A model generated the notes under the pieces. The model was not told where the DNA came from and ran no database searches. It worked only from the letters and a program-made list of their open reading frames with translations. A program made the position numbers and the translations under genes. A DNA stretch of 64,000 nucleotides, taken from the NCBI GenBank assembly GCA_963082975.1, contig OY720346.1, positions 45,857,296-45,921,295 on the forward strand, given 5' to 3'. Below, piece after piece: positions 1 to 64,000 of this stretch (the first letter of the stretch is position 1; each line of letters begins with the position of its first letter). The stretch comes from Labia minor. Lineage: Eukaryota > Arthropoda > Insecta > Dermaptera > Spongiphoridae.

Positions 1-274
1 ATTTATTTCAATTGCTTTTTTAAATGCCTTTTGCGCTTGTTCTTTTTGTCCATTTTCTTGTAGGGCAGCACCGAATAATACAAGAGCATTATAATTTTTA
101 TTATCGTTTTTTAAAACAAGCTAAATCCACAAACAATAGTTAAATTATTAAAAGTCACATAATTTTCAAAGAAATATATTTTACCTTGCAATTATTAATA
201 GCTTTCAAAAAATCTTTAACTTTAATTGCATCTTTAGCTTCTTTCAAAAGTGATTTTATTTCTTTTTGATCCAT
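1..274 (-). CDS. SKIC3: SKIC3/TTC37 homologue, first two coding exons (gene runs off the window)
   Basis: The start codon is at 274-272. Exon 1 codes 30 residues beginning MDQKEIKSLLKEAKDAIKVK and ends at 185, followed by a GTAAAA donor. The intron is 121-184 (64 bases) with a TTTAG acceptor. Exon 2 (120-1) continues in phase 0 and contains NYNALVLFGAAL and QAQKAFKKAIEIN, a tetratricopeptide repeat pattern. Both exons resemble the N-terminus of animal TTC37/SKI3, which starts with an acidic/lysine-rich helix followed by a YNAWVFIG-type repeat. From family knowledge, SKI3 is the TPR scaffold of the cytoplasmic Ski complex, which feeds RNA to the exosome in mRNA surveillance and 3'-5' decay. 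The remaining exons lie to the left of the window. The tiny intron, compared with the many kilobases of repeats elsewhere, is typical of insect-like genes. The homology is recalled from memory and was not searched. Confidence 0.82.
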
Positions 275-1143
275 TATATATAAATATAACAAATAAAGTA
301 AAGTATTTTTATTTTTAAATATATTATCATCACAGATATTGACAGTTCCAGAGCGAAGAATAGCCAAAATAATAAAACCAAAATCACTATAAATTTTATT
401 CTAATTAAAAACAATTAAAATTTTTAATGATTTTAATATATTTAGTTTGTATAATTAATATACATATATATATATATATTTGCATTTAAAATCGTTAATT
501 TTGAGTTTTTTTACATACATACATTTTACATTTTCTTTAGAAATTTTTTTTCATTTTTAAAATAGTAAATGGGATTAAAGTCGCATTTATAAAATTAATA
601 TAATTAAATATTATTAGATTCATTTTTGAGGACAAACACTTATCAAAAATTGGAAAAGTTATTAGAAAATTAGTTTGACCTAAAATGTTTATAATTTCAT
701 AAAATTTTTAATTTAAATTTGAGAATCAGACATTAGTCATCATTAATCATTAATATAAAAATAATAATAATAATAGAGGAGCTAATATAAAGACCCTTCT
801 TCCCTCCAGATAAGAGAAATGTAGCGAAAAAATTCATTAATCTGAATAATAATATTTCTAATATATATATATATTATAAATTAAATAATTTCATAATTTT
901 AAAATAAAACAGAAAGGATAAAGAGAAATATTATAAATGAAAAAATGTTAATGACTAAATAAAAGTAAAAAAATCTGAATTTTCTTTTGTAACCATTGTT
1001 AATTCTTAACATATATATATTAATATATATTTTCTAAATTCGCCATCGCAAATAAAAAACATTGCTATAATATAAGTGTAATTATTTTTCTAATATGAAA
1101 AAAAGTTTTTGAATTATTATAATTATTAATTATAGAATAAGTA
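275..1143. other. AT-rich 5' flank of the SKIC3 homologue
   Basis: Upstream of the SKIC3 start the sequence is low-complexity A/T with short TA runs. The 5' UTR and promoter should be here, since the gene is transcribed leftward, but no recognisable TATA, initiator or CpG element stands out. A run of ATAATAATAATA lies near 760. Confidence 0.4.
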
Positions 1144-1318
1144 CAGGGCCGCCCTAACCACAGGGCTAATTGGGCTATAGCCCTAGGGCGCAAGCCTTCT
1201 GGGGGTGGCATTTTTTATTAGTTTATATATTTTTACTAACCATTCTGTGTAATTTCTTATGAAAAGGGGCGCAAAATTTTAGGAGCCCACGGGCGCCGAA
1301 AATCTTAGGACGGCCCTG
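1144..1318. mobile_element. hAT-type MITE, 175 bp, with 8-bp target duplication
   Basis: The ends are inverted: CAGGGCCGCCCTAA at the left and TTAGGACGGCCCTG at the right. The flanks at 1136-1143 and 1319-1326 are both AATAAGTA, a perfect 8-bp target site duplication, as expected of hAT superfamily transposition. The interior is GC-richer than the surroundings and has no ORF, so it is non-autonomous and depends on a transposase encoded elsewhere. The perfect duplication suggests a fairly young insertion. Confidence 0.88.
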
Positions 1319-1326
1319 AATAAGTA

Positions 1327-3427
1327 GATTATTTTTGTATTTATAATTTTGATTATATATTTTGTGAATCCAATAAAAGTTAACCACGTTCAATCACTAA
1401 TATAAATTCAAAGAAAATTAAAAACAAAACTTTTTAAATTTCATGAATTTCTAAATTAATGAATTGTTTTTCATTTGAAAATAAAAATTTATTAAGTAAT
1501 TAAAATTAAATCTATTAAATTTTTAGAAAAATTATAAATTATTTTACAAAATTATAAAAATATAAATTAATTTTTTTATATTATTTTTTATTTATTTGTA
1601 TTATTATAAAGAAGTGTGGTATTTATTTATATGCTATTAGAATATTAAAATAAATCTTGTTGGGCTGCAGATATAAAAGTAAAAGTGAATAAAATTTTTT
1701 TTTTCAAAACTTTCTTCTTATTTCCTGTTCCTTAGTAAATGTTATAACTTATTAAAATCTTAATTCATAAATATAAGACTTTCTTCTCCAAATCTAAGCT
1801 TAATTTTGTTAAAAACCTAATATTATGTAATTAAATTTAAATGGAAATTGAAAAAAATATATTTAGCTTAATATTATTTTAAAAGAAAACTAAGTGATAT
1901 ATATTATATATATATATATTAATTTTCTTAAACCTTTTTCAATAAGTATTATTGTTGTTATCATATTCTAATTTTATTAAATAAAGATTAATTAAATTAA
2001 AAATAAAAAAATTAATATACTTTTCCCCCAGGACCTTTATTGTAATTTAGATCTACTTTAGGATGTTGCGCTCGTGTCTTCACAAATTTCTCTATCTTAT
2101 CATAGATCGATTATGCTTCTTTAATATTTATTACACAAGATAATACTTTCTATTAATAGGAGCGACTGGAGAAAAAATTTTAAAATGAAATTGCTTACGG
2201 TTCAAAAATCAACTAGTTAGACTAATTTAATGTTGAAATCCAAAATTTTTACAAAAAATATTCAACACTAATCTAGTAAGTTTGTCTATCACTATTTCCA
2301 ATTTATTCTTAAAATAACTATTATAATAAATTATTTTTCAAAAATTTATTTGTGAATTAATTGAAAACAGGTTATATATATTTATAAATAAGATATTAAT
2401 ATTATTTTAATGCAAAACAGTGATTTATTAAAAATATTAATAATTGTAGCAACAGACTTATTATAAGTGCTGTTTACTAAGAATATTTTATAAATTTGTA
2501 TTATTTTAAATGTTAGAAGTAGAAAAAATTTTAAACATCGTAGCAATATTAAATAGATTTTAGAGTAATTTTATTGATTTGGCACCCAAACAACGCAAAA
2601 AAATAGACTTATGAATCTTTTTAATGAGCTAAATGACAAAATTTTATGATTTAAATTTTTGGAAATGATATATGAGTGTTATCTTTAAACCATTATTTAA
2701 ATAAAACGAAACTATAAATTTGATATTATATCAAATTTTAAATGGCTTGAATTGGTATTGAAAAGTCCCTTTTATATCAAATAACGATATAAGAGTATAC
2801 CTACGTACATATTTTAAAATTCGGGAAAGAAGGAAAAAAATGAGAATTCTTTTCACATTTGAAACTATTAAATTAATTTTTTTATTCTAAAAAAATTACC
2901 TATATAGATTATTATATAAAATAATAAAAAAACTAAAATTGTAACGGTAATCCAAACCAGTAAAATAAATGGATGTGTTTAATATTATTATAAATTCACT
3001 ATAAGATAATAATAATATTCATAAAAATCAATAAATATTATTAACTAATTTATATACATTCTCCATACATAATAGAAATAAAATTGGGCCATTTCTGTCT
3101 TTAAAGATATAAATTTTAACACAAATAGATTGAAAATAATTGACTAATAGACACAATAATTATTCAATTTTTTAATCACTTTCTATAAATAATAAGTATA
3201 GATAAGAAATTTATATAACGACGAGTATATATATCAATTAATTTATATATTATAAAAAAGATAGAAATATTAATGTTTCTCATCAATTTTAAATTCAATA
3301 TTTTTTTATATTAAATATAGAATTAATTATTTTTTAATTTATTGTCAATATTAATTATAATTATTTATAAAATTATCAATTGAATAGGTTTGATGGATTA
3401 TATTATTTATTTCAATAAATAATATTG
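1327..3427. other. AT-rich intergenic sequence, nothing recognised
   Basis: About 2 kb of A/T-dominated sequence with short TA runs and stops in all frames. No coding, RNA or repeat signature was recognised. Confidence 0.5.
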
Positions 3428-3718
3428 GTAAGGAAGGAAGGAAGGAAGGAAAGGTTGCGGGGTATTGCGGGGGAGGTAGGACCTGACGCCCGGGAGAGGG
3501 GCGCCACTCACTGGGGGGGGGATTTGGTCTGTCGGCTGCTGCGAGGAGCGCAGTCTACTCCGTTGCCAGCTGCTGCAACCATCGAATTTTATCTCCCGTT
3601 CCTTTCACTATCGGCTACCTCTGGAACCCACTCACTCTGTATACGTACGCTGTCACTGGCAGTGTCATCGCCTCCCTTCGGGTCAGGTGGATGACCTTTG
3701 ACAACTAACACTACCGAG
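3428..3718 (+). promoter_or_regulatory. GC-rich island with possible noncoding first exon
   Basis: A GGAA microsatellite (about 3430-3450) leads into roughly 270 bases rich in G, C and CpG, in sharp contrast to the A/T flanks. It ends at CTACCGAG followed by GTAATC (GT at 3719-3720), a good splice-donor match. An open frame across it is low complexity with no recognisable domain. The next plausible acceptor followed by an ATG on this strand is at 8217/8218, so this could be promoter plus 5' UTR exon of a plus-strand gene. Alternatively it is a degraded GC-rich repeat. The compositional contrast is seen directly; the function is inferred. Confidence 0.35.
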
Positions 3719-6126
3719 GTAATCATCAAATGGAAAATAATAAAAAAAAAATCAAGAAAAATTCAACCACTGACACTTCACGAGCGCGAAATCTTAAAAC
3801 CTCACTTAGGGGTTGTAAAAATTTACACATTTTTAATTTTAAACAATACTCAAAATAAATAATAAATATCACCACCATCAATAACAATAGCATTAGTTAT
3901 CTGAATTTTTAAAATTTTTTGATAATTATAAATTCTTTGTAATTATTTATCATTTTAACATCCCCTCATTGAAATGTGCGCCTTAATATAGGCAGCCAAT
4001 TTGACTTAATATTTATAAATTATAAGAAATAATCGACCTAAGTTGTATGAATTTTATAATTTTTTTTTTTTTTATAATATTGAAAAAAAATATTCTCCCA
4101 ATTAAAACATTTTGACAATAATTCCTTTGAAAATATATAAAAAAAATATACTTATCATTATTTTTAATGAACATGAAATATAAATTATATTTTAAAGATT
4201 AATGTAATATATTTTATTTGTAGTTATGTTAATAAATCATAATTTCTGTAATGTAATATTTTTATAAAATTTATATCTATTATTTTTTATTTAATTATTA
4301 ATTAATTAATTAATTTTTATTTATTTATTTATTATAAATCATAATTTGTGTATAAATATGTAAAATTTTTATAAAATTTATTTTATTATATTTTGAAATA
4401 ATTATTATACCTATATTTTATGCTTAGTTACCAAATATCTGTGCGTTTAAATATTCAATTTTTTATAATAGCTTAACAATTTAAATAAAACAAATCATAT
4501 GATTTTTCATGTCTTTCACTATTCTCTGAAATTAATAAAATCTATTGTTTCTTGAAAGTTATTATGTGTCACAGCAACATATTCCTCCAACCGTTCATAT
4601 CGCGTTAGCTATGATATCCAACCAATTTCTATTCTCTCCCGAATCCCATAGATTTGGCATTGTTGACTGTACAGGATATCTTTGGACTACCCATTAAATT
4701 TTTCATCACTATATTTCTTAGTACTTAAATCTGAAGTTTTTCGTATAAAGTTGTATTTGATAACTTTTAAAGGTTAATTATTTCTCATAAAAGTCGTATT
4801 TGATAATTTCAATAAAATAAATGATTTTTAAAGATTTTTCTTAGTTTATTCAATTTTTAATCTTATTGAAAATAATTTTTTCATTATTATTATATAATTT
4901 ATAATCTAATTTGAAGTGAGATAATTTAAATTTGTTAAATTTTTATATTATATTTTATGAGTAGCCTATACATTATACATATTATTCTTCAAAAATTAAT
5001 AAATATTTAATAAGACTTGGAAATTTTGAACTATTTGAAAATGACATAATTGATTATGATGTTACACATACATTTTATATTATTTTTGACATATCATTAA
5101 CATATTATAAAAAATTTAAATTGTTTAGAATTTTTTATTATGCATTTTTATGCATTTTTAACTTTTACTTTGAACCATATATATATATATATTCTTATAT
5201 ATGGTTAAAAAATCGAATTTACTTTTCAGATCCCCTAAGTTAAAAAATGACGAAAGATTTATAAAACCTGAAATCCATAACTGTCTATACCTGAAATATT
5301 GGGCTAAAATCAGATGACCGAAAGTATTATTATACATCATTGATTTTACACTTTTTGGACCTTTTGCTTATTTTTTTATATATAAAAAAATCAGAAATAA
5401 ATAAAAAAAAGTAAGAGAAAGAGAGAGTGATAACAATCATAGCATTTATTATTATTTAAATATGTTTATGATAAATATTATATTTAGCATATATTTTTAA
5501 TACCTTCAAAAAGTAAAAGAAGAAAAATAAATTTTATATTATTTGTAAATTTATTATTAAAATAATAGTAAAAAAAAAAACAGATTCTTTTCAAATTCAA
5601 TTCCCAAAAATGTTTGTCAAAAATTATTATTTTTTTTATCATTCTTGTTTAAAATGTATATTGATGATAGTCGTTATTGATAAAAATGTGTTTTTGAATT
5701 TAATTGAAGGTAATAAAATACTGTATTTTATTGATTCATTTTTTTCTATCTTATAAAATATAAAATATAATTTGACCTTATAACCAAAATTACTTTTTTA
5801 AGAGTATAAATAATAATTTTACATTTTTAAATGTATTATTATTATCTGTGTTAATTATATCTTAGATCATGACTAAACAATTAAATTCTTGTCAATTAAC
5901 AAAAAAAGAGAGTAAAATAGTTGATATAAATAATGTATTTAAGAAATAATATATATAATATAAAAGTAGTTTACAGTGGTCTTCACAACTAGGCACTACC
6001 TACAGTATGTATGAACTTACTTATTGTTATTACAAATTATTAATACGTTTTTTTATTATAATTTAAAAAAATCATTTAATAAATTCAATGTTTGTATAAA
6101 AAAAAATTGATTTTTATTATTTATAT
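3719..6126. other. AT-rich stretch with a possible RTE remnant near 4560-4640
   Basis: Mostly A/T-rich, without usable ORFs. Around 4560-4640 there is a short stretch (GTGTCACAGCAACATATTCC) that weakly resembles, on the minus strand, the C-terminal part of the RTE-like reverse transcriptase seen elsewhere in the window. Nothing else was recognised. Confidence 0.3.
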
Positions 6127-6190
6127 TTTGCCGGTTGTATTGGCTGTGAGGCATGGTCTATGACCCTGAGAGATGAGAGCAGAATTAAGA
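6127..6190 (+). repeat. Short RTE-like RT fragment
   Basis: About 60 bases match the segment of the 6.6-7.1 kb element that codes for the (L)YG-EAWSMTL part of the reverse transcriptase C-terminus (GCATGGTCTATGACCCTGAG). It is a severed fragment, with A/T-rich sequence on both sides. Confidence 0.5.
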
Positions 6191-6589
6191 AAAAAATAAA
6201 GTAAAAATTTCGTGTTTTTTTTATAAATAATGAAAGGATTAATATCTGCCTCTTCCCATTAATCGTTCAATTTAACAATTCAAAAAGATTTTGTTATTTA
6301 CTCAGTCAATTTTGACTATCAAAAGAGTTACTTCTCTGCTAACGAATACCTTTCAATGCCTCTCTCTCTTTCTCTCTCAATTTCTTAATTATAATTTAAA
6401 ATAGATTTATTTATGATATAAATAAATAGAATGAGAAAATAATTTAAAAATAGTTCGCTTATTTTAATTCAATTTTGTTTAATTGTTTACATTGTAATTT
6501 ATGTATAAGATTGCCTTAAATACCTATATATTTGAAAAATATTGTAACTAATTTATTTTTTAATTATTTTTGTAATTTTCATAATAAAA

Positions 6590-7128
6590 ATATAGTTTCT
6601 GTAATCACGAAGGATAATAATATTCGAGAAGAATTTAAATTGAGGTTGAAATCGGGTAACGTCTGTTATCTTGCAGTAAAGGGGCTTATCCCGTCAAAAT
6701 TATTATCAAAGAGGATCAAAATTAAAATATATAAAACAATTATTTTGCGGGTTGTATTGGGTGTGACGCATGGTCTATAACCCTGGGAGATGAGAGTAGA
6801 TTTATATTTGAGAATAGGATTCTTCGCAGCATTTATAGGCCAAAGAAAGATGAATTCAAAGATCTTTATGTATCTCAAGACATAGTTAGGGTTAGAAAAT
6901 CGAGAAAGCTGTGATGGACAGAGCAGGTGGCTAGAATGGGAGAGGAAAGGATGACGAAAAATAGACCAAGGAAGCGGTGGACGAACAATGTAGGAAGGGA
7001 TGTAAGAGAGTTATGAGAAAATAAGAGTTGAATGGTTTTAACTCAAGATAGGGACACTTAGATAAATGCGGTTGCTTCGGCCAAGAACTTTCGAGTTCCG
7101 TAGGGCCACTGAGGTAGATAGATAATAA
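6590..7128 (+). pseudogene. RTE-like non-LTR retrotransposon 3' end, decayed reverse transcriptase
   Basis: Translation over several frames gives VITKDNNIREEFKLRLKSGN, then LLSKRIKIKIYKTIILRVVL, then pieces corresponding to WSMTLGDESR, VFENRILR, a WAGHVARMGEER-like segment and finally DRDT(W)-AAKNFRVP. This is the C-terminal end of a widespread RTE-like (non-LTR) reverse transcriptase, downstream of the catalytic YADD box. Frameshifts and stops break it. The element ends just after FRVP in GTAGATAGATAATAA, a short tetranucleotide-like tail that recurs in the other copies. It is 5'-truncated, as is usual for LINEs, and cannot make a functional protein. Confidence 0.75.
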
Positions 7129-8217
7129 AAATATATCGATGATATGAATTTATTGATTTAATAAAATATATTTTTATTTGTATTAACTAAATTAATTGAA
7201 ATAGTTAAAAAAATAACATATATTGAGTTAGAGTTTAATTAAATTATTTGTTTTTATATTTATAAAATTTAATAAATCCATTAAATTATCATATTATATG
7301 AATAAATGTTCAATTATCACTAAATTCAATTCATAAACAAAAAAAAATGTTTGCTGAAAATGCACTTCAGTTCTTAAAGCATTTAAAATAATCTAGTGTG
7401 GTCAACAATTATCTCTTATAACCCTATTTTTAAAAAACATTTTTGTAATTTTCTCCTTATATTAATGTTCAATATCGTTTATTGTTTATATTTACCAATT
7501 ATTGATTCCTAATAATAATATATTTATCTTAGAAATCTAAAATAATAAAAATTTAAAGCTTCAAAGAATCCACCATTTAATTCCCTTCAGAGTAATTTGA
7601 AATTAATAATTTTTTTCTAATATCAAGATTATTTTTATTTGAGATTAATGAAGCAAGTTTCTTAGTGTTTTTAAGAAAATTGCGATAAAATAAAAAAAAT
7701 CAAAGATGTAAAGTGGTACTTCTGATAAGCTAATTTTAACAAAAAATCTCAGACATGTTAAATATGGAATTTTTGTTTTGAAAATCTTTTTATTTTGTAC
7801 ATTTTGTACATACATTACATTCATATACCCACAAACAGACACATACCCAAAGGGTTCCTTAAAATGTATATTTTCATTGAAAACTAGAATTTAATGTTTC
7901 AACTACCGCAATACTCCTTTATATATAATGCATAAGAGTATAAATAAGTGGAAGTAAAAAAAAATGTATTAAAATACTTTTAATAATTATAATTATTACA
8001 ATTGTGATTCCTTTCTATTTTTTTTTTCATCATTTCTGAATATTAATTTTATTTTTTGCTTTAAATAAATATCGATTAATGTAAATAAAGTAGTGTGATG
8101 CACTCTCGCCATTTTATCAATAAAATTATTCTATTTATATAATAAAGATCAATTATCAGTCACATTTTTTATACAAACCTTTCTTTCAACTCATTCTAAT
8201 GTGTATTTATATTCTAG
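7129..8217. other. AT-rich stretch leading to an exon acceptor
   Basis: No repeat or gene was recognised. The last 40 bases form a pyrimidine-rich tract ending in TTCTAG directly before the ATG at 8218. Confidence 0.4.
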
Positions 8218-8335
8218 ATGGGTGCTCGCAATACCTTCTTCAATGGAAATCATCTCCTTCTCATGTTTCAATTGATGCTCTTCACTTGCAATAAATGCCA
8301 CGCTGCTCTGGCAATTAACCGGTTAACGCCAACAG
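8218..8335 (+). CDS. Candidate coding exon with signal peptide, unknown gene
   Basis: The exon is bounded by a pyrimidine-rich acceptor ending TTCTAG and by the donor ACAG/GTAAAATAAC (GT at 8336-8337). It codes 39 residues starting MGARNTFFNGNHLLLMFQLM and continuing through LFTCNKCHAALAINRLTPT, with one base left over. Residues about 11-30 are hydrophobic and followed by AxA-type small residues (CHAALA), which looks like a secretory signal peptide. Base composition is clearly more balanced than in the flanks, as expected for a real exon. The product is not recognised. It could be spliced to the GC-rich segment ending at 3718. No downstream exon was found with confidence, so any introns would be long and filled with repeats. 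Confidence 0.5.
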
Positions 8336-8604
8336 GTAAAATAACGACATGTTCAATGAAATATAAATACTCACATTTCAAATTACTTTATTAATCGTTT
8401 ATTAATTCAGTTTGCTGAAAGCTATAAAAAAAAATTAAATTATAATTAAAAATAGATATCAAATTAAAAATTTTTATTTCATCTTAATTTTATGTTAAAT
8501 TCTTTGATTATTTATTTAATTAAAAAAATATTGTGCCCATCTATTTTATCTGAATGTTTTTATATTAAGAATTTCTAAATATTTTTGGTTGTTCTAAAAA
8601 AGTT

Positions 8605-9048
8605 TAATAAGTCTATTAATGGTTGGATGACGTCATATAATTTTAAATCAAGAAAAAACTAATAAAGATGATTTTTCTCGAGGATAAAACCACTACAAAG
8701 TGCAAGATTCGTGGTGATATGTAAAAAATCTCCTCATGTGAAATTTGGTGTCAAAATAACCCTTCCCTTTCTATCGTCGATCGCTAATACTACCACTTCC
8801 GGTTTCCGGATTTGCACCAAAAGTTGATCAATTCATCCCACTGATGCATTAAGTAAATATACCAAATATCATCAAAATCGGTTGAGCCGTTCAGGCTGTA
8901 CACATCTATACGGACGGACAGACATCATGCTAAAAATTCTTTTTTCTGTTAAGAAAATGCTTGATTCGTGGAAATATGTAAAAATCTCGACATGTGAAAT
9001 TTGGTGTGAAAACAATACCTCCCTTACTATCGTCGGTCGGTAAAAATA
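8605..9048 (-). mobile_element. Family X element (HINE-like), partial copy
   Basis: On the minus strand it starts TTTTTACCGACCGACGATAG (right edge near 9043) and runs through the CATGATGTCTGTCCGTCCG microsatellite segment and the block containing GGCTCAACCGATTTTGATGA to a TGACGTCAT motif near 8627. It lacks the 3' end (second inverted copy of ACCGACCGAC and hairpin) seen in the full-length copy at 37.6-38.3 kb. There is no ORF. Confidence 0.7.
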
Positions 9049-9285
9049 ACACTAAATTGTTTGTCAACTAATTAATAAATTAGTGAGAGATTATGTTAGT
9101 ATATTGAGATATAAAATTAATTCAATTAAAAATAACAATTTATAAATTTGTATATAAAAACAATAAACTAAAGATTAACTAACAAATAATTAAACAATCT
9201 AAGGTAGGGATGATTAACTTAAGGCACATACTCAGCACGTATAAAAATTATTTATCAAAAATTATTATTTTTTATTCTTTTTGTT
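9049..9285. other. AT-rich spacer
   Basis: A/T-rich sequence between a family X copy and the hairpin repeat family. Nothing was recognised. Confidence 0.4.
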
Positions 9286-9725
9286 GTGAATCAAGCTAAT
9301 TTAGAAGGGAATTACTTTTTGGATTCTGGATCGTAGTTTGTGTGACCAAGAGTCGATGTTGGAATTTTTGGGTTGAATGAATGGAAGATTTCGGATTTAC
9401 TATGTTTCGAAGCTCCGAAGAATCCTTGGCCCGAGGCCGGGCATTAATGTCAACGATTCTTCGGAAAAATCTAAAATTTTCCACCCATTCTCCAACATCG
9501 TCTCTTGGCCAAATAAACTACCAGCCAGGATCCAAAATAAAATTCCCTCCTACGTTAATCTCACAATTAATCGTGAAATTAACCCGAAAATAATTTTTCA
9601 TAATAATAATAACTATATATATATGTTCGTTTAGAATTCCGTAGGTGGGTTTTATTATTAGGAGAAGTTATTTTCGTATTATTTTCACGTTTTAGTGTGA
9701 GTATTGAGTCATACTGACTCAGTAT
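9286..9725 (+). repeat. Hairpin-repeat family (possible Penelope-like terminal region), copy 1
   Basis: It shares GGATTCTGG..GTGTGACCAAGAG..TTTTGGGTTGAATG with segments near 19.5 and 45.1 kb, and ends with TTATTTTCACGTTTTAGTGTGAG..ATGAGTCAT-like sequence as at 45.0 kb. The GACGTTTCGGCGCC hairpin present in the other two copies is not intact here. Overlapping short ORFs on both strands are non-coding by-products of this repeat. The repeat class is uncertain; similar motifs occur in terminal regions of Penelope-like elements. Confidence 0.45.
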
Positions 9726-10530
9726 CCCAAAAATTATAAACTATCCGTCTTTAGGGGTATTTGAGGAGTATAATAATCATAGTACTCATGTATGCACTAT
9801 TCTACAATACATATATACATATTATTTCTAACATATTTCTAATTAATTGTAATATAAATTGTTTAATTGAGATAATAAAACTGACAAAAAGAGAAGGTCA
9901 ATAAGAAAAAAAAAACTTTATCCAATTTCCCCATCTTACTTCTCCTTTCCCTCTCTTTTTCGAGGTACTCAATTTGTTTCCTGATCAGATAAATATGTTT
10001 GAATGTATTGACAGAATGCGCTTTGAGATTTGCTCTCATTTTAATGTCATTCTTCTAACAAAAAAAAATTGATTTCTACTTCAATCTCGTCTCTCTCTCT
10101 CTCTCTTTCTTTTTTACTTTTTCTTCTTCTTATTCCTCTTCTTTGGTGAATGGGTTGCTCTATTTGCTTTCTTAGAAACGTATACAAGTCATGAACACAG
10201 AGGGTGTAAAAAGAAATCCCTTCGCTTTGGGCTGACTTCCTTCTTTTATATATAGATGGTATATATATATATATATATATCAAACGTAATTTCTTATATA
10301 GATACAAAATCTTTTATTTTATTTATTTATTTATTTATTTTTGTTTTTGGTATAAATTTTAGTTGCAAGCAAGGTAATCTCTTACTTATGACTTTGTCAA
10401 CAAAATGAAATTGTTTTATTCGGTACGAAAAAAATTCAATTTTAAAACAAACATTTTTTTTTTATTTTACTATCTAAACATGAAAACAATTACAAATAGA
10501 ATTGGAAAGGTGTAGCAAGCGACTTTAAAA
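9726..10530. other. AT-rich stretch with a pyrimidine tract
   Basis: Contains a C/T tract near 10086-10140 (TCTCTCTCTCTCTC plus TTCTTCTTC) and a TA run near 10259-10280. A minus-strand ORF of 86 codons over it is low-complexity (RRRKSKKERERERD) and not convincing as a gene. Confidence 0.45.
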
Positions 10531-10534
10531 AATG

Positions 10535-10563
10535 TCACTGAATAATAATAATAATAATAATAA
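10535..10563. repeat. (TAA)n microsatellite at the 5' side of an R4/Dong-like element
   Basis: An uninterrupted run of AAT units sits about 120 bases upstream of the first ORF of the retroelement. Dong-type elements of the R4 clade are known to insert into TAA repeats. Confidence 0.6.
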
Positions 10564-10892
10564 TACATGTAAACATGTAAACATCTATAATTTATAGATT
10601 ATTAATATTAATTAATATTAATAATATAATAAAACTGATTATAATAATTACATCCTAGGTAAGATATTAAACTGCCTACCCCATGAAAATGGAGAAAACA
10701 AATAACCTCGGAAAAGAGCCGTTGCCTGGGGAGCGCCAGGGCACGTCTGGAGCCGGTGCTGGACGTGATAGCGTGCGGGACACCGGTGGCAGGACGCTGA
10801 GAAAACGGGCCCGTGTCAACCAACAAGCTACAGCTTCTAGACAACAAGTGAATCATGAAAATAATCACGAATCTCATAAAATCATCGCATAA

Positions 10893-12087
10893 AATGGACA
10901 AAGTATCTCAATATCGAGATGATCCCTTACCTGGCTGGAGATTCAAACTCCTTTCGGAATTTTCGAAAACTCATCCGGAACTCAACCTGTCTTTTGCAGA
11001 CAAAAAAATTATAATTATTAAAAAGAAATGCTAGAGAGACGGAGAACTTGCGCAAATCCAGAGAGAAGTGGAACGAATGTTGACACAAAAGGAAACCGAA
11101 ACTGAACTGTCGGAAATCAACTATAACATCTGGCGCAGTAGTGAATCTTCTAAAAATATTAACAGGGAACAACCGGACCAAGATGAGACAGAAGGACTTT
11201 TCTTCAGTCTACTGAGATTTTATGAGGGCACGGATCCTCTAAAAAGACCAAGGTTCCCAAAGCTGTCTTTCCAAAAATACACCGACTCCATACTTCAAAG
11301 AATTAATGTCATCCTAGAAAAGTATCTACAAGACTACACTAACTTTGAAAAAATCCATCTAGACGTTTATGCTGCAGCTGCAACTGTATATGAAAGCCAT
11401 AACCAACAACTACTTCCTCCGCCTAGCTCTCATCTTAACAAACCTAAGACAAATTCAAAAAAGGAACCAGAATAGAAAATTCGCCTACTAAAAAGTATTG
11501 ACCAACTCAGAGCTAAGGCTGATATCTTAGCTGATTATTTGAAAGGAACGAGGTCCTCTAAAATCAAGAAAAAAGTTTGTACTATCATCCGCACTTTAAA
11601 TATTAAACTAGACCACCCAGATTTGAACAATACTCTAAATTACTACAGAGATGAAATGCGCCAAAAAGCAAAAGCCAAAGGTGCTAGGCTTCACAGATAT
11701 AATGAATTGGAGAATCCTAAAGCTCTAAATAAGACCTTTAATTTTAATGAGAAACAATTTTACCGATCTCTTATTAACAACTCAAGTGAACATGATAATA
11801 TCAGATTTGACCCTGACAAATGCAAAAGTTATTGGGAATCAATATGGTCTCATTCAGTTCAGGCAAACCTAGAAGCACGCTGGATTCAGGATGTCGCAAA
11901 TGATGCACAAGATATACCTGAAATGGATCCTATTACTTTCTTATCAGATGATATTAAGATCATTCTCAAAAAGGTAATGAACTGGAAAGCTGCGGGACCA
12001 GACCACATTCAGAAATTTCCTTCAGTAAATAAAAACTTCACGGATGCCGTTAGCGAACCTCAGTGCTTACCCCAATTTCTAATATGA
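10893..12087 (+). pseudogene. N-terminal region plus RT edge of R4-like polyprotein, two premature stops
   Basis: One frame runs for about 400 codons. The first stop is near 11035 and the second at 11473. Segments of 135 codons (11068-11475) and 182 codons (11539-12087) are the open parts. The second contains the conserved RT entry motif NWKAAGPDHI (about residue 150 of that segment). The frame is otherwise preserved, so the stops are probably recent. No complete zinc-finger motif was seen in the N-terminal part. It cannot encode an active reverse transcriptase because the palm domain is missing. Confidence 0.7.
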
Positions 12088-12510
12088 TCCTTCTTACAAA
12101 TATTCACCTTCTTCGGTTCTTGAGTCAGGTTCTCATGTATTATATTGGAACCGCCCAATAATAACAGATAAAACCATTGATCACAATCGCCCGGACATAC
12201 TGTTAATAGACAAAAAACAAAAGACGGCCACTATTATAGACATCGGTGTTTCCCTAACTCACAACATCTTGAAAACGGAGGGAGAGAAGATAGGAAAATA
12301 TTTAAATCTAGCGATGGAACTGAAGTCACTATGGAAACTCATAAGTGTTAATATTGTCCCTATAATAATTTCGACGGAATGAGTGTCATCAGTAAAACTT
12401 AAAGAAAACATCAAAGTGTTAGGGCTACCAGATGGACTTACAACTCCCATCCAGAAAGCAGTGGTAGTGCAAACATGCCACATTATTAGAAAGGTCCTAA
12501 TGCTATAAAG
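12088..12510 (+). pseudogene. C-terminal restriction-like endonuclease region of R4-like element
   Basis: It reads KYSPSSVLESGSHVLYWNRP, then DKTIDHNRPDILLIDKKQKT, ATIIDIGVSLTHNILKTEGE, and after one in-frame TGA (after IIISTE) continues LKENIKVLGLPDGLTTPIQK and a CHIIRKVL terminus. The PD...D pair is the catalytic core of the REL endonuclease in R2/R4 elements, which nicks target DNA to prime reverse transcription. It is directly comparable with the second copy at 20.6-21.0 kb. Confidence 0.7.
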
Positions 12511-12595
12511 AATTTGAAATAAGGGTGTTGTGGGTCAGGGTGAAATCCCTCTCCGCCTCCCCCCCCCTTGAGCCTAATAAATAAATATAAAATTA

Positions 12596-13511
12596 AATCT
12601 AACTAAATAATTATGATATACAGGTTAACTAAGATCATTAATTTTTTGTCTTATTATTTATTTTAAGATATTAATAATTTTATTTATTTATTTGTTGTAT
12701 AATACAATATACCTTTGCTCTTTATACTATGGTTACCCCTTTTTATATTATTCAATGATTCTTATATAAATGTAATTTGCAATTCGAAATCTGTAAATTA
12801 TTTTTATAAATTCTTAATTTTTTTAAATTAGAAGACCACATTTGATTATTAACTATTAAAAAATTTACGACACCTATAAAAATAATGTGTTTAATGAACA
12901 AATTAAAAATTTTATTAAAAACAATTACTTTAACATGTAAAACACTGTAATAGAAAAAAAAAATCAAAAAATCAATATTATTTTTTATTTATTGTGTATT
13001 GACTCTTTGGAATCACTCAAAGCTCCATCATCGGTATCTTCTTCCGGTCGAGTACTGGTGGCAAATTATTTCCTAGGCAGAATTTTTCGTAATCGTCTAC
13101 TCCGTAGATTCAATTGCACTTTTTCCACACACAATCATTGCTATATGAGCTCTCCAAATATAATGATTATGCGACTTAAGTGTGAAGTTGTATTCGAAAA
13201 AATATAATTAAATCCTCTGGCAAAGAAAACGAAATGACTTTTCGAACAACCTAATATTTGTCTGAAAACGAAAAGTCATAATATTCTTATACAATTACTC
13301 TTTACTAATAAATAACTTAAATATTTTTAAATATTTCAACAAATTCTTTCATATATTTTAATATTTATTTATTTTATTTAATTATTAAAATATCAAAATG
13401 CCCAAATTAAAAATGTATTTCATTTTTATTTTGAAATAAAAAATAGATATGTTTTTAGTAGTTATAATAAAAATTAATTAGGTACAAAAGTGTATCTAAA
13501 TATATAATATA
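12596..13511. other. AT-rich stretch with a possible coding remnant at 12995-13210
   Basis: Within 12995-13210 composition is more balanced. On the minus strand a frame ends with RPEEDTDDGALSDSKESIHN followed by TAA, but it is open only briefly upstream. Near 13225-13280 are partly inverted GAAAACGAAATGACTTTTCG / GAAAACGAAAAGTCAT sequences, suggesting a decayed transposon. No family was identified. Confidence 0.3.
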
Positions 13512-13737
13512 CTAGCTGCTCAGAGCGCCTTCGGCGCTCTTCACACCTAGACGGGGGCTCCGCCCCCTGTACCCCCGAGTTGTACATAGTATTTGGTGGT
13601 TGAAAGTATTAAAAGGTTTTCATCCATTTTGTTTCAATCAGTATATTACATAAAACATTCATTTCTTTTTGTGTTCTTATTTAAAAAATATATTTTAATT
13701 TAATCACTATATTAATTATATATATTATTATTGTATA

Positions 13738-14700
13738 TGTTATATCTATCTACCTATGTGGCTCAAAGATACTCTAAAGTTCTTAGCCGCAACAACCACA
13801 TTTCTCCAAGTGTCCCTATCCTGAGCCCTTGTTCCATCTCTCTTACGTCCCTTCCTACGCGTCATTGGTTTTTCAAGCGGACGTTTTCCAATCGGTCTTC
13901 CCACCAATATCTTTTTCCTCTCCCATTCTAGCCACGTGCCCTGCCTATCGCAGCTTTTTCCCTTTTATAACCCTAACTATTTCTGAAGATGCAGAGAGGC
14001 CATGCAATTTCTTGTTATACAGTCTCCCTCATACCCGGTGACCTCATCTTTCTTTGGCCAATAAATGCAGGGAAGAATCCTATTCTCAAATACTCTGAAT
14101 CTACTCTCATCTCCAAGGGTCATAGACCATGCCCTCCACCCATATAATGCAACAGGCAAAATAATCTTTATATATATATTCCCTTTGATAATAATTTTGA
14201 AGAGATAAGCCTCTTTATTGCAGATAACAGGCGTTTCCCGATTGCAACCCCGATTTAAATTCTTCTCAAATATTTTATACATATTCAAATTCTACATTTT
14301 GTATCTTAAGATTTTGTATGTTAATACTCTTCCTCTTTGTTACTAAATATTTTTTCTTATCACTATTAATTTCAAACCTCCATTAAATTTTCCTCGCTAT
14401 CTGTAATTGAAATTGCCGAATCTCCTATTATATTTAAGTCGTCTGAGTAACCTAATATTTTACAATTGATTTCCGCATCTTATTCTTTCTTTACTACCTT
14501 CAAGAGAAATTTGAAGATTGAAAATTTGAAAAAGTTTATCCGGATCTATTGAGTCATGCGTATGTTTTACTAAAGTCTACAAATAATTAGTGAACAGAAA
14601 TATTGAATTCGCGGTTTTTTTCCTAATATCTGTCATAATGAAAATATCTTAATTAATGTTGGTCGATTTGGCCTGAACCCGCAATGATATCTCCTAATAT
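13738..14700 (-). pseudogene. RTE-like RT remnant carried inside the Helitron
   Basis: Minus-strand pieces include YHCGFRPNRPT and NREFNISVH, LFVDFSKTYA (RT palm FIDFxKAYDS motif), then IYIKIILPVALYGWRAWSMT, LGDESRFRVFENRILPCIYW and PKKDEVTG. Near 13760-13830 it ends in RDTWRN...AAKNFRV and a GGTAGATAGATA tail. Frames are broken many times. The order from QCGFRP to the C-terminal end shows it was a contiguous 3' part of an RTE-like LINE, including its tail, rather than a random exon capture. Confidence 0.75.
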
Positions 14701-16230
14701 TTCCTCCGCCTATGGTTCTTAAGTATTGTATATATTATAATAGTGAAATAGAGTATAATATTTCTTGATCATTACATTTTGGTATTTTATTTTCATTGCT
14801 AGATTATTATTGAATATTTTTAATTATAATGAAACTTGAGAAAATGCAAAAATAGAGACTTGAGACAATTTATAAAAATTAACGGTATAAAACTATAGAT
14901 AAATGACCAATATATACATTCATTAATAGTATTAATTTAAATTAATTGATTTATTTGTTTTTTTTATTATTAAGTTCATTTATTAATTTTTTTAGATCAT
15001 AGTTATTTTCCTTAAAAGAAACTTAAATTCTGTGGTGCTAGGGGATTTGAAAATTATTCGTCGCAATATGAAGATTTCGCTTACAGTTACTGTCATGTCC
15101 GACCTCCATCCAACAGTTATTTTCTGTTAAGTTTTTTGCTTCTCTTAATCATGTGATCTATATATTTAATTTTTTTTGATTCATTATAATAAAATTTAAA
15201 CAAATAAAAATTTTTACTTTGTTAATTTATATAAATTTCAATATACTTAAACTGATTGTGAGTGATACGCTTAGCCAATACTCTGAATAATTTGTGTACA
15301 AAAATATTGAATGTTCTTAGCGAGATTTGATATAATGTTGTACGATTTGTCCTAAATCTGAATTAGAAGAAAATTATAAATTGCATTAAAATGAGACCTT
15401 TTAGAATAAATTATTTAATTGAAATGATATTTAAATATAAGAATTTAAAAAAATATTATATTCTTTGTTTGGAAATTGTTATTTAATTATGTGCAACATG
15501 ATTCGACTTGCACAGAGCATCGTTATTTTTTATTAATAACACATAATAAAAATGAATCTTTTAAACATAATAAATAAAAAAGACATTTTAATAAATTTAA
15601 AAAATATACCCAATTTAAAAATGTCAAAAATTTAAAACAACTTTATATCATCATATTTTAATTTTTATATAATATATATATATATTTAGTAATTAATAAT
15701 AGAGTAATTAAATTAAAATAAAAAACAAAGATAATATAATTCAGTCATTTTAATTCAGGTTAAATAATATTTTTTTTTATTATTCAATGATAAAATTTAT
15801 ATATTATTATATATATATTATAGAAAAGAAGAAATATTCAATTAAATAAAAAATAATTTAAGATAAAAATATGATCTAATAAATATTTTAATTAAATTGA
15901 GAACTTTTAGAATAAATTATTTAATTGAATTGATATTTGTATATTAGAATTTAAAATAAAAAGGGAAATATTATAATAATTCTTCGATTGGGAATCTCTA
16001 TGATAATTCATTGTTTGAAATGATTCCGCTAGGCCGACAGTGAGCCGCGAGCTGCTCTTGAATGAACAACACGGAGAATTATATAAACTTTAAAAAATTA
16101 ATTTCTGCGGTTATTGATAAGATATTAATAAAATTTATAGCCTATGTTACTCTAGAGGTATATAAGAATATTGTGATGTAATTTCAAAGAAATCGGTTCA
16201 GCCAATTCTGAGTCTATAAAATAGTAATTT

Positions 16231-16234
16231 TCCG

Positions 16235-16309
<75 letters not shown>

Positions 16310-16310
16310 G
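16231..16310. repeat. (CAGA)n microsatellite in Helitron 5' region
   Basis: About twenty uninterrupted GACA units. The same position in the related Helitron at 48.2 kb has only a handful of units, so the array varies in length among family members. Confidence 0.9.
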
Positions 16311-16423
16311 TGAAAAATTCTAAAGTCACTTTTGGATTCTAGAGGTCATGAAACGCGAAGATATGCAAAAATTTTTAAATTCTGAGCAATGTGCAGACAA
16401 AAACCTTTTTTTATATATATAGA

Positions 16424-17809
16424 TAAAGTATTTTGTAATTTAGCATTCTTTAAGCTCTTCTTCATATCAAATCTGTTTTTTATTTTATTTTAAAATTTTA
16501 GGTTTATTATTATTATATTTAGGTTATATTATTATTATATTGCTTATATATAAAACTTTATCGTGCATTTAAAAGAGTTTCGATTAATTTTCTTTAATTT
16601 GTGATAAATAACAATCAGTCAGAACCTGCCCCTGTCATTGGATTAATTCATGTCATTATTATCTATCCTTTTTTTATAATTGAACTATCTAGTTTTCAAG
16701 GATTTTTATTTATTTATTTATTTTTGTTTCAATGTCAAGTTTATAAATATTTAAAGAAATCAGCAACATTATTTTCTGGTTCAGATGTTGTTTTTTCTTT
16801 GATAGAATCTCTCTTATCTCAATGTCCATTTGACGTTGCTGGTAGAAGCTTTTATTTATTTATTTTATTTAATCCTACTAGTTGATAAGATTTGATAGAT
16901 GTCGTTACGTTTATGCGATGGATTGGTATGACGTGAACGTCGATTTCCACTTTCTTTCCTCTAGCAAACTGAAAGGGGGACAATGAAAGGAATAGTCCGA
17001 GACAAGGTCTCCAAGCAAGTAAATCCAATTCAACATCAAAACACACACATCAACTCATGCGCAGACTTTCACCTCAATTGAAATGAAAAACAAATCCTTC
17101 CCAAAAAAAATATTAAATTTTTATTTATTAAAAATAAAAGGATAAATGTTTAAATTGAAAAAAGAAATAAAATATTTATAAATATAATTTAAAGGTGTGA
17201 AGAGTGGTGAAAGGAGGGGGGGAGAGGAAGAGGTTAAAATAAAACGCGTCTGTGTTGGTTAAATTGCCCAGAGAGAAATGAAAATCGGAGAATTCTAAAT
17301 GCTTTTTTATTTTAATTATTAAAATTTTCAAATTAAAAGAAACTTTTCTTTCATTATAAAATCATATTACATTTTCCTCTTCGTCTTCTTCTTTTTTATA
17401 TATCTCTCTTGGGATTATGATTTTATAAAGTATGTATCTTTATTATATTTAAATGGTATATCTTTAAAATTAATAAGCTCCGATAGAACATTTGGCTAAT
17501 AGGCGTATATTTTTATAAAGAAGATTTGTATATCACTAAAAGTGTGACATTGAACAACTTTTAAACTTGTTAAGCTATTGCTATATTATGTATGTAAGTA
17601 TATAGTGAATGAATATAATGGAATACTATTTTCATTTGAAATTAATGAAATCCTTTAACCTCAATGTGAATTTATTCCAAATAAAGCATCTTTATAATTT
17701 TTTCTAGAATTTCTAGATTAAATTCATTTAATATATACTGTCATTGAATATCTAGTATAATATATTAAAATTTAATATTATATAATATTCTATAGATATA
17801 CATATATGG
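16424..17809. other. AT-rich stretch, nothing firmly recognised
   Basis: 16600-17060 is slightly less A/T-rich and has a 94-codon plus-strand ORF without recognisable domains and with runs of F/L/I. 17195-17260 holds a purine-rich run. No gene or repeat family was assigned. Confidence 0.35.
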
Positions 17810-17952
17810 ATGGTATTAAAGATCTCAAATATTCTTGACTGTTGCAACAACTTCATTCCTCCAGCCATCTTTATCCTGCTCCACTACCCTTCATCTAACT
17901 CTTTAAAATTCTTGGTCTGTTTCTCCTCCTCCCCACTCTAGGATTTCCAATT

Positions 17953-18819
17953 CAGTGATTCTCAAACACTGTGCCGCGGAACTTTAGTGTGCCGCGAGAT
18001 TACGAAGCTCTTAAACTTTTTTTCTAAATTTTCCAATTTGGTTCTAAAAAAAAAAAACGTTTTTGGGTCCACTTTTTTCAATATGGTAAACTTTTACACT
18101 TATATTTTTACTATCTCGCCAGAGATAGTATTGCGATCATGAAAATTTTCGATGTTGAGATTTTGATGTTTTTATACGTTTTGAAGGTTCCTGAATCATT
18201 TTCACTAAGGTTGAGAAAAATGTCTGTGTGTGTGTGTGTATGTGTGTATGTGTGTATGTGTGTATGTGTGTGTGTATGTATGTAGGCAAGATTACGCAAA
18301 AACGGTTTGAGCTAGAATGATGAAATTTGGTACATGGACATTATTCAAAATTCATAGTTTTCTATCAACTTTTGAGAAATGTAGCTCAACCGGAAGAGGG
18401 TCATTACCTACAACGTTTTGATTTTTTTTCCTCTAAAGTGACCGTAAAAATAAAGATATATGTTTGATAATTTTTCACATGATTAATAATTATATAAAAC
18501 TGCTATATATAGAATTTCAGCTTGATTGATTCGCTGAAATTACCAGAATTAATTTTTTAACACTGAAAATCTCACGCGTCAACACGTGACGTGGTGCCAT
18601 CAACAAAAAGCCAAACATGCGCTGGTTTAATATTTATTATTTATTATTTATAATTTATAATTAATTAAATTTAATTTAAATATAATATATTATGTTATTT
18701 AATCCAATTCAAATTGCGAGATAGTCGAGTGGAGACACTCCAGCTAATTCTTAGTGTGCTGCCAAATTTTTAAACCGTTAAGAGTGTGCCGCTGTAAAAA
18801 AAAAGGTTGAGAATCACTG
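17953..18819. mobile_element. hAT-type MITE, itself interrupted by a family Y element
   Basis: Left end CAGTGATTCTCAAACACTGT and right end (reverse complement) CAGTGATTCTCAACC. The subterminal parts share GTGCCGC(GG/TG) motifs. The 8 bases at each side are TTCCAATT and ATTTATTC, so the target duplication is not evident and may have decayed. Without the nested Y element at 18110-18749 the MITE is about 225 bp. Confidence 0.7.
18110..18749 (+). mobile_element. Family Y element (HINE-like), full length, nested in hAT MITE
   Basis: It starts ACTATCTCGCCAGAGATAG directly after a T run and has a GT/GTAT microsatellite near 18222-18285. It ends with the inverted copy GCGAGATAGT, a hairpin GAGTG-GAGA-CACTC, and then CAGCTAATT. 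This asymmetric arrangement (10-bp inverted repeat at the 5' tip and subterminal at the 3' side, followed by a hairpin) matches Helentron-associated elements. There is no coding capacity. Confidence 0.75.
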
Positions 18820-18990
18820 ATTTATTCCCTTAAATAAATTTTACTTCTAACTTCTAATCTTTCTTCTTCCATTCAAGCTTAATCTCTCCCACCCATTTTA
18901 ACTTTCTCCATTTTATAACTCTTTCTATTATTGGTAATACTTCTCTTCATTATCTAATCTCCATCATTCCTTACTAATATGATTCAATTT

Positions 18991-18997
18991 CGGCACC

Positions 18998-19032
<35 letters not shown>

Positions 19033-19400
19033 GTAGAAGGGAATTTTTTTTGAAAACTTATTTGTTATATTTACTGTGACCAAACATACAAATACACCCA
19101 TACAAACATAAATGATAAAATAATATATTTATAAATATATTTTAAGTGTAATTATTTTAAACAATAAATATGAAAAGATTGTTTTTTTCCTGAAAAATAA
19201 GATAAGCATTATCTAATTCCAATTTTAATTTTAATTCTCCCCTAAATTATTCATCCTCCATAAGTGATTATAAATACTTCCTAATTATTTAAATTTATTT
19301 AAATTTCAAGTAAGAATTAATATTATTTTTTTCCTACTAATTATTTCTTTTAACATGAAACTTGGGCAAGAATAAAATTTTATTTACCAAATATATATAT
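18991..19400. other. AT-rich spacer with TA microsatellite
   Basis: A TA run lies at about 19000-19035. Nothing else was recognised. Confidence 0.4.
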
Positions 19401-19407
19401 ATATATA

Positions 19408-19697
19408 TTATCAGATTTATCAGGGATATAATCACGTATTTTTGTGAGATTGTTTTCTCGACGTTTCGGCACCCATTTTGGCGCCATTTTCTACAGCAAC
19501 GCAGTGAGTACAAAACCACCCAACCTATCAACTCAAAATCCCGATATTAACCCTTGGTCACACAGACTAAGACCCAGAATCCCAAAAATATTCCCACCTA
19601 AATAATCTCTTGAAAATGGCGCCAAAATGGGTGCCGAAACGTCGAGAAAACAAAAATACGTGATAATATCCCTGATAAATCTGATAATAATAATAAC
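19408..19697. repeat. Palindromic repeat with paired GAAACGTC hairpins (Penelope-like/ribozyme-like family), copy 2
   Basis: The arms 19408-19491 and 19610-19697 are near-perfect inverted repeats. Each contains ATGGCGCC, AAAATG, GGTGCCGAAACGTCGAG, which folds as a 6-bp stem (GGCGCC with GGTGCC), and then TACGTGAT..ATCCCTGATAAATCTG. The spacer holds TTGGTCACACAGACTAAGAC, which is shared (reverse) with copies at 9.3 and 45.1 kb. Arrays of terminal repeats in head-to-head orientation and a stem-GAAAC motif are features of Penelope-like elements, whose termini carry hammerhead ribozymes. The hammerhead core here is not canonical (TTGAAAA instead of CUGANGA). Confidence 0.55.
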
Positions 19698-20572
19698 ATT
19701 CACGGAAACCTAAACCAACATATATATAATGTAAAAACGAATATATATATAATATAACTGAAACTTTAAAAATTAATTCCATTAATAAATGATTTTATTA
19801 TTAATATTATTTATTTTTATTTTATTTAAAACAATCCTTTATAAAAAATTTTGACTGAAATTGTTTTGTTTCTTTTTTTATTAAATGATTTTAGTCCTCT
19901 AAAGAGAAAGTATCTTAGGCTAGATCATTTATTATCAGTTCTCTTTCCTGTTCCTGAATAAATGAAAGTAATGTAAAATAGAGAGAGAAAGAATGAGAGA
20001 GAGAGAGAAAGAGAGAAATGGAATTCAATGTACAAAATATGAGCCACTTCTGTTCCAAAATTCAACCGCAGTTTATGATCTGTCAGAGACGGGTCATAAA
20101 TATACATAAAGTCATATAGGTATATGTATATATATTAAATGACAAAAAATATACATTCTATTTGTATTGCCTGTACCATCCATTGCCCCCTCGTCCTTAC
20201 TCATTTTATTTGACAGTTTTATTTTCTCATAATTCAAATTTCGAATAATTAATAATATAAAAAGGGGGGTATATATATATATAGAATATACAACAAAATT
20301 GAAGATTAGATAATTATTTTTTATTTGTGAAATATATTCCTATTATTTATATAATGTTAATATATATTTATTATTTATTTAATATGTATGAATATAATGT
20401 ATTTAATTTGTTTGGATATCAAATATTTGAGATCACTCAATAAATTAAAAGCATTATTAACGGTTCCTGTTAACGGAAATAAGCGAAGCGTGTATTTAAG
20501 GGATTTTCATGCTTCCTATCAACACCTTTTAAGAGTGATTTAATTATTAACTAAAGAATTTCTATGAATTTT
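19698..20572. other. AT-rich stretch with a GAGA tract
   Basis: A purine tract (GAGAGAGAGAGAAAGAGAG) lies near 19980-20015 and TA runs near 20270. No gene was recognised. Confidence 0.4.
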
Positions 20573-21120
20573 AAACAATACAATAATAATAATAATAATA
20601 ATAACACAGCACCAGTCCTAGAGAAATCCAACATCATCCTTTACTGGGACAGACCTATATTCACCGACAAGTCAATTGATTACAACAGACCTGATATCCT
20701 TCTCATAAACAACAACACATGCACAGCCACAATAGTAGAAATAGGAGTCCCTCTCACACATAATCTCAATAAGATCGAGATAGAGAAAATACAGAAATAT
20801 GAGGAACTCGCTTTTCAGCTGAAAAACATATGGAAGCTCGACCACGTATTGTCCATTACTGATATCTGCAGAGGGAGTTGTCTCCAAGACCTTCCATTTT
20901 AATATTGAGAAACTTCAACTTAATACAAACATCTTTACGAATGGCCAAAGAGCGATTTTATTACAAACTTGCCATATCGTACGAAAGTTTCTCAATTAAA
21001 AAGCACACCAGCACATGTGGGCCAGGGTGAATTCCCTTTCCACATCGACCGAGCCTAATCCCAATAACATCTCAGGGATAGGTCAATATTTCCGGCACCA
21101 ATGCTGAGAAAGTTATATGT
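20573..21120 (+). mobile_element. R4/Dong-like retrotransposon, 5'-truncated 3' end in TAA repeat
   Basis: Directly after a run of AAT units (about 20580-20604) the frame reads VLEKSNIILYWDRPIFTDKS, YNRPDILLINNNTCTATIVE, IGVPLTHNLNKIEIEKIQKY, EELAFQLKNIWKLDHVLSIT. A one-base frame change near 20865 is needed to continue SAEGVVSKTFHFNIEKLQLN and CHIVRKFLN, where it stops. This is the C-terminal endonuclease region of the same family as the 10.7 kb element. The 3' UTR (CACATGTGGGCCAGGGTGAA) matches that copy. The 3' edge, near 21115, is followed by another AATAATAATAAT run. Confidence 0.75.
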
Positions 21121-21199
21121 ATGTATAATAATAATAATGATAATATTTATTAAAATTCTATGAAACTAAACTTTATTTTTATATTAGCTTGGAGAATCC

Positions 21200-21556
21200 C
21201 TATGACAGGGATGACGAACCTATGGTACGTTTGAAAATTTTGGTGGTACACATGACAAGATTATTTTTTTAATAATTATAACTTTTTTCAATAGAAATGT
21301 ATTAAAATTGAACAATCCAGAGTAAAATTATAATTTATGAAATTTGTAGTCATTTATTTATCTATCTTAATAGATTAAACCGGCAAATTTTACATTATAT
21401 TACTGAAATGTCGTTTGAATTCCCTCGTAGTTTAAAAACATCCATGATAAATACAGTGTATGCAGTTTAGTGTTTGAACTTCTGTTAATGTCAATGTTGC
21501 CGTACAAATCGTCTTGTTCTGGATTTAAAATTTTTTCTAAATCTTCACCTTTCATG
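21200..21556. repeat. hAT-like end and Helitron debris
   Basis: Near 21205, CAGGGATGACGAACCTATGG(T)ACG resembles a hAT terminal motif (CAGGG..AACCTATGGCACG), but no partner end is visible, so this is a fragment. Sequence from about 21540 (TTTCATGACCTAGAG) belongs to a degraded Helitron 5' region that continues after the MITE. Confidence 0.35.
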
Positions 21557-21564
21557 ACCTAGAG

Positions 21565-21758
21565 CAGTGCTCCGCAACCGGTGTGACGCGGCACACTGGT
21601 TTGCCTTAAAGGAGATACATGAATATAAGAAATTTATATTTTTTTGATTTATAATTATATTATATGCGGATTTCTAAGTTTCATTTGATCGCGGCGGCAC
21701 ACCTGTATCTCCTTTAAGGCAAACCAGTGTGCCGCGTCACACCGGTTGCGGAGCACTG
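21565..21758. mobile_element. Foldback hAT-type MITE, 194 bp, perfect 8-bp duplication
   Basis: The two ends are inverted copies over more than 50 bases starting CAGTGCTCCGCAACCGGTGT. The flanks at 21557-21564 and 21759-21766 are both ACCTAGAG. The interior is A/T-rich with no ORF. The near-identity of the arms and the perfect duplication point to a recent insertion. Its host sequence (CATGACCTAGAGAATCCAAA) is the Helitron-type segment that reads CATGACCTCTAG.ATCCAAAA in better preserved copies. Confidence 0.9.
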
Positions 21759-21766
21759 ACCTAGAG

Positions 21767-21985
21767 AATCCAAATTTGACTTTTCATGTCTGTCATTCTA
21801 TTTGTCTCTTTGTCTGAAAATTGTGAAGTTATAAACTCAAAATTGGGTGAGCCGATTACAATAAAATATTACCAGAATATTCTTATATACTCTTATTTTA
21901 ATATATCCTGTAAATTTTATCAATACTTATTAAAAATAACAATCCTGAGAATAAGAAGTTTTATAATTAATGAGTGAGACGGAAA
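21767..21985 (+). repeat. Degraded Helitron 5' region
   Basis: It contains TTTTCATGTCTGTC, TAAACTCAAAATTGGGTGAG and ATATACTCTTATTTTAATAT blocks. These align in order with the 5' region of the Helitrons at 16.3 and 48.2 kb (TCTGTC tract, GACTCAGAATTGGCTGAACC, TATAC-CTC). Termini are lost. Confidence 0.5.
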
Positions 21986-22074
21986 GTGGAATCTCTTGGC
22001 TTTTATGTGAAAACATGGACTACTGTTTATTTTCTTGTTTTTAACATTTTTATATTTATATGTGTTTGATTTTT

Positions 22075-22172
22075 GTGCAATTTTGTTAAGCTGTGCGAAA
22101 TTATGAAATTGTATAATTTTGTATGCCGGATTAGGCAAAGACAAATAAATATTTATTATTATTATTATTATT
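22075..22172 (+). repeat. 3' tail of an unidentified non-LTR retroelement
   Basis: TGTATGCCGGATTAGGCAAA is followed by a TATTTATTATTATTATT run. This form (short unique 3' UTR end plus simple repeat) is typical of a LINE 3' terminus. No coding part is attached. Confidence 0.4.
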
Positions 22173-22854
22173 AAAATTATAACACTTTTATACGGGGTAG
22201 TTAGAATTTCTACAAAAATATTCAATTATATATTAACGCTAAAAGAGGAAACTTAACTTCACCACTTATTTAACAATTTTTGGCATAATAGGTTTATTAA
22301 AATTAGAAGAATAATATTTATTCCTCTTTAATGGAATTAAATCCAACATATAACTAACTATATTATGTCATACTAACAAAAGAGTATCTAATACTTTTTT
22401 ATTTTATATGATAATCCGTTTAGCTAAGCGCAAAAAGATAAAATAAAAAAAAAGTTTAGTTTCTCTAAAAAATAAATGAGTTATTGACCAGAAGAAAGAC
22501 GTGTTTTTGAATGTCATTTAATTGAAACAATTCACTCCCCTCTCCATTTTACTTTTGGTATTTTAATAACGCGATATGCGGCCACTATATATAAACATTT
22601 AAATTTAATTGTTTTATTTAAATATAAACTAGCTGCTCCGAGCGCCTTCGGCGCTCTTCACACCTAGACGGGGGCTCCGCCCCCTGTACCCCCGAGTGAT
22701 ACATAGTATTTGGTTGAAAGTCTGTATGTAAAAGGTTTTCATCCATTTTGTTTCAATCAGTATAAGTAGATAAGACATGTATTTGTTTTCTTGTAAAATA
22801 TATTTTAATTTAATCAGTAAATTAATTATATATTGTTATTGTATATGTTATATT

Positions 22855-23600
22855 TATCTAACTCTGTCTCTACAGTTTTCGAAAGTTCTTAGCCGCAACA
22901 TCCACATTTCTCTAAGCGTCCCTATCCTGAGCTACAACCAAATCCTACCCCGTCCCATCTCTCCCATGTCCCTTCCTTCATTGTCCACCCACCTTGGTCC
23001 TTGGTCTTCCACCGGATGTTTCCCAATCGGTTTCTCCCAATTTCTAGTTTCTCCAATTCCAACCACGTCCCCTTCCCATCCCAGCCTTCTCGATTTTATA
23101 ACCTTAACTATATCTGGATATTATTTCTCGTTATGCCATCTCCGCCATCCCCCTGTGACCTCATCTTCTTTTGGCCTATAAATGCTGCGAACAATATTAA
23201 TCTCACAAATACTTCAAATCTACTCTCGTCTCCCAGAGTCATCGATAGGGTGACCAAACGTCCCGTCTTTAGGTGCTCTGTCCCAAAAATGTCTTCGGGA
23301 CACCCTACTGTTTTTTCAATATTTAGGTCATTTCGTAATTTTTTTATCAAAATTTTTTCAATTTAGTTCTAAAAAAAAGGTATACCGTTTGTCCCGGTTT
23401 GGTGTTTTCGAAATATGGTCACCCTAGTCATCGATCAACATGAAAAATAATTGTTTTATATATTTTAATTTTGATCCTCTTTGGTGGGATAAGCCCCTTT
23501 ACTGCATAATAACAGGCGTTACTCAATGATAACGTCAATTTCAATTCTTCTCGAATATTATTATCCTTCGTGATTAGAGATCTTAAGTATTTAAATATTT
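22855..23600 (-). pseudogene. RTE-like RT remnant within Helitron
   Basis: The minus strand shows the C-terminal sequence pieces ESRFE(V), FIGQKKMRSQGDGGD and GITRN, with the AAKNFR-end near 22890 and the KDNNIREEL-type start near 23560 (ATTATCCTTCGTGATTAGAG in reverse). Two plus-strand ORFs of 121-134 codons over this area are antisense shadows. The coding frame is broken by the MITE and by frameshifts. Confidence 0.65.
23246..23426. mobile_element. hAT-like MITE (TAGGGTGACC), 181 bp, perfect 8-bp duplication
   Basis: The ends are TAGGGTGACCAAACG and TATGGTCACCCTA (inverted). The flanks 23238-23245 and 23427-23434 are both GTCATCGA. Removing the element and one flank restores the RT-derived sequence TCCCAGAGTCATCGATCAAC, comparable to TCCCAGGGTCATAGACCATG in sister copies, so the empty site is known. 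Confidence 0.9.
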
Positions 23601-23939
23601 ATACTTTTTCAAATTCTACATTTTGTATGTTAATTGTATGTAAGTCGTATCCGTATCATAATTCTTGAATTTTTTTGTTTAATTACATTTCGGTTGATTT
23701 TTCCCCAATTTCTCTAATCATATGTGTCCTCTTCCAGTCCAATTCATTTACCTGTCAATGTTGCATAAGGAATTTAAATTTCTTAATTTGGCTAGAACAC
23801 TCCATTTTTTAAAATTTTAAATAGAGGGAGAGAGAGAGAGAGGTTTTAATTATATATATATATATATATATCTGTTTCTATGACAGCAAAAAAGTAAACA
23901 AATTACATACATACAAACACTCTCCTTTATATATATTTC

Positions 23940-24116
23940 TGGAAAATGGAACACCCGCAGCTCAGCTCAGGCGTTACCTAAGATTCTAATTTCTTTTTTA
24001 TTTTTTATCATTTGAGGTACCCTTCACCTCAGAAAAATTTGGTTACCTTACTCCTTGTAGTTTAGGCTCTGGAGTTTTTTGCGTACAGACGGACACTATC
24101 GTATTAAATATATAGA
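23940..24116 (-). repeat. Fragment of a second Helitron 5' end
   Basis: On the minus strand it starts TCTATATATTTAATACGATA near 24115 and continues GTGTCCGTCTGTACGCAAAA. This is a TC-TATATA Helitron-type start of a family different from the neighbouring 22.6 kb element. The rest is missing. Confidence 0.4.
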
Positions 24117-26194
24117 TTTAAAAATTACAATTGTTTACAACACCAAAATAAATCAAGAAATTTCAGAAAATTTTAAATTTAATTAAAAATGCAAGTAATA
24201 ATTCTTTGATTTTAAAAATTTTAAGGATGGGTTACTATATAATACCATAATTTATGAATTTCTAAGATATATCAAATTTAAATTTTCTTATTTCTATCTA
24301 AATATTAGTTTAATATTTAGGTAGCCAAAATTATAATTTTACCAACTAAAATACACTACCACTAAATTAAAAGTTAGTGGTTTTAGAATATTTTCAGTTC
24401 AGTTAGACTAGTATGGTGAACTATTTTAAAAATGAATACCATATAAGATGCGACTTGATCAATTCCTCCCCCCCTCTCCTCGCTACCTATATTTCAATTT
24501 TTACTTTCTCTATATTTAGCATTAATTTAAATATCATTTAACTGGAACTCTTAATAAGTATATGCGATGGAATGAAATTTTACCATTATTACAAACCAAA
24601 ACAAGCAAAATTTATTTTAATATTATTCAAAAAATATATTAATTAACGACTCTGATTAGAGTGATGTTTCAAAATTTCGCCTCCCCTGTTCAACTTCCCT
24701 AACATCGTTTTTACTCTTACCCTCTCTCACGTACACATTTTGTTTTTTTTTTTTTTTATTTTTTTAGGCAAAGATATAAGAGTAAGTTTTCTCTAACTTT
24801 TACATATAACTTAAATGATTTATAATTAGAAAAGTTTCTCAGTAAATTTTAACAAATACTGGGGCACAATTTTTTTTTAATTAAATCAAGAATAATTTAT
24901 ATTCGACAAGAAGGATTGGAAGATGAAGAAATTCCAAAAAAAAAAAAAAAATTGAATGGTAGAGAAAAAAAATAGATCTCGAAGTAAAAAAATAAAGTTT
25001 ATTTTTCAAGTTTTGACCAATAATTCTTATGGTTAGGTCATTTATGAGGGAAACACAAGGAGGAAGAGTTTCTCTAGAAGATAGGAGGGGGTGAGGGGAA
25101 ATTGGTGGAAGGGGTTAGTAAGTATCTTCTCTTGAGTTGCCACCGGATGGCTATATTGATCGCTCATCCACCCCCACCCACTCTCCCACTTCCATGGTTC
25201 CTTTTATTCTTCCATACTCCTATTTTCACAAAAAAAAAAAAATAAAATAAAATAAAAAAGTTCTACTATCAACCTATTTTATTTTCTTGGATTGTTTGGT
25301 AAATATTGTTCGATCGGTTCGATCCAATAACATTTTGAAAAACTGTATTAGGAGGGATGGGTGAAAAGATAAATTGGAGGAAAGTCTAAATCAAAACATA
25401 TATATTGTTTTACATATACATTTATATATATATATTCACATATATATTTAAAATAAATTCAAATCAAATCAAATATTAATTAATTTCTTATTGAATAATT
25501 TATTATATATTATTAGTATAATAATTATTATTTTTAATTATAAAATATTTATTAAAACCCACGTAGTACTGTATAATATGCATTATTTTAACTATCGATT
25601 AATTATGATTTTATTCTACTAGCAGAAATTGTATAGATTCATTTATTCATTTATATTTATATGGTATATGTATTACTAAGAACTTATTTTAAATAATTCT
25701 GTTAAAATTGATTTTAAAATCGTTGGCTTTATTAAGTGATTAATTCAATGGTTGTTAATAAATACCATTAGTATATATATATATATATATATATAATTAA
25801 ATTACACCATTCTAGTGGCATATAGTCACTAATTGGAAATAATAATAACTTATATCTCTTCCAAATAATTTTGTTGTTAAAGTTTAAATGAAAAATAATA
25901 ATGAAATTTAATAATGAAAAATTTTTGAGAAATTTGTAAAAAAAAATTATTTTTATTAATTTCATCAAATTTCATTTTAAAGATATATCAAAAACAAATT
26001 TTAACTTATTTAATTTTTAAGGTCAAATTATAAAATAACTTAAATTTCATTTAGAAAATATGTATAGTTGATATAATATATTATTTTGTTATAATTTCGG
26101 GCTCAGTAGGTTCATTTTAGCAAGTCCAAAGAGTATTTATTTTATATTGTTTATTTATTCAATATATAGTATTTTAATATATATATATATATAT
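24117..26194. other. AT-rich stretch, nothing firmly recognised
   Basis: Contains poly-A and poly-T tracts, a G/A-rich patch around 25050-25130 and a C-rich patch at about 25165-25200, and a TA run at 25773-25793. No gene, RNA or repeat family was assigned. Confidence 0.4.
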
Positions 26195-27435
26195 ATACTG
26201 TAGGTGTATGTATAAGGTTTTTGTTTGCACACTGCTCAGAAATTAAACATTTTTGCAAATCTTCTTGCAATGTTTCATTAACTGGAGGATACAAAAGTGA
26301 CTTTAGAATGTCTGTCTATCCAAAAAATTGCGACTTTATAGACTCAAAATTGTCTGAACTAATTACTATAAAATTACATCACAATACCTCTATTTAAACA
26401 TAAGCTATTTTATCAATATCTAATGTTTAATCAATAACCATAGAAATTAATTTTTAAAAATTCTAATTGCTGTGTGTTGTTCTTTCAAAGTCACTACCGG
26501 CTCAGTGAGCCTTTCTAAACTCGACAATGAATATAAAAAAATAATTATAGCAATTCTCATAATGAATTATTATAATATTTAAATTTTTATTTTAATTTCT
26601 AATATTTTTCAAATATCATTTCAATTATTTAATTTATTCTATAACTTTTCATTTTAATTAATTTAAAAAAATGTGGACCATACTCTTATCTTAAATTATT
26701 ATTTTTTAAAATTATTCTTCTTTTATTTGAATATTTCTTTTTATCTATTTCGTAGGCTAAAAATTTCATTAATGTCTAATAAAAAAATAAGAAAAATTAT
26801 TTTTTTTTAGTGTTTTACGAAGACAAAAATATTTTTAAATCAATTAAAATGACTAAATTATATTTTATTTGTTTTTGTATTCAAGAGGAAAAAATGATTT
26901 ATAGATTATATAAAAATTAAAATATATGATTTTTTAGACAAATCGAATAAAAAAGTTGTTTTAAATTTTTCTCTTTTTTAAATTGAGTAATTTTTTTAAA
27001 TTTGTTTTTTTTTTTACCGACCTACTATATTTTTAATAAATTCACTTTTTTGATTCATTAAAATTTGTATATTTAATTGAAATTTGAAAATATATTATTT
27101 GACAATATCTAAAATAAAATTGGATATTGATAAATTTATAAAATAAATTACTCATATTAATAATATATACACTATTCGTAAATTTTTATTATAATCTCTC
27201 TCTATTTTAAATTTTTAAAAAAGAAATGATCAAATTTATTAATTTAGGTACTACATGCAACATGAATGGGTAAATGAATTGGACTGGGAGAGAAGACAAT
27301 TTATAAGTTACTTTTAATCTTAGGAGAATATCAATGCAGATTCAGGCCAAATCAGACAACAGATAAAATATTCTCTCTAAGAAAATTCAATATTTCTGTA
27401 AACCAATTATTCGGAGGTTTTGGCAGAGCTTACAA
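26195..27435 (+). mobile_element. Degraded Helitron (plus orientation) with RT remnant
   Basis: The order is GGTTTTTGTTTGCACACTGC, AAAAGTGACTTTAGAATGTC, GACTCAAAATTGTCTGAACT and GTTGTTCTTTCAAAG, the same as in the 5' part of the Helitron at 48.3 kb read on its minus strand. At 27326-27430 the frame gives GEYQCRFRPNQTTDKIFSLR, KFNISVNQLFGGFGRAYNSV, which is the RTE reverse transcriptase block GEYQCGFRPGRST..FIDFKAAYDS. The 3' hairpin end is missing. Confidence 0.6.
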
Positions 27436-28773
27436 CTCTGTTTAATTAAATCGTATATCAATTAAAAAAATAATAATTTGTATTTGTTTAAATTTTAATA
27501 CAAAGAATCAATACATAAAACGCTACATAAATAACTGTTTCTTCGGGTGGAGGAGAGCAATTATGGTCTATAAAAATTTTAATTAAAAAAAAAAAAATTA
27601 ATTATACAAATTAATAAAATAATAATAATAATAAAAATTAAAATTTTTTTGGAAAACAGAAATTGGTATTAAAAGTAATTTTAATGAAAATCATTGTTAT
27701 AAAAGAACACTAACCTGCAAGATGTAAGTTGATAATTTTATTTTAATAGTTATCAACAAATATAAAAATTAAATTAATAAAAATATATAATTATTTTATA
27801 ATTATTAAATATTTTTTTTAAATAAAATACATGTATATTAAAATAACATCAAAAGACAACTGTCATTAAGGAAAATTTTTATGCAAATGTCAAATTTAAT
27901 TCGAATTAGGGCATTCATCGAGTTTTACTTGTGAAAATTATTATGTAAGTTATTAATTACCTAAATCTGAAACTTTGTATAGTGTCATTTAACCGATGTC
28001 ATGGTCAAATGGTCATATGGTATTCAAAGATAATTATCAGAACATAACTATCTTAGATTTTATAATAAACCATCATAATAAAATTAAAATTGTAATTTAA
28101 AAATAATAAACCTAAAACAATAGATTAATAATTGAACAAAAATTTCATGAATGAAAGCACAATGAATTATAAAAAAATGAATGAAATTCCATTGACATTG
28201 TTTTTAATTTAATATATTATTTGTTGTTTGATTTTTATTTAGACGTTATTTCAGGTGTAATAAATGCCTGGTAAATAAATAATATCTAAGCAAGATCAAT
28301 ATTGAATAACGCTCTTAAATTTCCGGGTCAAGAAGATTAACGAATTATTGACTATCGACTAAACAAATAAAAAGAAAGAAATGATGAGTCAAATGATTAT
28401 ATAGCAATTTATGAAGTAATATTATTTATGTAATAATGTATTATATTGTATATTATAGATAGATATACATTTTTGACCTTAATTGATCAACAATAATTTA
28501 CTATTAATAACCTAATCATTAATTGTATTTAGGTGGGATCATTTTAAATTAACTAAATTAACTAATTTATGTTTTTTATTTAACTTTCACTTATTTAAAC
28601 ATCACTCTGGTTAATTAGAGTTTTATAACTTAACAGGTATAAAGAGAATGAATTAGGATGTTTTTTTTTTATTTCTCATTAAAAACTAGAGTAAATCAGA
28701 AAGGTATATATTATAATTATATTTATGAAAATTTTGTATCAAAATATTAATTCATATTAATTCTTTTTTTCTA
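27436..28773. other. AT-rich stretch, nothing recognised
   Basis: Low-complexity A/T sequence with AATAATAATAATAA near 27617. No features supported. Confidence 0.45.
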
Positions 28774-29635
28774 AAGGTTGGTGCATATGAAATGTCGGAT
28801 TTTCAAGTCAATATATAAAACTGCATATCTTTTTTCAGAAGTTGTTTATTTAATCATAATATGCTCCATTCGCTTCAATACACTTTTCCCAACGGGCCTG
28901 TCTTAAAAAAATTCTGATCATTAGAATCAATAAATTCAGATACCGAATTTTTCAGACTTTCTTCATTTTAATACTGTTTAGCCCGTAAAAACAGATCCAA
29001 ATGTTTAAAAAAAAATGAAAGTCTGTTGTCAAGAGATCCGGTGAATAGGCTGGGTGCTGGAAAATTTCATATTTCAATTCATTTAATTTCGAAATTGTTC
29101 TATGCGATGTATGCGGCTGAGGATTGACGTGAAGAAGTAGTGGGCCATGCCGATTAACGAGCGATGGGCGTATAATTGATATATAATATCGTTGTATGGT
29201 CAACTTCTATCCTGGTAGCAAGTTGCCTCGTGGATACAGTTGGATTCGCTTCCACCAATGCCTTCAGATCATCATTTTTCACGGTATTTTGGGTCTTCCT
29301 CGCGGTTAGATTTGTAGTGAAAAATCACCAGACCGAAATTTTTCAAACCAACGCTGCACTTTTCGATCGTTAACAGTATTCTCCCCAAACGCCTGGTTTA
29401 TGTTGCGTGCAGCTTTTGCAGCATTATTACCAAGTTTATACTCGTACAAAAAAATTACCCGAATATCGTTTGAATTGATATCGGCACAAAATGTAAATAT
29501 CTGTAAATATCAGTACAAAATGTGTTGAAATGTGACTCTGGCGATGGACAGTACGACTATAAACGTGGTTATGCCAAAAACAAAAGAAACGTTTGCCCGT
29601 AAAAAAAATCCGACATTTAATATGCACCAACCTAA
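28774..29635 (-). mobile_element. mariner element, internally deleted, transposase remnant
   Basis: The inverted ends are AGGTTGGTGCATATGAAATG (left) and its near-complement at the right (CATTTAATATGCACCAACCT), next to TA. On the minus strand, broken frames give QFKRYSGNFF(VR), a VNDRKVQRWFEKFRSGDFSL-type helix-turn-helix part, then RPSLVNRHGPLLLH, HTSHRTISKLNELKYEIFQH, PAYSPDLLTTDFHFF and finally a RWEKCIEANGAY end. PAYSPDL..TDFHFF is the second half of the mariner D,D34D catalytic signature, with the final D present. At 862 bp against about 1.3 kb for a full mariner, part of the catalytic domain is gone. Confidence 0.82.
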
Positions 29636-30361
29636 TATTTATTAATTAAGTGATACTGGAATTTTTTGTGTTTTTATCTATCGTTTGGATCAGGAGCAAA
29701 TTTGAAATATGGTGTATGATGATATTTGGTCTGACACAGTTCAATGCTTCTTTAACTTATTTTGAAAATATTATAGGCTACACCAGTGATTCCCAATCTG
29801 ATCAAATTTAAATTATTAAACGTTGAATTATTTGTTAATATTGATAATAAATCTGAATTTATTTATTATTTTTTTCAACATTACTAAATAATATTTCTTT
29901 ATTATACTGATACTAAATATTATTTTTCCGCCAGTTAATTAACTCGAGAACAAATTCGAGAACATGTCCTTCTTGACATTAAAAAAAACAATTATACTAA
30001 ATTATAATTAAATTCACACAAATAAATAAATATTTTATATATGAAAATAAAATGTTAAAGAGTGAGAGAATGGGAGAGAGGGAGAGAAATAGAAAAAAAA
30101 ATGAATGAAATTGTCTTCAACCCCTTTCGACTCTTAACATTTTTTTAGGATTAACCAACCAAAACAAGAAAAAAAATAATATAATAAAAATCATTTTCCG
30201 CATGAGGGAAAGTTTAAATGTTATCTTTGTTAATAAAGAGAAACTAAGGGTTGTTTTTCGCTTTTTGAGTTAATAATTTATAAATACTTTATATAAAACA
30301 TTTCTATTTCTATATTTTTCCATGCAAGTAAAGCGAAATTTATCAACCGCAATGATATATA
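29636..30361. other. AT-rich spacer with a single hAT-like end
   Basis: CCAGTGATTCCCAATCTGAT near 29785 resembles a hAT MITE terminus but no inverted partner was found. The remainder is A/T-rich. Confidence 0.35.
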
Positions 30362-31199
30362 TCTATATATATATAAAAGGCAATGTCTGTCTGTGTGTGT
30401 GTCTGGCAAATACTCAAAAACTACCCGTCCGATTACGGTGAAACTTTCAGGGATTGTTGTGGGCATCCCAGGGAAGGTTTTAGTGTAGTTAAATCCAAAA
30501 TTAATTTAATTAGTAATATTTTGGTAAAAGTCTGTAGTGTCACAAAACTATCGACAGATGGCGCTACATAAAAACTTAAACATTCAAATATTTTTAATTT
30601 AAATGTATATATGTGACGTCACAGTTACCGCCTTTTAGATATATATCTATTCTTAAAATAAAATTAAAAATTTTTATATTATATTCATATATATGTAAAA
30701 TAATAATTATATTATTTTAATATTCCTATAAGTTGGTATCACAATTTATTATTATTATGAATTATTTATAATTTATAAGTAATTAATATTATTAATTGGT
30801 ATTAATAAATAAATAATATTAATTATATTAACTTAATATTTCTAACTTTGTATTACAATAATTGTGTGTTAAGGTTAGGTAAATTAGATTTTATAAATTG
30901 AAAACCATTAGATATACTCCTATGTTATTTAGTTACTAATAAGATAAGATAATAAATAATAATATGAAATAGTCAATAAATCTTACTTATTATACTAGGA
31001 AAATTTGTTGTTGATTAAATTAAAATATATTTTCCAAGAAAACAAATATATGTCTTATCTACTTATACTGATTGAAACAAAATGGATGAAAACCTTTTAC
31101 ATACAGACTTTCAACGAAATACTATGTATCACTCGGGGGGACAGGGGGCGGAGCCCCCGTCTAGGTGTGAAGAGCGCCGAAGGCGCTCGGAGCAGCTAG
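30362..31199 (+). mobile_element. Helitron, 838 bp, both termini intact
   Basis: The 5' end TCTATATATATATAAAAGGC is preceded by A (30361). The 3' end is GAGCGCCGAAGGCGCTC, GGAGCAG, CTAG followed by T (31200). A second hairpin (GGGGGC..GCCCCC) precedes it. The 5' region contains the GTCTGTCTGTGTG tract and ACTACCCGTCCGATTACGGT, typical of arthropod Helitron starts. It is different from the 5' end of the 13.5 and 36.6 kb copies although the 3' ends are nearly identical, so this looks like a chimaera. No ORFs of note. Confidence 0.88.
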
Positions 31200-32734
31200 T
31201 ATATATATATATATGTATTAAATGTAGTATATGGTCTTGAATCGTATAATAATATTTATAGTTTTTGATGGAAAAATTTCTCTATAATAGAGGGGAGTAA
31301 ATAGATAATTAGGTTATACTCTCCCTTATTTTCTCATCCGTAACAAATTTACCACCCATTCTCTCTTCTATTAAATCTTGATATCCCATTGGAATAGAAT
31401 GCGAATGGAGAATATATATATATTTTTGGTGTAGTACAAATAGAGGTGAAGTACATACAAAAAACGTTTAAGTAGTGGTGATGAGGAAGAGAGAAGGAGA
31501 AGCATGAGTGAGAGTCAACGCGGAGAAGAAAATTTATTTTATTTTCGATCTCAGGAGATTATCAAACGATTTTCGAACACAAAAGTAAAAAAAAGCAAAC
31601 ATTGAAAGAAAAGAATTATATATATAATATAAAGAATGAAGAGGCAAATCATTTTATCATGATCTCTAAACGAAAAATAAATTAACTATGTTTGTGAACT
31701 TCATGAATATTCGAATATTCTTAATTATGGGAAAAATAATTGAAAAACATCCCCTGGGTGAGAGAATTAAGAAATATTAGAAATTGATGGATTGAGATGG
31801 GTGTCTTAGGATAGTAGGAGAAATGTAGTAGCTGCTGTTGCCATGAACAGACATTTATTGATTATTTATTTTTATTAATAAATTTTTAAGTCAAAACGCT
31901 CATCTTTTCTCTTTAATTAATTAATTAAAAGATTTTAATTTATATATATACCATATATTCTTTCCCCTATATATATAGGGGAAGGTTGCTATCGATAAAC
32001 TGACTCCTGAAATGGGTTTGTTTAATTTCTCAGTAGATGTAAACATTATGCATATTCAAATGGTTAATAAGATACCTTGAGTTACCAAAGGATACCCATT
32101 TTAGATTTGAATTGTTTTAAGTAAGCATAAACAGTGATTGAAAGCAAGATTTTAACTTATTTCTTTTTATTCACCTGAGTAAATGAACGAAACATTAGTA
32201 ACATTTTGATAGAAATTGATTTTATGAAAACAAAATTTTAAAGTTCGTCAATTATCAATATTTTGTAATATTCACAATAAAATTTAATTTCACAAATTGA
32301 TACTCTTGCTAATATATATAGGGTAAGGTTACTATAGTATTAACGATGTCGTGCTCGATGCCTTAAATGAGCCACTCTATCTGCGCGCCTTTTCGCATTT
32401 ACCGATTTTAATAACGAACAAATAAAAAGAATGCAATTGAATAATAATAAACAATTGAATAGAAATCAACTTGAATTTTTTGATTTAATTAACAATAAAA
32501 TTAATGAAAATTAACTCAAAATTAAATAAAAAAAAATTATTTTGTAACGACAAGGAGTGGGAGGGAACTACCCGACTCAATCTAGGAAACCAGTCGCCTT
32601 ATTTGGGCTGGTTAGAAGATTTTTTATTTTTCAAATATCTGATTGACATTGAATATTTATTATATATCTGACTAGTAAAATGAGAAACAATATATAATGT
32701 ATTGCATTAACCAATATATATAAATATATATGTA
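31200..32734. other. AT-rich stretch, nothing recognised
   Basis: A small palindrome CCCCTATATATATAGGGG lies at about 31965-31982. 31440-31560 is purine-rich. No gene was recognised. Confidence 0.4.
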
Positions 32735-33208
32735 CGAGGGTGGTCTGAAAAGTTTCCGACCTGACCAAGAAAAACGATGCTTTTCAATTTTTTTTTGCTA
32801 TATTTTTCAACATAATCTCCATCAACACTGATACATTTCTCATAACGGTGTTCTAATTAATTTAATTAATTAATAAATTATTTAATTAATTAATTAAATT
32901 TGATTTAATTTAATTTAAGTCACATCAACAGTTATGAATCGACACAAAAATTCGTTTGGATTGCGCCTACAGAGCCAAATTATCGTTAGAAATGCTTTTC
33001 CGAAGCAATTTTTGGTTTAACGTTAGGAAATGCGGCACCCACGTTGCACACAGCTTTCCATATTCAAATGGTTTGCAAAATATTTTGCACACGTTCAGCT
33101 GACATCGTACAGATCTCAATTATCTTGAATTTTAAAAAATAAAACAAAAAAAAAATTGAAAAACATCGTTTTTCTTGGTCAGGTCGGAAACTTTTCAGAC
33201 CACCCTCG
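32735..33208 (-). mobile_element. mariner MITE, 474 bp, with long inverted ends and TA duplication
   Basis: The ends CGAGGGTGGTCTGAAAAGTT and its inverted copy extend for about 45 bases (to AAAAACGATG), flanked by TA at 32733-32734 and 33209-33210. On the minus strand near 32850-32770 a frame reads EHRYEKCISVDGDYVEKYSK, the C-terminal end of a mariner transposase, so it is a deletion derivative of an autonomous mariner. A central block of AATTAATTAATT is simple sequence. Confidence 0.87.
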
Positions 33209-35219
33209 TATATAAATATATAGGATGGGTATATATGTATACATTATCCATGGATTTTTAACAAATTTTCTTTACGCGGCCGATAGCAACGTTATTCTAT
33301 ATTATATACAATAATTTCTCGCAAAGGAAGATTGTATTTGAATATATCATTATTTATATATTTTAAGCATTTTTTCAATCTTTTAAATATATTTTTTAAT
33401 AAATTGCTAATGTTACAAATTACATATTTAATAGAAAAAAAACCCTCTCCCTCACCTTTTCCCCTTTCTTTCCAGAATATCAAAGTATCTAAAAAGTAAA
33501 TAATTTTTCTCTTATTAAAATTTTAAAAATCTTTATAAAATGATACTTAACATTATATTTCTTTTTAATTGACTTCTCTCATATTGATTAATATAAGTAA
33601 TTTTAATAAGTTCAGAAGTGAATTCTCATCACCATCTCATTCTACAATCCTTTCATATGAAGAAATTAATCTCCTTTCTCTATACCTATTCTATTTTTTA
33701 ATTAATTATTTCATTCTTTTTTCTATTTATAAATTTTTTAATTAATTATTTCATTCTTTTTTCTATTTATAAATTTAGTTTTATATTCGATTAAAAATAA
33801 AACACGAAAGAATATTTACAAATAATAATAATAATAAATAATTTTCTTCATTTGTTTAAATAAATCAGATAGATTGAATTACAAAAAAAAATGTAATGAA
33901 TAAAAAAATTCAAATCATAATTAATAAGATTTTCAATTGACTTTTATGCAAAATCTTGCTATAATTAAGTCACTCTTAGTATGATTTAAATTACAACATT
34001 AATGACTCACTGTGATGCTAGTTTCGAATTTCTTTATCTCTAATTAAATACCATCCTCCTTCTTTCCCCACTAGCCCACTCTCCCGTAATCAATTCAATC
34101 AAAGGACTGAATATGAGTATGTGACTCAAATGTGAGGATGAAAAGGTCCATAGAGAAAAGCTTGGATAAAATGATTAAGATAATAATTTACCTTTTAATT
34201 GAAGTTACAAAATTTTTAAAAAAAAAACTTTAGATATTAAAAAAAATAATACTTAATAATGGTAATTATTATTATTATTATTATTATTATTTAGGATTTA
34301 TAAAAAACCAGTTACAAGATAATTTTTTTGATTAATTTGTCTATTGATTTAATTTCAAAATTCTTTATTCATTTTTGCATAAAAATAAGGCGCGAGATAT
34401 TTTTTTTTCCTTTTGGGTTTCGCTTTTGTAATTATTACATTTTATTGAATATAATAATTAAGATTTATAACAAATTTAAAACCCTACTCAATTTTACCAG
34501 GTATATTTTTTTAAAAAAAATCACACAAATGTTTTAATTAAATAAAATTAAATTAAAACTATAGTAACATTTATTTATTAATCAAATATTTAAATTATAC
34601 AATAGATATATAAATAAATAATTTAAACAAAAAAAAAAAAAATAAATAAATAAAAGTAAAAAAGTTAATTTGTTTAATCAAATTAAATGTTTTTCTTTAC
34701 ATTTTTTTTATAGAGTATAATGAAAAAATTTCAATCTGAACTCTGAATATAAAATAAACGCAACATACCTTATATAAAAACTTATCTTTACAACCTTAGA
34801 TTAGACTAGAAAAAGTCATGAATTCAATTTTATTTAAGTCGATTATACTAAATAAGATCTCTTTGAATTTAAATAGTTTTTATTTCTTCTAAGATATATA
34901 AGTAATTTGGAAAACAAAATATATATAAATATTATGTTTAAAAATATAGGTATATATTAAAGTTTTATTTATAGGTATAATAATTTCATAATTTTTTTTT
35001 TATTATAATTAAAAATATATGAAATTTTTATTATTTTTATTTTTATTTATTTATTTATTTAGTCATATTAGAGTATTTTTTAAATTAAAATTTATATGAT
35101 AATATATAAGAAAATAATAATATTAATAATCAAATAATAATCATAATAATAAAATAGATTACAGAAATATCGTTATTGATGGAAATCGATCCCGAACTGA
35201 TCAAAATTTTGTTAAGATT
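33209..35219. other. AT-rich stretch with a short tandem duplication
   Basis: 33695-33773 holds two copies of a roughly 40-bp unit (TTTTTAATTAATTATTTCAT..). A TTATTATTATT run is at 34268-34292. No genes were recognised. Confidence 0.45.
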
Positions 35220-35707
35220 GAAGACACGAAATAGGATAAAATGAATGAGGGTTAGAAAAGGAGTGAAAGGGGAAAGCGTTTTGGGGAGTGCCTGAGAGAA
35301 GAGATAAAGAAAAAAAAAAAGTCAAAATGATATCGTCGGCGCCGAAAAAAGTTGAGAGGAGGTGCGGTCATGAAACGTTCTCTCTGGGTGGATGGAAAAA
35401 AGACGTGATGATGATGACACCAGCAATGACAACGTTGCATTGCACAAAAATCGTTCAATTCTTGTTAGGAAGAAAACATTAGAGAAAAAACAGTTTTACT
35501 TTTTTTTTCTTTTTCTCACCCACACTCATCGAATGACATGAAAATTATTTAGCGCAAAGTCCGATAAAGGCAATGAATCAATGGTTTTTTGTTTGTTTTT
35601 TATTGGATTCATACAACATTCTGTATTTGACCATCATGTCTAATTCCCATTCTACAAATCAAACAATCTCTCTTATTCCACCGACCGATGCTCCTCCAGC
35701 CCTGTTA
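35220..35707 (+). other. Less AT-rich segment with a possible first exon at 35636-35707
   Basis: Composition from 35220 is noticeably more balanced than around it. ATG at 35636 opens 24 codons (MSNSHSTNQTISLIPPTDAP then PALL), ending in phase 0 at TTA/GTATGC, a reasonable donor. It could be the first coding exon of an unknown plus-strand gene with 35220-35635 as promoter/5' UTR. The product is not recognised and no downstream exon was found. Competing 64-68 codon ORFs on both strands at 35252-35482 have basic, low-complexity composition and are not convincing. Confidence 0.22.
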
Positions 35708-36084
35708 GTATGCTTTTCATTTAATTAAAATCAGTGTATTTATCAAATGAAATATTTCAAATTTAATTAAAGAAACTTTATGAAATATATACATAATATA
35801 ACAAGATTTTCTTTTATTATTTTTGCTTAAACTAATTAAAAATATAATATATATGTGTGTATATGTGTTTATTTCATAAACAAATCTATAAGAAGCATTG
35901 TGACTTAAAAATTTTAATTTAGATATAGTTTTAAATTGATGTGCTAGTATAATGTTATTTTAAAAATTGTGAGTGAATCTTAGAAAAAAAAATTGAACTG
36001 AAATTTTTTCTTATATTAAAAATCTTAAATAAATAAATATAAATAAAATAATTTCATTGTCTTTTAAATCAATCGTGTATTTTT
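35708..36084. other. AT-rich spacer
   Basis: Nothing recognised. Confidence 0.4.
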
Positions 36085-36784
36085 ACCGACCGACGATAGT
36101 AAGGAAGGAATTGTTTTCACACCAAATTTCATATGTGGAGATTTTTACATATCTTCACGAATCATGCATTTTCTTAATAGAAAAAAGTATTTTTAGCATG
36201 ATGTTTGTCCGTTCGTCCGTCCGTCTGTCCGTCCGTCCGTATAGATGTGTACAGCTTGAACGGCTCAACGGATTTTGTTGAAATTTGGTATATTTACTTA
36301 ATGCATCAGTAGGATGAATTGATCAACTTTTGGTGCAATTCCGGAAACCGGAAGTGGTAGTATTAGCGATCGACGATAGGAAGTGAAGGGTTCACATGAG
36401 GAGATTTTTTTATATATCACCACGAATCATGCACTTTGTATTGGTTTTATCCTCATGAAAAATCATATTTATTAGTTTTTTCTTGATTTAAAATTATATG
36501 ACGTCATCCAGTCATTCATGACGTCACATTCTGGTCTTACATATATATTACTAGCTGCTCAGAGCTCCTTCGTCGCTCTTCACATCTAGACGGGGGCTCC
36601 GCCCCCTGTACCCCCGAGTGGTACATAGTATTTGGTTGAAAGTAGTAAAAGGTTTTCATCCATTTTGTTTCAAACAATGTATAACATAAAACATTCATTT
36701 CTTATTGTGTGATTATTTAAAATATATTTTAATTTATTTAGTAAATTAATTATATATATTATTATTGAATATGTTATATCTATC

Positions 36785-37632
36785 TACTCGAAAGTTCTTG
36801 GCAGCTACAACCACATTTCTCCAAGTGTCCCCGGTGACCTCATCTTTCTTTGGCCAATAAATGCTGGAAAGAATAATCTGAATCTACTCTCATCTCCCAG
36901 GGTCATAGACCATGCGTGGCTCAACGGTACTCGAAAGTTCTTGGCAGCTTCAACCACATTTCTCCAAGTGTCCTTATCCTGAGCCTCTGTTCCATCTCTC
37001 GTACGTCATTCCCTGATGTACTCATCTTTCTTTGGCCCATAAATGATGGGGAGAATCCTATTCTCAAATACTCTGAATCCACTCTCATCTCCTAGGATCA
37101 TAGACTATGTCTCACACTCATATAATACAACAGACAAAATAATTGTTTTATATATTTTAATTTTCATTCCCTTTTATAATAATTTTGATGAGATAAGCCT
37201 CTTTACTGCATGATAACAGGCGTTTCCCGATTGCAACTTCGATTTAAATTCTTCTCAAATATTATTATCCTTTGTGATTACATTCAATTTTTCTACATAT
37301 TCAAATTCTACATTTTGTATGTTAATACTGCTCCTGTTTGTTTCTAAATATTTTTATTTATCATTATTAAATTTAAACCTCATCTCTTTTCCTACCTCCA
37401 TTAATTTTTCCTCGCTATCTGTAATTGCAATTGCCGAATCTGCTATTATATTTAAGTCGTCTGGGTCACCTAATATTTTACAATTGATTTCCGCATCTTA
37501 CTCTTTCTTTACTACCTTCAAGATAACTTTTAAGATCAAAATTTGAAAAAGTTTATCCGGATCTATTGAGTCATGCGTAGGTTTTACTAAAGTCTACAAA
37601 TAATTAGTGAACAGAGATATTGAATTCGCGGT
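36785..37632 (-). pseudogene. RTE-like RT remnant with duplicated 3' tail
   Basis: Minus-strand pieces correspond to LFVDFSKT, KILGDPDDLNIIADSAIAIT (RT active-site box, normally YADD, degraded to DPDD), NRSSINIQNVEFEYVEK, KTIILSVVLYE, DESRF, FENRILP and AAKNFRV. The last section occurs twice, at about 36785-36905 and 36905-37000. A 90-codon plus-strand ORF (37274-37546) is an antisense shadow. Confidence 0.72.
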
Positions 37633-37637
37633 TTTTT

Positions 37638-38280
37638 ACCGACCGACGATAGTAAGGGAGGTATTGTTTTCACACCAAATTTCACATGTGGAGATTTTTA
37701 CATATCTCCACGAATCATGCATTTTCTAAACAGAAAAAAGTATTTTTAGCATGATGTCTGTCCGTCCGTCCGTCTGTCCGTCCGTCCGTCCGTCCGTATA
37801 GATGTGTACAGCCTGAACGGCTCAACCGATTTTGATGAAATTTGGTATATTTACTTAATGCATCAGTGGGATGAATTGATCAACTTTTGGTGCAATTCCG
37901 GAAACCGGAAGTGGTAGTATTAGCGATCGACGATAGGAAGGAAAGGGTTATTTTCACACCAAAGGAGATTTTTTTATATATCACCACGAATCATGCACTT
38001 TGTATTGGTTTTATCCTCGAGAAAAATCATATTTATTAGTTTTTTCTTGATTTAAAATTATATGACGTCATCCAGCCATTCATGACGACACAGCCTGGTC
38101 TTGCATATATATTATAAATAAAATAAAATTAAAAATGTTTATATTTATTATTTATGTATCCATATCTGTTTTTAATTACATTAATAGATATATTAAAATT
38201 ATTTGAAATTGTTTCTGTAGCTGGAAATTAATTTATTTCAAACAGTCGGTCGGTTCGGACCTGGCCACAGGTCAACTTAT
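37638..38280 (+). mobile_element. Family X element (HINE-like), full length, uninterrupted
   Basis: ACCGACCGACGATAG sits at the 5' edge after a T run and a GTCC/GTCT microsatellite at 37757-37798. Inverted GTCGGTCGGT is at about 38245-38254, then the hairpin GACCTGGCCACAGGTC and the end AACTTAT(T). It is inserted in the T run of the Helitron; the related Helitron at 53.2 kb has an unbroken run there (about 54190-54196, reverse strand). It is the best reference copy of the family. Confidence 0.85.
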
Positions 38281-39106
38281 TTAATATCTGTCATAATGAA
38301 AATATCTTAATTAATGTTGATCGATTTAGCATGAACCCGCAATGATATCGTCTAATATTTCCTCCGCCTATAGTTTATAAGTATTGTATATGTTATAATA
38401 GAGTATAATATTTCTTGATCATTTCATTTCGATATTTTAATTTCATTGCTTGATTTTTATTGAATATTTTTATTTATAATAAAATTTGAGAAAATGCAAA
38501 GTTAGAGACTTGAGACAATTTATAAAAATTAACGGTATAAAAGTATTGATAAAACTAAAGATAAATTAACAATATATACATTCATTAATAGTATTAATTT
38601 AAATTAATGGATTTATTTGATTTTTTATTATTAAGTTCATTTATTAATTTTTTTAGATCATAGTTAAAATAAAAGAAGTATTCAAATATAGAAAGAATAA
38701 ATACAAAATAATTTAAGTTAAATATGATTTAAATATTTTATTATATTAATTAAAATGAGAACTTTTAGAATAAATTATTTAATTGAAATGATATTTGAAT
38801 ATTAGAATTTAAAATAAAAAGTGAAATATTATAATAATTCTTTGATTGGGAATTCTTTTTTGTTTGTTTCTATGACAGCAAAAAAGTAAACAAATTACAT
38901 ACATACATACATACAAACACTCTCCTTTATATATATAGATAAATAAAATAAAATTAAAAATGTTTATATTTATTATTTATGTATCCATATCTGTTTTTTA
39001 TTACATTAATAGATATATTAAAATTATTTGAAATTGTTTCTGTAGCTGGAAATTAATTTACTTCAAACCGTCGGTCGGTTCGGACCTGGCCACAGGTCAA
39101 CTTATT

Positions 39107-40704
39107 AATTTGTTTTTTTTCATTCATCATTAATTTAAATGTAATTAAATCAATTAAATGTAAATAGTTTTGAAATAGAGGGATAGATTGTAGATATCAA
39201 TTAAGAATAATTTTTACATTTACACATTAACTATATAATTAAGACAAACTCCGAGAAGAATTTGGATTTGGGAAATGAAATTTAAGCTAGAATTTGTCTA
39301 GTTAATCTATTTATTTGATATTTTTTTTGAGAAGTATTTCAATCTTGTATGTAAGCATTTTTATCATTTATGTTTATCTAGGAAAACTCCTATTGATGTT
39401 TATATCTTTTCCCGCCATTATACATATATGTACATATATATTCGTTAAGAATTCGGATAATTATTTTTCTAGGAAGACCTCTTAATATATTACCTGGAGT
39501 GTTGGTAATTTTCTTATGGCGTAGAATAAAGTAAGTCGCGCGCGCGCGTGGGTGTACCAAATGTACATGATTCCTTTTCCGTTATTTGTTCTGTGTTCAT
39601 GCACAAAATCAAGATACACTTTCTTGCCATACTGGTCAAAAAGATCTTAAAACTGCAAATTATTATTTATTATTATTATTAAAATAAATAACAGTACTGG
39701 CTTATCGGATGAAGATTGAAAATCAAATGAAGAACAACTAAAACATCATGTTAACGTAGAGGCTGCTAAACTTGTAGACAACAATCAGCTTATCATAAGA
39801 TAGAAGAGGAAAAAACCGTTTGAGTGGGTATAAGTCATATGAATCTGATAGAAGAAACTTTGAGACAGATTTTGGGAATGTATAGATTAAAGAAAAAATT
39901 AATGGTTAGTCTGTAAGATTAGTATTAATGTAGTAAGCATTTGTGCTGTTAATTAAATGGTGGAAAATGGTTAAAGATTGATTTTTTTTTGGTTTATTAA
40001 TTAGCCCATATATCCATACCAACATTGAAATGATAATATTTCTTGAAATTCATTTATCAATGATTATCATTTTAAATATAAATATGTATAACATCAAAAA
40101 TAAATTAAAGAAAAATTACAAAAGTATATTTTTCCTTATTTCTATATTTTTTTTTATATTTCTATATTTTTTTCCTTAATGAAATGAAAATCGAATTTCA
40201 AATTGTTATTTTAAATTTTCAATAATTAAAAAAGAATTAATTACCCTCTAGATTATTTATCAATTTAATTGTTGTTAATAGTTTAATATGAAATGCCGAT
40301 AGGATTTTAAACCTGTCCTGATTGTTTGAATTTGCTGATAACGTGTTTGAATCGATGCTCTTTTGCTCCTCTCGCTCTCTCTCATAGAGGGAATGAGAGA
40401 GAGAGGGAAGGGATTGTTTGGAATTTACAGGAACATTGTTTGAATTAGCGGCGGAAAGCGCATTAAGGCTCTCTCTTGTTTAAGTTGCTTTATTTATTGA
40501 TTACGATTTGTTTGAGTTATTTATTTGCTCTATATAATTAAAGAAAACCTATTTGAAACAAAAAAAAAAAATATATGATATATCTTCTGGATTCTATTTT
40601 ATATTCATACACTTGGATTCCGAGATAAATAACTTTTTGATTACAATTTATTTGTTAGAGACTGGTAGAGTTTGTGATGATGTAGAGGTAGAGGAAGTAT
40701 TTTA
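39107..40704. other. AT-rich stretch with a CG-repeat
   Basis: GTCGCGCGCGCGCGTGGGTG lies near 39537-39555, an unusual alternating CG run in such AT-rich DNA. 39660-39690 has ATT repeats. 39700-39850 has somewhat balanced composition but no lasting frame. A GAGA tract lies near 40390-40410. Confidence 0.4.
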
Positions 40705-41220
40705 CTAGGTTGTTCAATAAGATCGCGGAGCGCCATCTATTAGTCAATATCATCGAAAAAATACAAGATACGGTATTGAAAGACAGTCGATTGATTGGAA
40801 AAGATTTAACAGGGCATTAGACATATCATTGGGCACAGTTAGCAATATTTTGAGGGTTTCAAAAACTATGTGCAAAATGGGTGCCGCAAAAACCATTGCT
40901 AAAATAACTGAATTGAAGTCCGAATTGTTGCAACATCCAGCCTATTCACCAGATTTAGCTCCCTCCGACTTCTGGTTCTTTCCACACCTCAAACAATAAC
41001 TGCGTGGAAAACGATTTTATTCACACGAAGAGATAATAGCTGCCGTGGAGGGATATTTTGCAGAGCTGCCGGAAAACCACTACAGTCAAGGGATCCATAA
41101 ATTATACCGTTGGAATAAGTGTATTGAAGTTGAGGGAAACTACGCTGAAAAATAAAGTCATTTTTACAAATAAATATTGATTTCTTCATTTCCGTTCCGC
41201 GAACTTATTGAACAATCGAG
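40705..41220 (+). mobile_element. mariner element, 516 bp deletion derivative
   Basis: The ends CTAGGTTGTTCAATAAG and CTCGATTGTTCAATAAG (inverted at the right) are next to TA at 40703-40704 and 41221-41222. The plus strand codes ELLQHPAYSPDLAPSDFWFF, PHLKQ, a TAA, then LRGKRFYSHEEIIAAVEGYF, AELPENHYSQGIHKLYRWNK and CIEVEGNYAEK. SPDLAPSDF carries the last catalytic D of D,D34D, and the C-terminus is nearly intact. The front of the transposase is missing. Confidence 0.87.
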
Positions 41221-41669
41221 TATACATTTTAAAATTTCCTTTTAATCAACAAAAATTATATTACTAAAGATAAAAATTTATAGGAAAGTAAGAATATAAT
41301 TAAAGATTTATTACCTAATATTTGAATAGATATATTTTCTGTATATAAATATAAAATGTTTATATATTCTGAACACATAACATTATTTTTAATACATATA
41401 AAAAAATGGATTGAAAGAATGTTTCTTTTGATGTTATACGAGTTATCTTTATTTGTATTAATCCTTTGAGAGGTGACATTTCAAGTTACCTTTACAAAAA
41501 AAAATTGTTCTATGTTCAATCAAGTGTTAAGGATTTAAAAATGAGTGAAATTTGCTTTTTTTAAAATCAAGAAAAATTGATTTTAATAAATTAATTTGAT
41601 ATATTTCTAAAATATGATCCAGGTAAATTAGATTGTTGTTTTTTCATTTGACAGACAGACATCCTTTTT

Positions 41670-42337
41670 ACTATCTCGCCAGAGATAGTATTGCGATCAC
41701 GAAAATTTTCGATGTTGAGATTTTGATGTTTTTATACGTTTTGAAGGTTCCTGAATCATTTTCACTAAGGTTGAGAAAAATGTCTGTGTGTGTGTGTGTA
41801 TGTGTGTGTGTATGTGTGTGTGTATGTGTGTGTGTATGTGTGTATGTGTGTATGTGTGTGTGTATGTATGTAGGCAAGATTACGCAAAAACGGTTTGAGC
41901 TAGAATGATGAAATTTGGTACATGGACATTATTCAAAATTCATAGTTTTCTATCAACTTTTGAGAAATGTAGCTCAACCGGAAGAGGGTCATTACCTACA
42001 ACGTTTTGATTTTTTTTCCTCTAAAGTGACCGTAAAAATAAAGATATATGTTTGATAATTTTTCACATGATTAATAATTGTATAAAACTGCTATATATAG
42101 AATTTCAGCTTGATTGATTCGCTGAAATTACCAGAATTAATTTTTTAACACTGCAAATCTCACGCGCCAACACGTGACGTGGTGCCATCAACAAAAAGCC
42201 AAACATGCGCTGGTTTAATATTTATTATTTATTATTTATAATTTATAATTAATTAAATTTAATTTAAATATAATATATTATGTTATTTAATCCAATTCAA
42301 ATTGCGAGATAGTCGAGTGGAGACACTCCAGCTAATT
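41670..42337 (+). mobile_element. Family Y element (HINE-like), full length
   Basis: It starts ACTATCTCGCCAGAGATAG after TTTTT, and a GT/GTAT microsatellite covers about 41783-41870. The 3' side has GCGAGATAGT (42304-42313), hairpin GAGTG-GAGA-CACTC and CAGCTAATT. It is nearly identical to the copy at 18.1 kb apart from the microsatellite length. ORFs of 91 and 68 codons across the microsatellite are not genes. Confidence 0.85.
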
Positions 42338-42783
42338 TTAGGAAAATATCCTCTCTTTTTTTTTGTTTTTGTTTTATTTTTACTTTTTTAAACATCACCA
42401 TAGGGTTTTTGCAAATGACATCAAAGGGTAAACAAAAACAAAACATACAAAAAAAAAACATCGCTCTCTTCTGAACCTACCATATTGATAATAAATTATT
42501 CACCCCAACATTTTCAGCCATCATTGTCACTTTAACCCAGGGGCAAATAAAGTACGTGAGGAAATATTTATCAACCTATATACTCACCTTGATTTTATAT
42601 ATATATAATTCTACTGAGGGATTAGAAGTTTAGCGGAATGTTGTCAATATATTTTACAATAGATAATTATTTTTGAATTTTGAAAAGAAAAATAACTACA
42701 AAAGGAATTTTTTATTTATTTAAAATATCTTCTAGAAGAAGTGGATCTGTAAGTTCATAAATTATGAAAAAACTAACAAACTA
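42338..42783. other. AT-rich spacer
   Basis: Nothing recognised. Confidence 0.4.
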
Positions 42784-42784
42784 C

Positions 42785-43172
42785 TAGGACAAGTCAATAA
42801 GTCAGTGACTTTTTTCTTAAATGAAAATGAATTGGCAACCGTGCTCCTGTTAGCAAACAACTATCAGCTGATTCTTGTCGAAATTTGAACCAGCTGGGAC
42901 TTTTAGTTTGTGTTTGACATCCATTAATAGCAGACAACCTCATGATTTGAGAAGAAAATGTAAAAAAGTGAATTTCCATGAAAATCCATGAATTGGGATA
43001 CGATTTGCTCTCTCATCCACTCTATTCTCCGGATTTAGCCCCGAGTGACGATTTCTTGTTTCCAAACCTGAAGAAATGACTAGGCGGAAAAAGAATTGAC
43101 TTAAATGGTGAAATTTTTTTTATCCAAAAACGTATTTCATTCAAAAACTCATGAACTTACTGACCTACTCTC
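42785..43172 (+). mobile_element. mariner remnant, about 390 bp
   Basis: The left end CTAGGACAAGTCAATAAGTC and right end (inverted) ACGAGAGTAGGTCAGTAAGT are imperfect inverted repeats. The plus strand near 42993-43080 reads YDLLSHPLYSPDLAPSDDFL, FPNLKK, a stop, LGGKRIDLNGEI, the catalytic C-terminal part of a mariner transposase. The end sequences differ from the 40.7 kb mariner, so it is a different family. Confidence 0.7.
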
Positions 43173-44955
43173 GTAAAATAAGAAATATAGAAAGAGGAAA
43201 TTAATCTATTTTCGCACTGTACAATTTTTCTGAAAGGTTTTAAAATTCAGTTTATTCATGATAGTTAATAAGGACTATTACATCTTAATATAATAATTAA
43301 TTAATAATTAATACAATAAATTGTATATAATATTTATTATGTAGTTTTCATAATAAATTTTTATAACTACTGGATAAAACTACTAGAATTTCAAAATATA
43401 ATAATCTTATATATAATATAATAAGGTTAATATATCTTGTTCTTAATATAAAAGAAAAAAAAATCAAAGAGAAGGATATACAGTTAATTTTATTCAAAAT
43501 ATTAATATCTCTTAATTATAAAATATATAAAAATCTTTATTATTTATAAGAAAAAATGTTTAATAAATAATTATTCTAAAATTTATTGAATATTTTTGAA
43601 ATAATAAAAATATTAAAAAATTTATTATTATACTAAATTCCACCAATAAATCAAAATATTTTTTCTTTGTTTGGGAACCTATGTTTTTTTAATTTTTTAT
43701 AATTCTAAAAAATAACAAAATAATTTCATGTTTTATAAATGCATTTCTTTATTTTACTTGCTTAGTATAGTCGTGTACTGTCAGTAAACATCAGCTAATT
43801 TTACTTTTTATTATAAAAAGAATTTTGCCAAAAATTAATTTCTAATAATAAAATTATGGTTAATTAAAAATTAAAATACAAATTGTCTAATTTTTGAACT
43901 TATATATGTATATATACACCATTATATACAATATGTTTTCAACAATCTAAGTAAATATGTAAAAAGGGTTAGAGATGCTCTTTTTGGGGATTATGTAAAT
44001 AGACGATATAATATAGAGAAGCAAGAATTAAATAGGATTTGTTTTCTCACAAACTTAACTTATGCATTAGCTCATCAGTAAATGCATGTATTAACATGGA
44101 TTATTAAACTCTAGTAAAGGAGCACGGGAAAGAATTCATTTAAATATTAATACTCAATAGGGAAAGGAGTAATTTTCCAAAATATTATTATCATGATTGG
44201 TGTTAAAAACTATTCAATTTATGAATGAAAATAATTTGAAAAATATTAATAATATATTAGATAGGGTAGTTTTTGAATAAATAAATAATATCACTTCTTA
44301 TGAAGAGATGTTTCAGGTGTATCAAAGTCATATGATAATAGCCATACTTGCACAATTTTAATAAAAAAAAAGATCTCTTAAATAAATAAATAAAAATCAA
44401 CTTCTACACAAAATTATCTTTCTTTATAAAAAATACTAAAAAAGTAAACAATCTATAATTAATGGAAATTCCATACGTTCATCAATGACTCAATTTACCT
44501 ATATCAATATTCTTCCTGTTTGCCATTTGGTTAATGGTTAAATTTGCGTCCAATATTCATTTACAAATAAGTGAATGAGTGAGGCAATTGGGAAAGAATT
44601 TGAAATATATAGAAGTGACTTAGGATAAGGATGGTTGTATGAAAGTGGTTGCTATAAAGGAGAACTTTTTAGTTTCTTTCATCCAGAGAGATAGACATAT
44701 TTAATTATTAATTATATATTCACCTTTAATATAAAATATGCCTACATTTTGATAAAATATTGTATTATATATTTATTCTTTATAATATATTTCATATAAA
44801 TATTTTTTTTTTCCAAGATCTAATCTCTTACTAATTTATTTGAGAATTCGTCACATAAAATATTAAATATTATGTGAATCTTCAACATCACGTTCAGAAA
44901 TTCAACGTGTGAAATGAAGTATGCACTTGAATAATGTCATCTTCGAGTATATATA
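43173..44955. other. AT-rich stretch, nothing recognised
   Basis: A/T-dominated, with no persistent frames or identifiable repeats. Confidence 0.45.
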
Positions 44956-44959
44956 TATG

Positions 44960-45200
44960 TATGAAAAATTCCGTGTTATTTTCACGTTTTATTGTGAGAT
45001 ATGAGTCATGACGTTTCGGCGCCAATTTTAGAGCCATTTTCAAAAGAATTTATGTAAGAGTCAATTTTTTCGGGATTGGGTCTTTGTTAGGCTGTGTGAC
45101 CAAGAGTTCATGTTGAGATTTTGGGATGAATGGGTGGGTGATTTTTGAATAACTGTGTTCCCCAAAGCTCCGAAGTAACATTAACACTAACATTGACACT
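44960..45200. repeat. Hairpin-repeat family, copy 3
   Basis: On the reverse strand it reads TGAAAATGGCTCTAAAATTG, GCGCCGAAACGTCATGACTC, as in the arms of the 19.4 kb palindrome but with an altered stem. It continues on the plus strand with GTGTGACCAAGAGTTCATGT and GATGAATGGGTGGGTGATTT, shared with the 9.3 kb copy. Followed by a TA run and a GA run (about 45230-45276). Confidence 0.5.
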
Positions 45201-45231
45201 GATACACGCCTGGTCCAAACGACAGAGAACG

Positions 45232-45272
<41 letters not shown>

Positions 45273-46311
45273 AAGAGTAAGAGAATAGAAAATATACCTA
45301 TATATTTAATTAAAAAAAGTTGTATAACTGTGTTTTGAAAATATTTGATAATATATGTATAATTAAAATTAGTGATTTCGCTCATACAAAAGACTTACCC
45401 CCTGATTTATTACTATTCCATTTATAAATAATATATTAGCTATTCGATCCGTCTAGACAGCAACAGTATCCCTCTGGACCTACTTCTCTTAGTTTTATTT
45501 TTTAACAATAAGTAAAATTTTTCAATTGGCTAAGTGAATAATCGTATTTTTGTCTCTTTTTTTTTATTTTAATTTCCAATTTAATTTTTAATTATTTTTC
45601 TTTTCTTTACTTTTTTCCATTTAAAAAATCAATGTATATGAAAGAAATAATTGAGATTGACAATAAATTCCAACTTTTTATAAACCACAATTCATTTAAT
45701 AACAAATTCAATATTTTTATCAGAGTTATTTGGTTAAAGACATGTCTTTTTTCATCATAAACCAATTAAAAAAAAATAATTATATATTTAATTTCATAAT
45801 GTTTTAAAGAGAATTAAGGGATTATCTTATGTCTCTCTTTATTAAACATTTAATTTAATTTTTCAAATAATATTTTAATAGCCAGTAGATCAGTCAATTG
45901 TAGAGACCATCTCAAAAGTAAAATGTGTTTTTTATCTCACTTGGCAATGAATGTAAATCAAGAGTGAAGTTAAATATTTCCTTCCCTCTCTCTCAGGCAT
46001 TCTTAACTAGCTTATATCTTAATTATAAAAATAGTTGTAATTCTATTTTCTTGATTCATTTAGTTATTCTAATTCCAACAATAATTAAGTTAACATTAAC
46101 ACTCATTTAGAGTTCAGATTGAATGTAACCTTCCATTTAAAATTATATTAACATCCATCCCACTATTAATTAAAATAATTTGACATAACAAAATTTTAAT
46201 TTTATTATCTATATAATTGATTAATTTGATTAATTAATTTTGAATGATTAATTTTAAGGGTGTTTTGAAATAATTTTTTTTAAATAATCTTAAATAACTC
46301 AATCTAGTGAA
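45201..46311. other. AT-rich stretch with TA and GA microsatellites
   Basis: TA and GAGA runs occupy about 45230-45280. A 61-codon ORF near 45925 has no recognisable features. Nothing else. Confidence 0.4.
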
Positions 46312-48338
46312 CAGAAATATTGAATTTGCGGTGAAAATATCTTAATTAATGTTGATCGATTTGGCCTGAAACCGCATTGATATCTCCTAATATTTCCTCC
46401 GCCTATGGTTCGTAAGTATTGTATATGTTATAATAGAGAAATAGAGTATAATATTTCTTGATCATTTCATTTTGATATTTTATTTTCATTGCTTGATTTT
46501 TATTAAATATTTTTAATTATAATGAAATTTGAGAAAATGCAAAGTTAGAGACATGAGACAATTTATAAAAATTAACGGTATAAAACTATAGAAAAACTAT
46601 AGATAAATTAACAATATATACATTCATTAATAGTATTAATTTAAATTAATTGATTTATTTGTTTTTTTATTATTAAGTTCATTTATTAATTTTTTTAGAT
46701 CATATTTATTTTCCTCCTTTAAAAGAAACTTATCTAATTCTGTGGTGCTAGGAGATTTGAAAATTATTAGTCGCAACATGAAGATTTCGCTTACAGTTTC
46801 TGTCATGTCCGACCTCCACCCAACACTTATTTTCTCTCAAGTTTCTTGCTTCTCTTAATCACGTGATCTATATATATTTAATTTTTTTTGATTCATTATA
46901 ATAAAATTTAAACAAATAAAAATGTTCACTTTGTTAGTTTATATAAATTTCAATTTAAACTGACTGTGAGTCATACGCTTTGCCAAGACTGAATAATTTG
47001 TGCACAGAAATATTGAATGTTCTTAATGAGATTTGATATAATGTTGTCCGATTTATCCTAAATCTGATAGAAGAAAATTATAAATTGCCTCCTCTTCTAG
47101 CCCAATTCATTTACCCATCCATGTTGTATAAGGCATCTTAATTTCTTAACACTCCGTTTTTTACCGACCGACGATAGTAAGGAAGGTATTGTTTAAATTT
47201 AAAATAGAAGGAGAGAAAGAGTTTTAAATTATATTCGAATAGTCTATATATATTATAAATTAATATCAATATTTTTTTCTGAATTTAATACCAAGTTGAT
47301 TTTTAAAATTTTATATTCTTAATGCATATGATTGATTACATGTGTTAAAATTTAAACAAATTCAAATATTCTAATTTTTAAATTTATATACAATTTAATA
47401 TTATTATTTTTTATTAATATCATATCAAAAAGAGAATTTATTAAAAATTAAAAATAAAAAAAAACTATTAATAAAATATTAGAATAGAATATAATAATTT
47501 TGAATTAAAACAAATTTAAAAAAAAATACTCAATTTAAAAAACAAAAATTTAAAATATCTCGTTTATATATTATCATTTGTCTAAAAAATCATATTTTAA
47601 TTTTATATAACCAAGAAATCATTTTTGCACTTAAAATATAGTTGTAATTAATAATTGAAACAAAAACAAAAATAATATAATTTAGTCATTTTAATTGACG
47701 TTTTGAAAATATTTTTGTATTCATAAAACTTTAAAAACAATATATTCTGTTTTTTAACCTTTCACTTTCAAATAGAAAATAAGAAATATTCAAATATATA
47801 GAAAGAATAAATAAAAATAAAGTTAAATATGATAAAAATATTTTATTAAATTAATTAAAATGAGAACTTTTAGAATAAATTATTTAATTGAAATGATATT
47901 TGAATATTAGAATTTAAAATAAAAAGTTAAATATTATAATAATTCTTTTATTGGGAATCGCTAGAGAAATTTATATTCGTTGTGTTATATGATTCCGCTA
48001 GGGACAGTGGGCCACGCCAGGCTCTTGAATGAACAACACGGAGAATTATATAAACTTTAAAAAATTAATTTCTGTGGTTATTGATTAAATATTAATAAAA
48101 TTTATAGCCTATATTACTATAGAGGTATATAAGAATATTGTGATGTAATTTCATAGAAATCGGTTCGGTCAATTCTGAGTCTATAACATACTTATTTTCA
48201 GGACAGACAGACAGACAGACAGACATGAAAAATTCTAAAGTCACTTTTGGATCCTAGAGGTCATGAAACGCGAAGATAAGCAAAAATTTTTAAATTCTGA
48301 GCAATGCGCAGACAAAAACCTTTTTTTATATATATAGA
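46312..48338 (-). mobile_element. Helitron, 3'-truncated, 5' end intact
   Basis: The 5' end (minus) TCTATATATATAAAAAAAGG is at 48338, followed by the CTGCGCATTGCTCAGAATTT and GTCTGTCTG blocks and an A/T interior like that of the 13.5 kb copy. It breaks off at about 46312 inside the RT remnant (at the AATTCAATATTTCTGTTCAC block), so the hairpin end is missing. It abuts an X element on its right side. Confidence 0.72.
47160..47193 (+). repeat. Short family X 5' tip inside Helitron
   Basis: TTTTTTACCGACCGACGATAGTAAGG.. is the first part of family X only; the rest is missing. Either an abortive insertion or a deletion relic. Confidence 0.6.
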
Positions 48339-49000
48339 TATATTAGTAAGAGCTGACTGTGACGTCATGAAGGGCTGGATGACGTCATATTAATTTAAAT
48401 TAAGAAAAAACTAATGAAGATGATTTTCCCGAGGATAAAACCAATACAAAGTTCATGATTTGTGGAGATATGTAAAAATATCTCCTCATGTGAAATTTGG
48501 TGTGAAAATAACCCTTCTCTTCCAATCGTCGATCGCTAATACTACCACTTCCAGTTTCCGGATATACACCAAAAGTTGATCAATTCATCATACTGATGCA
48601 TTAAGTATATATACCATAGGTTCTTAAACTTATGTACTCCACGGACCCCCACTTGAAAAAAATTTTTTTGACGGACCCCCATCACAACTTTAGGTACTTT
48701 ACGTCATTTTATTAATTAATTTCTGGCTTACGATCTCATAAGGACAAGGATATATGATGAATATTTCTAACAGTGATTGGTGAATAACGATTTTTTTGCA
48801 TATTGTAGAACACATTTTATTAGAAATTATAATATTGAAGAAAGAAAATACAAACATTGTCATAGCAACAAATCTCACAAATTATAATGGGTACTTACAT
48901 TAAATTCATATAAATATTTTATAATTTTTTTCAGAAAATATTAAATAAGAAATATTTTAAAAAATAACTGCATCTATCTCATTAAATATAACTTACATAT

Positions 49001-50860
49001 TTAATGAGATGTATGCAGTTGTTTTCTTGAAACAAGAATCTCAATATCTGGCTTAATATTGGAAACTTTTAATCTAAGATCCGGCTCTACATTTAATTTG
49101 TTTCTATATTTAGACTTAATATAAAATAGTACCGAAAAAGCTTGTTCGCATAAATATGTTGTGCAGAATGGAATCAAGTGTTGAAGTGCTTTATTTGCAA
49201 GCGCAGGATAATCTGACCTGAGAAGTAACCAAAAGTTGCTCAATTCAGTTTTGTTAAATTTTAGTTTATAAGTTGTATCACATGATAATTCCACGAGAAT
49301 ATCTTGTTCAGGTGCAGATAAATGTTTAGTATTTGTAATTTCCATATTAAATGGATCTCTGATCCAGTTATTGCAAGGATCAGGAGTAGAAAAATACTTC
49401 CTGAAGTTGCTTTTCAAAGTAATTAAATGTTCAACAAATAATTGACGCGTTTGATTAAGCAATTTTTCACTGGAGCTTTCTATGAAATCATTGAGAGTTG
49501 GAAAAGACTCATATACACCGTTCTGGATGCGTTTCGACCACAAGTCGATTTTTTTAATCATTGCTTCTATTTTATCTTCAACTTTAAATATATTTACAAC
49601 AGTACCTTGCAGGCTCAAATTAAGTTCGTTCAATTTTGTAAAAATATCAGTCAAGTAAGCCACCTTAGCTAACCAGATAAAATCATTGAAACATTCGGTC
49701 AGTTCAAAATGCGCATCTATTAAAAACAATCGTATTTCATCTCGAAGCTCAAAAAGGCGAATGAGTACTTTCCCGCGGGACAACCAACGTACATCTGTAT
49801 GTAATAATAAATGTGTATGTTGACTACCCATTTCCTCACACAAAATTTTAAAAACTCTGGAATTAAGTGGACGAGCCTTAATGAAATTGACAATTTTAAC
49901 TACTTCGTCTAATGTTCTTTTCAAATCTGGTGACATATTTTTGGCTGCTAAGGATTCTCTGTGAATGCAGCAATGATTCCAAACAACCTGAGGCGCAACA
50001 TTTTTAATAAGAGCAATCAATCCAGTTCTTGTACCTGACATTGCACGAGCACCATCAGTGCAAATTCCAACACATTTTGGCCACTCTATTTCATTTTCGG
50101 TTATAAAATTATTCAAACTGTTAAATATGTCATTAGCTGTCGTTCGTGAAGGTAGTGAATCACAAAACAATACATCTTCTTGTATTTGATTTTCAAACTC
50201 ATATCTAATGAAAGCTAACAAATTGGCATTATTAGTGACATCAGTACTTTCATCCAATTGTAATGAGTAATAGTGACTTTTGCGCACTCTCGATATTAAT
50301 TCTTCTTTTATATTACATGACATGTCTTCAATCCTATTCTTAACCGTATCATTTGATAATGAAATCAAATTTATATCGTTTGCTGCTTTAGTTCCTAACA
50401 TTATATTTGTAATTACTTTTGTAGCAGGAAGAATTAATTGCTCTGCTATATTATGCGGCTTTCCTGCTTTAGCAATAAGTAGAGCTACTTCATATGATGC
50501 CATTACTGCTTTCTTACTCATACCACCAGATCCCGTCTTTACCATCAATTTCTGACTTGAATTAAGTTCTTCTTTTTTCATTTTAAAAAATTCGATAGAC
50601 TTACTAACATGCTCGCTGTGCTTTGTTTGTAAATGACGTCTGAGATTAGCAGGTTTCATACTTTCATTGGATAAACTTTCCTGACATAGAACGCAGACTG
50701 GTCTTTCCACATCATTGTTGCAAATATAAGTAAATCCAAATGATAAATAATCATCCGAATATTTTCTAGTTTTGCGTTTCTTGGTAGAGTTTGCTGTTGA
50801 TGCCTCATCATCTGATTCTTTCCGTTTCTGTGTTGAACCAGTTTGTAGCCAACGATCCAT
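49001..50860 (-). CDS. hAT transposase, ZBED5/FAM200-like
   Basis: This 619-residue protein should excise and reinsert the surrounding element in the nucleus. A basic N-terminus (KKRKTRK, about 27-33, likely nuclear localisation) precedes a BED-type zinc finger with C56-x2-C59 and H76-x4-H81. The hAT catalytic triad is plausible: D203 in LQLDESTDV, D269 in GICTDGARAMSG and E572 in the C-terminal CEQAFSVL block; WNHCCIHRESL (about 294-304) is the family's C/H motif. The C-terminal LSNFW..YP..LIPF region is the hAT dimerisation domain. Length and order fit ZBED5/FAM200/SCAND3-like transposases common in arthropods and domesticated in vertebrates. The ATG at 50860 gives MDRWLQ, the usual start in this group. 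It lies centrally between inverted ends, so it is a transposon gene rather than a domesticated one. No stops or frameshifts. Confidence 0.93.
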   Translation of the reverse strand: MDRWLQTGSTQKRKESDDEASTANSTKKRKTRKYSDDYLSFGFTYICNNDVERPVCVLCQESLSNESMKPANLRRHLQTKHSEHVSKSIEFFKMKKEELNSSQKLMVKTGSGGMSKKAVMASYEVALLIAKAGKPHNIAEQLILPATKVITNIMLGTKAANDINLISLSNDTVKNRIEDMSCNIKEELISRVRKSHYYSLQLDESTDVTNNANLLAFIRYEFENQIQEDVLFCDSLPSRTTANDIFNSLNNFITENEIEWPKCVGICTDGARAMSGTRTGLIALIKNVAPQVVWNHCCIHRESLAAKNMSPDLKRTLDEVVKIVNFIKARPLNSRVFKILCEEMGSQHTHLLLHTDVRWLSRGKVLIRLFELRDEIRLFLIDAHFELTECFNDFIWLAKVAYLTDIFTKLNELNLSLQGTVVNIFKVEDKIEAMIKKIDLWSKRIQNGVYESFPTLNDFIESSSEKLLNQTRQLFVEHLITLKSNFRKYFSTPDPCNNWIRDPFNMEITNTKHLSAPEQDILVELSCDTTYKLKFNKTELSNFWLLLRSDYPALANKALQHLIPFCTTYLCEQAFSVLFYIKSKYRNKLNVEPDLRLKVSNIKPDIEILVSRKQLHTSH

Positions 50861-50884
50861 TTTATGGAGTAATTTATTAACATT

Positions 50885-51182
50885 GAACTACAATAATATA
50901 AATATAATATAAATATAATATAAATATAACGAATTATTATTTACTAGCTATGTTTTAATATGATTTTAAATGAATGTTTTAATATCATTTTAAATGAATG
51001 TTTTAAATCATTTTAATAAATGTTTTAAATCATTTTAAATAAATGATTTAATATCATTTTAAATGAATATTAATTTATATAATAAATATATTTCGTAATT
51101 TGATTCTAAAATATTATTAATTTCGTAATTTGATTCTAAAATATTATTAATTTCGTAATTTGATTCTAAAATATTATTAAAA
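50885..51182. repeat. Tandem repeats upstream of the hAT transposase
   Basis: There are three arrays: ATATAAATATA units at about 50890-50930; a roughly 26-bp unit (ATGTTTTAATATCATTTTAA..) repeated about five times at 50950-51070; and a 31-bp unit (TTTCGTAATTTGATTCTAAA..) repeated three times at about 51090-51180. A 55-bp unit containing GATACAACTCGTTGAGAAAT is duplicated at about 51368-51476. In hAT elements subterminal repeats often bind transposase; here this is only inferred. Confidence 0.75.
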
Positions 51183-52148
51183 TAAATATTTTTTATTCAT
51201 AAAACTAACTTATACTTACTCTCAAAAACAGCCTTTCTGGGAAATTGCAAAATGTGTTTAGTGTTTTTATAAAATAATGATCATGCAAATTACACTAAAA
51301 ATTAAAAAAAATTATTAGCTATAATAAACTATTATTAGCTATAATTTAATTATAATTAATTAAATTAATAAAAATAATTTAAAGATACAACTCGTTGAGA
51401 AATGAACTTATAATTAACATTAATAAAAATAATTTAAAGATACAACTCGTTGAGAAATGAACTTATAATTAACATTTGCTTTAAAACTGTTTAAAACCCC
51501 AGAGTGGACGCTGACAATTTGGGTTTTTCCGGGTAAGACTGTCCCCTCCCCTGGTTTTCCCCAATAACAAAGTGAAAGAAAATTCCCTTATATGCCTCCC
51601 CTTCCGAGCCCCTAAGAGGGGTTATTTTAAAGGAACAATCGAAAAATGATTTTAAATGAATGAATGGATGAAAATTCAAATTTTATATATAGTTTTTTAT
51701 ATATGTTTATTTATTCACAAAAAATTAATTGACATAATTATCAATTTAATAAAATAAAATAGTATTATTAATAGTATTAAATTATAGCCGTAATTCTCTA
51801 GGAGGATATAGTTAAACAATGAACTTTAAATATTTATATATGTATATATTTTTACGATGATTTTTTTCCGAGGACCGCGGACCCCCAGTAAAGGCTTCGC
51901 GGACCCCCAGGGGTCCGCGGACCACAGTTTAAGAACCACTGATATATACCAAATATCATCATAATCCGTGAGCCGTTCAAGCTGTACACATCTATACGGA
52001 CATACAGCGGACGGACGGACGGACAGATATCATGCTAAAAATACTTTTTTATGTTAAGAAAATGCATGATTCGTGGAGATATGTAAAAATTTCCACATGT
52101 GAAATTTGATGTGAAAACAATACCTCCCTTACTATCGTCGGTCGGTAA

Positions 52149-52884
52149 ATATAGATGTATTTCAATATAATATTATTTGGATGTTTTTAATTTTTGAGAT
52201 TTAATTAAAAAATAAAAAAAAATAAAAATAATCCAATTAAGTAAATTAAATAAATGCTTTTGAATATACATTTGTATCTACTAAGTATATGATAAAAATT
52301 TTGTTCCTAATATTATTTTCTCTTTTGAAACTTTTGGGTTGGTTATTATGTAAATAAGAAAAAAAAGTTCTTTAATGAAAAAATAATAGTTAAGATTCGT
52401 AGAATACTTCCTCGCTTTTCAGTTAACAATATCCATTTATTTGTATTGCTCTCTTGTTTTTGTCTAATAGTGAAATCCTAATAATGTTGTTGCTACTGAA
52501 AAGGCTTAATTTTTCTTAGGGCACAATGTCAACGGTGTGAATCGCCCTTTGGGATTTCAAAAGGCAATTCTACAGTCGATAATAATGAATGTCTTCATTT
52601 ATACACATCACCGTTATTTTTCCTTTTTATTTGAAACTTTATAATTAAAAAGATGAAAAGATTATCACCATATATAACTATTACTCATTATTATTATTAT
52701 TGTATTATATATTATTATTATATTATATATTATTATTATATTTTATATTATTATTATATTATATATTATTATTATTATTATATATTTAAAAGTTTTGTTT
52801 ATTTATTTTTTTTCTTCCTTCCACTATTTTGAATTTAGTTAATACTATTTCAATTTTTTTATTCATTTTATTTTCTTCGTATCT
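52149..52884. other. AT-rich spacer with TTATTATATTATATA minisatellite
   Basis: 52690-52790 is an array of ATTATTATTATATTATATAT-like units. Nothing else was recognised. Confidence 0.5.
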
Positions 52885-52885
52885 G

Positions 52886-53140
52886 AAGGCGCCACAAGGC
52901 GTGGGGTAGCAGCGCTCCCTCACATTCTCGGGTTCAAGTCCCGGGCCTGGCAAGGGAATTTCTCTAGCTGGGGTCTATGGGACGGAGTCAACCCAGCCTC
53001 AGGGATCAACTTTGGGGAAACGCTACTTGATAGCGCCTCCAATCAAGAAAATCAAGGTAAAGGTTGATAGGACCCGTTCTACTGATCATAGGATACCTAA
53101 TTGATATATCCGATTGTTTTTGCGTAGGACGTACAAAAGT
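52886..53140 (+). mobile_element. tRNA-derived SINE
   Basis: A pol III A-box-like GGGGTAGCAGCGCTC (from about 52903) and a B box GGTTCAAGTCC (52931-52941) within CTCGGGTTCAAGTCCCGGG are spaced like a tRNA gene. The segment does not fold as a functional tRNA and continues into an unrelated tail (GGGACGGAGTCAACCCAGCC, ACTTTGGGGAAACGCTACTT), ending with AATCAAGAAAATCAAGG-like sequence. This is the usual structure of a tRNA-related SINE moved by LINE machinery. It is the only clear copy in the window. Confidence 0.65.
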
Positions 53141-53224
53141 CAGAGTTTTTTTTTCTTCTTATCTATATCATTATTATTGTCTGTATTATAGTTAATATAT
53201 ATATTTTACAAATATATACAATAA

Positions 53225-55240
53225 TCTATATATATAAAGGAGACTGTTTGTATGTATGTATGTATGTAATTCGTTTACTTTTTTGCTGTCATAGTTTAAT
53301 ATGTTAAAATGTAAGTTATTTACATTTTAACATAAAATAGAAAATATATTATTTAAGGATTAAAGAATAAAAATAGAAAGTAAATTAGTGAATATTTTAA
53401 AAATTAGACAATTTGTGGAAATTGAAATAACTAAGAAATGAGAGGTGGAGGGGATGAGGAGAGAGGTGAGAGTGTGTGTGAGCGGGAGAGAGAGAGATTT
53501 AAAGTTTATATATAGTTCTCCGTGTTGTTCATTCAAGAGCCAGGCGTGGCCCACTGACTGGCGGACTCATTTTACACAATGTATATAACTAGCAATCAAA
53601 GAATTATTATAAATTTTAACTTTTTATTTTAAATTCTAATATTCAAATATCATTTCAATTAAATAATTTATTCTAAAAGTTCTCATTTTAATTAATATAA
53701 TAAAATATTTAAATCATATTTAACTTAAATTATTTTGTATTTATTCTTTCCATATTTGAATAGGTACTTCTTTTATTTTAAGGGAGGGAATTAACTATGA
53801 TCTAAAAAAATTAATAAATGAACTTAATAATAAAAAATCAAATAAATCCATTAATTTAAATTAATACTATTAATGAATGTATATATTGTTAATTTATCTT
53901 TAGTTTTATCAATACTTTTATACCGTTAATTTTTATAAATTAATTTTTATAAATTGTCTCAAGTCTCTAACTTTGCATTTTCTCTAATTTTATTATAATT
54001 AAAAATATTCAATAAAAATCAAACAATGAAATTAAAATATCGAAATGAAATGATCAAGAAATATTATACTCTATTATAACATATACAATACTTATAAACT
54101 ATAGGCGGAGGAAATATTAGACGATATCATTGCGGGTTCATGCCAAATCGATCAACATTAATTAAGATATTTTCATTATGACAGATATTAAAAAAACCGC
54201 GAATTCAATATCTCTGTTCACTAATTATTTGTAGACTTTAGTAAAACCTACGCATGACTCAATAGATCCGGATAAACTTTTTCAAAATTTGATCTTAAAA
54301 TTTATCTTGAAGGTAGTAAAGAAAGAGTAAGATGTGGAAATCAATTGTAAAATATTAGGTGACCCAGACGACTTAAATATAATAGGAGATTCGGCAATTG
54401 CAATTACAGATAGCGAGGAAAAATTAATCGAGCTAGGAAAAGAGATGAGGTTTGAAATGAATAATGATAAATAAATATATTTAGAAACAAACAGGAGCAG
54501 TATTAACATACAAAATGTAGAATTTGAATATGTAGAAAAATTGAATGTAATCACGAAGGATAATAATATTTGAGAAGAATTGAAATCGAAGTTGCAATCG
54601 GAAAACGCCTGTTATCATGCAGTAAAGAGGCTTATCTCATCAAAATTATTATAAAAGGGAATGAAAATTAAAATATATAAAACAATTATTTTGTCTGTTG
54701 TATTATATGAGTGTTAGACATGGTCTATGATCTTTGGAGATGAGAGTAGATTCAGAGAATAGGATTCTCCCCAGCATTTATGGGCCAAAGAAAGATGAGT
54801 ACATCAGGGAATGACGTACGAGAGATGGAACAGAGGCTCAGGATAAGGACACTTGGAGAAATGTGGTTGTAGCTGCCAAGAACTTTCGAGTACCGTTGAG
54901 CCACGCATGGTCTATTATTCTTTCCAGCATTTATTGGCCAAAGAAAGATGAGGTCACCGGGGACACTTGGAGAAATGTGGTTGTAGCTGCCAAGAACTTT
55001 CGAGTAGATAGATATAACATATTCAATAATAATATATATAATTAATTTACTAAATAAATTAAAATATATTTTAAATAATCACACAATAAGAAATGAATGT
55101 TTTATGTTATACATTGTTTGAAACAAAATGGATGAAAACCTTTTACTACTTTCAACCAAATACTATGTACCACTCGGGGGTACAGGGGGCGGAGCCCCCG
55201 TCTAGATGTGAAGAGCGACGAAGGAGCTCTGAGCAGCTAG
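53225..55240 (+). mobile_element. Helitron, 2.0 kb, both termini intact
   Basis: A is followed by TCTATATATATAAAGGAGAC at 53225, and the 3' end GAGCGACGAAGGAGCTC, TGAGCAG, CTAG at 55240 is followed by T. It shares the weakened terminal hairpin and the duplicated RT tail with the copy at 36.6 kb, so the two are one subfamily. The interior has a GAGAGG purine patch (53440-53500), A/T filler and the RT remnant (54160-55010). No Rep/helicase genes. Confidence 0.9.
54160..55010 (+). pseudogene. RTE-like RT remnant in Helitron, same orientation
   Basis: The plus strand reads FVDFSKTYA, KYLGDPDDLNIIGDSAIAIT, DSEEKLIELGKEMRFEMNND, then LETNRSSINIQNVEFEYVEK, LNVITKDNNI, KTIILSVVLYE, SMIFGDESRF, ENRILPSIYGPKKDE, DTWRNVVVAAKNFRV, with the last part repeated (about 54840-54905 and 54960-55010) and a GTAGATAGATA tail near 55007-55014. 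The catalytic YADD is DPDD and several stops are present. A minus-strand 90-codon ORF here is antisense. Confidence 0.75.
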
Positions 55241-56629
55241 TATTATATATAGATTACTTTACATTAATTTATTAAAATTTTTATATATTAATAAATATAT
55301 GTTTTTAAGTTGAATTATAAATAATTTAATTTTATTAATTAATTAATTTTTATTCTTTTCAATAAAATTTTTTTTTCGAAAGTAAAGTACTTATAATATA
55401 GATTCATTTCCGGCTTGTATCTTTTTACAGATATCCGTGTTTCACATAATCTGATTACAAAAAGTGGTTTTTCCGATGACGTTTGTGTGTGTGTGGTGAA
55501 AATTCGGGAACAAAATTCAAAGAACTGATCATAACCAAATTTTATATATAAGGTTCCATTGGAGTCATAACGACCTAGTAACATTTTCGTTTAAGTACAT
55601 TCATAAAAAACAAAGAAAATAAGACTTGTTATATTATTATATTTATGTAAAGTGGAATTTTATTTAAACAACTCGAAAAGAGATTTGATACTGGAAATGG
55701 GTGGCCGAAGTTTTTGTTTATTTATTATTAAGTCAAAGTATAGTAATCAAAACCAACAAAAAAATTAAATTCTGAATAATATAAACATTTTTTTGGAATT
55801 TCCCATATTTTTATAAAATTCATAAAATTGTCAAATTTAATATTTAATAAGAGATAGGAGAGAAAATAAAAATTTAATTTAATCTGGGTGTGAATTAGTT
55901 CTTTTGATGGCAGGGTTTCATTGCATTTGATGAAGGTGATTAGTATAGTAAAATTACAAGGTAACATTTCGTAAACATATCAAAGGCTTATTATAGAATA
56001 TTAGACTAAATTTCAATTCCCTCATTTCTATCATCCCATTTATATTCTCTTGCTTTGACTCTTGACTTTCCAAGTACATCAAATCGGTTAATCTGACAAC
56101 TAAACGTATTTATCATCTAATCCCTTTGATCTTAATTTAATTAATATTTTAATGAGTCTTATATCAGTATATCTTCGGCGCCACTGAACATAAAAATTTT
56201 TGGTAGCAGCAACTACATTCCTACAACTATCTCCTACATGGAATTATCTTAAAACTGATTTTATATTATCTTATCTTGCCGCTATATTCTTGATTTATCA
56301 ACCAATCATTTTCGACCATCTCATAATTAAAAATGAGACTAAATTAAAAAACTATTTAAAATAATAGCTTTTAGAGAGAATTGATTTGATTTATATTTCC
56401 ATGGTTAAAGTGTTTTAACTTAAATTATTAATTAAATATTAATCCTAGATTGTATTATCCCTTTCACCCTGCCCTTAGAGTTGAGAGAAAACTAACTTGG
56501 AGTTCACTTTGAAGCCTTCTCCTCCCCCAAGCTGATATAATAGTGTTTGTTTCGTAATAACAATTTTAGAATTTACATTTCTAACGTATATATATTTAAA
56601 AATACGATTATGAAAAATTGAATTGATTA
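55241..56629. other. AT-rich stretch with RTE tail fragment
   Basis: Around 56170-56235 (minus) AAAATTTTTGGTAGCAGCAA resembles the AAKNF end of the RTE-like elements. The rest is A/T-rich with no recognisable gene. The two minus-strand ORFs of about 80 codons at 55339-55967 have no domain features. Confidence 0.35.
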
Positions 56630-57000
56630 CATGTTGCTTAATAAGATTTGAATCTCGACGTTCTGATGCATTTTGGGAAGAAAATTTTGGGATTAAGGGG
56701 CTTCTAATCTGTGTGCTCCGGAATCATTTACTCGTATATAGCTCGTAGTTTGAGTAAGTGCTAGTGTTTGATTTGCTGTATTTTGAACTTCCTAACACTG
56801 TGATACTTCTGGGATTCAAATTATAGTAATCCAAAAATTAAAAATAATTGATGAAAGAGGAAAAAGAAAAAATAAGTTTTATATTATTTCATTAATTTAA
56901 CGTTTACCATATTATGCTAACGTTTCGGTTTTGGTTAAGAACAATTTCATTCAATTAAATAAATGAAACAATACAAAATTGTCTTTCACCTTTTTCGTCA
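56630..57000. repeat. Possible diverged member of the hairpin-repeat family
   Basis: TCTCGACGTTCTGATGCATT..GGGATTAAGGGGC..CTGTGTG and later CTAACGTTTCGGTTTTGGTT share the ACGTTTCGG motif and the order (hairpin motif, GTGTG block) of the 9.3, 19.4 and 45.0 kb copies. Too diverged to align safely. Confidence 0.3.
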
Positions 57001-57115
57001 ATCATTAGACCTATAAACGGAATTAATAGTATTGTGTGAACTGAGGGTGATAATTAAAAAAATCTAATAATAGAATCTTAAGAACTTTTGAAAAATTTTT
57101 GTTTTTTTATTTTAC

Positions 57116-57155
<40 letters not shown>

Positions 57156-58319
57156 TATAATGTAAGCTCAAATCCCTAATTAAGGAGAGCAAATAATAAA
57201 TAATTTATATATATTAATGAGTATGATGTTAATTATTTAGAATATAGAATATATTTATATGCACTCTCTTAGATTTCTATTTAAATTGTTTTTTGAAACT
57301 CATTTAATTGTTAATGAGTCAAAATACTACGCTTTCTTATATCATCTATCGCTCTTTAAAATGGGAACACGAACTCCTGAAAACAACCTGAATAATTAAT
57401 TAATCAGATTAATATTATTAAATACGAGTCATTACAGTCTACCTAGAAAAGATTATTTTTAAAGTGAAAAAAACAAATTTAAATATATTAAAGGAAGGGA
57501 TTTTTTAAAATATATATTATTGATTAAATAAAAACTCTCAAATACACTGATTACTTTAAGATACATTTAAATTAATTATTAAATTTTGAGAAAATCAGAT
57601 TTGTTATTAATAGCTTCACATATGTAGATATAAAAGATAACATTTAATACATTTAATAATGTAATTTTAGGAAATCTCATATATGTATACTAATCACATC
57701 GAGATACACTAATTAATATATAATTTATTTTAAAATTTATTTTAAGAAAAATGAAATTATATTGATTATTCTAAAAAAAAAAAATAAAAACATATTTTTT
57801 CAATAAATGTCAATTACAAAAATATAATAAAATATAAAAGCATAAATATATATGTACTATAAATTTAAGATTTATTTTTTTTTTTTATTTAAACACCTTG
57901 TATATTTTTTTCTTATAGTTTAATCGTTCACTATAATTTTCCTCTTTTTTTTCTTTCACCAGAAATCTAAATTAAGATAAATTATAAATTACTCCAAACA
58001 CTTTCTCTCTATCCACAATTAATTCTTAAAAGTAATGTATATTCATCTTTATTTAAATTAATTTCTTTAACTCTTCTATTTGTTTAAATTGATATGTTCC
58101 TTAAGTTTCATTTTTTACCCAATTTTCATTATTATATTATAATATATATATATTTGAATGTTCAAAGTTATTCATAATTTGGACCAAAAATAAGTAAATA
58201 AAAAAAAAACGGCAAAATGAGAAAGGATTTTAAAATTAAATCTGGAGTATCTCCAATCGACTAACTCCCAAATTTGAATTGGATTAATTAACATATATAT
58301 TATATTTAAATTAAATTTA
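57001..58319. other. AT-rich stretch with a long TA run
   Basis: TA microsatellite at 57118-57162. Nothing else was recognised. Confidence 0.45.
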
Positions 58320-58774
58320 ATTAATTAAATTATAAATTAAAATTATTAAATAATATTTTAAACCAGCGCGTGTTTGGCTCTGTTGTTGATGGCACCATGT
58401 GACGTGCTGGTGCGTGATTTGCAGTGTTAAAAATTAATTCCGATACTTTCACCGATTCAATTAAGCTGAAATTCTGTATATACAATTTTTAATCATGTGA
58501 AAAACTATCAAACATATATGTTTATTTTTACGGTCAATTTAGAGGAAAAAAATTGAAAACATAGAAGGTAATGACACTCTTCCGGATGAGATACATTTCT
58601 CAAAAGTTGATAGCAAACTCCGAATTTTGAATAATGCTCGTATACCAAATTTCATTATTCTAGCTCAAACCGTTTTTGCGTAATCTTGTCTACATACACA
58701 CATACACACAGACATTTTTCTCAACCTTAGTGAAAATGACTCAGAGACCTTCAAAACATCTCTGGCGAGATAGT
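58320..58774 (-). mobile_element. Family Y element (HINE-like), older copy
   Basis: On the minus strand it starts ACTATCTCGCCAGAGAT (58774), keeps the GTGTGTATGTGTG microsatellite, the GCAAAAACGGTTTGAGCTAG block and the GCCAAACACGCGCTGGTTTA block, then fades into A/T before reaching the 3' hairpin. It is clearly more diverged than the other three copies. Confidence 0.7.
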
Positions 58775-58864
58775 AAAATTATGTCACAATATTTGAAATT
58801 GTTAGTCTCATTGTAATATAATTTAGCTCTTTCATTAGTAACTTAAATAATTATTAATTAATTA

Positions 58865-59095
58865 ATTTATATCTATCTGTGAACTCTAAAGTTCTTGGCC
58901 GCAACAACCACATTCCTCCAAGTGTTCTTGGCCTTCCCAATCGGTCTCCTCACCAATATATTTTTCGCCTCTCCCATTTTAGTCACGTGCCCTGACCATC
59001 ACAGCCTTCTCGATTTTATAACCCCAATTATGTCTGGAGATGCATAGAGGTCATACAATTTCTCGTTATGCAGTCTCCGCCATTCCCCTGTTATT
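58865..59095 (-). pseudogene. RTE-like 3' fragment
   Basis: The minus strand ends in AAKNFRVH and GATAGATATAAATTAATTAA, with VARMGE-like and LYDLYASPDI-type pieces further upstream (CTTGGCCGCAACAACCACAT in plus orientation). It is not inside a recognisable Helitron, so it is an independent 5'-truncated copy whose tail is GATAGATA. Confidence 0.65.
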
Positions 59096-59629
59096 AATTT
59101 ATTTATACTCTTATTAAATTGATTGTCACGATAAAATTATTAAATTTTTTGTTATCATTCTTTTTCTAGAAATATTCCCAAATAGACAATTTCTAATCTT
59201 ATCTATCCTATTTTAGGAGAGAGACAAGTTTTTAGGGGCACTTAGTATAAGTTTGTGACCTTTAAATTATTTTTTATTTTTTTTTTTTTTTTTTGTTAAT
59301 TATTTTAAATAATTTTCATTGGAACTAAATTATTAACTTATATAAGTACATATTTATAAAAATTTGATATTTTATTTTATTTATGTATTGATTGTTCACA
59401 TTATATGTTATTTAATATAAAAAAAATGAAAAACAATGAAAAAAAAAAGCAAAATGTGCAGCATCGTACACGTGGCGGAAGTGAAACTTCTTACAATCTA
59501 GAGAATAAGATAAATTTTAGTTGAGAGTGTGAGTGAGAGAGAAATAGAGAAAAATAAAGGGATCATTTCGAAAGACATATAACAGTATAAAATTTTCGTA
59601 ACAAATATTCGCTTTATTATTATTATTAT
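59096..59629. other. AT-rich spacer
   Basis: Nothing recognised apart from poly-T at about 59272-59295. Confidence 0.4.
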
Positions 59630-60199
59630 CTATTCTATCATCATATCTACATTGCCTGTACTATTGTCGGTTGGTGCTTCAATTGGTAATACTGATATTA
59701 ATGGCTTGTGATAACTAAAATAAGATATATATGTTCGTGATTCGATATTTTCTATATAACGTGTAAAAACAGCATCTATTGTAGTTCCAGATTTTGTTGT
59801 TGATTCCTTGGGATCGTTATTTATAAGCAGACCAAATGTTTCTCGAAGAAAGTTGATCAACGGCAACGAATCATCAGATCCAAAATTTACATTAAAATCT
59901 CCCCCGAGAATTAGAGGGATTTTATCTTCGCCTCGTTCAAGTGCATTAGCACCTGTGTGGCTATAAACCAGTAGTGAAAGGTGTATGAAATAAATAATAT
60001 CGTCTAAATTTTGGTCGTTATTTTTTTTCGGCATAGTGAAATCTGTGGAGTAGAGAAAAGCAGTTTTAAATGCAATAATAATTTTAAATTGATTTAGTAG
60101 TGTTAAAGTAATGTTGAGATTCGGATAAATAACGTGAATGGTCATCGACGCACATAACTGTATGTGTTGGCGTGTGAATCGCCGACCATGTTCACACAC
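59630..60199 (-). CDS. Endonuclease-like ORF of Helentron type (partial)
   Basis: This 189-codon ORF has a conserved C-terminal half: DIIYFIHLSLLVYSHTGANA (about 68-87), PLILGGDFNVNF (about 95-106; the GDFN motif of exonuclease/endonuclease/phosphatase folds), LPLINFLRETFGLLINNDPK, STTKSGTTIDAVFTRYIENI (the GTxIDxVF motif) and SYFSYHKPLISVLP (final catalytic S/D-H region). From family knowledge this fold, in this form, is widespread in arthropods and found beside PIF1 helicases in Helentrons (Rep-Hel-EN). The first 60 residues look less conserved and may be 5' non-coding or a spurious extension, so the real start may be internal or in another exon. No helicase or Rep sequence was found near it, so it is probably a fragment. 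Open frame, no stops. Confidence 0.6.
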   Translation of the reverse strand: MCEHGRRFTRQHIQLCASMTIHVIYPNLNITLTLLNQFKIIIAFKTAFLYSTDFTMPKKNNDQNLDDIIYFIHLSLLVYSHTGANALERGEDKIPLILGGDFNVNFGSDDSLPLINFLRETFGLLINNDPKESTTKSGTTIDAVFTRYIENIESRTYISYFSYHKPLISVLPIEAPTDNSTGNVDMMIE

Positions 60200-60263
60200 A
60201 CAATTACATGCGTCGGTATGCGTGCACGCTGTATATTTGACTTGAGAATTTTAATTATTTCAC
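60200..60263. other. Short spacer
   Basis: Less A/T-rich flank of the endonuclease-like ORF containing ACATGCGTCGGTATGCGTGC. Nothing recognised. Confidence 0.3.
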
Positions 60264-61110
60264 GATATATATCTTATCTTATTATGCTAGCTAAAATTGT
60301 ATATATCTATCTATTTATCTATAACCATTGGTTCTCAAAAACCGCTCTAACGATTTTTTTCAAATTCACACTAGATATAGTATTTATAAAGAAAAATTGA
60401 GTTTTATTGATTACATCTCTTGAAACTTACAGCTTCATTATTAATTTCTTAATTGAAAATTATATATGGGTGACGTAAATGGCATCCATTTTGAAATTTT
60501 ACTCCCGCCTTTTTTTAATTTTGTATTAATATTTTTTTTATATTTAAAATATTTTAAAATTTATAATTTAATTTCGAAATAAAATTAAAAATATTTATTT
60601 TTAATAAAATATATATATATATTTATTAATCCCGCTTTTTTTTTAAATGATATTGTATTAACATTTTTTTATATTTAAAATATTTTAAAATTCATTATTT
60701 AATTTCGAAATTTTATATTTAAAATATTTTAAAATTTATTATTTAATTTCGAAATAAAATTAAAAATATTTATTTTTAATAAAATATATATATATATTTA
60801 TTAATCCCGCTTTTTTTTAAATGATATTGTATTAACATTTTTTTATATTTAAAATATTTTAAAATTCATTATTTAATTTCGAAATAAAATTAAAAATATT
60901 TATTTTTAATAAAATATATATATATTTATTAATCTCTCTCAAAAAAAAACAACAAAACAAATAAATGTCTTTGAAAGATGGTAAAAATATCTTTGTAATT
61001 ATCAAAATATCATAGACCAGCAGTAAGAACAATTGTTTTTACTCCCCGAGTTCGAAGGATCGAAACTCGCCGCGTGCATTTTTTTTTTATCTATTTTCGT
61101 GATTTATTTA
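60264..61110 (+). mobile_element. Family Z repeat, copy 1, with internal tandem duplication
   Basis: It shares TATCTTATCTTATTATGCTA, GGTTCTCAAAAACCGCTCTA and ACTAGATATAGTATTTATAA with 63.4 kb. The AT-rich part containing TTTCGAAATAAAATTAAAAA is present three times here (anchors at 60575, 60751, 60881) but once in the other copy. It ends beyond AATCTCTCTCAAAAAAAA with a tRNA-like B-box element ATCGAAACTCGCCG near 61055. The 5' sequence TATCTATC..TTGGTTCTC resembles Helitron starts, but no CTAG hairpin end was found. Confidence 0.55.
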
Positions 61111-61310
61111 TTCATTGTTCTTTTATTAATTAAGTTTTAGATAGTTTTATAATTTTTAATATTTTTTCAATAAAATATTATTTAATACATTTAATAATTG
61201 TAATAAATAATTAAAGAATTGTATATCAATATTTTTTAAAGGGTAGAGCGAGCTCGGTGTCTCAGGTATTAATATTACCAGCCAAATCCAATAATAATGA
61301 ATCATTTTTT

Positions 61311-61434
61311 ACTATCTCGCCAGAGATAGTATTGCGATCACGAAAATTTTCGATGTTGAGATTTTGATGTTTTTATACTTTTTGAAGGTTCCTGAATCAT
61401 TTTCACTAAGGTTGAGAAAAATGTCTGTGTGTGT

Positions 61435-61470
<36 letters not shown>

Positions 61471-61862
61471 AGGCAAGATTACGCAAAAACGGTTTGAGCT
61501 AGAATGATGAAATTTGGTACATGGACATTATTCAAAATTCATAGTTTTCTATCAACTTTTGAGAAATGTAGCTCAACCGGAAGAGGGTCATTACCTACAA
61601 CGTTTTGATTTTTTTTCCTCTAAAGTGACCGTAAAAATAAAGATATATGTTTGATAATTTTTCACATGATTAATAATTGTATAAAACTGCTATATATAGA
61701 ATTTCAGCTTGATTGATTAGCTGAAATTACCAGAATTAATTTTTTAACACTGCAAATCTCACGCGCCAACACGTGACGTGGTGCCATCAACAAAAAGCCA
61801 AACATGCGCTGGTTTAATATTTATTATTTATTATTTATAATTTATAATTAATTAAATTTAAT
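61311..61862 (+). mobile_element. Family Y element (HINE-like), 3' end missing
   Basis: It is nearly identical to the 41.7 kb copy from ACTATCTCGCC through the GT microsatellite (61426-61468) to AATTAATTAAATTTAAT, where similarity stops before the inverted repeat and hairpin. A run of T precedes it. Confidence 0.8.
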
Positions 61863-62165
61863 AATAATTTTTAAATAATATAAATAATATTTAATTATAA
61901 TCTAATCAAAGAAAATAAAAGTTTGAATCTATTTGATAGTTGATCTTTTTACATATAATTAATCTCAAATTAAATATTTTTTAATATTAAAAAAAAATAA
62001 CAAATTTCATATGTATATTTATTTTTATAAATGTTTAGGCAAATTTTGAAATTAATATATATTTAAATTCAAATTGTATTTAATTGCGATATCTACTGGA
62101 CAAGGTGGAGATCTCGCCCTCTTTTGATCATAAGTCATACTAATTTTTATTCTTTGACCCAGTAG
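61863..62165. other. AT-rich spacer
   Basis: Nothing recognised. Confidence 0.4.
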
Positions 62166-62520
62166 AAGCTGAGAAATATTATTCCGCGTCAACGTACTAC
62201 CGCGCATGCGCGCCGTGGACTTTGGACCTAGCGAGAGCGTAGTAGAACGAAAGACAGCACAAAACGAAGAGGCAGATAGCCTCTTTCTCAAAGACTGTCA
62301 AAGACGAAAGACCGGACAAAAGAAAGACCCAGATAGAGGCTATCTCTCTCTCTCAAAAACGAAACACCGCACAAAAGAGAGTCGGAGATAGAGGCTATCT
62401 CATTCTCACTCGTTATATCTATATCTTTTTTCTCTTTCGTTTCGTAACGCGTTACGAAATTTCAATTTTTCAATTCACTCTCCATTCTCAACCAAATGTC
62501 AGGACGCCGCTAAAGAAGTT
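62166..62520. promoter_or_regulatory. GC-richer promoter-like segment with NRF1-type palindrome and three tandem hairpin units
   Basis: CGCGCATGCGCG at 62201-62212 matches the NRF1/ewg binding palindrome found in many animal promoters. It is followed by three tandem units of about 50-57 bp (starting 62248, 62305 and 62360), each with CGAAA(G/C)AC(A/C)G.ACAAAA and, in units 2 and 3, a perfect stem GATAG-AGG-CTATC. No convincing ORF follows on either strand. It may be the promoter of a gene lying outside or of an untraced transposon. Confidence 0.35.
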
Positions 62521-62559
62521 TCACTTCAATAATAAATATTAAAATAATGGTAATATTAA

Positions 62560-62760
62560 TTTGTCCGGGACATTTTTGGGGTACGTTTCGGGTTGGGAGG
62601 TCGCAGGGCCAGGGCAGGGTGACGCAGGACGCCGGGCCCCGCCCCGACCTGGCTCCTATCGAGCGGCCCTCCCCGACAACCCCCCATCATCTCTCACCCT
62701 GCTCTAAGCTATTGAGGATGAGGAGATTGGGGGGGGAATGAGGGGTTAGAAAAGGGGGTT
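62560..62760. other. GC-rich patch, unidentified
   Basis: It holds runs such as GGGCCCCGCCCCGACC and GGGGGGGG in otherwise A/T-rich sequence. Its start (TTGTCCGGGACATTTTTGGGG) recalls, in reverse, the interior of the MITE at 23246-23426, so it could be a decayed MITE. A 64-codon ORF across it is low complexity. Confidence 0.3.
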
Positions 62761-63384
62761 CAAATTTTGTATGCCAACCTAAATAGGATCGCGATAGTGT
62801 GGTCAGCAAATAGATAAATATTTCAAAACAAACCTTCATACCTTTATCAAATAACACGATAAACAAAAAAATACAAAAACAAAAAAAAATAAAAATAAAA
62901 ATTCCCCTCTCATTTGAATATTATTTTTTTTCTTCCTTTCACTTTTTACTAAACAATTGAATTTAAAAAATAAATAAATAAATAAACAAACAAAATTTAA
63001 AAGCAAACAATTCATTCAAATTGTAGAGGATTTTTTATAATAATATCCTATTGTATATATATATATAACAATTTCCCATTTGTTATGCTTTTGTTTTATT
63101 GATATGAAATTAATTTGATATTTAAAAACAATTTATAATTAAAAGTATTTATAAGTGAAAAATGCTAACAATATATTGATCATATTTATATAGTTCTACT
63201 ATGCATTTTTCAAATTAACACTTTTTTTAAAATTTATTTTTAATGTTTATAAAATATTTAAAAAATTAAATTACAAAAAAAAAAACAATTCATAAAATAA
63301 TTTATAGAAATTTACAATATTTTTTATGATATATTTATTTTATTGAAAAGAAAAGAAAAATAATATAATATTTATATATACATA
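62761..63384. other. AT-rich spacer with short microsatellites
   Basis: Runs of AAATAAATAAATAAAC and poly-A are present. Nothing else was recognised. Confidence 0.4.
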
Positions 63385-64000
63385 TATCTTATCTTATTAT
63401 GCTAGCTAAAATTGTATATATCTATCTATCTATATATATTGGTTCTCAAAAACCGCTCTAACGATTTTTTTCAAATTCACACTAGATATAGTATTTATAA
63501 AGAAAAATTAAGTTTTATTGATGATATCTCTTGAAACATTCAGCTTCATTATTAATTTCTTAATTGAAAATTATATATGGAAAACGTCAAAATTGGCCTC
63601 CATTTTTATTTGTATTAATATTTTTTTTTATTTAAAATATTTTAAAATTTATTATTTAATTTCGAAATAAAATTAAAAATATTTATTTTTAATAAAATAT
63701 ATATAGATATTTATTAATCTCTCTCAAAAAAAAAAAATAAAATAAAAAACATCAAATCTGCCTGCTAAGACAGTAACAAAAAATGACAATTTTTTATCTA
63801 AATATATTTAGTCCATATGGTAAAGTGATGTTTTAACGAGTGGATTTCGTCGGTTCGAAACTCGCCGGGTGAATCGTTATTTAAAAATGAAAATGAAAAT
63901 AATGAATTTGTTATTTTTTTTCTTTTTATCTATTGTTTACATTTTAATAAATTACTATTTTATATTTATTTATTCATTGTTCTTTTATTAAATTTAATAT
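63385..64000 (+). mobile_element. Family Z repeat, copy 2 (runs to window edge)
   Basis: It aligns with 60264 onward: TATCTTATCTTATTATGCTA, the TTGGTTCTCAAAAACCGCTC block, a single AT-rich unit and AATCTCTCTCAAAAAAAA. It is then followed by a segment that resembles a tRNA-type promoter pair (TATGGTAAAGTG near 63816 and GGTTCGAAACTCG near 63852), and finally TATTTATTCATTGTTCTTTTATTAA, also shared with copy 1 (about 61110). Confidence 0.55.

Follow-up and report, generated by a model that had tools for sequence, protein, structure and literature searches.

Introduction

The DINE-1/INE-1 elements of Drosophila are built in a fixed order of parts, consisting of a tip repeat, a GTCY microsatellite, a conserved core (about 90 bp), internal repeats, a 3' inverted repeat and a hairpin; they also carry a 5' inverted repeat, insert at T-rich sites with no clear target duplication and contain no ORF (Yang and Barbash, 2008; PMC2374699). 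In several Drosophila species their partner is a Helentron, according to a later study (PMC4067079). The same study describes the HINEs of mites and mosquitoes, which have subterminal repeats, a 3' palindrome at 8-35 bp from the end, T-rich targets with unmodified empty sites, no coding sequence and, in some, microsatellites, and for which autonomous partners were found (Thomas et al., 2014; PMC4067079). In the mite HINEs the subterminal repeats themselves form palindromes, situated 38-60 bp from the 3' end; these elements have no 5' inverted repeat and no core, and the 5' inverted repeat is not obligatory in all HINEs (PMC4067079). The Cg_HINE elements of the Pacific oyster combine a 5' subterminal repeat of 11-12 bp, a 5' inverted repeat, a GTCY/GTCC microsatellite, satellite-like central arrays, a 3' subterminal repeat and a palindrome, and no autonomous partner could be linked to them in the oyster (PMC7492417).

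Two short families, X and Y, are described here from a window of 64,000 nucleotides (G000:C4:45857296-45921295; G+C 26%) in a genome of 604,477,936 bases and 71 contigs. By their anatomy and exact insertion sites they appear to be new members of this well-known kind, and X and Y are very probably two families of non-autonomous Helentron-type rolling-circle transposons (HINEs, of the DINE-1/INE-1 kind) without protein genes. They share with DINE-1 the order of parts (including the GTCY array in X), the T-rich insertion and the lack of both a clear target duplication and an ORF; the 5' inverted repeat is present in Y and lacking in X. In contrast to the 13-bp ATACCC-type tip of DINE-1, the tips here have 10-11 bp (ACCGACCGAC in X, ACTATCTCGC in Y), the array of Y is GT rather than GTCY, and their core is likened to that of DINE-1 by description. 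The subterminal repeats, palindrome position, target, empty sites and microsatellites of the mite and mosquito HINEs are likewise found in X and Y; unlike the mite elements, both have a core and their 3' copy lies only 24-27 nt from the end, and their partner enzyme is presumed, whereas that of the mite and mosquito elements was found. The oyster elements share these parts, the 5' inverted repeat being shared with Y, and differ from X in their central arrays, X having a partial central repeat that is doubled in one copy (L007).

Anatomy of the X and Y Families

X had been laid out in the initial annotation as a tip, a GTCC/GTCT array, an inverted 3' copy and a hairpin. This plan is present, and the element ends at 38281, one base beyond the 38280 given there, with the terminal sequence AACTTATT.

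37638..38281, + strand: full-length copy of X, 644 bp, within a repeat with an uninterrupted relative at 55250-53593
37638..37647, + strand: 5' tip ACCGACCGAC, the 5' subterminal repeat of X
37756..37797, + strand: GTCC/GTCT (GTCY) microsatellite of X
37816..37914, + strand: core of X, colinear with the core of Y
37924..38004, + strand: diverged second copy of the 5' module of X, 74.7% identical to the first
38245..38254, + strand: 3' subterminal inverted copy GTCGGTCGGT
38258..38273, + strand: 3' hairpin GACCTG-GCCA-CAGGTC, 8 nt from the element end

The first 90 bp of X recur, in diverged form, 3' of the core. The 3' hairpin folds with a z of -2.20 against 200 shuffles, and a 5' inverted repeat is absent, the 5' end giving a z of -0.08 with 86 of 200 shuffles folding equally well. 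In the X copy of L007 (376-1325), which has both ends intact and is preceded by five Ts, the unit of microsatellite, core and module is present twice with a spacing of 282 bp; central repeats have been reported for DINE-1 (PMC2374699) and for oyster HINEs (PMC7492417).

Y follows the plan that had been proposed for it, with a tip, a GT array, an inverted 3' copy and the hairpin GAGTG-GAGA-CACTC at 42315-42328, and its last base is 42337 (terminal sequence CAGCTAATT).

41670..42337, + strand: full-length copy of Y, 668 bp
41670..41689, + strand: 5' tip of Y with its own inverted repeat, ACTATCTC-GCCA-GAGATAGT
41670..41679, + strand: tip ACTATCTCGC, the 5' subterminal repeat of Y
41781..41872, + strand: GT/GTAT (GT-rich) microsatellite of Y
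41889..41987, + strand: core of Y, colinear with the core of X
42304..42313, + strand: 3' subterminal inverted copy GCGAGATAGT
42315..42330, + strand: 3' hairpin of Y in two overlapping registers, 42315-42328 or 42318-42330

The 5' hairpin ACTATCTC-GCCA-GAGATAGT, which had been missed at first, is a perfect 8-bp stem with a z of -3.65, and none of 200 shuffles was as stable. The 3' hairpin can alternatively pair as TGGAG-ACA-CTCCA, and this register is whole in four of the five distinct 3'-end variants of Y, as compared to two of five for GAGTG-GAGA-CACTC. Folding of the 3' hairpin in two copies gave z values of -2.06 and -0.86 (200 shuffles each), the latter being a weak fold. Two kinds of 3' end occur among the Y copies, CCAGCTAATT (or CCAGCTTATT) and CCAGATTT..., the second defining the Yb type. 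The Yb end reads CCAG and then ATTTTTT, Ts that may or may not be part of the element. At two separate loci, L008 and L029, X begins right at the T run that closes a Yb-type Y (CCAGATTT...), so that the 3' end of the Y family is used there as a landing site by the X family.

A Core Common to X and Y

The two families had initially been regarded as unrelated in sequence, and this proved wrong for the core. Comparison of X 37816-37914 with Y 41889-41987 revealed a colinear alignment of about 100 bp with a score of 24, above all of 1,000 shuffles (mean 11.8, sd 1.7, maximum 20). Stricter scoring gave a weaker result (31 against a shuffle mean of 20.6 and maximum of 36), so that the evidence for the core lies in a long colinear match and not in a short identical block. 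The head and tail comparisons of X and Y were within the shuffle range (25 against a maximum of 27, and 46 against a maximum of 47; 300 shuffles each). A 14-mer common to X and Y, with one mismatch allowed, occurs eight times in the window against 0.14 expected, and all eight occurrences lie inside X or Y copies. Thus tips, microsatellites and hairpins are unlike between the families, and the core occupies the same place in both, after the microsatellite. Querying the literature for the core motif in combination with Helitron retrieved no papers.

One possible, rather speculative reading is that the core could be the site at which one common Helentron machinery acts in recognition or replication, with ends and core evolving as separate modules. 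If so, families would exchange the pair of tip and hairpin while retaining the core, and the A-microsatellite-core unit of X, doubled in L007, would be the multiplying part.

Copy Number, Ends and Target of X

X has at least 46 matches in its own 604-Mb genome, a lower bound given that 40 of 333 first-look candidates were scored; a comparison of X with phage records gave no match. Thirty loci were taken from the listed matches, and 29 were kept after L020 was dropped for having the same 3' flank as L017. The ends of these copies vary little, variable ends having been named as an argument against a HINE: the exact 10-base tip is present at 24 of the 29 loci, the exact 3' subterminal copy and the exact 3' hairpin at 25 each, and the terminal CTTATT at 28.

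A run of at least five Ts lies directly 5' of X at 24 of the 29 loci, compared to 0.7% of window positions that directly follow such a run, and the base 3' of the element is T in 24, A in four and G in one. The initial statement that all copies start after a T run thus holds for these 24 loci and fails for L006, L011, L014 and L030, with one or two Ts, and for L016, where the tip is damaged.

The fetched X copies diverged from their own consensus by 0.31 to 4.86%, in a sample biased toward query-like copies. The closest copies, at about 0.3% from this consensus in a sample that favours close copies, suggest recent movement of X, and the genome may still harbour an enzyme that works or did so until recently.

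Precision of Insertion at Empty Sites

For 36 copies, the two flanks were joined and the product was searched for in the window and in the 30 loci. Clean junction-spanning empty sites were recovered for eight of the 36 queries, representing five distinct X sites (L017, L018 and L020 counted as one) and one Y site, and the other 28 queries had no clean empty site in this set; for the Yb-type Y at L015, the candidates were weak AT-rich matches alone. The site of the window X (L001) is empty at 54340-54041, with 98.7% identity over 300 bp, and a second relative at 14470-14779 has a 3-base indel beside the junction. The L005 site is empty in L010 and at window 61187-61302, the L009 site in L002, and the L017/L018/L020 site at window 15870-15574, while L010 is an X inserted into X, for which the same T run is uninterrupted in many X copies. 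For the Y site at 18110, L004 and L009 are exact at the junction and L002 differs by one base.

The junctions, with a slash for the insertion point, are T6/T, T5/T or T5/C, with the element at the end of the T run and zero bases lost. The search for paralogous empty sites, which had been proposed as a check, thus yielded exact insertion with no deletion and no target duplication beyond an ambiguous TT at all six of these sites. Since the target itself ends in Ts, the final TT fits equally as element or as duplicated target, and the DINE-1 report describes the same ambiguity between duplication and element end (PMC2374699).

Arrangement of the Copies

Further copies in the window are as follows.

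36085..36550, + strand: left part of an older X copy (X 1-477), split off by the repeat 36551-38928
38929..39106, + strand: right part of the older X copy (X 468-644)
8615..9041, - strand: X copy truncated at the 3' side (X 1-446)
51944..52146, - strand: X copy truncated at the 3' side (X 1-213)
48321..48616, - strand: internal part of X (X 206-491)
47163..47194, + strand: X tip alone, 32 bp, following a T run
18110..18749, + strand: full-length copy of Y, within an interspersed repeat that has a paralogous empty site
61311..61862, + strand: Y copy truncated at the 3' side (Y 1-594)
58242..58757, - strand: diverged Y copy, tip missing

X transposed on more than one occasion, because the older X is split by the repeat 36551-38928, which is itself the host of the full-length X. 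This repeat, leaving aside the inserted X, is interspersed, has a TACA-type repeat at its end and has relatives at 55250-53593 and 14029-15012; our impression is that it is a LINE-like retroelement. The Y copy at 18110-18749 is 95.2% identical to that at 41670-42337. It is carried by an inverted-repeat element at 17953-18825 (CAGTGATTCTCAAACAC ... GAGAATCACTG), which we take to be a hAT-type MITE, and relatives of this element in L002, L004 and L009 are the empty sites.

Several loci have more than one X. L012 is a head-to-tail dimer with three bases between the copies, L015 has X followed by a partial X, and L017 has two copies separated by 95 bp, with X plus the 95 bp doubled in tandem. L017 and L020, on contigs C6 and C5, have in common a 2.2-kb stretch that includes X, at 99% identity, so some X copies spread within larger duplications. 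L005 is a tandem array with a period of 745, whose inner copies end at X position 475. This array was rejected as proof of rolling-circle replication: about 257 bp of each unit is DNA other than X, and tandem duplication of the ordinary kind explains it equally well. The head-to-tail copies suit a rolling-circle route, and those of L005 and L017 also fit plain duplication.

Class Assignment and Proposed Mechanism

The HINE or INE-1-type reading of the initial annotation is well supported by the anatomy, the T-run target, the exact empty sites and the common core. X and Y both have a 5' subterminal repeat at the tip, an internal inverted 3' copy with a hairpin just downstream, a core directly behind the microsatellite of the 5' part, no coding capacity, and a T-rich target that is without modification at the empty sites, with which a TT duplication is also compatible. 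The length of their subterminal repeats is 10 bp in the copies of the window and, by reading, 11 in the X consensus, at or below the 11-15 bp published for HINEs. The lack of a 5' inverted repeat in X, the weak fold in one Y 3' end and the five of 29 X loci that depart from the T5 run count against this reading.

X and Y might instead be cut-and-paste elements akin to MITEs, a class to which DINE-1 was formerly assigned, that duplicate a TT target and have inverted repeats in subterminal rather than terminal position. Every empty site is equally compatible with such a duplication and with a TT at the end of the element itself, and the tip has inverted copies near both ends; the ends are, however, asymmetric, because the 3' copy lies inside the end (by 27 nt in X and 24 nt in Y) and is followed by a hairpin. 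The internal position of this copy and the lack of any duplication beyond the ambiguous TT led us to set aside a cut-and-paste transposon with terminal inverted repeats. Cut-and-paste movement is also at odds with the head-to-tail X copies and with the common core and GTCY array, which follow the plan of DINE-1, an element that is paired with a Helentron in several Drosophila species (PMC4067079), and we regard it as improbable.

Non-autonomous canonical Helitrons would account for a 3' hairpin near the end and for the lack of a clear target duplication, but X (ACCG...TTATT) and Y (ACTA...TAATT) have no 5'-TC or 3'-CTRR ends and insert at T/T or T/C and not at A/T, so this assignment was rejected from the ends and junctions and is very improbable. 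That X and Y are SINE-like short retroposons or ordinary dispersed duplications without end recognition of their own is hardly credible and is disfavoured by the empty sites. In its favour, several copies are truncated and L017 and L020 have their 2.2-kb stretch on two contigs; against it, most loci keep both ends, the insertions are exact, and the compared junctions have neither target duplications of variable length nor poly-A or 3' repeat tails.

For the preferred Helentron-type reading, the features observed directly (tip, microsatellite, common core, 3' subterminal repeat, hairpin, T-run target, exact junctions and head-to-tail copies) could be used as follows. An autonomous Helentron elsewhere in the genome would supply a Rep-helicase-endonuclease, which would nick the 5' tip; its helicase would peel off a single strand, presumably replaced by synthesis. 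The 3' subterminal repeat and hairpin may serve as a stop mark, by analogy with the Helitron Helraiser, for which a terminator hairpin and circular forms have been described (PMC4778049). The strand or circle would then be joined into a new site immediately downstream of a stretch of about five Ts. With exact empty sites, copies within copies and the common core, X and Y lend themselves cleanly to the question of what the Helentron enzyme recognises in a HINE; otherwise, they extend a widely known class.

Coding Capacity of the Window

No ORF of at least 120 aa (stop to stop) overlaps X or Y. The initial annotation had taken one ORF in the window, together with the two families, as a sign of an active or recently active Helentron system.

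59633..60250, - strand: ORF fragment of 206 aa from stop to stop, endonuclease-like; link to X or Y not established

Its motifs may be Helentron-like. Its single Pfam match, to Exo_endo_phos_2, is below threshold (E 0.0072; 16.6 bits against a cut-off of 27.4), it had no match among solved structures, and neither of two pattern hits in viral contigs was confirmed. By eye, no Rep- or helicase-like frame was seen among the stop-to-stop frames of at least 45 aa at 56000-64000. An active system was thus not established from this ORF, a lone fragment with a weak match, and it was set aside as a sign of activity.

Two adjacent frames of 146 and 203 aa at 11035-12087 (+ strand) resemble by eye the fragment upstream of a reverse transcriptase and had no Pfam match at E 0.01. 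A 628-aa frame at 49001-50887 (- strand), stop to stop, has weak matches to the hAT dimerisation domain (E 0.00086, under the curated cut-off) and to the BED zinc finger, and is a predicted hAT-like transposase. The window also contains, at 16235-16309, a perfect (GACA) array of 18.8 copies with 100% matches.
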